From assembly GCA_902728285.1 (NCBI GenBank), contig CACVBU010000910.1, positions 2,273,316 through 2,337,315 of the forward strand: a DNA stretch of 64,000 nucleotides. Reading direction: 5' to 3'. This DNA is from Clytia hemisphaerica. Lineage: Eukaryota; Cnidaria; Hydrozoa; Leptothecata; Clytiidae. The notes beneath the pieces are model-generated. The model was given only the letters and a program-made list of their open reading frames with translations, was not told the DNA's origin and did not search any database. A program made the translations under genes and the position numbers. Below are positions 1 through 64,000 of the stretch, in pieces (position 1 is the first letter of the stretch; each line of letters starts with the position of its first letter).

Positions 1-487
1 CCCCCAGTATTTTTTGAAAAATACAGCCCCAAATCAAGCAATAATGATTTAGCCCCCCCCCTAAGCTAAGCTTCTATGACCCCCATTACTAATCACGATA
101 GGAAAACGATCATAATTGTTTTATTTATCTTATTCCCAAGTCAACTACCCTAAAAGCCAGCTCACTTTTAGAAAACTTCGTTTTAATTTGTTGTTTTACG
201 GACCAAGCTACCCAAAAAAGAGGGTCGGTCGGTCGGTCGGCGAAAAAATAAAAATAAAAGTAAAATTTCACCTATGAAATCTCCTAAAAAGGCAGCAAAA
301 ACTACTAAATATCACTCTTTCATTGCTTTACCTGATCTAAATTCAAAAACAAAAATCAATAAAAAATATCATCCTCACTCACGTCTGAACCAATAATTCA
401 TTCAAAAAATGTCAAATTGTTTGCTCAAAGATGTAATCCGTCAATTCAGAGTTTTCTTTCTCAAGAGGTAGGTGGTCTTAATTCATA
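1..487. other. No gene seen
   Basis: AT-rich sequence with poly-C runs near 52-61 and a short (GGTC)n tract near 223-241. No splice-compatible coding stretch was recognised. It could be intron of the PRKDC gene. Confidence 0.4.
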
Positions 488-661
488 CAGTCAACTCACA
501 CTAACTCTATCTCTACCAATTGAATCTTTCTGTAAATCGAACTAAAATATTGGTCCCCTCACAGCTGGAAAGTGGTTTAGATTACTCTCTGTAATTCGAA
601 TCTTTCTGTAATTCGAAAAAAATTTTGGTCCTTTGAAGATCGAATTCAGTAGTGTCAACTG
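488..661. mobile_element. Pogo/Tigger-like MITE, TA target
   Basis: A 174-bp element with CAGTCAACTC at the left and the near-inverse GTGTCAACTG at the right, flanked by TA on both sides. The interior has the TCTGTAATTCGAA motif seen in related copies at 14069, 25491 and 50654. CAGT termini and TA duplication fit the pogo branch of Tc1/mariner. The class is inferred from termini only. Confidence 0.6.
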
Positions 662-663
662 TA

Positions 664-2143
664 GTATTGATACCTTTTATAGGGTTCCTATACAAGATGC
701 CAACCCTGGTGCCCGTGACAGAAATTCTCAGAGTGGAGTTTTTTGTTGTAGTCCCATTCGAAAGAAAATGTACTTACAGGGGGTTACCAAATTAGGCACG
801 TTACAGACAAAATTGTAAGGAAAAGAGAACACTAGCGATCTACAAAAGTCTAAAAAAGCCCGACATTGTGAAATAGGGCATGAGGAGTGTACTACAATAA
901 TAAATACCATTTTTAATCTACTAGGAAATATAAACCCTGTTTGTTTTGGTACAATTGACGTTAGATTAAAGTTGTTTAAACGGCAATATTGACCCGATTT
1001 TCGAGTTTGAAATAATTATCAATTGTTATCAACCTGGATATTACATTAGACTTTCTATATCGAACAATATCGTTCTAGAGAAGAATTTAGCCTATAATAA
1101 TCGGGGGTTTGTCGAGCTACAACAAGAAATCATACTTGTTCGGATTACAGAAAGATTCAAAGTATGAAAATATTTAATGTGGATTTCTCTGGGACGGGAA
1201 ATGGGAGTCAGTTCAATCTATAGAAAATCTCGAATAACAGTAGTTAGAATTAGTGAGTGTTTTTTTAATGTTTTTTCGAATTGAAGGGCTTTTCTAGGAA
1301 AAAACTATATATCTAAACCAAATGTTATTTTTGGTTCGTTACTTCAACCCTCCTACTCCAATTAATTATCAACATAAAATTATCAACATTTTTTGGTTGA
1401 AAGTATTCCTCTCTTTCTTGTTTAAAGATCACTGTTATAAACTATGAAGTACCATTTCTTTTAATATCGAAGAAGATTTCAATTTTCTTCTCGCCCCCTC
1501 TAAATATTTTATCTTCTTTTTAAAATGATATTTCTTTTCCCAGTAGGAGGCTGCTATCCAACATTCAGATCCAACGTTTTGATAATTCTAAGTTGATTTT
1601 TTACTTTCAATCCTGTACCTGCTCCCATGGGAATGCTGAATCCTCTAAATTAGACGGCTGGTACAGGATGGGTCATAAAATGGATCAAAATTTCAGCCGT
1701 CTAATTTAAAGGACTTAAAAAATATGAATGCTTGAGGTAGCTCAACTCCACTGCAGAGTAGTCAAACTTAGACGACGGCTTCGCCGACTGAGAAAATTGG
1801 AGTTTGATGAAACCTGGGTGTTATTGTCATTGAGGTCAATAGACATGCGAAATCCGAATGAATACATGCACACGACTTATTTACTTATGATGGGACTTAT
1901 GATTTTTCCCTACGAAAGAATATCGAGAAAAAAAACACTCTCGAGCATAAAATTGTAAAAATTATGTTCTTTTGCTTACCATACCCTTTATGTTAAACGC
2001 GGTCGCATGCTGTACGTGTAAAATATGAAATCAGGACATAATCGCTCAGGTTCTAAGCCAATCAGTTTGCTAAATTATTCTTCATGTTGATGATTAAGAA
2101 AGTTATTCTTTTTGGTCAATATTTTTGATAATGCAAATTATTA
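664..2143. other. No gene seen
   Basis: AT-rich sequence with short open frames that show no protein-like composition or homology. Apart from the hairpin at 1646-1707, no repeat structure was recognised. It is probably intronic. Confidence 0.4.
1646..1707. repeat. Short hairpin, 14-bp arms
   Basis: The arms AAATTAGACGGCTG and CAGCCGTCTAATTT pair around a 34-bp loop. It is likely a small foldback remnant. It lies in otherwise featureless sequence. Confidence 0.6.
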
Positions 2144-2145
2144 TA

Positions 2146-2960
2146 CCGGGTGCACCAAAAAAAAGTATGCAACTTTGTCGAGATATTGTGAGCTTCAGGA
2201 TTTAAATTTTTTGTTCATTCTTTTTTTATTGTATAGAGGATGCTTTAAATTGAATTTTAAGCTATCATACATTAAATTTGAAAAAGTAGTTCGAAAGTTT
2301 TTTCCAAAAAACTGACTTTTTTTCCAGGTCGAAATTTCAAAAAATCCTTAAAAACAGCGAGGAAACTTTTCTCTTAACACTTACCTTCTTTAAACATAAA
2401 AATACCAAAGAAATGCAACTGTGCTCATCAAAACTCGTTGCGGAATTTAAGAATATGGTGAAATGAGCTATTCGCATGTGGGATAATATTTTTGGAAAGG
2501 CTGAAAAATCTTTTTGGAAATCTTCAAGAGAGGTTTCGATGTTATGTGAGAAAATTTTTGAAACAAATAGATCACCATTCCTCGACTAGTTGCTCAAAGA
2601 ACTTGGGTCTGCACTTAGTTTGCTGGTGTTGGAAATGTTCATGACGTGCAAATAAGATAGACAAACTGTTGGCAAAATATAAGATAAGAGAAAAAGGAAT
2701 AAAAAAAACAATGAAATTGTGTTTTTGTCATTTTGTCTTATTCAAAGCGTGATTGCTGTTTTTAAGGATTTTTTGAAATTTCGACCTGGAAAAAAAGTCA
2801 GTTTTTTGGAAATAACTTTCGAACTACTTTTTCAAACTCAATGTATGATAGTTCAAAATTCAAGTTAAAGCATCCTCTAGATACAATAAAAAAAGAATGA
2901 ACAAAAAAGCTGAAGCTCACAATATCTCGAAAAACCTGTATACTTTTTTGGTGCATCCGG
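2146..2960. mobile_element. TA-flanked TIR element with about 215-bp inverted ends
   Basis: The left end (CCGGGTGCACCAAAAAAAAG...) and right end are inverted copies over roughly 215 bp, including a shared stretch around 2279-2360 and 2760-2850. TA flanks both ends (2144-2145 and 2961-2962), as expected for Tc1/mariner-type insertion. The 370-bp centre has no convincing ORF. It abuts the 3' end of the GPCR at 2967-3926. Confidence 0.75.
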
Positions 2961-2966
2961 TAGATA

Positions 2967-3926
2967 TCACTGATTTCTTTGAAGGCATTTCCAAATCAAA
3001 CGATAATAAAATAATCGAATGCTTTTCGTTCGCACGATATAAACAATCGAGTTTAATGAACTATTTGCCAAGTACAAGATTCCCAAAATAACGGCAATTG
3101 AAAATTTACGATCTCCCATGTATACTACAAACCCACCCATCATTCGAATTGTGTTTGGAAAGCAACAAATTGCATATATCAAAGTTATGATACATAAAGT
3201 ATTGACACTTCTCAGCTTCTGTTGTCTCGACTTTTCTTCTTCGATTTTAACTGCGGACGTGTTAGAGCCAAGGTCCTCCCTATTCAATCCTTTATTGGAA
3301 TTCCTGCGTAAGTGAAAATATGATAGACTGTTTATGAAAGCTATCGGTAGAACAAATATCATGAATATTGAGCCCGCAACTTTTTCAAAATTTAAGTTAC
3401 TTAAAACTACCACTTGATATTCAATCACAAGTAAATACACAACAGGGTAGCATAAACTGGTCAAAACTGAAGCCACTGCCACCTTTAGAACAAACTCTGA
3501 TGTGATTATAGGAGAGAGGGGTCTCACTATAGACCAATATCGTAATATTGTGATAAGCAGAAATATTTGGACAGCCAAGAACTGAAAATAATTGCCAGCT
3601 AGCAAAAGTGTTAAACCAGTGACACTGACAGTCATTTTATTGTCATCCTTCTTTGTGGCAAATTTGGTCATGAAGTAACAAGTCAGTGTCGCGATATCAC
3701 TGATACAAAGTCCTATGAAAAGTTTCTGTGAAATTTTCATGTATCTTTTTGAGGTTTTGACCAAAGCAAATATCATAAGAATATTTGGTATGTTAAAAAG
3801 GGTAAAGATTGTAGTATAAATAGTTGTTGATGTTATTTCAAGTCTTGCCTTTGTTATACTGCTTGTGTGATTTGGTGTTGTTGTTATGTTTCGGTTGAAC
3901 CTGTCAGTTAGATTTAGAAACTTCAT
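2967..3926 (-). CDS. Class A (rhodopsin-like) orphan GPCR, single exon
   Basis: A 319-residue single-exon reading frame with seven hydrophobic segments. The N-terminus carries three Asn-linked glycosylation sites (NLT, NIT, NHT) before the first membrane segment. The end of TM3 reads ITILRYWSIVRPL, where LRY replaces the usual DRY/ERY. TM6 has CCFP in the position of CWxP, and TM7 ends NSSLNSIVYIVR, an NPxxY variant, followed by a short basic tail. It would be a plasma-membrane receptor coupling to G proteins; the ligand cannot be told. It lies antisense to the PRKDC exons and, if earlier exons lie left of the window, nests in a host intron. A long-TIR transposon ends 6 bases beyond its stop codon, so its 3' UTR and polyA site are probably transposon-derived. 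It is not close to the three other receptors in the window. Confidence 0.8.
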   Translation of the reverse strand: MKFLNLTDRFNRNITTTPNHTSSITKARLEITSTTIYTTIFTLFNIPNILMIFALVKTSKRYMKISQKLFIGLCISDIATLTCYFMTKFATKKDDNKMTVSVTGLTLLLAGNYFQFLAVQIFLLITILRYWSIVRPLSPIITSEFVLKVAVASVLTSLCYPVVYLLVIEYQVVVLSNLNFEKVAGSIFMIFVLPIAFINSLSYFHLRRNSNKGLNREDLGSNTSAVKIEEEKSRQQKLRSVNTLCIITLIYAICCFPNTIRMMGGFVVYMGDRKFSIAVILGILYLANSSLNSIVYIVRTKSIRLFYYRLIWKCLQRNQ

Positions 3927-4662
3927 TCTTTTTCGAATTTACAATTTTGGTACTGGAATTCAGCTTACTTGTTTACCGTACAAGCTATCGTAGTTTTGCT
4001 TATTCTATGGGTGATGCAAAAGATTTCTGATGCCAATGAAAGATAACTCCACTCTTTTCTTCTTCACTCTTCACTCTCCGACTCTCTGTATTATTTTTAA
4101 AGAACTGTGTCAGCTTTACTGCTTACAATCGATTTATTACTTGAGATATATACAACCAAAAACATACAAAACGGTTGAACTACTGACTATGTAAATTTGA
4201 CTTAAAGATTTCCCAACTTTTCGATAGTTTTCCTTTATTGGTTTCCTTTTCTTATCAATGTTTGCTGGTTTCTTTTACTCGTTCATGTTGTTTTTTTCTG
4301 TTATTACTAAAAAACCCTAATATTGAAATTGCGAAAATTGCCTTCTTTCCTAGCTCTAATTTCCTCCTTAGAATGACAAAAAAGGAAGGTAGATAGGTGT
4401 TAAATCTCTATTAAAACTATCTATTCATAGTATTAATTGATTTTCAACGGACTTGGTAGCTTAGGACACGACCAACGTCATCCAAATATACCAGGGATTG
4501 TAATTTTAGAGAAAACGGAAAATCCCGAGTTGGTCGTTAGAAATAAATCATTAATGAAAAAGTTTGGTCTCCAATGTTTCCTTCCGCAAAAATAGTAATT
4601 GAATTGATACTATACTGAACATTGATAGCAAAGAGTACCCCTTAAATTTCTCTACACACTAG
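3927..4662. other. GPCR 5' side and intron sequence, no gene
   Basis: This lies upstream of the minus-strand GPCR start and ends at the acceptor of the first PRKDC exon. No TATA box or other promoter element stands out. No further exon was recognised. Confidence 0.4.
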
Positions 4663-4745
4663 GCTTGTAAAGAGTACATGCCAGAAAACGAGATGAAGAA
4701 AATGTTCGAAGAAATCATTAAAAGAACAGAACAATGCTTCATGAA
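4663..4745 (+). CDS. PRKDC: PRKDC exon a
   Basis: The acceptor CACACTAG ends at 4662 and the donor GTAAG starts at 4746. The exon begins [18 protein letters not shown] and ends in ...RTEQCFMK plus two bases. It matches the human GPCK...YVELIQRCKQMF segment. It starts in phase 0 and ends in phase 2. The short length makes it less certain than the later exons. Confidence 0.75.
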
Positions 4746-7700
4746 GTAAGATCGCTCGTCTCTGTTACTTTCTTTTGAATCTATACCTATAGAGAATCGA
4801 GGAAACTGCATCATTGAAGATTAGAAGGGTTTACAGTAGGTTTTTATCTGAAGTACTTAAAGCTTTGTATGAAACTTCTAGAACCAATCTTTCGTTTTTC
4901 ATAATTTTTTGTCTTCATTTTTAACTCTAAATTTACCTTGCTGAAAATTTGTAGTGGTTAGAATATTATAAATGGTAATTAAAACAAAATACGTAACGTT
5001 TTGTAACTTTCTCTTCATTTATTTTTTTCAGTTTGAAGGGTAGAGACGATTCAGATTTACATCAATTACCAACCTTCCTGGAAGCTTTACTCAGAATATT
5101 GAACAATTTACCTGAGGTATCAGTATCACTTAGTTATCTCTTATTCTGGATTTATAATAGGAAGGATCTATTTAAAGTGACTTTATTTTAAAAGGGACAC
5201 AAAAAACATAAATATCAATCCCCATCGAGTTTTGGTCTGTTACTTTTACACTCAGTACCCAAAAAAGTCCTACCGGGTCTGTGAGAAAGTTGTGGCAAAT
5301 TCAAAATATGTTCCCTACGAGGATGAAATTTGATATAAATTTCCTTGAATTCTCTTAATTAGATTTCACAATCTACCTTAAACCCTTTGGAGAGGATTTT
5401 GATCACTTTGTTCGATTATTATCCATGGTTGGGAAAGAACGGTCAATTTGTTTTCAAAAGAGGTTTCACCATGTTTGTGCAAGTGCTCGCTGGCCATCCG
5501 TCGTTGATGAAATATTCTCTCGGAACACTGCGTAAGTTTTCGACTGTAATCGAGAATAACCCGAAGACTCCCTTTTTCTTAGCTGTCTATCCGAAGGAAG
5601 GGGGAGGGCGACACTCCTTTCCCTGCAGGGATTTCTCCACTTAACCTTAACCCTTTTATTTACAGGGTTGCAACCTCTCTGTCTGTAGACGGAAATCCGT
5701 CCAGTTCACTTAGGTTTCCGTAGCAATTGAACGAAATTTATAAACATTTTTGTATAATTTTGAACTTTCCGTCCAGATTTACCAAAAGTGGTTGTAGCAC
5801 TATCTTTAATTGTCAAGCTTCAAGCAGAGAGGAATTTCTAAAGTCTATGATAAAAGCGAGATCAAGTGAAATGAAAATTTAAGTCATTGGTCATTTATGG
5901 CTTATGATATTTATATATAAATATCATAAGCCATAAATGACCAATGACTTAAATTTTCATATACACTGCTACTGTGATGTAAAATTGCCTTAATTCAAAA
6001 CTTGGCCCAACTCAAAGCCGATTCCATGGAAATATTAACTATTCCTACATTATCACAGAGAGAAAATCTGAAATTCGTTTTATAAGGTTGATTTGGCGTT
6101 TAAAAGAAGAGGGTGTTAAATAGTTGTTAATCAAGGTTCTACCAGGTCTTTTTAGTAAAGGGAATGGAGCCACGTTTTCATTTTTCTTTGAGTACAAATC
6201 AAATTTGTCATTGTAGAGGTGACGGGGACGTTTATTTGAGGAGGATGTTTGTTGAGAATATTTCTCTTAGGTCAGGGATTGGCGTTAAAATAAAAAGGGC
6301 GTTAAAAAGAAGGGGCGTTTATCCGAAGTAATACGGTGTTTTCTTTTTTTTTCAGTTTATCAATGTTTGATCAGAAGTTGTTCGCATGCTTTGCCTGAGC
6401 TTCAACAAGAGGTTTGTATGGCAAGCTATTTCGATCAAAGGAAACTCGTTACAATAAGAATTTCGGAGAGTCTGTGTATAATGGCGGTTGTTCATGCCAA
6501 GGAAAGGCTGGTGTGACGGTTAAATATGTTCTCGTATCCGGAGTGTCTGAGTAGATAGGAGTTGTTTATCCACGGCTTTCTAGGCAAGGCTGAATGTTGA
6601 ATAATGATGTTCTCGTAACGTTCGGACTTGTCTGACTTTTTGGACCTACCCCGGAAGGTTTAAATTAATCAATGTAAATTAGTTTTTTCAGATTTTTTGC
6701 ACAGTGATGCAAAATGATGATTCCCAAAAAGTGACGAGAAGCCATATTTTCGGGAAAAATTTTTTTGGGGCAAATTTGGGCCAAAAAGTCCCTAAAAATG
6801 GACGAAAACAATGTGTGAAATCATTTCATTAGTTTTTCCAAATTTTTTGGACTGCTCACTACACTTCCTTACTCTCTTGCTAGTTGTCCTATCTTTATCA
6901 GATTCTCATCATCAGGTAGGTCCATTCAGCATGTTGCTTGTTGTATTTTAGAGTGGTGAAGAAGAAACAGATGATTATCGAAGCAAAGATGTGCAAATTT
7001 CTTACAAAACTTTCCTACCTTTGTGGATTCACTTGATCGACCATCAGAATTACAATGTAAGCTTCTCGTCGTTCTAAATAATTTGATATTATGCAACTAA
7101 TAGGGTGTAAAATGAACAAAAAAGATTGCCCTTTGAGTCTCCTGCAGTTTTCGAGTGAATCGAGTTTTAGGTAAACGGATTCAGCGACCGTGAAAGAAAA
7201 TGGGGTTATTTGTTAAGTTTCTACCACATGGCAGTCTGTGCCACTAACTCGATCGGGAAGATTCTTCCGAAATGGGAAGATTCTTCCGAAATGAGAAGAA
7301 CCTTCCCGAACGGGAAATTAACTTGACACTCAAACGGGTAATGAATGAGTAAGAGTTAAAAAACTTCCAGATTGGGAAGAAGCGGGAAAAAGTTGAAAAT
7401 AAGGAAAACTCGATCGGGTTGGAACTTCCCGTTTGGGAAGTTTACGCAGTTTTTTTCACAATCAAACAATATTTCTACGGTAAAGTTTATTTTTCTTTCG
7501 GTGAAAAACCTTAAAATTTGATGCTTTTTCACCTCCAAAAAAATTCAACTTTCGCCGGTCATCGTACAGCTTCGCCAAAGATTCAGTCAATTTTCAACTT
7601 CCCAAGGAGGAAGAATCTTCCCAAACGGGCAGAAAAAAATTCGAGTAAGTTCTTCCGGTTCGGGAAGGTTCTTCCCATTTCGGAAGAATCTTCCCATTTT

Positions 7701-10700
7701 GGAAGAATCTTCCCGATCGAGTTAGTGGTACAGACTGCATGGTGCCGAGAAATGGCATTTCTAAGGCGAGAAATCGATGTTTTGGGCTATTTCCGATGAC
7801 GTCAGCATTTTACTGGTAGCATTTTCAGTAAAAATCATTTCCACAACTGGATAGCCCTGAATTATTAGTATCCGAAAATGGTATGGTTTGTTAACTTTTG
7901 ATGTGTCGATCTTGAGATATTTCATTTTTAAGGTGGGTAAATACGCTGAAAAACTGCTGACCTAGCAGAAAATATCGATAATTTTCAATATTTAAACCAA
8001 AATATCTCGAGATCTAGATTGGAAATCTGACAAACCATATCATTTTTGGATACCACTAATTCTATTGCTATCCAGCTATGAGAATGATTTTTTCTGAAAA
8101 TCCTTCTAGGAAAATGCTGACGTCATCGGAAAACGAAAATTTTTCATTATTTTCAAGAAATGATATACCCTTGAACTTGATACGAGTCCTGAACTAAACT
8201 AAACCAATATTCTGGTAATTCACGAGAAAAGTTGGCCATTTTTCTTTTCTCAATTACTTTAGATCTTGCCTATGTCAGAGGAAGAATCTCGAAATTTGAA
8301 AGAAATCGTTTACGATGGTGTGATCAATGCTGTGCTTTCAACGCTCAATAAATTAAATTTAACTGCACAAAAGGAATCTACCAGCCCGTCGGTAAGATAT
8401 TTTCCATTTGTTAAAAATACTCTTTGGCTGCAACGAATATCTTTTAAAAAATCGCAAACTTTTCTTCGGTGCCCAGGAAAACCTTCACGAAATACCACCT
8501 GGAAATTATTGTCGTACACCAATTTTGACTACTACCCAAAATTAAATGCCATCAATTTTCGAATATTTTTGGGTTTCAAATGTGCGTACGTGCCACAACT
8601 AAGAAAAAAATATGCTACTTTTTATTCGGGTGGGGTAAAAAAACAGGGGGCGGCATGGGTCCAGACTCATCGGTACACGACCAAAAGAATTGAGCGATCT
8701 CATTTGATGTGCCATTGGCACTTATTGGGTTAATTTAAAAAAAACATCCTTGCTCTTCTGAGATTTTAAGAATCGTGAGACTCATTTCGATTTATGTAGT
8801 TCTTATACAAAAAATTGAATGATTAAAAAAAATCTTCATAGAAAGTTTTCATAAACCATAGAGTGATACCGATTTGGTAGATGTGGATGATTCAAAACAT
8901 GATGCAGATCCAACTTCTGGATTAGTCGCAACGATGCCCAATGATTTCCAGGTCTTTGTCAACATTGTTGAATTCGTTAGGTATTTTTTTTTTTTTTTTT
9001 TCTTTTGAACTTCTTTTTACCCGTTTGAATTTGATCCAAATAGATTAGAGGAAATTGCCTAGGATCCCGTGACATCTTTTTTAATTCAAACTGATTTTAT
9101 TCGAAAGTACTGCAACGACCAAAAATGTGACGCAATAGGCAAAATTTTAAGAGAACATTGGATCTATGTAGCAAAATAGCTAATTTTATACAAAAGTCAA
9201 AATAAACTAAACTGATTGATACCCTACCCAATGAAACAGAAATGTATCACAACACTCATATACACTAAAGTACGAAGAAAAATTAGAAAACCTTCCTACA
9301 TTCATACAATTTAGACATTTGAAGTCAAATGATTGCGCTTAAAAGGCGCTGTATATGGCCTGTATATTCTAAATCGAATGACATATGTTATTTGTTGCAA
9401 ATCCCTTTTGTTTCTTAGGGGTTTAATTAGTACGCATTCAATGTCATCATTTGAACGGTGGCAGTTGGTATTTGTTGAGAATGTCATAACGCTTTCCTCA
9501 AGGTTCGTGCACACCGTGCTGGTATTTTTTTGGTATATTAATATTAGAAACAAAATAATTTCCTATTCAATAGTTTAAAAGTTTCTATTTTTTACGCATT
9601 CAGCAGTTGTGACAGGACGTCCCCTCGAGAAAAAATTTCACTTGATTCACGAAAATAATTTGCGCCAAATTGTACACAAAAATTGGCGATTTTTCCCGTT
9701 CGGACATGAGCGTACGAAATAAAACTGTTTATTTTCTAATGAGTACACTCTACCATCATTTTTTTAGGTATCCTCTGGTCAGCGGTTTTTACAAACTCCT
9801 TCAGACCACTTGTCAAATCATTGAAAAGATTAAACCAGTCCAGGTAACCTTTTGTCTATTCATGATATGCACCATTGCAATGTCTTCTGTCATTACATCA
9901 CGGTCCCAATAGCTGATTGGTTGTAAGTGACGTAAAATCAGTCAATACGTCACATTCAACCAATCAGCTGTTGGGTCCGTGGAAGAAATTGTAATGGTGC
10001 ATATTACGAATTCTAGACCCGTAAGAAGGGGGCCTAATTGTAGTTCTCTGTTCTGGTTTGAAACTCTAACGTCTACTAGTGTGTGTTGTTCTAAATTGTT
10101 CTCCCGGTTGTTTTTGATGGGTTTTGTTGCAATTCAATACTATAAAGTGAAGATGAGGCTGTATGTGTCATAGGATCTGCGATATGTGGAATACTGCTTA
10201 TTATAGTAAGAATAAACGGGTTTAAACCACAGATATCTTATATAAAACACTAGATAGAGCTACTCCGTCCTTATTCACTGAAAGTTTTAGCGGTTCATTT
10301 TAGTACCTTTAGAGGTTCTAATAATCGCGTTTACCTTTAGATAACAAATTTGTCCCTTTTTGGGAATCGATATATTCCTTTAAGGATTAAAATGATACCT
10401 TCTGTGGTACGATTTTAAAAAACACCGTTAAGGTAATTTTAAAACACCCCGTAGGAATTATTTTGTACCTTTTGAGTGATTTTCGGGATTTCCAAAAATC
10501 CGAAAGTTAACAAGGTATAATATAGTAACCGTAGGGGCAGGAAAAAAGCCTTCGAAAGAATTCTGAAGATCCCCTCAACGCTAAAGGGATCATTATGTAC
10601 CTCTTAGGTATCTCATAAACAATAAAGTATAATAAAATTTATTCATTCGACGGTATAAAGTAGAGTGTCAAGATTCTCATTCACTCAGTAGAAAGACCTT

Positions 10701-13700
10701 GGGATGTCGTTTGAAAAAACTTAAGATTGAAAGGTAAGACCTTGAGGAGTCTAGCTTGGCATGAACGAGCACGCAAGACAGGTCATGATGAAAGGTCTTT
10801 AATTGAACATTTTATGCTCTGTGTTAGGGAACTGTTATAATCCAAGACTCTGAAAGTTATTATTCTAACCGTATTTCCGCTTGAAAGCCTTTAAAGCTCA
10901 ATTAATTTCACTTTTAATAAAAGCTATCCTTTAGCCTAAGGTTGTTCCATAGATGTTATCATGGGTTGGAGTTATGCTACCTTTGAAGCCTCGGGGAAAA
11001 GTCGACAAAAAGTACCTTTAGAGGTATTTTTAATCGCGTCTATGATTCTTGCCTAATCGTGTCTATGGAGTTTCGCTACTTTTGATAACCTAGAGATACA
11101 AATTCGTACCCTTTGAGGTATTTTTGAATGTTTTCTTGCGGGAAAACAGGCGGCAAAAAAATACCTTTAGAGGTATTTTTAATCGCGTCTATGATTCTTG
11201 CCTAATCGTGTCTATGGAGCTTCGCTACCTTTGATACCTTAGAGATACAAATTCGTATCCTTAGAGGTATTTTTGAATATTTTCTTGCGGGAAAACAGGC
11301 GGCAAAAAAATACCTTTACAGGCATTTTTAATCGCGTCTATGATTCTTGCTTAATCGTGTCTATGGAGCTTCGCTACCTTTGATACCTTAGAGATACAAA
11401 TTCGTACCCTTTCTGATAAAATCGATGCTCTTTGAGGTATCATCCCAAAGAGTCCTGGGACGGAGAGAACGACGGGACGTTGTGAGAAAATGACAACAAT
11501 CATTTTTCCGCGGTATAGTTCCAGCACTAGAAAGAGTAAATTCTCCTTAAAGTCTGAGAGAAACCCAAACTCCCGCCTCTTTCAAAAATAAACTTTTTGA
11601 TTGTGCCGCTCATTTGCGCTTTGTCTGTCAATCTGACAGGTCGAAGCTCTCTGTCGCAAATTAGTTAAAGTCCGAATTTTAGTCGCTCGCTAGATTCTTT
11701 ATTAACTATTATTTTGCGATGCTGAAGAAATCCAAAAAACTTTTGGGATTGGTCAACTTTCTCCCAAATATTCCTGCTGGAGAAGATCAACATTCGGTTC
11801 AAAAGCATATTGCAACTCTCAAATCACAAACCTATTGCTCTAAGCAAAAAGAACGACTCGTTTGGAGCTTATCCTGCACGATCGACGAGCAAAACTGATC
11901 AAGGATCACATATCCGTCAAAATTCTGATTGAAATATACCCAAACCTTGCAAATGGTGAACAGGTAAGCATAATTCGGCTAATTGAATCAGGGGAGTGGG
12001 TGAATTAGGCAAAATTGGATATGGGGACGTGTCATTGGTCAGAGTCCCTTTTTAAGACTCTTAAGATATCTTACAGGGTCCCAAATTAACTGGAAATAAG
12101 AAAAATTTCAATTTTTCGTTCTGATAGGGTCCCAATTTTATCAAAAATTCATATCTGACAGGGTCAACTTCTCAAACTACAGCGGCACGTCCCCGTCGGC
12201 CGTCAAGGTCAGTGCCCCGGGCATCTAATATGTTACTTTGCAACATGCGTATAGAATCATTGAAATATCATTGAAAGTAAGAATATAATGAACAAAAGTT
12301 TTACAGAATGTAACTTTCTTTTTCAACAGATCGATGTGCTGTTGTGGGAGTATTAATCTACCGGTACTATTTCGAGAAGATACCAAAAATTACTATGGAA
12401 TCGAGAACGCGCTCACTCCTCGAATCGGCCATGCTAACCCTGACACTTTTGAGGATCAAGATTTCTTCATTCACCTGAATGGCATCACCATAGGAAAGTC
12501 AGGAGATCCTCTGACGACGTTGCCCTATGAAATTGCTGTCTTATACAGAAAAAATGACGGCAGTGAATAAATTAGAAAGATTGAATAATCTTACTGAATA
12601 GTAGGAAATAGTGTATGATTATTAGGTGATATAGAATAGGCCTAAAAGTTTTTGTCAATTGTAACTTTTATTTAATTTATGATACATCATTCTATTTATT
12701 GAATCATTTGGCTTTCTTCTATATTTATCAATATTGTAAATTTCATTTAATTCAATCTACAAAAATAAAGATAGGAGCTTTGATCTCCCGTATTAACTTT
12801 ATGAGTTATTCGTTCAATTAGTATTCGCTTATTCTAGTGAAGAAATGATAGGAAATTCAAAATACCTAGGAGGTAAAAGAAAAATACCTTCTTCGCACCA
12901 TCAATGTAAGTGATGAAAAACAACCCCGTGGGTAAAAACTAAAACCGCTTTTTCGGCACTTTTGAATCCTTTTGGTGGTGTTTTTAAAGCACATTAATGG
13001 TATATCAGACTAATTTTACCCTAAAAGGGTCGTTTTGCGGTATCGTTTGAAAACTACCTTTTTGGTGACTTAAAAATACCTTTTCGGGGACAAAAAAATT
13101 CTTTTGGAAGTATTTTTTCATACCTCAAAAGGTACCTAAAAGTACCTGTAGGGTATCAATGAAAAAATACCTTATAGGTTTTTTTTAAATATGTACCTTT
13201 AAAGGGTCGTTTTGCGGTATCGCTAAAATAAACCTTTAAAGGTATTAAAATGAACCGCTAAAACTTTCAGTGTTTGAATCAAAATAATCCACCATCTTTG
13301 ATAAGTAGACCATAGTTCGTTGCCAGCAATTTGATCGATCAGACCTATCTTTCACCTCGTCGCTTCGCGCCATTCAGGTCAGGTTTTTTTGCTTGGTTGA
13401 ACAAATTGCCGGTACCGAACCGTGACCTACTGTGACCTACTTTCTGAAATAATGGTACATTATTTTGCTTCACCTATCGTTGCTTGGGAGTTTGGGAAAT
13501 ACAGATTAGCTCTTTCTAGTGTTTTATGTAAGACATCTATGGTTTAAACTGTTTTTCTGAAAACCCTTTCCGAGCTTGATAATTCATATTTTTTTATACT
13601 ATTCTTTTCAGAGAGAAGAATTAGAAAATACACCTTCTTCTGTTCAAGTCGACCAAGAAAGGATAATAACATTCTTGCGGGCCTTTATGAAGGAGGTACA

Positions 13701-16700
13701 TGTTTTTTATATATGATAGCAAACTATATAAGAACATAAGGCTTTGATAGCCAAAATATCAAGAACAAATTAAGAATATTTTAAGGCTTTGTAGACTCTA
13801 AAGCACCCAGTTTCTTAGGAAAATTGACAAATAATACTCACAAATTGGGAAAATAAGAACATGCTAAAAACATTTTTAGGCTTAAAACTCAAAAAGTTAA
13901 AACCATTCGAAAGCTTTAAATATTTTGGATGTTCTTATGAAAAAATGTGTAAGTGGAAGTAAAAAAGTTGACAGTGAAAAATAAGTTAATCCCCTTATCT
14001 TTCTGGAAACATCAAAATCAAACATATCACTTGATACTGAATACAAATAAACGATTGCAATAGTTAATACAACGCACTCTCGCTAATTCAAACCTTCTGT
14101 TATTCGAATTTTTCTATATAAAGTATGAAAAAATAAAATGATTTCTTCTGTCAGACCTACAAACAACAAAGAGTGGCCGAATTCTTTTTCCTCTTAGAGA
14201 GACGATGTTACTTTGAAAGGATAATCAGTCCTCTCTGGGTCCCTCTGTCTTTATCCTGACTGTCATTTAAGACAGGCCATTAGACTTCCCGTTCAAAATC
14301 GAATTAGCTGGAGTCAAATAAAATTTTTCAATATCTATGAAATTTGCTCTATTAATGCACACTATGTCAGCGTATGTAAATACATGTGTTATTTATTAAA
14401 TTTGTACTACAATCAAGGTCATAATATTTGAGAAAAAAAGAAATTCCCCAGGAAGTTTTGAAACCACAATCGATTTGTAAGTGCTCTAAAGTAGGTTCGA
14501 AGGGTAGAGTTTAACTCTAAGCTTTAACATGAGACTTAAGGCTAAGGACCTTAGGATCTGAGGATCCGAAAGTTCGAAAATAGTCCAATAAGGCTCATAA
14601 TATAGCCTGCCAACCCATCCCAAATGAACTTTAAATCTTGAAAAACTTTAAGATAACCGGAATTCTCAATATATTTCGAAAATGTATATATATGGTGATA
14701 TATTTTGAATCGATTTTGAAATGTTTTCAGTGAACCTCGGGGCTATTACTCCCAAATCACCCTCCAAACCATGTTATTACTAGTACTAATAGCCCCTTGT
14801 TTCATTGAAAACATTTCTAATCTGGCTTTTCACCAATGGGCTTTTCCAGAAAAAAATCGTATACCCCCTGTTGAGGAGGTCCATTTCCGTTCCAAGGGGG
14901 TAAGGTTTGAAGTGCAGTGGAATTCCATAAGGGTAGACGAAAATCCGTCAAAAATAAGCGGAATTCCAAGGGGGTAATGATTGAAAATTTGTAAAAATTC
15001 GGAATTCCAGAGGGGTATGATCCTAAAATTGCCTGGAATTTCCAAGGGAAGGGGGTAGGTCACAAAAGGTTGAACCTCCTCAAAAGGGGGTGCACGGTTT
15101 TTTTCTGGCTTTTCACCAATAGTAAAGCATAATGACTTCATGGTTAAATGGATGATTAGATGAACATTTCTCATATCTTTTTTTTTCAGATTTTATCATC
15201 TGCTCAACAGTACAAGGACGACTTGTTGGTGTCATGTCTACAGTTCCTCATCTCAGTACCTTATTCTGTCGTGCAAAGGTCCCTGAAATCGTATGCTAGC
15301 ATATTCAAGGTTTGTAGTACTGATGCGATACTTTTATATTCAATATGTACGCCCCTCTATTTCTATCGAACAAAGACAAATGAGATTTTTAGGGAAGATT
15401 TAAAATTTGATTTTTAACTCATGGTGAACATTATATATTTGTATGTTCATTTAAAATGACTTTATGACAATTTCGCTGACTTACGTCAATTTTTCACTGT
15501 TCACAGATTTTGATAGTTAAATTTTCCCGTATGGAACAAGAAACAAAATTACATCAAAGAATGTAAAATAGAAGCGTTTTTTGACACACTTTATCGACCG
15601 CCGGAGGCGGTTTCTTTCATAGTGGTACGCTAATCTCGTTTTGCCTTGGCTCATTACTTCGTCTACCATTTACTTTCGGTTTTTGGACCTACCTCCGGGT
15701 GCCCCGGTGGAGGTCCTATGAATTAACCTCTGTCTGTTCGTTCGTTCGTTCGTTCGTTCGTTCGTTCGTTCGTTCGTTCGTTCGTTCGTTCGTTCGTTCG
15801 TCTGTTACCAGCTTTCCTCGAGATTGGCTCATTAGTTTTTTCTGATTTTTTGCACAAAGATGCAAAATGGCAATGGCCAAAATGTGACGGAGCCGGATTT
15901 TCGAAAAAAAATCATTTCCGGCCGAAAATGCCGGAAATATGCCGGAAAACCCGGTTTTTTGGCATTTTCTCAAGATTTCATCATTATTTTTTTCTGATTT
16001 TTTGCACAAAGATGCGTGTTAGCAATGCCCAAAACTTGGCTGAGTCCGATTTTTGAGAAAAAATTTTTTCCGGCCGGAAATGCCGGAAATATGCCGGAAA
16101 TCGCCGTTTTTCTGGATTTTCATTGGACTTTTTCCATATAATTGGTTGTTTTTTTCATTCAAAAACATTATTAATAGCAATGCCCACCATCAAGCATGTT
16201 TCAATTTTCAATAAAATAGATTTTTGAAGCCGGAACTTTCTAAAAATTGCCGGAACAGCCGATTTTCGCCGGAAAAACGGTATTTCTTGAATTTCTTGAG
16301 CTGTACTTTATATTCTTTCATGAAATTTTGCACAATGATGCAAAATGTCAATACCTAAATTGTGACGGAGCCCGATTTTCGAAAAACATCTTTTTCCGGC
16401 CGAAAATGCCGGAAATATGCCGGAAAAACTGTTTTTTTGGCATTTTCTCGAGATTTTATCAATAGTTTTTTCTGATTTTTTGCTCAAAGATGCGTGTTAA
16501 CAATGCCCTAAACATGGCCGAGTTCGATTTTTCAGAAAATTTTTTTTCCGGTGGAAAATGCCTGAAATATGCCGGAAATCGCCGTTTTTTCTAGATTTTT
16601 ATTGGACTTTTTCCTTATAATTGGTTGTTTTTTCATTCAGAAACATTATTAATAGCAATGCCCACCATCGAGCATGTTTCAATTTCCAATAAAATTGATT

Positions 16701-19700
16701 TTTGAAGCCGGAACTAATTTAAAAGTCGCCGGAACAACCTATTTTCGCCGGAAAGACAGTATTTCTTGAATTTCTCGAGATGTACTTTATATTTGTTTAT
16801 GAAATTTTGCACACTGATGCAATATGACAATACCTAAAATGTGACAGAGCCCGATTTTCGAAAAAAAAATTTTTAGGCCGAAAATGCCGGAAATATGTCG
16901 GAAAAATCGGTTTTTTGATATTTTCTCGAATTTTCATTTTTAGTTTTTTCTGATTTTTTGCAGAAAGATGCGTATTCGCAATGTTCAAAACATGGCCGAG
17001 TTGTATTTTTGAGAAAAAATTTTTTCCGGTTTAGTTTACTTATATTTCTATGCTTTTCACACAAAAACATTATTCATAACAATGCTCATTATCAAGCATG
17101 ATTCAATTGTCAATAAAACTGATTTTTGCGACCAGAACTTCCTATTTATTATTTCTATACAACCCTTCCCTCTCCCCCCATCAACAATCAATGATGAATT
17201 TATTGTGTTGTGTATTTTCGCTAAACGCTATATTTTCTGACTGATTTTTTTCATTTTTCTTTTCGCATTGCTATCTAACTTTAATCATCAGGTAGGTCCA
17301 TTCAGCATATTGCTTGTTTTAACTAGATTACCCAGGTGTTTCTCTTTTTTTTTCGCTGAATGTCTTTTATTCGGAATTGAATAATCGAGACATGAAAAGT
17401 GACTATATTGTAATCTGTTTTCAATGAATAATCTAAAATGTACTGGAGATGACATGTACGTTACATGTGCGTTAATAATGTGCGCGCGCTCATTCGCGAG
17501 CGTGATGGAAGGCGGTCGTTTCAGTGTGGTTTAGATCCACACTGTGACCTAGTCTCATAACTTCATACTTATTATTATACTCGTCTTTTTAATTTCGCTT
17601 AGCGAAAGTATTACGATAGCCTTTCGCGGCGGTGTCATCGGAAAAAAAATTAGAAAACGAAAGTGCTTGATACGGTGGACGAACTCACTAACGAACTCGT
17701 ATAACCACGGACGACTTTCGCGGGTTTTCTTTGGATTACGTCATATATCTTTATATACGTCATGTGTCTTTAGCTCCACAGTTTTGATTTTTTCTTTATT
17801 TTCTTATAAGCATATACTTTATAAGAATCAAATCAATAACTCTTGATAGACGGTAATATACCTTTCGGTAATTAGTTCTTACAAAGTAAACAAAGTATGG
17901 CGCACAATATGAGCATATTTATTTTTTCAAATCAATAACTCTTTATAGACGGTAATATACCTTTCTGTAATTAGTTCTTACAAAGTAAACAAGGCATGGC
18001 TCACAATATGAGCTTACTTATTTTTCTTATAAGCATATACTTTATAAGAATCAAATCAGTAACTCTTGATAGACGGTGATATAGCTTTCGGTAATTAGTT
18101 GTTCCAAAGTAAACAAGGAACGGCGCACAATATCAGCTCATTTATTTTTCTTATAAGCATTTACTTTATAAGAATCAAATCAATAACTCTTTACAGACGG
18201 TAATATACCTTTCGGTAATTAGTTCTTACAAAGTAAACAAGGGATGGCTCACAATTATGAGCTTACTTATTTTTCTTATAAGCATATACTTTATAAGAAT
18301 CAAATCAATAACTCTTGATAGACGGTGATATACCTTTCGGTAATTAGTTCTTACAAAGTAAACAAGGGATGGCTCACAATATGAGCTTACTTATTTTTGT
18401 TATAAGCATATACTTTATAAGAATCAAATCAATAACTCTTGATAGACGGTGATATACCTTTCGGTAATTAGTTCTTACAAAGTAAACAAGGGATTGCGCA
18501 CAATATGAGCATATTTATTTTTCTTATAAGCATTTACTTTATAAGAATCAAATCAATAACTCTTGATAGACGGTGATATAGCTTTCGGTAATTAGTTGTT
18601 CCAAAGTAAACAAGGAACGGCGCACAATATCAGCTCATTTATTTTTCTTATAAGCATTTACTTTATAAGAATCAAATCAATAACTCTTTATAGACGGTAA
18701 TATACCTTTCGGTAATTAGTTCTTACAAAGTAAACAAGGGATGGCGGACAATATGAGCTTACTTATTTTTCTTATAAGCATATACTTTATAAGAATCAAA
18801 TCAATAACTCTTGATAGACGGTGATACACCTTTCGGTAATAGACGATATCGGCTTTCCGAATTCTCCCCGAATGATTACCCATGATGCATTGCGCAAAAA
18901 AATTCACGGACAATATTGACTTACTGAATTTTTTTGCGCAATGCATCATGGGTAATCATTCGGGGAGAATTTCGTTAAGCCGATATCGTCTAATAGTTTT
19001 TACAAAGTAATCAAGGGACGGCGCACATTATGAGCATATTTATTATTCTTATAAGCATTTACTTTATAAGAATCAAATAAATAACTCTCGGTAGACGGTG
19101 ATATACCTTTCGGTAATTAGTTTTTACAAAGTAATCAAGGGACGGCGCACATTATGAGCAGATTTATTATTCTTATAAGCATTTACTTTATAAGAATCAA
19201 ATCAATAACTCTTGATAGACGGTAATATACCTTTCGGTAATTAGCTCTTACAAAATAAACAAGAGATGGCGCACAATATGAGCATATTCATTTTTTATTG
19301 CTTTATAAGAGTCAAATAAATAACTTTTGATAGACGGTGATATTACCTTTGTTTATTAGTTCTTAAAAATTAAACAACAGTTGTTCTTAAATTGGTCTCT
19401 TTTTTAAGCGATTTTAAGCCTCGTTGTTCTTGTAAAATTGTTTCATCAAGGCTCGATGTAAAGTAGATTTCAAATCTCTACTTCTTTTTTTTCCTATGTA
19501 TTTTAAATTCTAGGCGAAATTTTCGACTTTAAGTCGTCTTGTTTTACTACCAATTGATAAATATTTGGAATTAACCGATTGTTAGTCTGTACCAAACTCT
19601 TCCTCTGTGGAAAAGATTTTCTAAATTTACTTGGATATCTCATTTGACGTTACAGGCTGTCCGACCCCTGGGTTGAAGTGCCTCCAGCCTTTTAAGCCTT

Positions 19701-22700
19701 TTCTCGACGCCCTTACAATTAAATTCATTTAAATTTTCATTGCTTTCGACAGTTGACATTCGAGCTTGGCTTAACACAATTTGAATTAGCTGATGTTGCT
19801 TTATCTACATTGGAGAAGTGGTATAAAGAGAGCTGTTCGGATCGAAACCACACACAAGATATGAATGATCTGCTCTCTGAAATCCTTCCTTCTCTAGATG
19901 ATTATCTACGTTCAGAATTGAATTCAAACGGTACGGTATAATCTAACAGATCTTTCATCTGACCCTACTACTGGCCGGGTAGCTCAGTCGGTAGAGCATT
20001 CGCCTTACAATCTAAGGGTTGTGGGTTCGATCCCCGGTCACCGCCAATTCAGCGGATGAGTAGCTTAGATTGGGTAATCTGATCTAGGCAGTAAGTTACT
20101 GGGAGCTGAGAGTAGGTGTGACGCTCCACCTCAGCATTCGATCTCCCAGGTCTAGCGCAAATAGAAAAGGGGATAGACTCCCTCACTCCCGGTTCCTTCG
20201 ACAGCCACCAGATGAAAATACTTACTTACTCCATGCTTACACAACTCTAAGCAACCCAGAGGCGTATTCTCGCGTATTTTCAGGGGAAGGGGGTCGAGCT
20301 GCCAAAAAGAATTGATCCTTTTCTAATCCTTTTCTGAAGACGGCTTTACCCTTCTTACAGCACCGTTGGTTGATTAACGGTCTCTCTCTCTTTGTGACCG
20401 GACCGCTAATAACGTCCTCAAGACGACGAACTAGGTTTAAAGGTTTTGTTTTGACACATCCGTGTCAATTCAATGTGAAAAAACTTGAAAATTAAAATTG
20501 TTGAGTAAGCAAACATTATCACTCCTATTTAAAAACAAAACCTTTAAAAACCAACATATTGTTTTTCAGAACCGAATGAAGATTTTTCAATCAGCAAAGC
20601 CTCTATGACTCGCTCAGAAAAGAAAGTCAAACGTGTTCCCATCCGATATTTAAAAGCACTGATCAAAGCAAATAAGGTAAGCTAGAAAACACCTTTCAAG
20701 AAACCTATCCCCAGGGCAACTACAATCAGCGCCGAAAAAATATTGGCAATTTTGGGTATTTTAACGTTTTCAGAATTTAAAGGTCGGGCGAGAATTGCAC
20801 TTTCAGTACACCCAATTTGCTTCATTGGATTTTTCTTTCAGACTATATTCTATGCCTTATTGGCACATTTTTGAGCTTTTAGATCCTGATATCCTAAGAA
20901 CTAAAACTCTACTTCCAAACTGTACTTCAAAGCACTTAAAAATCACTTGCGGTTACAAAGTTTTCAGGGAATTCCCCTTTTGTGCCAAATATTTCGGCAC
21001 TGATTGTAGAACAAGTAAAATCTCTTTGCTGATTTCGCTTTGCTAAAATTCAGAAATTCTACATGCCAATGTTTTTTTTCTTTGCTTTTTGTTGCTAGGA
21101 GATTATTGAAAGGCCGCCAGCCAAATCAAAGTGTGGATACCAAGCATATTGCCATTTTTCATACAGTTTTAACAATTTCTCCATCTCAGCGAAATATATA
21201 AAGAGACTTTTCCGTTCCGTCTCAAAATTCCACATAATTCACCTAAATTTCAAGAATATATGCTAATGTTTTGTGTAAATCCATTCTCCTTCTCATGGTT
21301 TTGACCACTGTTCTTACCATATTTAGCAATCATTGCAATCACCACTCGAGAAATTGAAGCTTCGTATTTTGCGTTTCATTGGTTCTTTGGGCGGCATCTC
21401 CAGCACCGCTCTCGCGCAAACGACCGAAGATGCCAGCCTCCAGAACACCATTGCTTGGAATAATGAAGAACTATTATCTTTCCAATTGCCATTCCCTGAC
21501 ATGAAAGCTGCAATTTATTTGGGTAGGTGGTTTCTTACTTTAAATTTATATTCTACTCTCACGCTGGCTGTCTTACCTTATTGGAACTAATTTTCGCGGG
21601 AACTAATATTCGCGGTCGAAAAAAATGGAAAAATTGCATTTCGGGGGTTTTAATTTTTGTGGTTTTGCCCTTTTTTGGATAGATTTCTTTCATTTTCCTA
21701 GGGTTTTTCAAATTTTTTGATAGAATTGGGGAAAGTTGTATTTCGCGGGTTCAAATTTTCGCGGTTTTGCCAATTGAATTTTTATAGAGTAAGAGCGAAT
21801 AAAAGAGACATTAACTTATCCGGAAATATATAATATAATTTAGGAATTTACAGAAAGTTTCGTGCCAAAAGCTCTATTATTTCAGGAGCTATTAACATTA
21901 GTTTCACCCCTGAACAGAAACAGCCCTCCCCTAGTACGAATAGGGGATTGACCTACCTTATTATTTCGTTTATAGATTCGTTTCTACCACGTGTTGTGGA
22001 ATTAGCTCAAACATCAGTGAACAGACAGACTAAAGTTGTAGCCTGTGAACTGCTTCACGCATTGGTTCTCTTCATGATCGGGAAAAGTGTTCACGATCCT
22101 ATTCAACATAAAAAGCAGGTAACATTTTCTTGATTTTCTATATCTATAATCAGCCTTTCTAATTCAGATTTATTTGCGTCGGCAAAAAAATCTGGATTCT
22201 AAAGTACAGTAAGCACTATTACGTCGGTAAAAGCCAAATTTACGTCGGCATTTGCATCGGCAAAAGCCGAATGCGGACGCGAATTAGAATGGCTGATAGT
22301 AGACTAAAGTCTACTTCTGACTTTCTGATGATTTTGATGGCGCTGACTCCAGTGAAGTGGACTAGAGGATTTCGCCATCTTAGAATTTTTCACTTTTCAC
22401 TTTCAAAAAATATACGAAAACAACAAAACAATAAAATATATCCTAAAACTCCATCAAAGTTTATGAAACTATAATAAAAACATAAAAATAACTCCAAAAT
22501 TTGAAAAACAAATTGTCTATTGGTCATGTTTTTCTGTTTGTCTTTCTCCAAAAAGGGGCTGGATCTAGTGGTACGGATTTGCTAACACCTCAAGCAAAGC
22601 CAAATAATGGACTCGGCCAAATTACACCGGACCACTTATCAGCGCCATCAAAAAGCTATAAGAACAATGCTGATTTAAATACAGAGGCTATATTTGTAAT

Positions 22701-25700
22701 AGGGGCAATCTTTTGTAAAAAATCATCGGTGGATTAGAGGGGTGGTTCAAAATTTATAGAGTCTTCATTTCCTCAGTCTTCTCCACTATTTCTCCTCAAA
22801 GCTTAAGAATGATGCATAGAAAGTAGAACTATGAGACATGAATTTGTTTTTTATTGGATACATCTTGCAATGAAAAACATGTAGTTGAGATATTTTACAA
22901 TAACCAGAGCAATAACTGTAACTAGAACGAATAAAATAGACTAACTATTGAATGTACAAATTTGTGATAAGCATGTAAAATTGTAAAAGAATAACAGGAA
23001 AAATGTCATCGATCCTTCCGCAATCGTGTCAACAGCAATGTAAAGAAACAATTATCAGATGATAAAATTGAATAGGTTACATATAAATTGTTCCGCTAGA
23101 CCGGGCAGAATGAAAATATCGATAATTTAAATATTATTCATTATTACAGTAAAAAGGGATATATTAATACTAATGGTGACATAACAGGTAGCGCAAAAAC
23201 CCCCAGTAGCTGTTTATTCTGGAGGAAACATTATCTCCGAACCAATGGCATTAGTCACCCCGACCTCCTGAGTTTAAAGGTCCTCCCTTTGCAAATAACA
23301 AAAAAAAGTTATACAAAAAAAATTCGTTAAAAACAACGTTGTTCCGTAATCTACATTTATTGTTTGGTCATCATTAAAGTTCGTGTGTAACCATAGAAGT
23401 GGCCTACTTCGTTGCTCATAATGAGGATAGCCATACATGAACCATATCGAACAATGGCGTTGAATCCCGTTCTCTTCTCCAATGCTGATGTCGATTCGTC
23501 TCGTTTAACATGAAAGCAAAATAGAAATAGAAGCGATTAGCTTAAGGGCTCTGACCATAGTGAATTTTTCATAATTGCCGTGTTTAAAATGTGTTTTCTG
23601 ACTGATGTAACCAACAAAACTATGGCATGTTATACATTTTCTGTTAGACAAACTATTCCTGAATCTGAAAATTCAAAAATTGCATTGAAAAAATTTGATG
23701 AAGAAGAAAATGAAGACTTTTGCGAGGAAGAGTATTTCAACTTTGAAGAGCTTAGTTTCGGCGAAGAAAAAAAAATTTGAAAAAATGTTCGCAGTAGATG
23801 GTGTATCTTTTACCGAACAATAAATATTTTTGCGGAAAATTTTTGTAAATGCTTCTTTGTCTCGAAATCTTCAAAATAGTGGTTTTTCATCAATTTTTCA
23901 TCTGGATTTTGCTTAAAAAAACAGTCATAACTTTTGACACATCTTTTTAAAAAAATTTTCCGCAAAAGTTAAAATAGTTCAATTCTTTGCGGACAGTTTG
24001 AAAAAAGTTCGAAACAAAAAGGTTAATTACCCATGAAAACTTAGCACTTTTTATAAAAGAAAGTGATGCAACATATTATCAACGTCTTTTTAAAGTTCAT
24101 ACAGTAACGTCATTTTTGCAATTAAGTTCTTGATTACTCTTAAGGGGTTTGATTAAAAAGCAATTTATGAAGGCAATTCTTTGTTAAAAGTGTTAAAGAA
24201 TCTAAAACATAACTTTTATGTTCAGATACTAAAATCAGTTTTCTGACTAAATGGTCAGAGCCCTTAACCATGGAGGTATAAAGAAACAGGAGAAGTATGC
24301 TATTGTAACCATGCTCGCCCTACGATTAAAAAAATTGCGAGGTATGCATGCTCATAATCTCATATATCGTGCATTTTTAATGAGCTCCTTTGTTGATAGG
24401 TGAAATCTTATTGGCTAACTTAAGTGTTGGAAATAAGATGAGACGAGATTCATTGTTTCTGACATTGGTGTAAGAAAATATTTGGATTACAAAAAGGCCT
24501 GTAAACTTTGCAATCCTTCATCAAAGGACAAAATTTTTCGATCAACATTTTCTTCAAGGTGAACTCTATTGCTTAATACTTTCCTCCAACAACCTCCAGC
24601 GACTTTTTGTCTACAAATTGGGTCTGAAATTGTGTGTGCTTATACATAACTTTTTATTTTCTGGCTGGAGAAAATATCTTTTCAAAACAATATTTAATGG
24701 ATGACAAAATTGAACGCAAACTTATTTCGTGGAGCTAAATTTTATTTTATTCTCGTATATTAGAAGGCTAGAAATCTTCGATGCTGATAGTAAGAATGTT
24801 CAGAGCAAACTTGAGTTCTACTAAAAAGTCGTATTTCTTCGGGCGAGCCTAGAATTTCTTTTGATTTATTACATAAAAGAAATCAAAAGACTTTAACGAC
24901 CAATTACCGACAAATTCATCTCCTGTCTTTCTTTATACCTCTATGCCTTAACTTATACAACTTCTGAAAGAGCGAGGATTTTGAAATGAAAACATGAGAC
25001 ATTTAAACACACATTTTTGACGCATGACGAAACCGTTGAGAAACTCGTTTCCCGTCTTTCTTCGATCGCCGAGAAACACGCATGATTCCAATTTGCTTCC
25101 ACATTATGTACATACTAAATATTTCATCTGCTCTAAAATATCGAACAATACAGGAATGCGAAGAAAGGGCACAGTACACGTTTTTTTTTTATAAGAACGT
25201 CGAAAATTTTTGAAGCCTTCCGATGTTCTAAACTTTTTGAGTTTTAAGCCTAAAAATGTTCTTAAAATGTTCTTATTTTCACCATTTTGTGAGTATTTTT
25301 GTGCAATTTCCTAAGAAATCGGGTGTTTTCGAGTCCACAAAGCCTTAAAATGTTCTTAACATGTTCTTAATATTTCGGCCATCGAAGCCTTATGTTCTTA
25401 TATACTTTGTTCTTATAAAAAAAAAACGTGTATGATAAATAGCGAAGTATGCATGAGAAGGGATGGTATTCGAATTTTGTTTAAGATTTACAGTCAACTC
25501 CCTCTAATTCGAACTTCTACTATTCTAACCATTCTGTATTTCGAACTGAATGATTGGTCCGGCTCCCTTAGCTGAAAATCGTATGAAATCCTCGCCGTAA
25601 TAAGAATGTTTCTTTTAATTTCATAGGAAATCCTTGGTTCCCTGAAGATCGAATTAGAGAGAGTGTCCTCCTTTCACTTCTTTCGTCGTTGGAAAATGAC

Positions 25701-25811
25701 AAGTCTTTCAATATTTGACCCTTCTCTTCCTTTCATTAATAGGTCAGCATGGAAGCATTATATAAACGAGTTTTCCCTGCAATACTGAAGTTGGCATGTG
25801 GATCAGAGCAG
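4663..25811 (+). CDS. PRKDC: DNA-PKcs (PRKDC) orthologue, 15 internal exons, partial
   Basis: Fifteen exons with GT-AG junctions join into 573 codons with no stop. The joined product follows human DNA-PKcs (about 4,100 residues) across roughly residues 400-950, from the GPCK...QRCKQMF segment to the [18 protein letters not shown] segment. DNA-PKcs is a nuclear PI3K-related kinase that binds Ku at DNA double-strand breaks and drives non-homologous end joining. The part present here is N-terminal HEAT-repeat scaffold, not the kinase. Diagnostic stretches are [36 protein letters not shown] and [16 protein letters not shown]. Exon lengths in order are 83, 85, 169, 56, 105, 129, 119, 76, 84, 120, 178, 107, 196, 143 and 69 nt. 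Earlier exons are presumably left of the window. No continuation was recognised downstream, so the next intron is very long or the gene is broken. The homology is from memory of the human protein; exon phases and splice sites are read directly. Confidence 0.9.
5032..5116 (+). CDS. PRKDC: PRKDC exon b
   Basis: A TTTTTTTCAG acceptor ends at 5031 and the donor GTATCA starts at 5117. The product [20 protein letters not shown]...NNLPE corresponds to the human [26 protein letters not shown] stretch. It completes the codon left open by the previous exon and ends in phase 0. Confidence 0.85.
5363..5531 (+). CDS. PRKDC: PRKDC exon c
   Basis: The acceptor CTTAATTAG ends at 5362 and the donor GTAAGT starts at 5532. 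It encodes [18 protein letters not shown] through MKYSLGTL plus one base. It aligns with human [20 protein letters not shown]...CISTVV, a HEAT-repeat helix pair. It ends in phase 1. Confidence 0.85.
5871..5960. repeat. Perfect 90-bp palindrome
   Basis: Two 45-base arms are exact inverse complements with no spacer. The centre is TTATA|TATAA at 5915/5916, and symmetry stops exactly at both edges. It lies in the intron between exons c and d, so the pre-mRNA would form a perfect hairpin with at most a small terminal loop. Confidence 0.95.
6356..6411 (+). CDS. PRKDC: PRKDC exon d
   Basis: A long pyrimidine tract ending TTCAG closes at 6355, and the donor GTTTGT starts at 6412. The product is [19 protein letters not shown], matching human HQGLIRICSKPVVLPKG. 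It restores the frame left by exon c and ends in phase 0. Confidence 0.82.
6641..6950. repeat. Short copy of the GGACCTACC repeat family
   Basis: It begins TTGGACCTACC and ends GGTAGGTCCATTCAGCAT..TTGCTTGTT, with the family's internal GATTTTTTGCACAGTGATGC and GGGCAAATTTGGGCC motifs. Similar ends occur in the copies at about 15680-17325, 34019-35390 and 40100-42650. This copy lacks the (TTCG)n array and runs up to the acceptor of exon e. Confidence 0.65.
6952..7056 (+). CDS. PRKDC: PRKDC exon e
   Basis: The acceptor GTATTTTAG ends at 6951 and the donor GTAAGC starts at 7057. It encodes [20 protein letters not shown] through HLIDHQNYN, aligning with human [31 protein letters not shown]. It is phase 0 at both ends. 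A dispersed repeat copy (about 6641-6950) occupies the sequence just before the acceptor. Confidence 0.85.
7228..7742. mobile_element. Foldback MITE with about 100-bp TIRs
   Basis: The inverted ends begin at GCAGTCTGTGCCACTAACTC (left) and its near inverse at the right, and continue through repeated GGGAAGATTCTTCC motifs. The GGAAGATTCTTCC palindromes are themselves iterated, giving nested symmetry. It lies in the intron between exons e and f. No coding capacity. Confidence 0.8.
7789..8133. mobile_element. Long-arm foldback element
   Basis: TTTCCGATGACGTCAGCATT at the left is repeated in inverse at the right. The symmetry continues inward through CATTT/CACAACTGGATAGC and the ATATGGTTTGT region, so arms of about 150 bp leave only a short loop. 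TGACGTCA (CRE-like) sits in each arm. It starts about 45 bp after the preceding MITE. Confidence 0.75.
8263..8391 (+). CDS. PRKDC: PRKDC exon f
   Basis: The acceptor ATTACTTTAG ends at 8262 and the donor GTAAGA starts at 8392. It encodes [20 protein letters not shown] through KESTSPS, with the conserved YDxxxxxVLxxxxKLxLT pattern of human [20 protein letters not shown]. It is phase 0 at both ends. Translation can run on past the donor to 8733, but that extension has no similarity to the family. Confidence 0.88.
8862..8980 (+). CDS. PRKDC: PRKDC exon g
   Basis: The acceptor AAACCATAG ends at 8861 and the donor GTATTT starts at 8981. It encodes [20 protein letters not shown] through [16 protein letters not shown], matching human [26 protein letters not shown]. 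It ends in phase 2. The donor is followed by a run of T residues. Confidence 0.88.
9768..9843 (+). CDS. PRKDC: PRKDC exon h
   Basis: The acceptor TTTTTTTAG ends at 9767 and the donor GTAACC starts at 9844. The product [20 protein letters not shown]...KPVQ matches human [26 protein letters not shown] very closely. It ends in phase 0. A palindromic MITE begins about 21 bases after the donor. Confidence 0.92.
9867..10003. mobile_element. Palindromic MITE beside exon h donor
   Basis: The ends ATGCACCATTGCAAT and ATTGTAATGGTGCAT are inverted, and the symmetry continues through CAATAGCTGATTGGTTG and GTGACGTA toward a centre near 9935. TA dinucleotides flank the element. It starts about 21 bp after the 5' splice site of exon h. 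Confidence 0.75.
11719..11898 (+). CDS. Small ORF in the CACTGAAAG element, possible exon
   Basis: A 59-residue frame beginning [20 protein letters not shown] and ending in IDEQN. An overlapping frame runs on with [20 protein letters not shown] and reaches a GTAAGC donor at 11964, with a matching TTTTTCAACAG acceptor ending at 12330. The frame change may be a mutation or a different splice choice. No family recognised; it could be a decayed gene of the host element. Confidence 0.3.
   Translation: MLKKSKKLLGLVNFLPNIPAGEDQHSVQKHIATLKSQTYCSKQKERLVWSLSCTIDEQN
12334..12570 (+). CDS. Small ORF in the CACTGAAAG element, possible terminal exon
   Basis: A 78-residue frame starting [20 protein letters not shown] and ending in LYRKNDGSE. 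It is balanced in composition with no obvious repeats, and a polyA signal follows about 195 bp later. A splice acceptor lies just upstream (ending 12330). No domain recognised, and a second frame is also open over the first half. A true coding role is uncertain. Confidence 0.35.
   Translation: MCCCGSINLPVLFREDTKNYYGIENALTPRIGHANPDTFEDQDFFIHLNGITIGKSGDPLTTLPYEIAVLYRKNDGSE
13612..13695 (+). CDS. PRKDC: PRKDC exon i
   Basis: The acceptor TTCTTTTCAG ends at 13611 and the donor GTACAT starts at 13696. It encodes [20 protein letters not shown] through LRAFMKE, corresponding to the human CFALFVKFGKEV region. It is phase 0 at both ends. The donor is odd: a TA-flanked MITE starts at 13699, so donor bases +4 onward belong to the transposon. 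Confidence 0.8.
13699..13949. mobile_element. CACGTTTTTT-family TA MITE abutting a donor site
   Basis: The left end CATGTTTTTTATATATGATA and right end AAAAAATGTG are inverted, with TA on both sides (13697-13698, 13950-13951). Internal TAAGAACAT and AGGCTT motifs match the better-preserved copies at 25177 and 30764. The left TA is bases +2 and +3 of the 5' splice site of exon i. Confidence 0.7.
14069..14318. mobile_element. Pogo-like MITE, diverged
   Basis: CAACGCACTCTCGCTAATTC at the left and GAATTAGCTGGAGTC at the right are imperfectly inverted. It shares the CTAATTCRAACCTTCT motif with the copy at 25491. The ends are decayed, so the borders are approximate. Confidence 0.45.
14719..14818. 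repeat. Foldback copy, GAAATGTTTTCA / TGAAAACATTTC ends
   Basis: The ends GAAATGTTTTCA and TGAAAACATTTC are inverted, with GGGGCTATT and AATAGCCCC inside. It is related to the palindrome at 46293-46440, which holds the same blocks around a different centre. Confidence 0.6.
14834..15118. mobile_element. TIR element with GGGGGTA internal repeats
   Basis: CCAGAAAAAAATCG...CCCCCTGTTGAGGAGGTCC near the left and its near inverse at the right delimit about 280 bp. The sequence GGCTTTTCACCAAT appears just outside both ends. GGAATTCCAAGGGGGTA-type units recur inside. It ends about 70 bp before exon j's acceptor. Confidence 0.6.
15190..15309 (+). CDS. PRKDC: PRKDC exon j
   Basis: A T-rich acceptor TTTTTTTTCAG ends at 15189 and the donor GTTTGT starts at 15310. 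It encodes [20 protein letters not shown] through KSYASIFK, matching human [38 protein letters not shown]. It is phase 0 at both ends. This is one of the clearest matches in the set. Confidence 0.92.
15682..17325. repeat. Long copy of the GGACCTACC repeat family with (TTCG)n and GCCGGAAATATGCCGG blocks
   Basis: It starts TTTTTGGACCTACC, carries (TTCG)n at 15735-15800, then about three tandem modules of roughly 480 bp with GATTTTTTGCACAAAGATGC, TGTGACGGAGCC and ATGCCGGAAATATGCCGGAA, and ends GGTAGGTCCATTCAGCAT. Open frames on either strand here are low-complexity by-products. Confidence 0.7.
15735..15800. repeat. (TTCG)n microsatellite
   Basis: About 16 uninterrupted TTCG units, placed just after the GAGGTCCTATRAATTAACCT motif, the same position as the larger array at 34059. 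Confidence 0.95.
17326..17811. other. Intron sequence, no gene seen
   Basis: Lies between the GGACCTACC repeat and the 125-bp satellite. It holds GCGCGCGC and CGCTTAGCG short palindromes but no coding stretch or RNA gene that I can support. Confidence 0.4.
17812..19375. repeat. 124-125-bp satellite, about 11-12 copies
   Basis: CTTATAAGCATATACTTTAT recurs at 17812, 18025, 18150, 18275, 18399, 18523, 18647, 18771, 19048 and 19172, with partial units at both ends. The unit also contains ATAGACGGTRATATACCTTT and CTCACAATATGAG. Each unit has a hairpin (CTTATAA...TTATAAG). One unit is split by a 151-bp MITE. The array lies in the intron between exons j and k. Confidence 0.95.
18841..18991. mobile_element. 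151-bp foldback MITE inside the satellite
   Basis: The ends AGACGATATCGGCTT and AAGCCGATATCGTCT are inverted, and the arms continue through TTCTCCCCGAATGATTACCC and CAATGCATCATGGGTAATCA. AAT flanks both sides. The neighbouring intact satellite units supply the empty site, which defines the insertion to within a base or two. Confidence 0.9.
19753..19930 (+). CDS. PRKDC: PRKDC exon k
   Basis: The acceptor TTTCGACAG ends at 19752 and the donor GTACGG starts at 19931. It encodes [20 protein letters not shown] through LRSELNSN plus one base, matching human [23 protein letters not shown]...DILPCLDGYLKTSALSD. The donor is fixed by the phase needed for the next exon. A tRNA-derived SINE head begins 42 bases after the donor. 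Confidence 0.92.
19973..20330 (+). mobile_element. tRNA-derived SINE
   Basis: The head at 19973-20046 has a Pol III A box (TAGCTCAGTCGGTAGAGC) and B box (GGTTCGATCCC) at tRNA spacing. The anticodon-like loop CTTACAA would read TAC (Val), but the acceptor and anticodon stems do not pair, so it is not a working tRNA. A non-tRNA body follows to about 20330. It inserted 42 bp after the donor of exon k. Confidence 0.7.
20440..20569. repeat. Dispersed repeat with AAAGGTTTTGTTTT
   Basis: AAAGGTTTTGTTTT near 20446 and AAAAACAAAACCTTT near 20531 are inverted. The TTAAAGGTTTTGTTTTTAAAT and TAAGAGTGATATTGTTTGCTCA part reappears near 31520-31575 in the opposite orientation. The right end runs into the acceptor of exon l. 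Confidence 0.5.
20570..20676 (+). CDS. PRKDC: PRKDC exon l
   Basis: The acceptor GTTTTTCAG ends at 20569 and the donor GTAAGC starts at 20677. It encodes [20 protein letters not shown] through [10 protein letters not shown], with the first codon split with exon k. The basic LKALIKANK end corresponds to human VLKHLKKTKNLSS. It ends in phase 0. Confidence 0.8.
21327..21522 (+). CDS. PRKDC: PRKDC exon m
   Basis: The acceptor CCATATTTAG ends at 21326 and the donor GTAGGT starts at 21523. It encodes [20 protein letters not shown], then LGG...[15 protein letters not shown]...AAIYL plus one base. It aligns with human LEEIRIRVVQMLGSLGG...[24 protein letters not shown]. It ends in phase 1. Confidence 0.93.
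21585..21790. repeat. TTTCGCGG-repeat segment
   Basis: TTTTCGCGG or close variants occur at least four times in 200 bp, with TTCGCGGGTTCAAATTTTCG near 21740. Related ATTTCGCGG motifs occur in the element at 26208. Located between exons m and n. Confidence 0.5.
21976..22118 (+). CDS. PRKDC: PRKDC exon n
   Basis: The acceptor GTTTATAG ends at 21975 and the donor GTAACA starts at 22119. It encodes [20 protein letters not shown] and then [22 protein letters not shown]...KKQ, the strongest match in the window to human [38 protein letters not shown]. It ends in phase 0. Confidence 0.95.
22119..23545. other. Intron sequence, no exon supported
   Basis: An open stretch near 22553-22735 follows an AAAAAG acceptor-like site, but joining exons n and o directly already gives the human-length product, so it is not needed. 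The (C/T)GTCGGCAAAA motif recurs near 22180-22270. Nothing else stands out. Confidence 0.4.
23546..24263. mobile_element. TTAA-flanked TIR element (piggyBac-like), 718 bp
   Basis: GGGCTCTGACCAT at the left and ATGGTCAGAGCCC at the right are perfect inverses, each bordered by TTAA (23542-23545, 24264-24267). TTAA duplication is the mark of piggyBac and some Kolobok elements. A 66-residue open frame inside (23580-23780) has an acidic end and no recognisable domain; I do not call it a gene. Confidence 0.8.
24268..24955. mobile_element. TIR element, GGTATAAAGAAA ends
   Basis: GAGGTATAAAGAAACAGGAG near 24273 and its near inverse near 24920-24943 delimit about 690 bp. It directly adjoins the TTAA element on the left. 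No coding potential seen. Confidence 0.6.
25177..25430. mobile_element. CACGTTTTTT-family TA MITE, 254 bp
   Basis: The ends CACGTTTTTTTTTTATAAGA and TCTTATAAAAAAAAAACGTG are inverted with TA on each side (25175-25176, 25431-25432). The interior carries repeated ATGTTCTTAA and AAGCCT/GAAGCC blocks. This is the best-preserved short copy of the family in the window. Confidence 0.85.
25491..25669. mobile_element. Pogo-like MITE, TA target
   Basis: CAGTCAACTCCCTCTAATTC after TA at the left, and GAATTAGAGAGAGTGTCCT at the right. Related to copies at 488, 14069 and 50654. It ends about 75 bp before the acceptor of exon o. Confidence 0.55.
25743..25811 (+). CDS. PRKDC: PRKDC exon o (last one found)
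   Basis: The acceptor TCATTAATAG ends at 25742 and the donor GTTAGT starts at 25812. The product [23 protein letters not shown] matches human [21 protein letters not shown]. Joining it directly to exon n gives an alignment of identical length to human across the junction, so no exon is missing in the 3.6-kb intron between them. The expected next segment (human VTRQLYEPLVMQLIHW) was not seen anywhere to the right. Confidence 0.88.
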
Positions 25812-26207
25812 GTTAGTTTTTTTTCTGAGTAATTGAACACCCCTATCTTACATCGCCGGTGGAACTTTTTTCTCAGTGGGGGAAAAAATTCCTATTGAAA
25901 TCCCAATGAGGATCGAAATTCCCTTGTTGCGAGGTTAAAAAATTCGGTGGGAATGGTTTTGAAGTGCAATTTTAAACATTGAATTTCGAATGGGGATGAA
26001 AGAAAAGTTAATTTCCAGCTGGGGCCGAAATTCTAAGGTATTTTCCCACCGGGGACGAAATTTTTGTCAATCTCTCCAGTGCGGGTGGGCTCCCAGCGGG
26101 TCTATGACACAGGGGTATAATTAAAGAGTTGATTGATTTTCGCATTGTTTCTCATTCGAATATTTACAACACACTGTTGGTTAAACATTTCGCTAGTATT
26201 ACGTTAA

Positions 26208-26821
26208 GGGAAGAAATTTTTGCGAAATTTAATTTCGCGGTTCACAGCTGGAAATTCGGTAGTTTCGTAGACTGGAGTCGTTTATAATGCATGTAATACT
26301 AATAATAAACACAAATAATGATACGGGATTTAGTTTGTATAAACGACTGGAAGAATCCGGTGTTTCAGCCTTATAAATACCGGGCCTAGCTACGCAGAAA
26401 CTTGCGTAGCGAAAAAACAATTTATCAAGCAACAACAAACTCTCAAAATAAAATCAACTTAAATGAAACATTTTCAACACACAAATCCACACACATTTTA
26501 TTTTCAAGAACTTTTTTTGAGCGGGAAAAAATTTTAATTGCGATATTGACACTTTTTTTTTTTTTAGAGTTAGTGCACAAAGGTTTCTAGACGACTAAAA
26601 TTTACTTTTTTGCTTTATTTCTAATATGTCTGAATTAGTAGTTTCGCGGAATTTAATTTGGCGGTTGAGGGAGTTTTTGTTTGAAATATAAGCCTATTTT
26701 ACCCTAGAGATCAATTTTAGAGGTATTTTTTTTAAATCCTGAGCATAATCGTGTTTCGCAGAATTTAATTTCGCGAATTTGTCAAAATCTGCAAAATTTA
26801 ACTCCGCGAAAATGTCTTCCT
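26208..26821. mobile_element. TTAA-flanked TIR element with ATTTCGCGG motifs, 614 bp
   Basis: GGGAAGA at the left and TCTTCCT at the right, each beside TTAA (26204-26207, 26822-26825). The inverted ends continue as GCGAAATTTAATTTCGCGG against TCGCG and TTAAATT motifs. No ORF of note. Confidence 0.6.
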
Positions 26822-27083
26822 TTAAAAAGAAATTAACAAGGCGATTGAAAGTCAGTTTTTTAATCACCGATGTGCTAATGTTGATTAAGCTAGTTCAAAT
26901 GTCCCATCTGAAAGAGTCCTTTTGGATCTATTGTTAAGGCCATCTAAATTGGTGGACGGAGTTGCAGAAAGACAGAGGCGCCCACTGCTTCGAGGGTGGT
27001 AACAACAAAACGCCCAAAATGGTCTTCCAATAGAAAGCGTTTTTTTTTTATCGCGGTTGCATACAGAAACTCGCCAAATGTCC

Positions 27084-28085
27084 CTAACTGACTTTAGATT
27101 GGCCAACATGTTTAAGATGGATAGCATTGCTGTCTGCTGGTTTGCTGTGTCTTCGAATCGCCCGCACTCTTTGACTTCGAGTTGGCAGCCTTTGAAAATA
27201 ACTTTGCAACAATGTTCTGCATTTCCTGTTTTTCACCAAGAAAGCAGTGGCATTGATAATACCATTGATATTCGGAATTAAATACAAAGGATACGTCAAT
27301 ACACTTAATTGCCACAATTCTAAGCTCTTAACCTCATATCGCATCAGGAAGCCATACAACAAAACAGGAAAGTTGCATACGAAATATGTGATAACATACA
27401 GAGACGCCATTTTAGTCAGCTTTCTAGTCTCATTAAAATTTTCATTACATCGCCTTAATTTCTTTAGCCTGGTAATGGAAACAATGTAGATTATGATGGT
27501 CAACAAGAATATGACGATGTTTCCCGGCGCTGTCAAATTCGACGCCATGCCGGGGCCACCAAGGGCGCCAATAGCCCATAAAACAGTCTGTATAATAGAC
27601 ACTAATGAATGGATAACAATTACCAAGTTATAATGCCAAGTCCTAAATTTTGCTTCGTAGTCTTGTAGAAAAGCGACTCTCATTAGGCGATCAAAGGCTA
27701 TAACGGTAATGAAATAGCCGAGTGAAAATACGAAAAACAAGACAGGTGTCATGATGGTCATTTTAGCGGCACAAGAGATCATCTCGCTATACGCTATATA
27801 AATAACCGACGAAGTGTTTGACACTATAGAACTTAATACATCGTAAATCGAAATAATTAGAATGAGCTTCGATGACCGATTTCGCCACTCCTTTGTCTTG
27901 ACTATAGCCCAAATAACAATACTATTGAGGATGAATCCGATTACCCCGAAAACGATAAATGGGATAACGAGGTTTTTTCGGATTTGATCAGGTGCGTCTT
28001 TTATGTCATCTAATACGGCTATACATACTTTTGTATAAGTTTCGTTGGTGTAAAAAGTCGAATTCAAAGTAGTAGTATTCTTCAT
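27084..28085 (-). CDS. Class A GPCR paralogue A, single exon
   Basis: A 333-residue receptor. I chose the ATG at 28085 because its product aligns residue-for-residue with paralogue C from the first Met (MKNTTTLNSTFYTNETYTKV); the frame is also open to an ATG at 28199, but that leader does not align. Seven membrane segments are at about residues 38-62, 73-97, 104-129, 152-174, 188-205, 228-250 and 260-284. Residue C105 begins TM3, and FDRL at 131-134 stands for DRY. CNFP at 237-240 replaces CWxP, and NATAF near 278 replaces NPxxY. Glycosylation sites are at the N-terminus. The C-tail is basic. Ligand unknown. It is about 94% identical to paralogue C over residues 1-189 but only about 76% over the next 111. 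Confidence 0.85.
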   Translation of the reverse strand: MKNTTTLNSTFYTNETYTKVCIAVLDDIKDAPDQIRKNLVIPFIVFGVIGFILNSIVIWAIVKTKEWRNRSSKLILIISIYDVLSSIVSNTSSVIYIAYSEMISCAAKMTIMTPVLFFVFSLGYFITVIAFDRLMRVAFLQDYEAKFRTWHYNLVIVIHSLVSIIQTVLWAIGALGGPGMASNLTAPGNIVIFLLTIIIYIVSITRLKKLRRCNENFNETRKLTKMASLYVITYFVCNFPVLLYGFLMRYEVKSLELWQLSVLTYPLYLIPNINGIINATAFLVKNRKCRTLLQSYFQRLPTRSQRVRAIRRHSKPADSNAIHLKHVGQSKVS

Positions 28086-28640
28086 GTTTTGATCGGAACT
28101 GCTTGGATTGCAAGGCCAACAATAATTTCTTGTCAATTTTCTCCTTATTCCTTGGCAAACAAAATATGAGTGAGGATCTATGTGAAGGCAAGGCTTCAAA
28201 TTTTATTTATTTACGAAAAAAATACTGGGCACTAATTCAGCGTTCGGAAAGTGACGTTTTCAACCAATCAAACTCTATTCAGAAAGAAATGATCTGAATC
28301 CTATCGGTTTTGGATAAAAATCAAAGGGAATTTTTTCTTCACCAGAATTTACACGTTTTTTTTACAAGAACAGTTTTATAAGAACTCATAAGAAGCTCAA
28401 TGTTGATGAAACAAAATATCAAAATTGAGAACAATTCCAAGATTCTAAGGTTTCAATAATGGTTGAGAAAATGAAGACAAATAGTGAATCAACTAGCCAT
28501 ATTAAGAACATTTTAAGAACATTCATTCTGAAGATCACGAAAAAAGAGGTTCAGTCAAAATATACTGGTTCTTATAAAAAAGGGCATGCATTTGTGTAAT
28601 AAATAATGTGTTTGATGCATATAACAATGAGAATGTTTAA
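28086..28640. other. GPCR A upstream region with a decayed CACGTTTTTT element
   Basis: TACACGTTTTTTTTACAAGA near 28354 and GGTTCTTATAAAAAAGG near 28570 mark a decayed TA-family copy with internal AAGAACATT motifs. Nothing else is recognised. Confidence 0.45.
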
Positions 28641-28689
28641 AAGGTGTTACAGTACGGGGTCCGCGTTTTACAAAATGTGGGGTAGAGAT

Positions 28690-30375
28690 TCATCTCTATC
28701 CAAAGTCCAAAATGTTCTTGCATAACAGATAATTTGTTTTATTTAATTGAGCTATTCTAATATAGTGAAGATGTTGAGAAGGTGTTACAGTCAGGGGGTC
28801 TAAACGTTTAAACTATGGGGTTACTCCCAGTCCAAAATGTTCTTGCATAATAGATAATTTGATTGATGCAAATGAGCTATTCTAATATAGTGGAGAGGTT
28901 GAGAAGGTGTTACAGTCAGGGGGTCTAAACGTTTAAACTGTGGGGTTACTCCCAGTCCAAAATGTTCTTGCATAATAGATAATTTGATTGATGCAAATGA
29001 GCTATTCTAATATAGTGGAGAGGTTGAGAAGGTGTTACAGTCAGGGGGTCTAAACGTTTAAACTGTGGGGTTACTCCCAGTCCAAAATGTTCTTGCACAA
29101 TAGATAATTTGATTGATGCAAATGAGCTATTCTAATATAGTGGAGAGGTTGAGAAGGTGTTACAGTCAGGGGGTCTAAACGTTTAAACTGTGGGGTTACT
29201 CCCAGTTCAAAATGTTCTTGCATAATAGATAATTTGATTGATGCAAATGAGCTATTCTAATATAGTGGAGATGTTGAGAAGGTGTTACAGTCAGGGGGTC
29301 TAAACGTTTAAACTGTGGGGTTACTCCCAGTCCAAAATGTTCTTGCATAATAGATAATTTGATTGATGCAAATGAGCTATTCTAATATAGTGGAGAGGTT
29401 GAGAAGGTGTTACAGTCAGGGGGTCTAAACGTTTAAACTGTGGGGTTACTCCGAGTTCAAAATGTTCTTGCATAATAGATAATTTGATTGATGCAAATGA
29501 GCTAATCTAATATAGTGGAGAGGTTGAGAAGGTGTCACAGTCAGGGGGTCTAAACGTTTAAACGGTGGGGTTACTCCCAGTTCAAAATGTTCTTGCATAA
29601 TAGATAATTTGATTGATGCAAATGAGCTATTCTAATATAGTGGAGATGTTGAGAAGGTGTTACAGTGGGGTTACCCCCAGTTCAAAATGTTCTTGCATAA
29701 TAGATAATTTGATTGATGCAAATGAGCTATTCTAATATAGTGGAGAGCTTGGGAAGGTGTTACAGTCATGGGGTCTAAACGTTTAAACTGTGGGGCTACC
29801 CCCAGTTCAAAATGTTCTTGCATAATAGATAATTTTATTGATGCAAATGAGCTATTCTAATATAGTGGAGAGCTTGAGAAGGTGTTACAGTCAGGGGGTC
29901 TAAACGTTTAAACTGTGGGGCTACCCCCAGTTCAAAATGTTCTTGCATGATAGATAATTTGATTGATGCAAATGAGCTATTCTAATATAGTGGAAATATT
30001 GAGTAGGAGTGACAGTCAGGGGGTCTAAACGTTTAAACTGCGGGGTTACCCCCAGTTCAAAATGTTCTTGCATAATAGATAATTTGATTGATGCAAATGA
30101 GCTATTCTAATATAGTGGAAATATTGAGTAGGAGTGACAGTGGGGTTACCCCCAGTTCAAAATGTTCTTGCATAATAGATAATTTGATTGATGCAAATGA
30201 GCTATTCTAATATAGTGGAGAGCTTGAGAAGGTGTTACAGTCAGGGGGTCTAAACGTTTAAACTATGGGGTTACTCCCAGTCCAAAATGTTCTTGCATAA
30301 TAGATAATTTGATTGATGCAAATGAGCTATTCTAATATAGTGGAAATATTGAGTAGGAGTGACAGTCAGGGGTTT
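28690..30375. repeat. 125-bp satellite, about 13-14 copies
   Basis: CAAAATGTTCTTGCATAATA recurs about every 125 bp (for example 28833, 28958, 29083). The unit includes GATTGATGCAAATGAGCTAT, GGTGTTACAGTCAGGGGGTC and the palindrome GTTTAAAC. Two units lack the GTCAGGGGGTCTAAACGTTT segment (near 29667 and 30140). Neighbouring copies are almost identical, so homogenisation is recent. Confidence 0.95.
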
Positions 30376-30763
30376 CACCCTGATCGAAAGGAAAAGGTCA
30401 AGGTCAAATCAAGGGAGGTGGTCAAGTTACAAAATATTATTTTAAAGGGCATAGGACGTATCAAAGTGTAAATGACAAAATAGTAAAGAATTTAGAGTGT
30501 TCTCCTTCAATCTAATAACCTCTTTTTTTAAGGGATACAGCCCCGGATATAACGATGTAGATTTTACAGATTGAAGATCTTATTGCAAATTCTCTTTGTT
30601 TTTATATTTTGCGAAACATTTTCGGTACTTTTGTATCATTTTAATTGGTTAGTTTGAAAGTGAAAAAGACTTTTTAACAACCTCTTTTTTTTTCGTGTGA
30701 TGAAATAAATATCTTTTTCTGAAATATTATCTTTTTATTTTTACACGTTCCATCTTTTGTATA
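30376..30763. other. No gene seen
   Basis: AT-rich sequence after the satellite. No ORF, hairpin or repeat that I can support. Confidence 0.35.
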
Positions 30764-31028
30764 CACGTTTTTTTTTTAAAGAAACTAGTTTTACCAAGCA
30801 GCCTCAATGTTTCTTAAGAAATCGGCCTTTTGAGCCTTAAATGTTTCTTACATGTTTCTAAACTTTTTGACATAATTAGCCTTGATTGGAAGGTTCTTAT
30901 AAAAAACCGAATTAAAAATGTTATTTTCTCATTCTCAGCCTCAGCATGTTTCTTAGATGTTTCTTAGTTTTTAGGCATTCTCAGCCTCATGTTTCTTAAA
31001 AGTGTGTTTCTTAAAAAAAAAAGACGTG
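30764..31028. mobile_element. CACGTTTTTT-family TA MITE, 265 bp
   Basis: The ends CACGTTTTTTTTTTAAAGAA and TTCTTAAAAAAAAAAGACGTG are inverted, with TA on both sides (30762-30763, 31029-31030). The interior has ATGTTTCTTA and CAGCCT blocks, a TTTCTTA subfamily of the GTTCTTA type. Confidence 0.8.
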
Positions 31029-31030
31029 TA

Positions 31031-32502
31031 CATAAAGTTTGTCAACGTGAAAGTTGAAAGTCACGTGGAGTTTTTTCAACTTTCAACTTATAAATTGTAT
31101 GGTCACTCACTAAAAGATTTTATTTACTAGATATACAAAATACATACAAAATTAACCCTTCGTTCATCTTAGGGAAGGTGGTAGCCTAGAAATCTAAGCT
31201 AGATTGATTCAGTCACTTGGTAAAATCTGATGGTAAGTTGTGAATGAATATCAGTTTTTCAAGGCAAACTTAAAATTCCGTACATCATAAAAACCATTAA
31301 AGCACCGCGATAACGCCGTCAGCCGTATCTTGGCCATGTAAAAACTGGCTTATTGGTTAACCAGGCTAGGAAGGTGGAAAAGGGCTTCCTTTAAACGAAA
31401 ACTTTTAAAAAGTTTATCCAAGTGAAATAGACTGTCTTTTAAGTTGCTAAGCAACATGGCATCAATTGGCATTTTGTGGTAGTCTTTGGTATAAAATCCG
31501 CAAGATCGCGCACCGTAGCTTAAAGGTTTTGTTTTTAAATAAGAGCTGATAAGAGTGATATTGTTTGCTCACTCATTAATTTTAATTCACAAGCTTTTAA
31601 CATTGGATTGGTGCGGGTGTGGAGCAAGATTGGTCAGAAAAAGGAAAAGAAAAACATATTTTGATTATATCAGCATAATATAACAATAGCAAGATGCTGT
31701 CCTGATATGAAATATGTGTCTGATATGAAACAGAAACACTTATGTAAAAAGGAAACCTATGCTCTACGCTCATACATACGGTTTCAAGCGAACAAATGAT
31801 TGACAATTCAATGATAAAGAAATACAAAGTCAAAATGTTCGATGACGAAAATAAAGAGATAAAATAGATCATCAGAAATGGTAGACAAGAAAATAAAAAA
31901 GCAAAGGTCAATGATTGTATGAAATCAAAAAATGAAGAAGAGGTGAAATTCTTTGTAGTATGCATAAGGGAGTGGTTTAACCATGTTCCTGCCATTGAGC
32001 TTAAGCTAGCGGCCAATATCTTAAGGCTTCACATTTTCTTGCTTGAGAAAGGTCGAAGATTCCTTTCTTTCTATCTTTAAAATCTTTAAGGCTTTAAAAT
32101 CAACGGTACCTGCTATGCTAGTCTCGAGATTCATGAATGGTGTAAAAAATTAGTATAGTACGGTTATTTGAAATGCGTTTTTTATTAGCATACTATAACA
32201 AAAATTTATATAAGCATAATTTTTTAAATAAAATAATATAACTGTAAACAAAAGATAATTTATGAAAAGTGAGCAATTGAACCGTGACAAGGCTGAAAAT
32301 TAACATAAATTATGAGAACTTATACAAAATTTTCAATTGTACGTGAGTTTTTTGATGACTAAAACCCCTGCGTGTAACGGTGTTTATTACTCTATAAAAA
32401 TCATTTGTGGTGTTTAAAATGTCGTGGGGAAATCCCCTTTGTCCCAAATTATTTTGTCCATGATTCTACATTAAACCGTTCGACATGAGAACCATCAACA
32501 CC
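31031..32502. other. No gene supported; dispersed repeat at 31430-31575
   Basis: The stretch around 31430-31575 (TGGTAGTCTTTGGTATAAAATCCGC, GCGCACCGTAGCTTAAAGG) recurs in inverse near 39905-40000 and in part near 20440-20560, so it is a dispersed repeat. A minus-strand open frame at 31597-32016 is very rich in Ser, Phe and Leu with no recognisable family, and I do not call it a gene. Confidence 0.45.
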
Positions 32503-32662
32503 CCTAAGACAATGTTCAGACGTTCCGTTCCGAAACGGTTCCGAAACAAGTGTGAACATCAAAATTTGAAATGTCAAAAAAGAAGACGTTACAAAGCAAA
32601 ACAGATAGAAACGGTTTCGCGCCGGAGCGAAACGGAACAGTAACGTGTAAACATGGTCTAAG
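32503..32662. mobile_element. 160-bp MITE with CTAAGACAATGTT ends
   Basis: CTAAGACAATGTTCAGACGT at the left and its near inverse at the right, each followed inward by CCGTTCCGAAACGG-like motifs. Small non-autonomous element, class unknown. Confidence 0.6.
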
Positions 32663-32840
32663 ACCACTATGATTGATGATATGAAAAAAATATATAATAT
32701 TCCGGTAGATTAAAAAGTCAGGAATTAACAATCATATCCTTCTTGTGATTGTTTCAACATGGAGAAGACTCTAGAAAAATGTTATTTATTATGAGTATTA
32801 CGGCCAATTTGGAGAGAATATTCGACGCAAATTGAGTTAA

Positions 32841-33595
32841 CCCTATTAGCCCCAAGCTATTTTGACTTTTGTATCCCCAGGGGGGGGGGGTAGAATCTAC
32901 CACCCTCGATTATTTTCGATCTAGAAGAGCTATGGCCATGAAATTTGGTACAGATGTTCTCCATCATGATACAATTTTCCAGGAAGAAAAAAAAAATTGA
33001 TGACGTCATTCAAAAACTGATGACGTCATCACAAAATTTCCACCTGTCGGAAAAAAGCCCAAATATATGGTTTACAAAAATGTCTATTACAGTCGAACCA
33101 ATAAAGATATTTCGATTCTGTTTGAAGATTCTGAAAGGTAAAAGACTGTTTTTTAACATAATTGCCGGTTTTGCAATTTCTATGAAGATTTTTTCTTAAA
33201 ATCTATGCTGAAGATGAGTAAAATTTTCAAAATTTGATGACGTCATAAATGATGACGTCATCATTTTCAAAAATTTTCTTTAGATTTTTTAAATTTGTAT
33301 TATCAATGCCTATCACGTGTCAAAATTTTAAAATGATTGAATAAATAGTTTAGAAGTTATCAGCACTTTAAAATTTTGAGTTTTAAGGATTTTAGCTGGG
33401 TTTTATGTCATGTTTCACAATAAAGTCATAAAACCTGATCTGAACAACCTATGACCCTTAAATTTTTCTACAAGTACTCTTAATAAGATTTTATTAAAAG
33501 TCAGAAAGTTTCAATTCGTTTGAATAATTTTTCTCCGAGATATAAACAAAAGAACTCCAGCGTGGTAGATTCTACCCCCCCTGGGGCTAATAGGG
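32841..33595. mobile_element. TTAA-flanked piggyBac-like MITE, 755 bp
   Basis: CCCTATTAGCCCC at the left and GGGGCTAATAGGG at the right are perfect inverses bordered by TTAA (32837-32840, 33596-33599). A second inverted block, GGGGGGTAGAATCTACCAC, follows inside. CCC termini with a TTAA duplication are the piggyBac signature. TGATGACGTCAT motifs recur inside. No coding capacity. Confidence 0.88.
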
Positions 33596-34018
33596 TTAAA
33601 GCTCTTGGATAGCTAAAATATGATCAATTCGAAGTCTTACAGATTTTTGAATTGCCTGCTGCTTAAAAATCGCTAGCGGAAATGCTTCATGCGAAAATGG
33701 AAGAGTTCCGATTTAAGCGTATTATAATAAAGAAGATGAATGAAAATGTCATAATACAAGATATCAAATTGTTATTATAAAAAACGTGTAAAAACCAAGG
33801 TGCACTGGCAATCTTCTTACAATGTTCTTATTTTTTTCCAAAGTCCAGCCTAAACATTCTTATAACCTAGGTCCTAATAAAAAAAAATGTGCAAAAAAAA
33901 AAAAAATAGCTGGTTGGACGAAATGTTACTTTTTGACTTTAGATTGATGTCACTGATTGACATAACTAAATCTTAGCAAGGCTTGAAGATATGTACGATG
34001 GGATGAATTAAATGTATT
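33596..34018. other. No gene; fragment of CACGTTTTTT family
   Basis: Near 33781-33895 an AACGTGTA end, ATGTTCTTATTTTT, CAGCCTAAACATTCTTATAA and a TAATAAAAAAAAATGTG end mark a short decayed TA-family copy. The rest is featureless. Confidence 0.45.
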
Positions 34019-35390
34019 TTTGGACCTACCGGTGGGGTGGAGGTCCTATAAATTAACCTTCGTTCGTTCGTTCGTTCGTTCGTTCGTTCGTCCGTTCGTT
34101 CGTTCGTTCGTTCGTTCGTTCGTTCGTTCGTTCGTTCGTTCGTTCGTTCGTTCGTTCGTTCGTTCGTTCGTTCGTTCGTTTCGTTCGTTCGTTCGTTCGT
34201 TCGTTCGTCGTTCGTTCGTCGTTCGTTCGTTCGTTCGTTCGTTCGTTCGTTCGTTCGTTCGTTCGTTCGTTCGTTCGTTCGTTCGTTCGTTCGTTCGTTC
34301 GTTCGTTCGTTCGTTCGTTCGTTCGTTCGTTAGCTTTCCTCATGATTGGCTGATAAGTTTTTTCTGATTTTTTGCACAAAGATGTGTAACTATAAACCCT
34401 CGAATTTGACGGAGCCCGATTTTCGAAGAAAAAAAATTTTTGGGCAAATTTGGGCCAAAAAAACGGGTTTTTTGGACTTTGTGAAAAATTGGATCATTAA
34501 CTTTTTCTGATTTTTTGCATGAAAGTAGGGTACCATCATAGGTAGAAGATGGCTCAAGCAAATTTTTTCAAAAAAATTTTGTTGGCACAAAAAACGCATG
34601 TTTATCTATAAGAATCACTATTAATAAGCATACATCGATGTTCTTAGTTAAATTACTCAATTTCTTAATGAGATAGATGTTTTTTTTGCTCATGCGGGCT
34701 TACTTTTGAAGAATATATGTGTTTAGACATGAAATTTTGGTTGCTTGGCGTTTTTTTATAGAAAAACTGGCCAAATTCGATATTTGTTTTTAAGCACATT
34801 ATCAATTACTTAGGTATTAGCTTTTCTCGAGATTGGCTCTTTGATTCTTTATGATTTTTTAGCACAAAGATGCATAACTATAAACCCTCGAATGTGACGG
34901 AGCCCGACTTTCAAAAAAAAAAAATTTAGGGGCAAATTTGGGCCAAAAAACGGCTAAAAAATGGGTTTTTTGGACTTTGTGAAAAATTGGATCATTAATT
35001 TTTTCTGATTTTTTGCATGAAAGTAGGGTACCATCATAGGTAAAACATGGCTCAAGTAAATTTTTTCAAAAAAATTTTGTTGGCTCAAAAAACGCATGTT
35101 TATCTACAAGAATTACTATTAATAAGCACACATCAATGTTCTTAGCCAAATTACTCAATTTTTTGATGAGATAGATGTTTTTTTGCTCACGAAGTCTTGA
35201 ATATGAAAAAATATTTCAAGAGCATGAAATTTTGGTTTCTAAACGTTTTTTTTATAAGAAAAAACGACTAATTTTATATATCGTCACTATATGTGTTCTG
35301 AATGATTGTTTAATGGTGACGCTCACGTAGATATCAATTATATATGTGTTAAATGCATAACCAGGTAGATCCATAAAAGTATCACTTGTT
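34019..35390. repeat. GGACCTACC-family copy with long (TTCG)n array
   Basis: It starts TTTTTGGACCTACC, contains GGAGGTCCTATAAATTAACC, the TTCG array, then two tandem modules of about 490 bp (34345 and 34840) sharing TTTTTTGCACAAAGATG, CCCTCGAAT and CATGAAAGTAGGGTACCATC, and ends CCAGGTAGATCCATAA. Paralogous to 15682-17325. Confidence 0.7.
34059..34330. repeat. (TTCG)n microsatellite, about 270 bp
   Basis: Nearly pure TTCG for about 68 units with a few slips (TCCG, an extra T near 34180, and GTCG steps near 34207 and 34218). Open frames in all phases encode RSFV or NERT repeats and are artefacts. Confidence 0.97.
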
Positions 35391-35396
35391 TTGTTT

Positions 35397-35792
35397 TCAT
35401 TTACCACTTGGTGGTGCTGCTGTTGTTATTCCAGCGCTGTCATCAACTTTGTAACATATGCATTTGTATCGTCCTGTTTGTGATCCGTAGCATTCATCTG
35501 TTCTAACACAATGACCCCCGCATGCATTAAGGGTGAATACACAGTAATTGAAACATGAGATATCGTTATTGCTACCTTGTTGGAGATGACACGCACCAAA
35601 CTCTCTACATTCCCCCTCGACAGATAAAATCTTGACTGGATTACCTTGTTGGAGCAATAGGCAATTCGGCAGGTTGGATGGATCATCGTCAATTAACCCT
35701 TGCGTCACCAATTGATTGTTACATGAACGAACATAATTGGTTTGAACGACCATCATGTAAAACACAAAAACAAAACTGTTCGTCGTCTTCAT
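35397..35792 (-). CDS. Small secreted cysteine-rich protein
   Basis: A 131-residue single-exon frame. The first 20 or so residues (MKTTNSFVFVFYMMVVQTNY) look like a signal peptide. The mature part has eleven Cys at residues 24, 44, 62, 68, 80, 84, 91, 95, 101, 111 and 113. The C-terminal spacing C-x3-C-x5-C-x9-C-x-C in CGGHCVRTDECYGSQTGRYK followed by CIC is like the first part of an EGF-like domain, but a full EGF module is not present. A Thr/Ala/Pro tail ends the protein. It probably acts outside the cell or on the cell surface. It starts just outside a GGACCTACC repeat copy, whose right end overlaps its 3' side. Function unknown; the odd Cys number suggests a dimer or a free thiol. Confidence 0.65.
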   Translation of the reverse strand: MKTTNSFVFVFYMMVVQTNYVRSCNNQLVTQGLIDDDPSNLPNCLLLQQGNPVKILSVEGECREFGACHLQQGSNNDISCFNYCVFTLNACGGHCVRTDECYGSQTGRYKCICYKVDDSAGITTAAPPSGK

Positions 35793-36340
35793 ATTTCACC
35801 CCTAAAAACATGAATATAAAGATGATTGATAGCTCAAGGATGCCCCTTTAAATAAAAAATATCGATAGAGCGATGAATAGAGAAGTCATTTCAGCTTGCG
35901 CTCAGTGAAATATGAATGCTTCTGCTAATCCTTCAATGAATAAGTTTCCTTCAAGAAGTATTCTATAGAATTTTGCGTATCAGACTAAAAACTTAGTGGC
36001 CACACGATTTTTGTATAAGAACAGACTATATAAGAACATAACTCTTTGATGGTAAAAATATTAAAAGAACAAGCAAGTTAAGAACATTTTAGAAGGCTTT
36101 GCGGATCGTAAAACACTTATTTTCTTTGACTTCGGCAAATGGAAAAAATACTGACAAAATGGTGAAAATAAGAACATGTTAAGAACATATTGAGGCTTTG
36201 AACCAATTTACAGTTAAAAATTTTCTATAAATGAAATTCTTAGGTTTTGTTGCCAAATTCCGATTCTGCCAAATTGTGTGGGTTGCGTGCGTGAAGATAT
36301 AACCCTATGCGTAATAGTGCGTAGTCTAAAAAAAATAATA
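35793..36340. other. Upstream of secreted-protein gene; TA-family fragment
   Basis: A TATA-like ATTTAAA lies near 35850 for the minus-strand gene. From about 36000 to 36230 AAGAACAT and AGGCTTTG blocks with a CACGATTTTTGTATAAGAAC end mark a decayed CACGTTTTTT-family copy. Confidence 0.4.
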
Positions 36341-36344
36341 TACG

Positions 36345-36580
36345 CGTATGGCCGATCGGATGATTCATCGAATGATTTATCGCATCGAATTTTTTATCGA
36401 ACGGTTTATCGCATCGAATTTTTTATTGAAAAATTTACCGCATCAAATTTTTTATCGGATGATATGTGTCGTATCGAAAGAGTTTATCGAATAAATCATC
36501 GCATAATCGATTATTTCATCGCACAATTCATCGAATCGAAAGAGTTTATCAAATTAATTATCGAATATTTTATCGCAGCT
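36345..36580. repeat. Degenerate TTTATCGCATCGAAT repeats
   Basis: TTATCG, CATCGAAT and GAGTTTATCGAAT recur in a loose tandem pattern of about 12-45 bp. The plus-strand open frame here is a by-product. Confidence 0.7.
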
Positions 36581-37384
36581 ACGGCGTTCCATACTTTCGT
36601 TTTCAAATGTGAAATATATTTGGCACGCGGGTTATGAGATTGAAAATGATATTTTCAAATGACAAATATATTTGACATTATGCTTATGATGAACAAAAAC
36701 GGCAAATTTTCAAAAAACATCTTTGATATTCTGCTTTACAATCATACTTTCAAAAACGATTTTATGTCCAGTATATTTGACATTGCCCCTGGCGGCTAAC
36801 AACTGGTGAAGACAAATATACATGCCATTGGACTGCTCAAAATATTTTTTATTTTCTCCCGCCGAAAACAACTGCATCGCCTCGAAAATCTTTTTTGCCA
36901 TTTTTTCCGCATAGGCATGGAAAGAGTTAAAGTCGAGTCTTACCTCAGATACTGTATGAAGCTGATAAAAAGAATTGGTCCTTTATACACCATTTTTGAC
37001 ACCCGAAGCTATTGCCCGGCAATTATTAACATCCCTTACGTAATTCCAGAATCTTTCCAACCTTTCAAATCATACCGACATAACATTTTTGGCAGCGTGC
37101 AAATGCATAGAAAAAACATACAGGCCTTTATAATCCGATCGCCTAAAAATTTTGAAGCTACTTTTTTACCTACCTAGTCTGTTCCCGTTGTTAAGTGGCA
37201 ACGAGAAAGCTATCGTATGGTATATATTTAAAAAACGAACCTGCTATATATTGAAGAATGTAAGAAATAAACCAAAGAGCTCACCTTTAGGCTGGAAGTT
37301 CAATCAGATTTAAAGTGTTCTCTAAGCAGTCTTCTTATTTTCTGTCTTTAAGCTAATCTTTCACCGACTTATATATAAGATAGA
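36581..37384. other. No gene supported
   Basis: An open frame at 36806-37177 on + has no recognisable family, no clear signal and no splice context. Nothing else is recognised. Confidence 0.3.
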
Positions 37385-37389
37385 TACCG

Positions 37390-37605
37390 GTTTTTTTTAT
37401 AAGGGTACAACTTAGTAAATGTAAGACAAATTAAGGGAATGTTTGACCTCAGATCTCAAAAAATTACTAAGGAAAGTATTGATTTAAGCCTCTAAGTAAA
37501 GAAATTAAGCTGTTGAATATATTTCAAGAATATTTTAGCTTGAAAATTTCGAAAAATAAGACCAGTCGGTTGATTTCGTGTTCCTATAAAAACAGGTTTA
37601 TCGAA
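37390..37605. mobile_element. Diverged TA-type TIR element
   Basis: ACCGGTTTTTTTTATAAGGG at the left and TTCCTATAAAAACAGGT at the right are loosely inverted and flanked by TA. It is probably a distant relative of the CACGTTTTTT family. Confidence 0.4.
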
Positions 37606-37860
37606 TTAAACTGATTATTCTTGATTTTTGCTTGAAAAGGCGATCATTAAATCTGCATTAAATCTACGACAGCTGGTGAAAGATAGTATCTTCGATTGGT
37701 ATCGGTCGAAAGATTTCCTCTCACAAGTTTGTTTCTTCTTGATTCGTCCGTAAGGTGAAGCATTGATAAAGTTTTCCTTCCACCTTTTTTACGATATGAC
37801 ATGGCTGTCAACAAATTTTCACTGGCAAGACCAGTTTCCCTCTTCAATGATCGACTTGAG

Positions 37861-38300
37861 CCCTTATCGGTCCTTACGCCGGCCCTAATTTAACGACGAC
37901 CCTTATTTAACGCCGGCCTTTATTACGCCACAGCCTGATTTTGGGCTTACACTAATTAGGGCCGGAAATAACGCCAAAATTTGTTAGAATGGCTATTTAT
38001 GCTTCAATTTACATTAAAACATCATTTTTCAGTAGTAAACTGTTGAAAATTCCTGAGTTTGATTGAATTGAAATTGAAAATCAAAAGTTTTAGATATGGA
38101 GTAACACAATGGATAATTTTTTATCTTCGAATCATACCTAAAATCTTTTAAATAGAGAAAAATGGTCAAAAATTAACACCACTTTTAAGTAAAATTTGCA
38201 AAATTTTGGCCCTTTTTACACCGGCCCTTATTACGCCAAGAGCCTAAAAATAACGCCAATAAGGGCCGGCGTAAAAAGGGCCGATAATGTAACACAAGGG
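37861..38300. mobile_element. TIR element rich in GCCGGCCCTTATT
   Basis: CCCTTATCGG and TTACGCCGGCCCTAATT near the left are mirrored by AATAAGGGCCGGCGTAA and CCGATAATG...CAAGGG at the right. Further GGCCCTTATTACGCC units occur in the subterminal regions. About 440 bp, no coding capacity. Confidence 0.65.
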
Positions 38301-40100
38301 TGACTAACACGTCTTTGGGCATCCAGACGCCAGGTTATCAATTTTCCGACTGTTCCTCTCGGGTTAAGAAGAGTATTTCATCTTTTTAACTTATTTGAAT
38401 TCAAAATTGGTCCATGATTTGAAAGTCATTCGAAATGAAGTTCCATTGAAAATTTGGAAAGGCCCTTCATGGAAATATGTGGCTGGGAATAGATACCTTT
38501 TCATAACACCAAAATTTTTGAAGCCTTGGGATGTTCTTTTCGAGCTTTAAGCCTAAAAATGTTCTTAAGATTTTGGCCATCGAAGCCTGTTTTGTATAGT
38601 TTGCTCTTATAAAGAAAACGTGTATAAGCATACAAGAATGCCAATTTGCAGATTTTCTAAGTATAACAGCATATACGCCAACGTGAAATATTTTTTAAGT
38701 CGTCAATTTTTTGCTGAAGTAAAAAAGACCCTCCCTGATGATGACTAGCCACATTCCCCTGTTTCCGAAATCTGAAGCTTTTTATTCGAATTTCTGAGAT
38801 TTTTCAAAAAAAATTGGTTCGGGTTGAACCCGAATTATAAGAATTATAATTCATAAGCATACAATAAGCATATGCTGTGCCTGGATGCTTTGAAAGCTTA
38901 ATCGCATACATGAGCCTGACCAAGGGGCAGACACTTGCTTATAAAAACATGTACTGGAATCAGCAAAATACTTGGCTCAAGAAAATACACAAAACATACG
39001 CCTCGAAGATCAAAGGTTTTGGCACAAGGTCTAAATATTTCTCAATTAAGGAAGGTCATTGCAAAATAATAAGTGATCATTAGTATTTTGCGAAGATTAA
39101 ATCAACTGCACTCAAATTTCGATCCAAGATAACATTCTTTTTTGGGTATCCCTCTTGATTGGCAAGTTAGATCAATAGATTAAAACAGATAGCATTATGT
39201 GAAAACAGGAAAATAGGCGAAGTCAATTATAGAGGTTATAGAACTATAACAACTGCGGTCTTTAATTGTTATCGAAATTTTAAAGTGGCACTATGTTGAA
39301 GTGAAAATTTAATGAGTTCAGAGATAAAAACAGTGCTCCAGACTTGTGCGATATAATCTTTCTGTATTGAGCAAGGAGGTCTTAGATATTCAAGATCAGA
39401 TTTAATGTCGCCTTGAAAGTTAGAGCAATAGATTAAAACAGATGGGAGATAAAGAAAACAGGAAAATACGGTAAAGTCAAATTTCATTTAAAATGATGGA
39501 GGTCAAAGCTCTGTCATCTAATTCTTTGTATGCGGTTTTGAAGTGAACATTTGATGAAAATTAGTCTGCCCGTTTCCCCTATTTCAATGTTGAATTCAGA
39601 GAGAAAAACAGTGCTCCAGATTTGTGCGTTATATTCTTCCTAGAATGAGCAAGGACGAAGGTTCCCTTTTCTTTAGCGATCTACTCTAAGGTCCCCAATT
39701 GTAGGGGGGGGGGTCCGAAAAAAAGGAGGTCCAAAATTTTACCTCCGAAAACCCTAAAATAAGGCAATTTAAATTAAAACCAGGCTATTCAGAGAAATTC
39801 AGCTTATGATAGCTGAAAATATTTTCAAAAATGAATAAACGGGGGGGGTCCTAATAAGAACATTTAAAAGTTTACAGCCTATAACATTTGAACGCTCGTA
39901 CAATAAGTAGAGCATTAAGCTACGGTGCGCAATCTTGCGGATTTTTTACCAAAGACTACCATGAAATGGTATTGATGCCACGTTGCTTGATGTTCAGGAA
40001 CCAAGAGACAGATCTAGTGTGTAATTGGAGAAATCCAGGGCGATGAGTGTTAACCCTTTAGGTACTCTAAGATCCCGAATAAATATCTTCCCCCGTGTAT
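38301..40100. other. No gene; TA-family fragment and an imperfect 240-bp direct repeat
   Basis: A right-half fragment of the CACGTTTTTT family ends AACGTGTA near 38625. TTAGATCAATAGATTAAAACAGA near 39167 and 39420, and CAGTGCTCCAGA near 39330 and 39608, mark two imperfect tandem copies of about 240-280 bp. The poly-G tract near 39704 and 39841 may be remnants of a poly-G element. No ORF is convincing. Confidence 0.4.
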
Positions 40101-40504
40101 TAAAACCCCCATTGTTTTGCACAATGATGCAAAATGGCAATACCCAAAATGTGACGGAGCCCGATTTTCAAAAATATTTTTTCCGGCCAAAAATACCAGA
40201 AATATGCCGGAAAACCAGCTTTTTTGGCATTCTCTCGAGATTTCACCATTAGTTTTTTTCTGATTTTTTGCACAGAGATACACGTTTTTTTTTATTAGAA
40301 CACCTAAAGTTTGGCTGAGCCTGGATGTGCTTATTTTTTTAGCAATTTTCAGCCTAAAATGTTCTTAAATGCGTTCTTAATTTTTCAGACTACTCTAAAT
40401 CGACAATATGATACAAAATAAAGAGCACTTAAATTTGGCAAAATTTGGACAATATTTGACTCTTGACTTTTGAAGATCCACCCCTAAATTCGGTTAAAAC
40501 TGCT

Positions 40505-42103
40505 CAGGGGGGGTACCAAGTCAGTGTACTGGACCATAGGGTACTAACTTGATTTTTGGATTTTTTTCCAAAAAATTAGACCACCACCCTTTTAGTACAC
40601 TGTACTAACTTTTTTTCACGGTCGGGGCTTTGACACCACCCTTTTAGTACACTGTACTAACTTTCTTCCACAGCCGGAGCTTTGATACCACCCTTTTAGT
40701 ACACTGTACTAACTTTCTTCCACAGCCGGAGCTTTGATACCACCCTTTCAGTACACTGTACTGACTTCTCCATGACCGGATTTTTGATACTACCCTTTTA
40801 GTACACTGTACTAGCTGTTTTTTCGATCAGATAAGTTTAGAAACCACCCCTTATAGTGCACTGTTCTAATTTCTTCTTAGCCAGATAAGTTTAATTGCCA
40901 CCATATACAAAGGTTTTGAAGCATTTTGCTAGGAAAAGCACCAAATTATATAAAAGGAAAGATTTGAATATTAAAATACTTGAATCCTTATATAGTACAA
41001 ACACTGAAACAATGAAACAGACAAAGCAAAGTCAATCAAATAGCTGAAATTAGCACGTCAAAACACTCAAAACCAACTTTGAGTTATTTCCCTTCTTGTG
41101 ACTTGATTTCTGGTTGTCTGGCAATCTGTAGCAGTTTTTCTTTTTTGAAAAATAAAAATGAAAGACTTAATAACATTGTACACAAACTGAAATGGAAAAT
41201 CTTTTATCAAATGTAATATTATACAAAATATATAAAAAGGTGCTTTCCGCGGGGGGGGGGCACTCCAGGTAAGTGACCTACCGGACGTGCGGCCCTTAAG
41301 GGTAGGTTTTTTGGACTTTGGAAAGTGCACTGTAAGGGTTGATTTGTGAGCAAGTGGGAAAAAATGCACTGTAAGGGTGTAAAATTTGAGAAATTTCAAA
41401 AAATTTTGCCCTGAAAAGATTTTCGATTTTCAGCCAAATTTTTCCTGCACTGTAAGGGACCGATTTTAGAGACCTGATTTTTGGCCGAACGTATGGTCGT
41501 TTTCACCCCCTCCCCCCGGTGATTTCACTTATATACAGATTTTTTTTCAATTAACATCAATCCAACAAGGTTGCTAAAAAACATAAAACAATAGAGCGGA
41601 TTTGTTTTTATAAAACTTGAAAGCTTCGATTCGAACGTTTACACATTCAAATTCTTGTTGTTGCCATAATGTAGATAGGGCCTTAAAGAAAACGTAAACA
41701 AGATTGGAATTAAGACCGGTCTCCACTTGCGCATACTGCGACTCTGAAACAAATCCAATCAAGTAAACAGGAAACATTGGGAGAAAATCAGTGTACCAAT
41801 TTGTATAGCTTAACCAGCCTCGACTTGAAGGTCTCGGACCAGCTTGGACCTGGCAAATTAGGCCAAATATACATGGGAATTCACTGGGTTTGTGTGTTTT
41901 TACCACTGAAATTAGTACAATGTACTAACTTCTCAGTGTGTATCAATTCAGAACACCACCCTTTTTAGTACAGTGTACTAACTTTTTCATTGTATTTTTC
42001 TCAGAGGACCACCCTTTTAGTACACTGTACTAACTCAATTTAATCTAAAAAATACACCACCCCACCAGCTATGGGCCAGTACACTGACTCGATACCCCCC
42101 CTG
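40505..42103. mobile_element. Poly-G TIR element, 7-bp target duplication
   Basis: The ends CAGGGGGGGTACCAAGTCAG and the inverse of CTGACTCGATACCCCCCCTG match over nearly 29 bp, then continue as TGTACTGG. The 7-bp AACTGCT flanks both sides (40498-40504, 42104-42110). Inside both ends are tandem ACCCTTTTAGTACACTGTAC units (about 57 bp apart). A further element sits inside at 41248-41518. Confidence 0.9.
41248..41518. mobile_element. hAT-like poly-G MITE, innermost of three
   Basis: The ends are CGCGGGGGGGGGGCACT at the left and CCCCTCCCCCCG at the right, with GTGCTTTC and GTGATTTC flanking (7 of 8 bases equal). GCACTGTAAGGG occurs repeatedly inside. Same family as 45348-45688. Confidence 0.7.
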
Positions 42104-42249
42104 AACTGCTTAAAAAGAGGAAAAAATTGTAGTTTCTTGTCATTTTTTTCCAAACTGAGGCTGGGCATGTTCTTAAGATGTTCTTAATTTTTCGACGAAT
42201 TTCAGCCTATATGTTCTTATAAACTAGATTCTAATAAAAAAAAAACGTG

Positions 42250-42650
42250 TACGTATTAGCAATGCCCCAAATGTGGCCGATTCTGATTTTTAAGAAAAAA
42301 AATTTTTCCGGTCGAAAATGCCGGAAATATGCCAGAAATCGCCGTTTTTGCAGATTTTCATTGGATTTTTTTCCTTTGTTTCTTCACTCAAAAAAGATGA
42401 CAATGCCCACTATCAATCACGGTTCATGATTTAATTGTCAATAAAACTGATTTTTGCAACCGGAACTTTCTATTTCTTTTTTTCCCTACTCCTCTTCCTT
42501 CTCCCCCCATCAACAATCAATGATGAAATTTAATGTGTTATGCATTTTCGCTAAACGCTATATTTTCTGACTTTTTTTTTTCAATTTTCTCCTCATTGGT
42601 GCTATCTCACTTTCATCATCTGGTAGGTCCAATCAGCATCCAGCTTGTTT
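42250..42650. repeat. Right part of a split GGACCTACC-family copy
   Basis: It resumes with CGTATTAGCAATGCCCCAAA and ends GGTAGGTCCAATCAGCAT. The left part is at about 40100-40280. The copy was split by the TA element. Confidence 0.65.
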
Positions 42651-42782
42651 AGGTTTTTGAATGAGTAGTAAATGGGTCAGTAAAAATTCACCTCGTAATC
42701 AACATAAAGAAATGTTTCATTTACTAGTTTAGTAGCTTATCACAAAAATGCCAGGTGAACCTATTCGTCTCCAATCTATTTA

Positions 42783-44023
42783 CACGCTTTTTTCAATAAG
42801 AATGGTCCATTTTTCCAAATTTCCAAAAAGTCCATTTCATCATGGATATTCTTAACTTTTTTGGAAAAATTATTCTAAAATATTCTTACAGCATTCTTAG
42901 GTTAGGATCCTAATTCTAATTCTAGATTTAACATTTACTACATACGTCTCAAGCATAAAATTGGCATTTTTGTGAAAGGAGTGAGCCTTACTTGGGGGTA
43001 CGAATTGGCAATTTATAATTGAAAATGCTCTAAAATGGCGTTCTTAGCTTGACAGAGCTTGAGTAGCCAAATTTCATGATGGCAGGGGGGGGTCAGTGTA
43101 CCAGAGGGTGGCATGTATCCTGGGGTGGGTGGGTGTTTGAGAAAAAAATTTGTCATGTACTACCTGTGTACTATAATTGGGGTGTTGGGTCCAAACTCGA
43201 TTTTGATTTTTACTACCTGTGTACCAAAATAGGGGTGTTGGGTCCAAAATCGATGTTAACAGTGTGGAAACAAAAAGGTTAAGAAATTATCTGCTAAAAT
43301 AGAAATGTAAAGTTGTTCTATTATAAATTGATCAAGCCAAGTTTGTCCAAGATCATTCTTTGGAAGAATGAAATTTCTTGGAATGAATTGAAATCCTACC
43401 AGATCCCACTGAAATGAAGGTTTATCGAGTCAATGTAAACATTTGAACATTTGAATTCAAACATTCAACATTCGTACATTAGAGGTGCCAACTCTCACGC
43501 ATTGGGTGTGAGACTCATGCATTTCTACATGGTCTCACGTAATTTTTGAAAAGTTTGATTTCTCACCCATTTTGGATTTTTGAGAAAAATTTTCCTGTTT
43601 TTCCGATTTTTGGAAAAAAGTTTTCCCAATTTCTCGATTTCCCGATTTCCCGATTTCACGATTTTTGGAAAAATGTTTACCCGATTTTCCGATTTTCGGA
43701 AAAAAGTTTCTCTATTTTCCGGATTTTTCAAGGTAGTACCCGGTAGTAAATGGGGGTATGGGGTGGTTTTGGTTTTTTACCAGGTACTACCTGGGTAGTA
43801 AATAGGGGGTATGGGGTGGTTTTGGGATTTTTCCATGTAGTATGGTGTACTTCAGGGGTGGGTGGGTGTCAAGTTTTGAAAAATACCTTGTAGTACACAT
43901 ACATGCCGCCTTCTAGTACACTGACCCCCCCCTGATGATGGTGATATTCTTAGCATTATTCTTAATTTTGGCCATTTTCATCATGGACATTCTTATAAAG
44001 TATATTCTTATATAAAAAAAGTG
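42783..44023. mobile_element. CACGCTTTTTT-subfamily TA element with a nested insertion
   Basis: CACGCTTTTTTCAATAAGAA at the left and TTCTTATATAAAAAAAGTG at the right, with TA on each side. The interior matches the copies starting at 55732 and 58796 (for example AAAGGAGTGAGCCTTA and GATGGTGATATTCTTAG). It is interrupted by the element at 43083-43934. Confidence 0.8.
43083..43934. mobile_element. Poly-G TIR element, 7-bp target duplication, with empty site elsewhere
   Basis: The ends CAGGGGGGGGTCAGTGTACC and the inverse of AGTACACTGACCCCCCCCTG match. ATGATGG flanks both sides (43076-43082, 43935-43941). The uninterrupted paralogues near 55957 and 59043 read CCACGATGGTGATATTC, the expected empty site. 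Internal runs of TTTTTGGAAAAA and TTCCGATTT spacing give short false ORFs. Confidence 0.9.
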
Positions 44024-45339
44024 TATACAGTACTTACAAATCACATGATCTTACACAAGAAATACAGAGGTAGAACATACAGGAAACTAGTTAATCAAGA
44101 GATAAGAAAACTATTTCGAAAATCAAAGATTTTTTTGATACTTATCTTTTTTTTTACCTATTGCAAACATCAAAAATTACAAGAATTACAAAAGTTTTTT
44201 GCAATTAAAAATTCATTAACTTTTTCACAGTAACTGTAGCGAAAAAGAAGGGATGAATAACTTACATTACTTAGGCCCACGCAGTATTATACTTATTACT
44301 AAAAAATATTGTCCAAAACAGTGTGACTCAGATATAAAGATTATTCAACCCTATAAATATTTGACTTTTTTTGGATACACTAGTGTTGGTCTATGTTTTA
44401 TTTTAGAAGGCGGCTTTACTTTGACCTGAAATCAGATCATGATTGTTTTCTGCACACCACGCTGAAAATGGTACGAGTGAAAACAAACGACCTTACAAAT
44501 AAGCGTTCTCGATTTCATTAAGACTGCCCAGCGCTTGGAATGGATCGGGGACAGCGATAAAGTTGTGACATTGTGTTTAAATACAGCGGATCGTATCAAA
44601 GACATTCTGTTTTGACCTCCCGGTCGTGTTATAGAATTAAATATTCTCATCATATGGTTGATGTTTAAGCTCGTTTAAACAGGTTTACCGTGCGCGTCTA
44701 AAAATATGACCATCTGCTTTCAGGTTATTTTAATTAAGCTCAAAATGCGACTTCAAAAGTCAATCCAATCAGTAGCGTGATTGGGGCAAACTACTAAGGT
44801 AAAATTTATAATTTGGTAATTTTCCCCCCTTTAACTACCGTTCGTATATTTTAAGGGTTCGACCTATTTGCCACGGAAAAAATGAAGGTTCGACCTATTT
44901 GCCAAATGCCGGCATATGCCGACATGAGCAACCACAGAATTTACCATCACATTTAGCTTTATTTTTTGAAAAATATCAGAAATTTAAAGTGACATGTGTA
45001 TACTTTGAGTTGAAAAATGTATGATTATGAAATCTATTTTGATAAAATCTAGTTCAAAATTGAACTTTCAATAAACTTTAAAAAAAAAACTCTTGGAAAT
45101 AGGTCGAATCTCTCTTGTCGGTAAATGCCGACACCGACAGAGAAATCGAAAATGCTCTTGTGGACATATGCCGACAGCGATACGGGAAGGGTTAAAGTGT
45201 GAACAGGTGAAAGAGGGCTAAAATTAGCGATCGGAAACGCCTTTTTTCACCCCTTAAAAATCCACTACTAAGGGGGTGAGGGGGTGGGGTTATCGCATCT
45301 AAATTGGATCTTCGTTAAACAAACTTTTCATAAATATGT
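44024..45339. other. No gene; AATGCCGACA repeat segment
   Basis: Between about 44860 and 45195, TTCGACCTATTTGCCA and ATGCCGRCATATGCCGACA motifs recur near both ends, suggesting a decayed element. The rest, including small open frames, shows no recognisable protein. Confidence 0.4.
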
Positions 45340-45347
45340 AATAGAAG

Positions 45348-45688
45348 CCCGGGGGGGCAGTTGGGCAAAAGGACCGACGGGTATGTGCGGGTCCTAAGGG
45401 TACCTTTTCCAATATGTTTAAAATGCACTGTAAGGGTCGGAAAAACTAGAGATGCACTGTAAGGGTAGAAATTTCGGAAAATTCTTGAAAAATCTAGATA
45501 TTTTGACCAAAAATGCTAGAATTTTGACCATTTTTTGCACGAAAGGGATCGAAAATTTGGGGGAAAATGCACTCTAAGGGTATGATTTTCACTGATTTTT
45601 GCTGCACTGTAAGGGTGCAATTTTAAAAGCCAATTTTTGGCCCGCACATACCGTCAGTCCGCAAACCCAGTGCCCCCCCCCCCCCGGG
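45348..45688. mobile_element. hAT-like poly-G MITE with perfect 8-bp target duplication
   Basis: CCCGGGGGGGCA at the left, TGCCCCCCCCCCCCCGGG at the right, and AATAGAAG directly on both sides (45340-45347, 45689-45696). GCACTGTAAGGGT occurs four times inside. An 8-bp duplication fits hAT; the transposase source is not in the window. Confidence 0.85.
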
Positions 45689-45842
45689 AATAGAAGTGAC
45701 CTGAGTAACCAATTTTTTACATAGCTGACGTTAATAGGGTTTGTTTGCGGGTTTGTATGTAATATCGAGATGGATATATGTTGTGTGCAGTTTTTCTTCT
45801 TTGTAGTACCAGTAGAAATCGCCCTTTTAATAGACCTTATCG

Positions 45843-45985
45843 GAGTTTTTTATTTTTCTAAAAAAAGCGATGCATTGTGAGATTGTTTCGGGAGTAATCT
45901 CTTAGGAATTCCTTGAGGGAATTCTATTGTAATACTCTCGAAACAATCCCACAATATATCGTTTTTTTAGAAAAATAAAAAACTC
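45843..45985. repeat. 143-bp near-perfect palindrome
   Basis: GAGTTTTTTATTTTTCTAAA and its inverse lie at the ends; the arms (GAGATTGTTTCGGGAGTAAT, GGAATTCC) run to a centre near 45914 with only a few mismatches. Confidence 0.88.
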
Positions 45986-46292
45986 TAAGATCTATAATTA
46001 TATGGTTGGTTACATTTAGCTTAGATTTGTAAAGGACGAGCGGGGCGATAAATCCATAATAGCCCCGCTTTTTTGTAATCGCCCTGATGTAAACAAAAAT
46101 TTCTATTGGTTGAAAGAAAAGTATCGTACGATATTTTGATTGGTTAACAAAATATCGTACGAAATTTTTAAGCCAATCTAAATAAGACTGTCAGTCGAAT
46201 GTTTTATAGTTTCGAATGTTTTTATAAGTTTCGAAAAGAATAGCGATTGAGTGTTCTTCAATTCTTTTTTGACCATATAATTAACGTGGAAT

Positions 46293-46440
46293 AACATGGT
46301 ATTCTCGGGTGATTTTGGATTAATAACCCCTCGTTTCATTGAAAACACTTCAAAATAGCCCTCACTACGTTCGGGCTATTTTGAAATGTTTTCAATAAAC
46401 CTCGGGGTTATTAATCCCAAATCACCATCTAAACTATGTT
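46293..46440. repeat. 148-bp palindromic element
   Basis: GGTGATTTTGGATTAATAAC, TTCATTGAAAACA and CAAAATAGCCC on the left are mirrored on the right. It shares these blocks with the copy at 14719-14818. Confidence 0.8.
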
Positions 46441-47517
46441 ATTACTAGTACTTATGACACAGCAACGAGCCAAGTTAAAACCTTTTAGGTAGGAACCATC
46501 CTTGTTGATAAAAGAAAAGTGAAAAATCTTTTGGCAGAATCGGGGAAACATTTGAAAAAAATAAAATTCGCGTATTCACACACAAGATATCGCAGATTTA
46601 CGCATTCACTCAAGTTTTTTCAATTCAAGCATTCTCGTATTTTTTTCTATTTTCATGCATTCTCGCAACTGAAAAGGCCGATTCACGCAAACCACTGTGG
46701 GGCCCCTTTTAGAAAGTAGTTCGTTGGAGTCGACAAAAACCATTCTGTTGCCCTTTTTTTTCAATCGCAACTTCTTGAGGCTGTTACTTTCGTTAAAACG
46801 AGAACTATTTTCCTAACTATTAAAACTATCATGCTCTAATTATTATCCAACGATGTGACGTGCACTTTGAAAAAGACAATAAATCTAAACCTCCGAAAGG
46901 TTTTTTGCAGAGTTTTTTTAGGCGGCTAGCTGGTTCGTCTCTCGAATTATTCAGAAACTTTTATTTTTAGTGGAAATGTTTTCATTTGAATTTTGAACTT
47001 TGGGAAAGATGTCTGAAAGTCTTTAAAGTCTTTAACAAAAAGTACAATTTTAACATTAATAACATTTTTTTTCTTGTTTTGTGAAATTTTCTGCAGCTTG
47101 TCTGTCGTCGACTTGATTGAATTTGGATAATCTGAACTTTATTTAGCAATAAAAACGTTAATCCAGAAGAAAAAACGCAAGTAAAAGAACATCCAATAAC
47201 GAGAATAGAGTAAGTCTTGGTGAGAGTAAATACATCAGCGTCGTATTAAAAATAGTAATATCATACATCGACAAGGAGTCGAACCAATCAAAAAACCTGT
47301 ACTCTTACAAATAGAAAATGTTACTAAATATATACAAATAGATAGAGTGAGATTTGTTTAGCTTGGTCAAAGCAAGTATCGAACGGCGTGAGGAAGATAG
47401 CCAACCAATGAAAAGCTCCAGGATTGTCAACTTAAGAATATAGAACACTTTAAGGACGTTGAACTTTGTTTTGAAGATTGGGAAGGAGTGATTACCTAGG
47501 AGATCCCCATAACAACA
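46441..47517. other. Upstream of GPCR B, no other gene
   Basis: AT-rich sequence with no convincing coding stretch. It may hold the promoter of paralogue B, but no element stands out. Confidence 0.35.
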
Positions 47518-48600
47518 ATGGCAGGAATACTCTCCTTAGTTCAGAATGTGACAATAGTCAATAATTGGACGCATATGGATAATTGGACGTCAATCAACAA
47601 TCAGACAATACCTGTTTGCATTTCCATTCTTGACGATATTAAGGATGCTCCGCCAAAAGTCCGTAGAGAACTAACGATTCCTTATATCATCATTGGGACA
47701 CTCAATTTTGTTCTTAATTCGATCGTTGTATGGGCTATTTTAAAGACCAAGCAATCGGCCAATCAGTCAACACGGCTAATCCTTATTGTGTCAGTTTACG
47801 ATGTTTTAACGGCCGTTATAGGGAACATCTCCTACTGCTTGTATATCAGAGAGAGTGAAAATCTAAGCTGTCCTTTCAAAGCAGGGCTAATGATAATTTC
47901 AGCATTCTTGGTCTGGAATATTGGATACTTGGTCGCTATTATAGCTTTTGATCGACTAATGCGTGTTTTGCTGAAACAGAATTATTCAACTAAATTCAAT
48001 TCACGAAGATATAATCTGGTGCTTGCGATCCCGACTATATTTTCAGTGTTACAGACTATTTTATGGGCCATTGGAGCACTTGGAGGTCCGGGCCAGGCAG
48101 CCGTCCTAACAGCACCTTTGAATTACGTCATTTATTCGTTGACATTGGTGTTTTATTTTGTTTCCATCTATAAGCTAAGAATCATCCAAAACAACAGCCT
48201 AATAGTGACCGAGACTAGAAAGCTAACTAAGATGGCTTCAATATATGTCGGACTTTATTTCTTGTGTAATTTTCCCGTTCTACTCTATCATAGTCTGGTC
48301 AAACGCCTTTTAAAAGATGTGGAATATTGGCAGATCAGTACAATGTCGTTCTACATTTTCTTTATTCCAAACTTGAACGGAATGTTTAATGCAATTGCTT
48401 TCTTAGCGAAGGACAGGAGGACCAGGACTTTAATGAACGATATTTACCAGAAATGTACCCGGAATGCGAATGTTCGGCAGATTCAGGTGGCACCGTTGGC
48501 AATTATCGGGGATGTACCGACAAAACAATCAACCATGGCTGATCGTTCGTCATCCATTGATGAAACTAAATCCCCCGAGAAACAAACAAGTCCCGTGTAA
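47518..48600 (+). CDS. Class A GPCR paralogue B, single exon
   Basis: A 360-residue receptor starting MAGILSLVQNVTIVNNWTHM with several NxS/T sites before the shared CISILDDIKDAP block. It then shows the same layout as A and C: NSIVVWAILKTK after TM1, FDRLMRV at the end of TM3, LWAIGALGGPG after TM4, TETRKLTKMAS before TM6, CNFPVLLY in TM6 and PNLNGMFNAIAF in TM7. The tail is longer than in A or C and rich in Ser, Thr and Lys. It is clearly a paralogue but more distant than A is from C. It lies about 1.1 kb upstream of C on the same strand, suggesting tandem duplication. Confidence 0.85.
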   Translation: MAGILSLVQNVTIVNNWTHMDNWTSINNQTIPVCISILDDIKDAPPKVRRELTIPYIIIGTLNFVLNSIVVWAILKTKQSANQSTRLILIVSVYDVLTAVIGNISYCLYIRESENLSCPFKAGLMIISAFLVWNIGYLVAIIAFDRLMRVLLKQNYSTKFNSRRYNLVLAIPTIFSVLQTILWAIGALGGPGQAAVLTAPLNYVIYSLTLVFYFVSIYKLRIIQNNSLIVTETRKLTKMASIYVGLYFLCNFPVLLYHSLVKRLLKDVEYWQISTMSFYIFFIPNLNGMFNAIAFLAKDRRTRTLMNDIYQKCTRNANVRQIQVAPLAIIGDVPTKQSTMADRSSSIDETKSPEKQTSPV

Positions 48601-49670
48601 GAATGGCGACTTTCATCGGCAAAACAATTGACATAATCAGTTGAAACTTTGCGAGACTAGTTCGTTGCCTGCTGAATCGGATTTTCAGTCATTACCCAGG
48701 CCTTCAACATATCTCGAGCGCACTTTCCGTGCTTAAAAGACTGATGACGAGATATGTCGCAATGGCGTGGTGCTCAAAAATATCGAAGGATTCGAAAAAG
48801 TGTCATTTGATAAACTGAAAAAAAAATAAAAAATCGTCAAGCTTTGAAAATTTGAGCTTTCTGACTGTATTTTTTTTCAATCAGTCTCGAACCCTCAAAC
48901 GAGATAACAATATATTTCGTTTTCAGTTTTTTTTGGGACGGCTCGTGGAAAAGCCGCGGTATTTTAAAAACAGTAAGTTAAAAAAGCCGCAGCTTTTTAG
49001 ATACGAACAAATAAAAGACGCAGTCGCCAAATGGTGAATGTATTTTAACTTGAATTAATTGTTTTAAAATTGTAAATGAAAAATGATTTAATTAACCAAG
49101 ACTTTAAAGTTAAATAAGTAAAATTCGAATTCTTTTATCTTCACTTCTGGTCCTATTATATCTTTTAATTCGTTTGCCTTATATTTGATATTTGATATAA
49201 GAAGTCAAATGCTTAGGTGGGGGACTTAGGTAGATCGCCCAGAACTGCCCAGTCACAAAGTGGATAAGAGATCTTCATTTAGCGACCGTTTCAGTCGGGT
49301 TATAAAATCTTGGAAATGTTATCTTCTCTTATCAATGGGTTGGGTAAACATTGCCTGTAGAACCTAAGAAAATATTTATTTGTATCTTGATAAGGTTTAA
49401 AAGCAATTTTAAACGGTGTTTTTGTAAAAATCAAGTCAAAAATTTTGACCATAAAAATCGGATAAGAAGGCTTATCAGATATTCTGTTACCCACGTACAA
49501 AGATAGTTAGAAAACAACGCCTATGTTGATAACACTTTTTGAGGTTTTTTTCTTTTTGGAACAAAAATCAAGTATCAACTGAAAAAAACTATTTCATTAG
49601 ATTTTGGCATTCAACGAATTATTTTGTTACGAGATCAGTATTTAGGGTTTTGACTGTTACAGCACAGAGC
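48601..49670. other. Between GPCR B and C, no other gene
   Basis: No repeat or coding stretch recognised. A TGTTACAG acceptor-like site at 49654-49661 just before paralogue C's start codon may mark the end of a 5' UTR intron. Confidence 0.35.
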
Positions 49671-50630
49671 ATGAAGAAAACTACTACTTTGAATTCGACT
49701 TTTTACACCAACGAAACATATACAAAAGTATGTATAGCCGTATTAGATGACATAAAAGACGCACCTGATCAAGTCCGAAAAAACCTGGTTATCCCATTTA
49801 TCGTTTTCGGGGTAATCGGATTCATCCTCAATAGTATTGTTATTTGGGCAATAGTCAAGACAAAAGAGTGGCGAAATCGGTCATCAAAGCTAATTCTAAT
49901 TATTTCAATTTACGATGGATTAAGTTCTATAGTGACAAACACTTCGTCGGTTATTTATATCGCGTATAGCGAGACGATCTCTTGTGTCGTTAAAATGGCC
50001 ATCATGACACCTGTCCTGTTTTTCGTATTTTCACTCGCCTATTTCATTACCGTTATAGCCTTTGATCGCCTAATGAGAGTCGCTTTTCTACAGGACTACG
50101 AAGCAAAATTTAGGAGGTGGCACTATAACTTGGTAATTGTTATCCATTCATTAGTGTCTATTATGCAGACTGTTTTGTGGGCTATTGGCGCCCTTGGTGG
50201 CCCCGGCATGGCGTCAAATTTGACTGCGCCGGGAAACGTCGGCATATACTCGTTGACCATCATAATCTACATTGTTTCCATTACCAGGCTAAAGAAATTA
50301 AGGCGATGCAATGAAAGTTTTAATGAGACTAGAAAGCTAACTAAAATGGCGTCCCTGTATGTCATAATATACTTCGTATGCAACTTACCTGTTATGTTGT
50401 ATAGTTTCCTGATGCGATTTAAAATTGAAAGCTTTGAGCTCTGGCAATTGAGCGTGTTGACCTATCCGATCTATATCGTACCAAATATCAATGGTATTTT
50501 CAATGCTATTACTTTCTTGGTAAAAAACAGGAATTGTAGAAACTTATTGTTAACATTTTATCAAAGATTTCGACCTCAAACGCAACAAGTACGCCCCATT
50601 GAAAACCAAAGCATTGAGTCGGCGGAATGA
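49671..50630 (+). CDS. Class A GPCR paralogue C, single exon
   Basis: A 319-residue receptor starting MKKTTTLNSTFYTNETYTKV. The frame is open upstream to an ATG at 49539, but I prefer 49671 because homology with paralogue A starts there, and a TGTTACAG acceptor-like site lies 10 bp before it, so a 5' UTR intron is possible. Motifs match A: FDRLMRV, GALGGPGMASNLTAPGN, NETRKLTKMAS, VCNLPVMLY and PNINGIFNAITF. The tail is short and ends IENQSIESAE. The shared DDIKDAP segment just before TM1 is a family signature here. A pogo-like MITE begins 24 bp after the stop codon. Confidence 0.85.
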   Translation: MKKTTTLNSTFYTNETYTKVCIAVLDDIKDAPDQVRKNLVIPFIVFGVIGFILNSIVIWAIVKTKEWRNRSSKLILIISIYDGLSSIVTNTSSVIYIAYSETISCVVKMAIMTPVLFFVFSLAYFITVIAFDRLMRVAFLQDYEAKFRRWHYNLVIVIHSLVSIMQTVLWAIGALGGPGMASNLTAPGNVGIYSLTIIIYIVSITRLKKLRRCNESFNETRKLTKMASLYVIIYFVCNLPVMLYSFLMRFKIESFELWQLSVLTYPIYIVPNINGIFNAITFLVKNRNCRNLLLTFYQRFRPQTQQVRPIENQSIESAE

Positions 50631-50653
50631 GATAATTTAATACTGCATTGTTA

Positions 50654-50832
50654 CAGTTGAGTCTCCAGAACTCAAACCTCTATTACTCGAATGTTTCCTT
50701 AACTTGAACAAGTTTTCTGGTCCCTTCACTAAACAGTGACTTTTGATCCAGTCTCTATAACTAAAAAATTCCATAACTCGAACACACAAATTCAAGTTCC
50801 CCGTGCGTGTCCGTGTTATAGAAACTCGACTG
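50654..50832. mobile_element. Pogo/Tigger-like MITE, TA target
   Basis: CAGTTGAGTCTCCAGAACTC at the left and AGAAACTCGACTG at the right, with TA on both sides. The interior has TAACTCGAA and CTCGAATGTTTCC motifs. It starts 24 bp after the stop of GPCR C. Confidence 0.7.
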
Positions 50833-50909
50833 TAGTAATTAGTTTTTTAAGATTATATATAAATCAATTCGTAAAAATAATATAATTAACATACGGCCGA
50901 GCACACACT

Positions 50910-51215
50910 TTTTTTAGGCATACAGGAAAACTGGGAGCCGGGAGGCGGGAGGCTGAACCGGGAGCCGGGAGTCGGGAGGCTGAAATCGAAAGTGGGAGGC
51001 GGGAGGCGGGAGGCGGGAGGCGGGAGGCTGAAAACGAAAGTGGGAGGCGGGAGGCTGAAAGTGGGAGGCGGGAGGCTGAAATTAAAAGTGGGAGGCGGGA
51101 GGCTGAAAACGAAAGTGGGAGGCGGGAGGCTGAAAACGAAAGTTGGAGGCGGGAGGGTGAAAACGAAAGTGGGAGGCGGGAGGCTGAAATTGAAAGTGGG
51201 AGGCGGAAAACGAAT
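50910..51215 (+). repeat. GGGAGGCGGGAGGCTGAAA minisatellite, left arm
   Basis: Roughly 27-bp units (AAAGTGGGAGGCGGGAGGCTG with varying A-rich spacer) preceded by GGCATACAGGAAAACTGGGAG. The same block with the same outer border occurs in inverse at 54745-55050. Open frames are repeat artefacts. Confidence 0.9.
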
Positions 51216-52690
51216 AGACGAAAGGCCGAAAGCAAGAACTAAGTTGCAAAGATAAAGAAAATCTTGTGAAGATAAACAAAGACAACGGTTTAAAAAGCAC
51301 TCTCACGAGTTCCGTATCGTTTGGTAGTATACGCTTTTTCAATTATAATAAGGAACCTTACGGAGCCTGGAGTATGTAATTGATCTAAACAGTTAGCCTA
51401 GCCCATGAGGTCAGTTCACCCGTATATGCAGTAGTGTTTTTTATAAGGAGTTTTAAATTGCGTAATTTTGTATCGGCTCGATAGTACATTGCTAGCGTGC
51501 CGGACTCAGAGAGACTTTGGTAGTAGTTCGAGCCGGGGTCAAATTTTCAGTTTTGCAAAAAAATTCTAAGTCGCAAGGCGTTCCAAGCATTTAGCTACAT
51601 TTCACTCTTGGTGTTTTCAAGTTAGTCTTTAATTATTGGAAATATGAATTAAAAAGGAAAATACTTTCATTTGTCTTTTTTTCTACGCTCAATGTCAATT
51701 TTCAGGATAGGACTCGAGGTTTGTTTACATCAGAGGAAACCCCGTTCTATTTAATTGTTTAAAAAATTCCATGACACAGCATTCGAAGAAGTAGAATAAT
51801 TGGGCTTTCCACAAGTATATTACTTTTTGGTCAGCCCGCTGAGCTTTCAAATCGGCTCTTTCCATCATCCCTTTCCGTTCACGATTCCCCTATATGTATT
51901 TTTTTTCTTTTCTAAACGCATCTATCCACAGGGATCAAAAATATTTCAGACCTAATCAAGAAAATTGATTTTTCAAGCACTCCCTGGCTTTATAACGGTC
52001 CTCAAGTCTTGAGGTACCGACCATAATTTTCTGAGCTTGAAAACGCCTTCAAAAAGATAAAAACAAAATGTCAAACAGTACTAGGTACTAGGTTTGCGAG
52101 GTGACAAGGTATGTTCAAAGCAAAAATCGAAAATCGCCCCTTTGAGAGATAAAATTTTGATGATTTTGGGACCCTTTTGAGAGACTTTTCCTAAATTTAG
52201 TTTAAAAGATAAGATAAGATAAGATAAGATAAGATAAGATAAGTCTCTTCTCGTTTTTAAGATATGTACAGTGAATAAAAAACTAAGAACGATTAGCTCA
52301 TAAATACTAAGCTTTCAGTGTCTGTACTAGACGGACAAGGTCCTCCGCCTACTTTTAAGTGTTAAAAATTGGTTGGCTAGTCAGACAGGCTAATAACGTT
52401 TTTTTCTGAAACAAATATTCTTTTGACACTTTTTGTCGGACAAAATCGGTTTCGGAAAAACTGGAGCAAGCTTCTATTGCCTATCGGAATTTTTAGCTGT
52501 TGGACTAGAACATGTCGGATGCATGACTTTTTGAAGACTCCCCCCCAGTTTGTGAAATCATCATTCTGACCAGTCTTCCAAGAGAAAAATAAATAAAATC
52601 TGTATTTTCAATTAAATAAGACAGGGTATGAATTTTTGCATAGGAAATTGATTTTCTGTGTGTTTCTCAAGGGAATAATAATGACTAATG
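51216..52690. other. No gene; tRNA-like remnant and GATAA tract
   Basis: At 51478-51540, CTAGCGTGCCGGACTC and AGTTCGAGCC resemble tRNA D/anticodon and B-box sequence, but the arms do not pair. (GATAA)n at about 52206-52243 is a pentanucleotide tract of the kind that ends some LINEs. No coding stretch. Confidence 0.4.
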
Positions 52691-53430
52691 ATTGCTCAAG
52701 GGATTTCAGTTATTTTGTATTTTTTGCAAGGGAAATACCTTTTCTTTCAAAAGAAAATCAATAAAGTGCTGTGATTTTCCTTGGACAATACGACACAAAT
52801 GATTTCCTTTGGAAATTAGCTATAGCAATTGACTTTCCTTGGAAAGTATGTAATGATTAATTTCCTTGAAAAATACGTGAAAATTGATTTTCCTTGGAAA
52901 GAACGGAACAAAGGATTTTCCTTGGAAAATACGCAAGAACTAATTTTCCTCAGAAAATACGGACCAGTGATTTTCCTTGGAAAATACGGTCTAGTGATCT
53001 TCCTTGGAAAATACGCAATAACTCATTTTCCTTGGATAATACGCGATAACTCATTTTCCTTGGATAATACGCAACAACTAATTTTCCTTGGATAATACGC
53101 AATAACTAATTTTCCTTGGATAATACGCAATAACTAATTTTCCTTGGATAATACGCGATAACTAATTTTCCTTGGATAATACGCAATAACTAATTTTCCT
53201 TGGATAATACGCAATAACTAATTTTCCTTGAATAATACGCGATAACTAATTTTCCTTGGAAAATACGCAACAACTAATTTTCCTCAGAAAATACGGACCA
53301 GTGATTTTCCTTGGAAAATACGGTCTAGTGATCTTCCTTGGAAAATACGCGATAACTAGTTTTCCTTGGAAAATACGCGATAACTAATTTTCCTTGGAAA
53401 ATACGGGACAACTAGTTTTCCTTGAATTAA
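52690..53430. repeat. 28-bp minisatellite, over 20 copies
   Basis: AATTTTCCTTGGATAATACG with a variable CNATAACT spacer repeats every 28 bp, very regularly from about 52950 to 53420 and more loosely before. Some units read GGAAAATACGGTCTAGTGAT, and a pair of these variant units is duplicated (52950-53000 and 53285-53335). Confidence 0.93.
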
Positions 53431-53824
53431 TTATCTTAATCTTCTTATCTTCTAATATTTCTTATAATTTCGGGCTGACCTTCCAGCACAGCTGGTTTAT
53501 TTATAAATATAACGAGATTGCTCACGGAAATATCTAACCCGGGCCTGTCAATCATTTTCTAGACCTGTCAATCACTTTTTTGGCAGCATATTCAGTCAGT
53601 TTTGCTTTTCTTTTCACTTGTGGTTCTGAAAAAAGTGTTTATAAGATAATAAAAAAAGATGAAAGCCGATTTTTTTGCATTTTTTTTAGTTGAAAGTTTT
53701 GGAACATTGGATTTTCAAGAGAAGGGAAAGTCATACTTAGACTCTTGACTCTCCACACGCCAACCAACCTGATCCATTTTGAAATACTATACTTGAATCA
53801 AACTGCATTGAGCTGAGGTGACAC

Positions 53825-54134
53825 TCCCGGGGGGTGGGGGTTTACCAATTGACAGTATGTGCGGCAAAAAAATTGGCATTTAGAATAGCACCCTTATAGT
53901 GCAGAAAAAAATTCATACCCTTACAATGCATTTTTTCAAATTTTAAACTCTTTTAGAGCAAAAAAAATCAAGATTTTCGAGCAATCAAGATTTTTTGAGC
54001 AATAATTTTTCCCATAGATTTGCTGAAATTTCCACCCTTACAGTGCATTTCTGATAAATCGGAAAACATACCCTTAACCGTCGCAGATACCCGTCGCGGC
54101 GTCGGTCAATTTGCCTGACTGCCCCCTCCCCCCA
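53825..54134. mobile_element. Poly-G MITE of the GCACTGTAAGGG family, diverged
   Basis: CCCGGGGGGTGGGGG at the left, CCCCCTCCCCCC at the right, and internal ACCCTTATAGTGCA / ACCCTTACAGTGCA inverses. No clear target duplication remains. Confidence 0.55.
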
Positions 54135-54246
54135 ATTTGTTTCTTAAAATTTTAACAAAATAGTTTCAAAAATATCAACAAGAGCTCATAAAACCAGAAA
54201 AAGTTTGATCAATGTTGACAAAACAGACAAAATAACACAATTTTCG

Positions 54247-54328
54247 TCGCACCGTATAGGATTCGAACTCTCTAAAACCACTACAGTAGAATTGCCGTTT
54301 CATTGACTTATCCACTCGGCCACGCAGG
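54247..54328 (-). pseudogene. Class II tRNA-like pseudogene (Ser/Leu type)
   Basis: On the minus strand TGGCCGAGTGGATAAG is a good A box and GAGTTCGAATCC a good B box, about 55 bases apart, as in tRNAs with a long variable arm. The acceptor, T and anticodon stems pair poorly, and the position before the presumed GGC anticodon is C not T, so it is probably a relic or SINE head. Confidence 0.45.
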
Positions 54329-54744
54329 TGATATCAAATGAGGTAAACAATGATTATAATTAAACCTTTATTTTACCATGTTTGTATAATTTTACCAAGG
54401 TATTGACTTCTTAAAGAAATGATTTTAGATTATTTCCAACATGCAAGAGCCGATTGCACTAAATATATATAACACTCGAAAACTATCATGTTATATTTTT
54501 TTGTAATTAAATCTTGCATCAGCAGTTTCGAAACAAAGCTTGCTATATTTTTATGTAAAATTATTTTTATAAAGAGAAACGCGGCTTCCTAGGAAAACAC
54601 TTGGTTTCAATAAACATACTATTTGAAATAGTTTTCTTGATGGATTGTGTGTGTTTATAAAAAATAAATGATCTGATTTTTCTTAGCTCTTTGTTACCTA
54701 TCCCTTGACCAAAAACGTTTGTGCGTGGCCTCATAAATGAGCCT

Positions 54745-55050
54745 CTCACTTTTGTTTTCAGCCTCCCGCCTCCCACTTTTGTTTTCAGCCTCCCGCCTCC
54801 CACTTTCAATTTTAGCATCCCGCCTCCCACTTTCGTTTTCAGCCTCCCGCCTCCCACTTTCGATTTTAGCCTCCCGCCTCCCACTTTCATTTTCAGCCTC
54901 CCGCCTCCCACTTTCGATTTTAGCCTCCCGCCTCCCACTTTCGTTTTCAGCCTCCCGCCTCCCGCCTCCCACTTTCGATTTCAGCCTCCCGACTCCCGGC
55001 TCCCGGTTCAGCCTCCCGCCTCCCGGCTCCCAGTTTTCCTGTATGCCCTT
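54745..55050 (-). repeat. GGGAGGCGGGAGGCTGAAA minisatellite, right arm (inverted)
   Basis: The inverse of the block at 50910-51215, including its GGGAGCCGGGAG border and the CAGTTTTCCTGTATGCC flank. The arms face each other across about 3.5 kb. Confidence 0.9.
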
Positions 55051-55506
55051 TTTTTATAAGAATGCTGTTTTTTCATTTCATCATGATTATTGTTAACTTT
55101 TTAACTATTCTGTTCAGTTGCCAAATTCCATGATGGTGATATTCTTAGCAACATGAAAAATATTAGCAATCTGATTGGCTAAAAACGCGTACATAAATGC
55201 TGTATTTCATATTGTATCGTACAAATACAAGACTGCGCTCAAAAAGGGGTCTGGTAAGCGAGCGATCGTATTCTGTATGCTTTTATGATTAGAAATGTTT
55301 GCTTTTTGCTTGCAATTACAAATTATCAAAAGAATGTTTTTTATCTTAATTTTAATGACTGTTCGATTCTTTTCTCGGATGTTTTGATGTTGATTTCGTC
55401 TAAATAGAGAAGAAGTAAAAAAGATTGAAGAGAGAGAGAAAAACAAAACAAAGAAAAAAAGACACGAATGGAGAGACAAAATGTAGAAAAGTTTGTTGAT
55501 ATTTTT
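55051..55506. other. No gene; fragment of the CACGCTTTTTT subfamily
   Basis: CCATGATGGTGATATTCTTA near 55128 matches the TA-family interior. No coding potential. Confidence 0.4.
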
Positions 55507-58500
55507 CAAGTTGGCGATAAACCAGTTATCACACTTTTACTTGTACAATTTAGTATATATTTTTCTCGTTCAGAGTTTTCTATATTTTAGGCTCGGAAAA
55601 TGACGAAGAATCTGAACACGAAAAATTTATCCCATATTGTACTCGATACCGTGCGATAACTACAGTATTACATATTGTTGATTTTTTGGCCAATTTCATC
55701 ATGAATACACGCTTTTTTCATAAGATGCTGCAAATCCATCCATATCATGGATATTCTTAACTATTTTGGGAAAATAATCCTAAAATATTCTTACAGCATT
55801 CTTATAAGTTAGGATCCTAATTTGAACTAGATTTAACATTTAGTACAAACGTCTCAAGCATAAAATGGAATTTTTGTGAAAGGAGTGAGCCTTAATTTAA
55901 CAATTTATAATCGAAAGTGGCTCTAAAATGGCATTCTTACCTTGAGTAGCAAAATTCCACGATGGTGATATTCTTAGATATTTATAATGCAGTTGACCTA
56001 AAACACCAAAATAGAAAAATCAGTCCCTCGTAGGGTGCCTTTTTTTGGAAAATTTGGGGAAAAAGTAGAAAATTCGAGAAAAAAGTAGAAAATTTGAGAA
56101 AATTTTGGAATTTCAGTCCCATTCAGGGTCACTTTTTTCGCAAATTTCGATTCCCACGTAGGGTCCATTTTTCGAACCTCAGCGGAGCACCCCCGTCGGT
56201 AGTACCCCCCCCCCGGGTGTATTGTTGTAGCTTTTTGGTCAAATTTCTTTTGTTACAAACAAAAGGCAAGTTGCGATTTGCATACTTTTTGATCACGTCA
56301 CCAAATTCTCCTCTTGAGATTAGTCTATTTTCCAATCACATGATCAAAAAGTTTGCAAAATAAATCGATTTTGGTACGTAAGCTCCATCTTTTAACCAAT
56401 AAAACGAGACAAAAGCCTTCCAGACCAGTGTTTTTATAATGACTATGGTTCAAGTTAAGTTGAAATTTAGGTCAAGAAATAAGTAATACCGTAGTTATCA
56501 CACGATACAGAGTACAATATGGGATATATTTTTCGAGTTCGGATTTTTCGTCATATTTCCCGAGCTTTTTGTGATTTGATACCAGACCTTTGAACGCTGT
56601 CTTGTATTTGTATGGTACAATATGAAATTTTTTAGCCAATCAGATTGCTTATATTTTTCATGTTGATGATAAAGATGCTGAAAGCTTTTCTGTCCTCTAT
56701 TTATTGGATGGCAATAAAAAAGCAATCTTTAGGGCTGTGGTAACTTTTAGACTTCACTTAACCGAAATGCAATTATGTTTTTTCTCAAAGGGTTAAAAAT
56801 AATTCCTATTTAATAAGAGGCCTGGTTCTAAGCAAAGAAAGTTGAGTTAAGGGGCAAAAGAATAATTATCGGGTTAAAGGGATCGAAATTGTAAATCCCC
56901 TGTCTAGCCAAAACCTTTTTCCCCGATAAGGTATACACGTTTTTTTATTAGAACCCAGTTTATAAGAACATGCAGGCTGAAATTCATCGAAAAATTAAGA
57001 ACATCGTAAGAACATGCCCAGCCTCAGTTTGGAAAAAAATGACAAGAAACTACAATTTTTCCTCTTTTCGGGACAAGCTGGAGTTTTTACAAGATAGAGA
57101 AATGCTGAATTTTGCAGAACAGGATCAATTCATCCTTTCTTTCTACAATGTTTAAAATTACAAAGTTACAGTCATTGAAATACTGAATATATCGAAATTC
57201 TATCAAAAACAATTACAACACCATACTCAAGTCCCAAAGTCCCGAATTGAAATACATCAACTTTCTGAAAATTTTTTACACCAACCCATTGTCCCGAGGT
57301 CCCGAAGTCCCGAATTGAAATACATCAACTTTCTGAAAAAATATTACACCAACCCAAAATCCCGAGGTCCCGAAGTCCCGAATAGCAAAATATCGAAAGT
57401 CTTTTTAAAAGAATATCACACCATACCTAAGTCCCGAAGTCCCGAATTGAAATACATCAACTTTCTGAAAAAATTTTACACCAACCAAAGTCCCGAAATC
57501 CCGAATAGCAAAATATCGAAAATCTGTTTAAAAGAATCACATCTTACCTAAGTCCCGAAGTCCCGAAGTCCCGAATTGAAATACATCAACTTTCTGAAAA
57601 AAATATTACACCAACCCAAAGTCCCGAGGTCCCGAAGTCCCGAATAGCAAACTATCGAAAATCTATTAAAAAAATCACAGCATATAACTTTGTCCCGAAG
57701 TCCCGAATTGAAATATATCAACTTTCTGAAAAAAATTTTACACCAACCGAAGTCCCGAAATCCCGAATAGCAAAATATCGAAAATCTGTTTAAAAGAATC
57801 ACATCTTACCTAAGTCCCCTAAAGTCCCCCTCCCAACAACCTTTCTGAAAAAAATTTACACCAACCCAAAGTCCTCGGTCCCGAAGTCCCGAAGTCCCGA
57901 ATAGCAAACTATCGAAAATCTATTAAAAAAAATCACAGCATATAACTTTGTCCCGAAGTCCCGAAGTCCCGAATTGAATATATCAACTTTCTGAAAAAAA
58001 TATTACACCAACCCAAAGTCCCGAAGTCCCGAATTGAAATATATCAACTTTCTGAAAAAAATATTACACCAACCCAAAGTCCCGAGGTCCCGAAGTCCTG
58101 AATAGCAAATTATCGAAAATCTGGTTAAAAAAATCACACCATACCTATGTCCCGAGGTCCCGAAGTCCCGAATTGAAATAAATCAAATTCTATCAAAAAA
58201 AATTACATCAACCTAAAGTCCCGAGGTCCCGAAGTCCCGAATTTCATTAAATCAAATTCTATCAAAAAAATTACACAAACTTAATGTCCCGAGGTCCCGA
58301 AGTCCCGAAGTCCCGAATTGAAGTATATCAAATTTCTGAGAGAGAAAGTTTCCACCCATGCCTCTTCTTAATTGATTTTTACCCCTACTCTTTTCATACT
58401 TTACATCCATCTCCTCACCCCCTTTCTCACCCTCGCTTTGCATCTATCTCACCCCTGTCTTCATGTATATCTCTGTCCCCTCTTTACGCGTCATCTCACC

Positions 58501-58592
58501 CTTATCTCGTGTTTCATCAATTATTTTTCCAAGCCCCTCTTTTTGCTTGAGTTTCATCCCACCCGTTTTCTTCTTTTAGTGTGGTCGTGTTT
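55507..58592. repeat. 3.1-kb tandem segmental duplication, copy 1
   Basis: It begins CAAGTTGGCGATAAACCAGT, and the same sequence restarts at 58593. Long stretches are identical between copies. The unit contains a CACGCTTTTTT-subfamily fragment, a (C)n tract near 56208, an inverted half of the CACGTTTTTT element (56943-57060) and the AAGTCCCGA array. Open frames such as the minus-strand 75-residue ones appear twice only because the DNA is duplicated. Confidence 0.93.
57230..58335. repeat. AAGTCCCGA minisatellite, copy 1
   Basis: AAGTCCCGA and AGGTCCCGA 9-mers in groups of two or three, separated by ATTGAAATACATCAACTTTC and ATAGCAAAATATCGAAAATC spacers, form a higher-order unit of about 120-150 bp. 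Confidence 0.9.
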
Positions 58593-60299
58593 TCAAGTTG
58601 GCGATAAACCAGTTATCACACTTTTACTTGTACAATTTAGTATATATTTTTCTCGTTCAGAGTTTTCTATATTTTAGGCTCGGAAAATGACGAAGAATCT
58701 GAACACGAAAAATTTATCCCATATTGTACTCGATACCGTGCGATAACTACAGTATTACATATTGTTGATTTTTTGGCCAATTTCATCATGAATACACGCT
58801 TTTTTCATAAGATGCTGCAAATCCATCCATATCATGGATATTCTTAACTATTTTGGGAAAATAATCCTAAAATATTCTTACAGCATTCTTATAAGTTAGG
58901 ATCCTAATTTGAACTAGATTTAACATTTAGTACAAACGTCTCAAGCATAAAATGGAATTTTTGTGAAAGGAGTGAGCCTTAATTTAACAATTTATAATCG
59001 AAAGTGGCTCTAAAATGGCATTCTTACCTTGAGTAGCAAAATTCCACGATGGTGATATTCTTAGATATTTATAATGCAGTTGACCTAAAACACCAAAATA
59101 GAAAAATCAGTCCCTCGTAGGGTGCCTTTTTTTGGAAAATTTGGGGAAAAAGTAGAAAATTCGAGAAAAAAGTAGAAAATTTGAGAAAATTTTGGAATTT
59201 CAGTCCCATTCAGGGTCACTTTTTTCGCAAATTTCGATTCCCACGTAGGGTCCATTTTTCGAACCTCAGCGGAGCACCCCCGTCGGTAGTACCCCCCCCC
59301 CCGGGTGTATTGTTGTAGCTTTTTGGTCAAATTTCTTTTGTTACAAACAAAAGGCAAGTTGCGATTTGCATACTTTTTGATCACGTCACCAAATTCTCCT
59401 CTTGAGATTAGTCTATTTTCCAATCACATGATCAAAAAGTTTGCAAAATAAATCGATTTTGGTACGTAAGCTCCATCTTTTAACCAATAAAACGAGACAA
59501 AAGCCTTCCAGACCAGTGTTTTTATAATGACTATGGTTCAAGTTAAGTTGAAATTTAGGTCAAGAAATAAGTAATACCGTAGTTATCACACGATACAGAG
59601 TACAATATGGGATATATTTTTCGAGTTCGGATTTTTCGTCATATTTCCCGAGCTTTTTGTGATTTGATACCAGACCTTTGAACGCTGTCTTGTATTTGTA
59701 TGGTACAATATGAAATTTTTTAGCCAATCAGATTGCTTATATTTTTCATGTTGATGATAAAGATGCTGAAAGCTTTTCTGTCCTCTATTTATTGGATGGC
59801 AATAAAAAAGCAATCTTTAGGGCTGTGGTAACTTTTAGACTTCACTTAACCGAAATGCAATTTTTTTTTTCTCAAAGGGTTAAAAATTAACTTGGAAACA
59901 TTTTCCTATTTAATAAGAGGCCTGGTTCTAAGCAAAGAAAGTTGAGTTAAGGGGCAAAAGAATAATTATCGGGTTAAAGTGATCGAAATCTGTAAATCCC
60001 CAAAACCTTTTTCCCCGATAAGGTATACACGTTTTTTTTTATTAGAACCCAGTTTATAAGAACATACAGGCTGAAATTCATCGAAAAATTAAGAACATCG
60101 TAAGAACATGCCCAGCCTCAGTTTGGAAAAAAATGACAAGAAACTACAATTTTTCCTCTTTTCGGGACAAGCTGGAGTTTTTACAAGATAGAGAAATGCT
60201 GAATTTTGCAGAACAGGATCAATTCATCCTTTCTTTCTACAATGTTTAAAATTACAAAGTTACAGTCATTGGAATACTGAATATATCGAAATTCTATCA

Positions 60300-60805
60300 A
60301 AAACAATTACACCATACTCAAGTCCCAAAGTCCCGAGTTGAAATACTTCAACATTCTGAAAAATTTTTACACCAACCCGTTGTCCCGAAGTCCCGAATTG
60401 CAAAATATTGAAAATCTGTTTAAAAAATCACACCATACCTATGTCCCGGGGTCCCGAAGTCCCGAATAGCAAAATATCGAAAATCTGTTTTAAAAAATCA
60501 TACCATGCCTAGGTCCCGAAGTCCCGAAGTCCCGAATTGAAATACATCAACTTTCTGAAAAAAAATTTACACCAACCAAAAGTCCCGAGGTCCCGAAATC
60601 CCGAATAGCAAAATATCGAAAATCTGTTTAACAAAATCACATCATACCTATAAGTCCCGAAGTCCCGAAGTCCCGTATTGAAATACATCAACTTTCTGAA
60701 AAAAATATTACACCAACCCAAAGTCCCGAGGTCCCGAAGTCCCGAATAGCAAAATATCGAAAATCTATTAAAAAAAATCACAGCATATACATATGTCCCG
60801 AAAGT
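60300..60805. repeat. AAGTCCCGA minisatellite, copy 2
   Basis: Same units as 57230-58335, split by the LINE insertion, with a remnant at 62272-62300. Confidence 0.88.
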
Positions 60806-60884
60806 AAGTAAGTAAGTAATAGTTTATTTCATGTTGACGAAAAGGTAGCAACAAAGGCTAATAAAAGTCAACGCTACTTTACAA

Positions 60885-61689
60885 TTAAAAAAGACTAATG
60901 TTTTTTTGGCAGCTCATCGTCGCTGCTACTGAGGCTAGATATTGACAGCTTTTGGTTGGCAAAGTTTTTGTTTGTTTTATAAAGTGAAGGTTATCTGTTC
61001 TGGGACTTCCTCTCACACGCCAAATGAAATCACCATCACATTCGGAGTTCCATTTTTTAGCTTTTTCGCTCTCTTTGATTTTTCTTCTTTCATTGATGGT
61101 GAAATCATCAGTGATGCTTAGATGATATCCAAACTTTTTTAAGGCTTTAAGGTTGCTCATGATTCTTTCTTTTTCTTCTTCACTTTGCAAGGTCACCTTT
61201 ATCGGACGATTTTTCTTCGGCCCATTTTCATGTTCGAACCCAATACGATGTTGATGCGTTGGTTTGATGTCGCGGATGCCGATATCTTTGAGCAGATCCT
61301 CAATTTCCTTTTTGTCCTCTTCTTGATCTTCTTCTTTCGTGTCTTCAGCTTGTTCACAGAGTCCATGAATTATGATGTTTTTTCTTCTTGATTCGATGTC
61401 TCGTTTTTCTCTCCTCTCCTCTTCTTTTTGTTCCGCAACAACAGATTTAAGATTTTCCTTGTGTGCTTTGGTTATATCAGCGTAGGTTTTACGGGATGAC
61501 TCTTTCATAAAATCTTTTGTCTGTTGTATCTCTTCTTTTATCATTTTCCATGTTTTGGCTTCTAGGTCGCTCATCTTTTGTGTTAGCATTGTTTCGATGT
61601 CGTTGTTGATGACGTTCTCGGTTTTTGGTCAGTTGTTTTTTGAGTTTTTTGATTTCGTCGTCTTTTTTAGCAATCTGCTCTTGCATCAT
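60885..61689 (-). pseudogene. LINE ORF1 coiled coil and RRM-like region, frameshifted
   Basis: Two overlapping frames. 61689-61489 starts MMQEQIAKKDDEIKKLKKQL, a coiled coil. 61589-60885 continues in another frame with a charged helix, then RRKNIIIHGL, the hallmark of the LINE ORF1 RRM, then an acidic DTKEEDQEEDKKEIEDLL stretch and a basic C-terminal domain (RPIKVTLQSEEEKERIM, INERRKIKESEKAKKWN). The shift is near 61630. ORF1p binds RNA and chaperones the retrotransposition complex. Confidence 0.75.
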
Positions 61690-61692
61690 ATG

Positions 61693-61962
61693 TTACTTGT
61701 TTTCTCCGATTTTACTTCTCAAGGATCTCGTTATTCGCACACAATTGTGACATACATATTGATTATTGTACGTGTTAGCGAATATTTGCAGTTGGTAAAG
61801 TGGCAATTGTGTGCATTCGTAATGTACCATACGTTGGCAGCTACGGCATTTGAGTCGATTTTGATCTTCATCATCAATACACTTAACAAGGGTGCATGTT
61901 GCAGTTGTGTTTGCTGCTTCAATTGGTGGGTCTTGGGTGTTTTTATCGCGATTTTTGTTCAT
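61693..61962 (-). CDS. LINE ORF1 N-terminal part, PHD-type zinc finger
   Basis: Eighty-nine residues. The pattern C-x4-C, CRSC, HYEC and CHNC over residues 23-78 is a PHD-like zinc finger of the kind found at the start of ORF1 in many invertebrate CR1/L2-type LINEs. HYECTQLPLYQLQIF is typical. The frame ends in a stop at 61693-61695 followed 3 bases later by an in-frame ATG for the coiled-coil part. Such fingers probably bind chromatin or nucleic acid. Confidence 0.75.
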   Translation of the reverse strand: MNKNRDKNTQDPPIEAANTTATCTLVKCIDDEDQNRLKCRSCQRMVHYECTQLPLYQLQIFANTYNNQYVCHNCVRITRSLRSKIGENK

Positions 61963-61975
61963 ATTTAGCGAATTT

Positions 61976-62271
61976 CGATGCTTCTTTGAATTGAATTGAA
62001 TTGAATATATTTTCGCTGCAACACAGCAGGATAACCCCTTACAAAAAAAAAATAGATTTCTCTAATACAATGGGGAACCTAGAAGAAACTGAAAAATTAT
62101 TACAGAACTAAAGAACAAATGAATAAACGATTATCAAAATATTAATAGTGACACAAAATAATGAATATAAGAAATATTTTTACTTTTATTTTATGAAAAT
62201 TTGAGTTTCCACCATTTTTTTGAAAGCGATGCAGAACACGTCTTGACTATTTGACGTCAAATAAAAAACTG
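61976..62271 (-). mobile_element. 3' end of another LINE with (TTCAA)n tail
   Basis: On the minus strand the sequence runs into GTAAGGGGTTATCCTGCTGT, GCGAAAATATATTCAATTCA and ends in ATTCAATTCAA. Short AT-rich pentamer tails are usual for invertebrate non-LTR elements. It lies directly 5' of the ORF1 copy, so the two may be fragments of one rearranged insertion. Confidence 0.5.
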
Positions 62272-62479
62272 AAGTCCCGAAGTCCCAAAGTCCCGAATTG
62301 AAATATATCAAATTTCTGAGAGAGAAAGTTTCCACCCATGCCTCTTCTTAATTGATTTTTACCCCTACTCTTTTCATACTTTACATCCATCTCACCCCCT
62401 TTCTCACCCTCCCTTTGCATCTATCTCACCCCTGTCTTCATGTATATCTCTGAGTTCTGTCGAACCTTTTCGGGGAAAC

Positions 62480-63895
62480 TTATGATTCAGACCATCCCGA
62501 AACATCATACTTGCTGGTAGAATTCCTGTGGCTGGATGAGGCGTTTGACGATACGTTTTTAAGGCTTCTCTTTAAGGCCTTCGATTCATTTCTACTTGTA
62601 TGTCTGTCAATCTTCATTGTCTTGCCAATGGTCTTCATAAATGTTTCTGCAGGGTTTTGGCTTGGAAAGTGTGGAGTGGAGAACCTGGCTGCAGTGCCAT
62701 GACTTTCATTGAACTCTTTCATTTTCTTACTGTTGAACGGTGGTCCATTGTCTGAGATTTGGTTCTCCGGATAACCGTACTCATCATATATTTCCTCTAA
62801 TGCTGGGATTACTCTTTCCGCTTTAGTGGATGCTACCAATTTTGCTGCCGGGTATCTAGATCCCAGGTCTTGTACCACGATTACGTGTTTTGATGAGGGC
62901 ATAGGACCAAATAGGTCTACTGCTACTGTCTCCCAGACTTAAGTTGGGGCCTTATGACTTACAATTGGTTCTTTTGTCTTCTTGTCCACAAAGATTGCAC
63001 ACTTTTTGCATTGTGTCACAAAGTTTTTCACTTTTTCAAACATACCATGAAAAAAGAAGTGGAATCTTAGTCTTCTCTCAATGCCACTTTGACCTGGATG
63101 TGAGCCTCTGTGTGCTAATTCAATTGCTAATTGCTGTAGAGCCTCAGGCAAGACGATTCTATCGTCCTTGAATATAATGCCATTGGCAACAATAGTTAGT
63201 TCCGGAAGAATCGGACCAAATTTCTTGACCTCATTTGAGGCGCTTTGCGGAATCTTTGAGTAGCCTTTCTTCAAGTAATCTTGTATTTTACTTGTTTTAT
63301 CTGTGGTGTGTATTGCTATGTTAGCAAGGGTGATGTGATCAATTATTTGAGTTATGTGGAGCGTATAGAGTAGATTGTTGATTTCATTGCATTCCTTTCT
63401 TTGTTTCATTTGTATACTGGAGATGTTCCTAGCATGTCTGCTCATGTAGTCTACTTGATTTAGTGAGCCTTTTTGGAATTCAACTATGAAGGGAATGTCT
63501 TGGTGATTTAATTTTATTCGTCTTGTCCTGATTGAGCCATTGCGACGACTGTTGAATATGTGTACCAAGGGCTTATGATCTGTGATCACCTTGATAAGAG
63601 TAGGTGATCCTACAACATATTCGCGGAATCTTCGCAAGCCAAAATCAAGATTGGCAGCTTCTAAGTCTAGCTGAGGACAGTTACTTTCTGAGGTATTTGT
63701 CGCTCTTGAGGCCACTTCTATTGGCTTAGCTTCTTCTAGAGTTGGTCCCTGTGCGAGTATTGTTCCGAGGCCTGTTTTGTGGTCATCAACAATGATGAAG
63801 GTATTTGCGTCTGGGTCGAAATAACGTAGTAAAATATCCTCTCGAAATGCTTCTATTAAGGAATAAAAAGCTAATTGTTGTGCCTCTTTTCCCAT
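62480..63895 (-). pseudogene. Ty3/gypsy-type pol fragment: RNase H and integrase
   Basis: On the minus strand 63895-62939 has RNase H motifs (IIVDDHKTGLG, LDLEAANLDFGLRRF, TDHKPLVHIF) and then the integrase HHCC zinc finger (AHRGSHPG ... CKKC). 62902-62480 has the integrase core with D (VVQDLGSRY), D (ISDNGPPF) and E (NPAETFMKT). The two parts are in the same frame, separated by one stop at 62939-62941. Upstream of 63895 the pol similarity continues in a different frame, so there is also a frameshift at the edge. Reverse transcriptase would lie to the right of the window. The 3' end meets duplicated sequence at about 62454, with no LTR visible. It is an old, non-functional copy. Confidence 0.85.
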
Positions 63896-64000
63896 TTGAA
63901 TCGTTTACCTTTCTTCGTAAGTTCCCTGAGGGTTGAGGCTTTTTGTTTGAATCCTTGAATGAAATCAGAATTGCTTTGCATCATGCAGAGAAAACTGCTC

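Follow-up and report, generated by a model that had tools for sequence, protein, structure and literature searches.

The innermost of three DNA transposons that lie one within another in the window (the whole stretch of 64,000 nucleotides of Clytia hemisphaerica DNA that was analysed) appears to be an inherited passenger of its carrier, and not the latest arrival. The history that we regard as very probable has four steps: the inner element entered an ancestor of the middle, poly-G family; that family amplified; a TA-targeting element entered the outer repeat; and a middle element, with its passenger, entered the TA element. With high confidence, then, the events at this locus ran from the inner element through the TA element to the middle one, and not from the TA element through the middle one to the inner.

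A sequence-only reading had proposed the nest, and its anatomy is borne out. Direct reading of the borders confirms the spans it gave for the TA element with its TA flanks, for the poly-G element with its 7-bp AACTGCT duplication, and for the inner element between near-perfect 8-bp copies (GTGCTTTC and GTGATTTC); the lengths of all three target duplications were right (Table 1). When empty host versions were looked for, each of the three insertions proved to have uninterrupted relatives: the TA site in window paralogues, the poly-G site in 20 of 20 TA copies fetched, and the inner site in five poly-G-family copies. That reading also held that the order of activity can be taken from the layers, and here the claim divides: the TA element does precede the middle element, and the inner element is not last.

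Table 1. Features of the nest, with positions in the window
Feature	Position	Strand	Remarks
Outer GGACCTACC...GGTAGGTCC repeat	34017..42638	+	Window evidence; interrupted by TA element and other DNA
TA target, left copy	40279..40280	.	Border reading and paralogue alignment
TA element	40281..42249	+	363 bp once middle element and one target copy are removed; terminal sequences CACGTTTTTTTTTATTAGAA / TTCTAATAAAAAAAAAACGTG
AACTGCT, left copy of 7-bp duplication	40498..40504	.	Border reading; empty sites in TA copies
Middle poly-G element	40505..42103	+	1599 bp; terminal inverted repeats; no coding capacity seen
Left terminal inverted repeat of middle element (CAGGGGGGGTACCAAGTCAGTGTAC...)	40505..40539	+	
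Tandem repeats of about 52 bp with palindrome TTAGTACACTGTACTAA, left side of middle element	40583..40876	+	
GTGCTTTC, left copy of 8-bp duplication	41240..41247	.	Form found in empty sites
Inner element, very probably an inherited passenger	41248..41518	+	Right end without AAATCGAGTG-like piece
GTGATTTC, right copy of 8-bp duplication	41519..41526	.	One change, common to family; 34/36 right junctions
Tandem repeats of about 52 bp, TTAGTACACTGTACTAA kind, right side of middle element	41912..42036	+	
Right terminal inverted repeat of middle element	42069..42103	-	
AACTGCT, right copy of 7-bp duplication	42104..42110	.	Border reading; empty sites in TA copies
TA target, right copy	42250..42251	.	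Border reading and paralogue alignment

The outermost layer reaches beyond 40265-42270: its conserved ends (left TTTTTGGACCTACC, right GGTAGGTCCA-TCAGCA) lie at 34017 and about 42638, with other interruptions besides the nest. Relatives of the outer repeat occur within the window at 6637-6931 and 15680-17307, with similar units at 15848-17030. With the TA element removed, the outer repeat gives a continuous alignment with 15848-16242 (82%) and with 16326-16715 (80%). In these paralogous units TG takes the place of the window's TA, and the TA duplication at this site is therefore seen only in the window. TA flanks are also seen in other genome copies of the TA element: as printed, TA borders the element at either end in the window and in nearly all 20 copies fetched.

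Genome searches covered 417 Mb, the window included, and in each the best 40 candidates were scored. The left half of the TA element, used as query, gave matches that are 98-99% identical among the best 40 of 1346 candidates, the window copy itself aside; 20 of these were fetched. In all 20 the site of the middle element is uninterrupted and carries a single 7-bp target, AACTGCT in 17 and a form with one change in three (L079, L082 and L086). Measured against the majority sequence of those 20, the window TA copy has 3 differences in 363 sites, and the 20 themselves have 0 to 7; the insertion of the TA element into the outer repeat is thus young, and that of the middle element into the TA element is younger still. 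In its TA target, short terminal inverted repeats and non-coding 363 bp, the element resembles those of the Tc1/mariner type. Tc1/mariner-type elements use TA targets; such targets occur outside that group too.

The middle element has inverted-repeat arms of 36 bases (92%), and many of its genome copies terminate at, or a few bases from, the borders read in the window. Target duplications were surveyed at 38 loci (L009-L046) and the window, 39 in all, and both ends were readable in 29: an exact 7-bp duplication flanks 23 of these and an 8-bp duplication none. With 8-bp flanks taken instead, no copy among the 29 matched at more than 4 of 8 positions. The copies without an exact 7-bp duplication are L011, L016, L027, L032 (cut by a contig end), L036 (matching at 6 of 7) and L043. 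The end pattern CAGGGGGG-(0 to 10)-TCAGTGTAC has 299 exact genome matches (144 forward, 155 reverse) and 0 in the reversed control. Four further elements with CAGGGGGG-type ends have 7-bp duplications (L095, L097, L098 and L099); none is visible at L096. Two individual copies have histories of their own. At L016, judged by eye, a middle copy has apparently landed in the palindromic repeat of a member of its own family, with TACACTG flanking it on both sides. At L020 (about 1217-5261) an interruption of about 4 kb splits a middle copy; query bases 663-666 occur at each edge of it, which would fit a 4-bp duplication.

The inner element also exists outside its carrier. Used alone as query it gave 43 genome matches, the best 40 of 1531 candidates being scored, and of 20 such loci fetched 19 are free-standing; the other (L057) is a middle-family copy. 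The 19, together with a relative in the window at 45348-45688, were tested for an 8-bp duplication, and ends were found in 16 of the 20. Thirteen of the 16 match at 7 or 8 of 8 flank bases, eight of them perfectly, against 2 of 240 cross pairs, and on this evidence the inner family is a real element making 8-bp duplications. Its ends read CCCGGGGGGG...GCACTC, the first bases being somewhat variable. A AAATCGAGTG-like piece at the right end is present in 16 of the 19 fetched free-standing relatives, and absent in the window copy and 19 other aligned middle copies. As to the relatives in the window, the one at 45348-45688 is free-standing and has a perfect 8-bp duplication, AATAGAAG; another, at 53838-54130 on the minus strand, has CACTGTAAGGG-type repeats and poly-G/poly-C ends.

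The question of order turns on the site of the inner element across the middle family. Forty middle copies found by similarity were compared: the window, L009-L046 and L057. The first middle-element query contained the inner element; inner-bearing copies were therefore favoured, and empty copies are at least as many as counted. All 40 have inner sequence at one and the same position: a probe shows it in 39, and L041 is assigned from its left junction only, where it matches the half-deleted form. Sixteen copies keep both junctions and both halves of the inner element; 11 keep both junctions and have lost the left half, the left border not being visible in those 11; 12 keep one junction with inner sequence. 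Of 28 left junctions read, 25 have GTGCTTTC and 3 have GTGCTTTT; the right junction is kept in 36 copies, and all but L028 and L035 have GTGATTTC there (34 of 36). A mutated duplication common across the family implies one insertion, then copying.

Copies that lack the inner element were sought with an empty-site pattern allowing up to 3 mismatches, which matched the genome at 8 places and the reversed control at 2. Of the 8, L087-L091 belong to the middle family: their left and right junctions overlap by exactly 8 target bases, and the single target reads GTGCTTTC in four of these five copies and GTGTTTTC in the fifth. L092 and L093 match in part, and L094 is unrelated. A tree of the middle family, built from the 32 of 47 sequences with at least 250 bases in both unique blocks (15 dropped), has 28 inner-bearing copies on one side and 4 inner-empty copies on the other side of a branch 0.025 long (support 100). 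The tree itself has no outgroup; it is the single target in the empty copies that marks presence of the inner element as the derived state. Median K2P distance is 0.035 within the inner-bearing group (maximum 0.059, 378 pairs), 0.100 between groups (112 pairs) and 0.105 within the empty group.

A straightforward reading takes the layers as the order of events: the inner element arrived last, here, in a resident middle element. The physical nest, taken alone, fits this, as does an 8-bp duplication with one mismatch. We nevertheless reject it, and give it very little credence, on the family-wide recurrence of the identical site with the identical mismatched duplication. One further point had seemed to favour it: in a tree of inner sequence only (22 passengers, 19 free-standing), the window copy branches apart from a clade that unites the other 21 passengers (support 96). 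The window inner copy has lost two stretches within repeats, and the letters that remain there resemble free-standing copies in the alignment; its misplacement is ascribed to misalignment probably caused by this repeat deletion. When the deleted stretch was dropped (35 of 41 sequences kept), all 19 passengers grouped, together with the free-standing L061, at support 23; this tree holds no conflict and little resolution. The window copy has, moreover, the base peculiar to passengers beside the CTGCACTGTAAGG motif, which is A (GAC) in 17 of 17 passengers scored, the window included, and T (TCC) in 15 of 15 free-standing copies scored; it has the same shortened right end as well. We conclude that the window copy, like the rest, is a passenger; in the deleted repeat stretch a free-standing copy may have converted it locally.

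Recurrence of the site could also arise if the inner element had struck one hot spot of the middle family repeatedly and independently, and the many members of the inner family elsewhere in the genome speak for this. Independent insertions would each give a matching duplication and an intact end, whereas the copies have in common a right duplication with the same mutation and the same shortened right end, and those that bear the inner element form one side of a fully supported split. On tree and junctions together this account is rejected as barely credible. Or the segment might be native to the middle family, the ‘empty’ copies being deletions. In the sample 40 copies bear it and 5 are empty, a ratio that would suit a native segment, though the sampling favours inner-bearing copies. 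Yet the five empty copies keep exactly one target, so that deletion would need base precision; they are more diverse than the inner-bearing ones; and the segment exists free-standing with 8-bp duplications of its own. A native origin is therefore rejected too, as extremely improbable, on the empty copies and the free-standing duplications.

The preferred history, a single early insertion followed by carriage, can be set out in steps. A CCCGGGG...-ended, 8-bp-duplicating element inserted once into a middle-family ancestor at GTGCTTTC, as the empty sites show; its right end was then shortened, as its free-standing relatives make clear, and the shortened element was probably unable to leave by its own means. 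The middle element, making 7-bp duplications, was then copied genome-wide with its passenger, as the shared position, the junctions and the tree show; its transposase was presumably supplied in trans, since no coding capacity is seen in it. A 363-bp member of a young TA-targeting family inserted into the outer repeat, and one middle copy, passenger aboard, inserted into the TA element with a 7-bp duplication; borders and empty relatives show both. Comparison among copies demonstrates that the inner event preceded the landing of the middle element here. That it also preceded the TA insertion is suggested by divergence, roughly equal rates being assumed: the inner-bearing crown reaches 0.059 in pairwise distance, against 3 of 363 sites for the window TA copy. 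Nearest identities of 94% for the middle family and 99% for the TA family had suggested a far greater age for the former, an idea that was dropped: the window middle copy lies 0.0109 from its nearest relative, L010, over the unique blocks, with a terminal branch of 0.0068, and the two percentages are thus not in conflict. One might suppose further that the passenger helped its carrier: that is, the inner element brought extra motif copies like the host's end repeats (GCACTGTAAGGG beside GTACACTGTAC), these improved recognition by the transposase, the inner-bearing lineage expanded, and inner-empty lineages stayed rare. We think this improbable.

The superfamilies of the inner and middle families are candidate assignments. 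Elements of the hAT superfamily make 8-bp duplications, often end in CAG or TAG, and are moved by a transposase that has an RNase H-like domain and a hAT dimerisation region. The inner family is like them in its 8-bp duplications and unlike them in its CCCGGGG ends, CAG- or TAG-type termini having been looked for on the inner element without being found. The middle family has CAG-type termini (its CAGGGGGG ends) and departs from hAT in its 7-bp duplication; 7-bp hAT families are mentioned for Repbase. The P superfamily has 7- to 8-bp duplications and a P-type transposase, and the duplication of the middle element falls within that length. The genome contains 99 matches to PF05699, the hAT dimerisation region, and in 12 stretches of 1101 bases downstream of hAT transposase matches with long open reading frames neither an inner- nor a middle-family end was found; among the PF05699 matches and these 12 flanks no transposase was linked to either family. 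The ‘hAT-like’ label given to the inner element has one basis, the 8-bp duplication. Two long pairs of middle-family ends (L095 and L096), considered as an autonomous partner of that family, hold retrotransposon-like reading frames instead (named by eye). Both, with their CAGGGGGG...TCAGTGTAC ends and long frames of this kind, look by eye like nests too.

MER6, a mariner MITE carrying a V-SINE body (PMC6887750), is an earlier example of a non-autonomous transposon that amplified with a passenger inside it. The likeness is that a non-autonomous DNA transposon holds a piece of another mobile element, spread by its own amplification. They differ in the passenger: a SINE body in MER6, here the relative of a DNA transposon with its own target duplication, and with inner-empty copies surviving in the same genome. 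The second comparison is with TinT, an interruption analysis that orders periods of activity by insertions of element in element (PMC3014933). Its logic of nesting is the same as that of the sequence-only reading; it takes nested pairs as separate events, whereas here a single event is seen in at least 39 middle copies, the inner insertion having been copied along with its carrier. When nesting is used as a clock and the inside is taken as younger, an inherited passenger of this kind would be counted many times over and, at this locus, would give the wrong order. What makes the case clean is that one genome has all three states, empty, occupied and free-standing. A simple check follows for nesting analyses: one looks for the inner border and its duplication in further copies of the carrier. 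For transposon biology the locus is nothing out of the ordinary; it is a useful caution to anyone who dates events by nesting.

Other parts of the window deserve mention. A second nest lies at 42779-44025, where a poly-G element (43083-43934, with a 7-bp ATGATGG duplication) sits inside a TA-ended, ATTCTTA-rich element. Two long near-identical repeated segments (55744-56945 and 58831-60032) each contain half a TA-family element. At 32879-33585 lies an element whose inverted ends read CCCCAGGGGGG...TAGAATCTACCAC; it carries TGATGACGTCAT motifs, and no target duplication was seen at it. Long uninterrupted reading frames at 27084-28202, 47500-48600 and 49533-50630 match 7-transmembrane receptor (GPCR) families, two of them above a Pfam cut-off.
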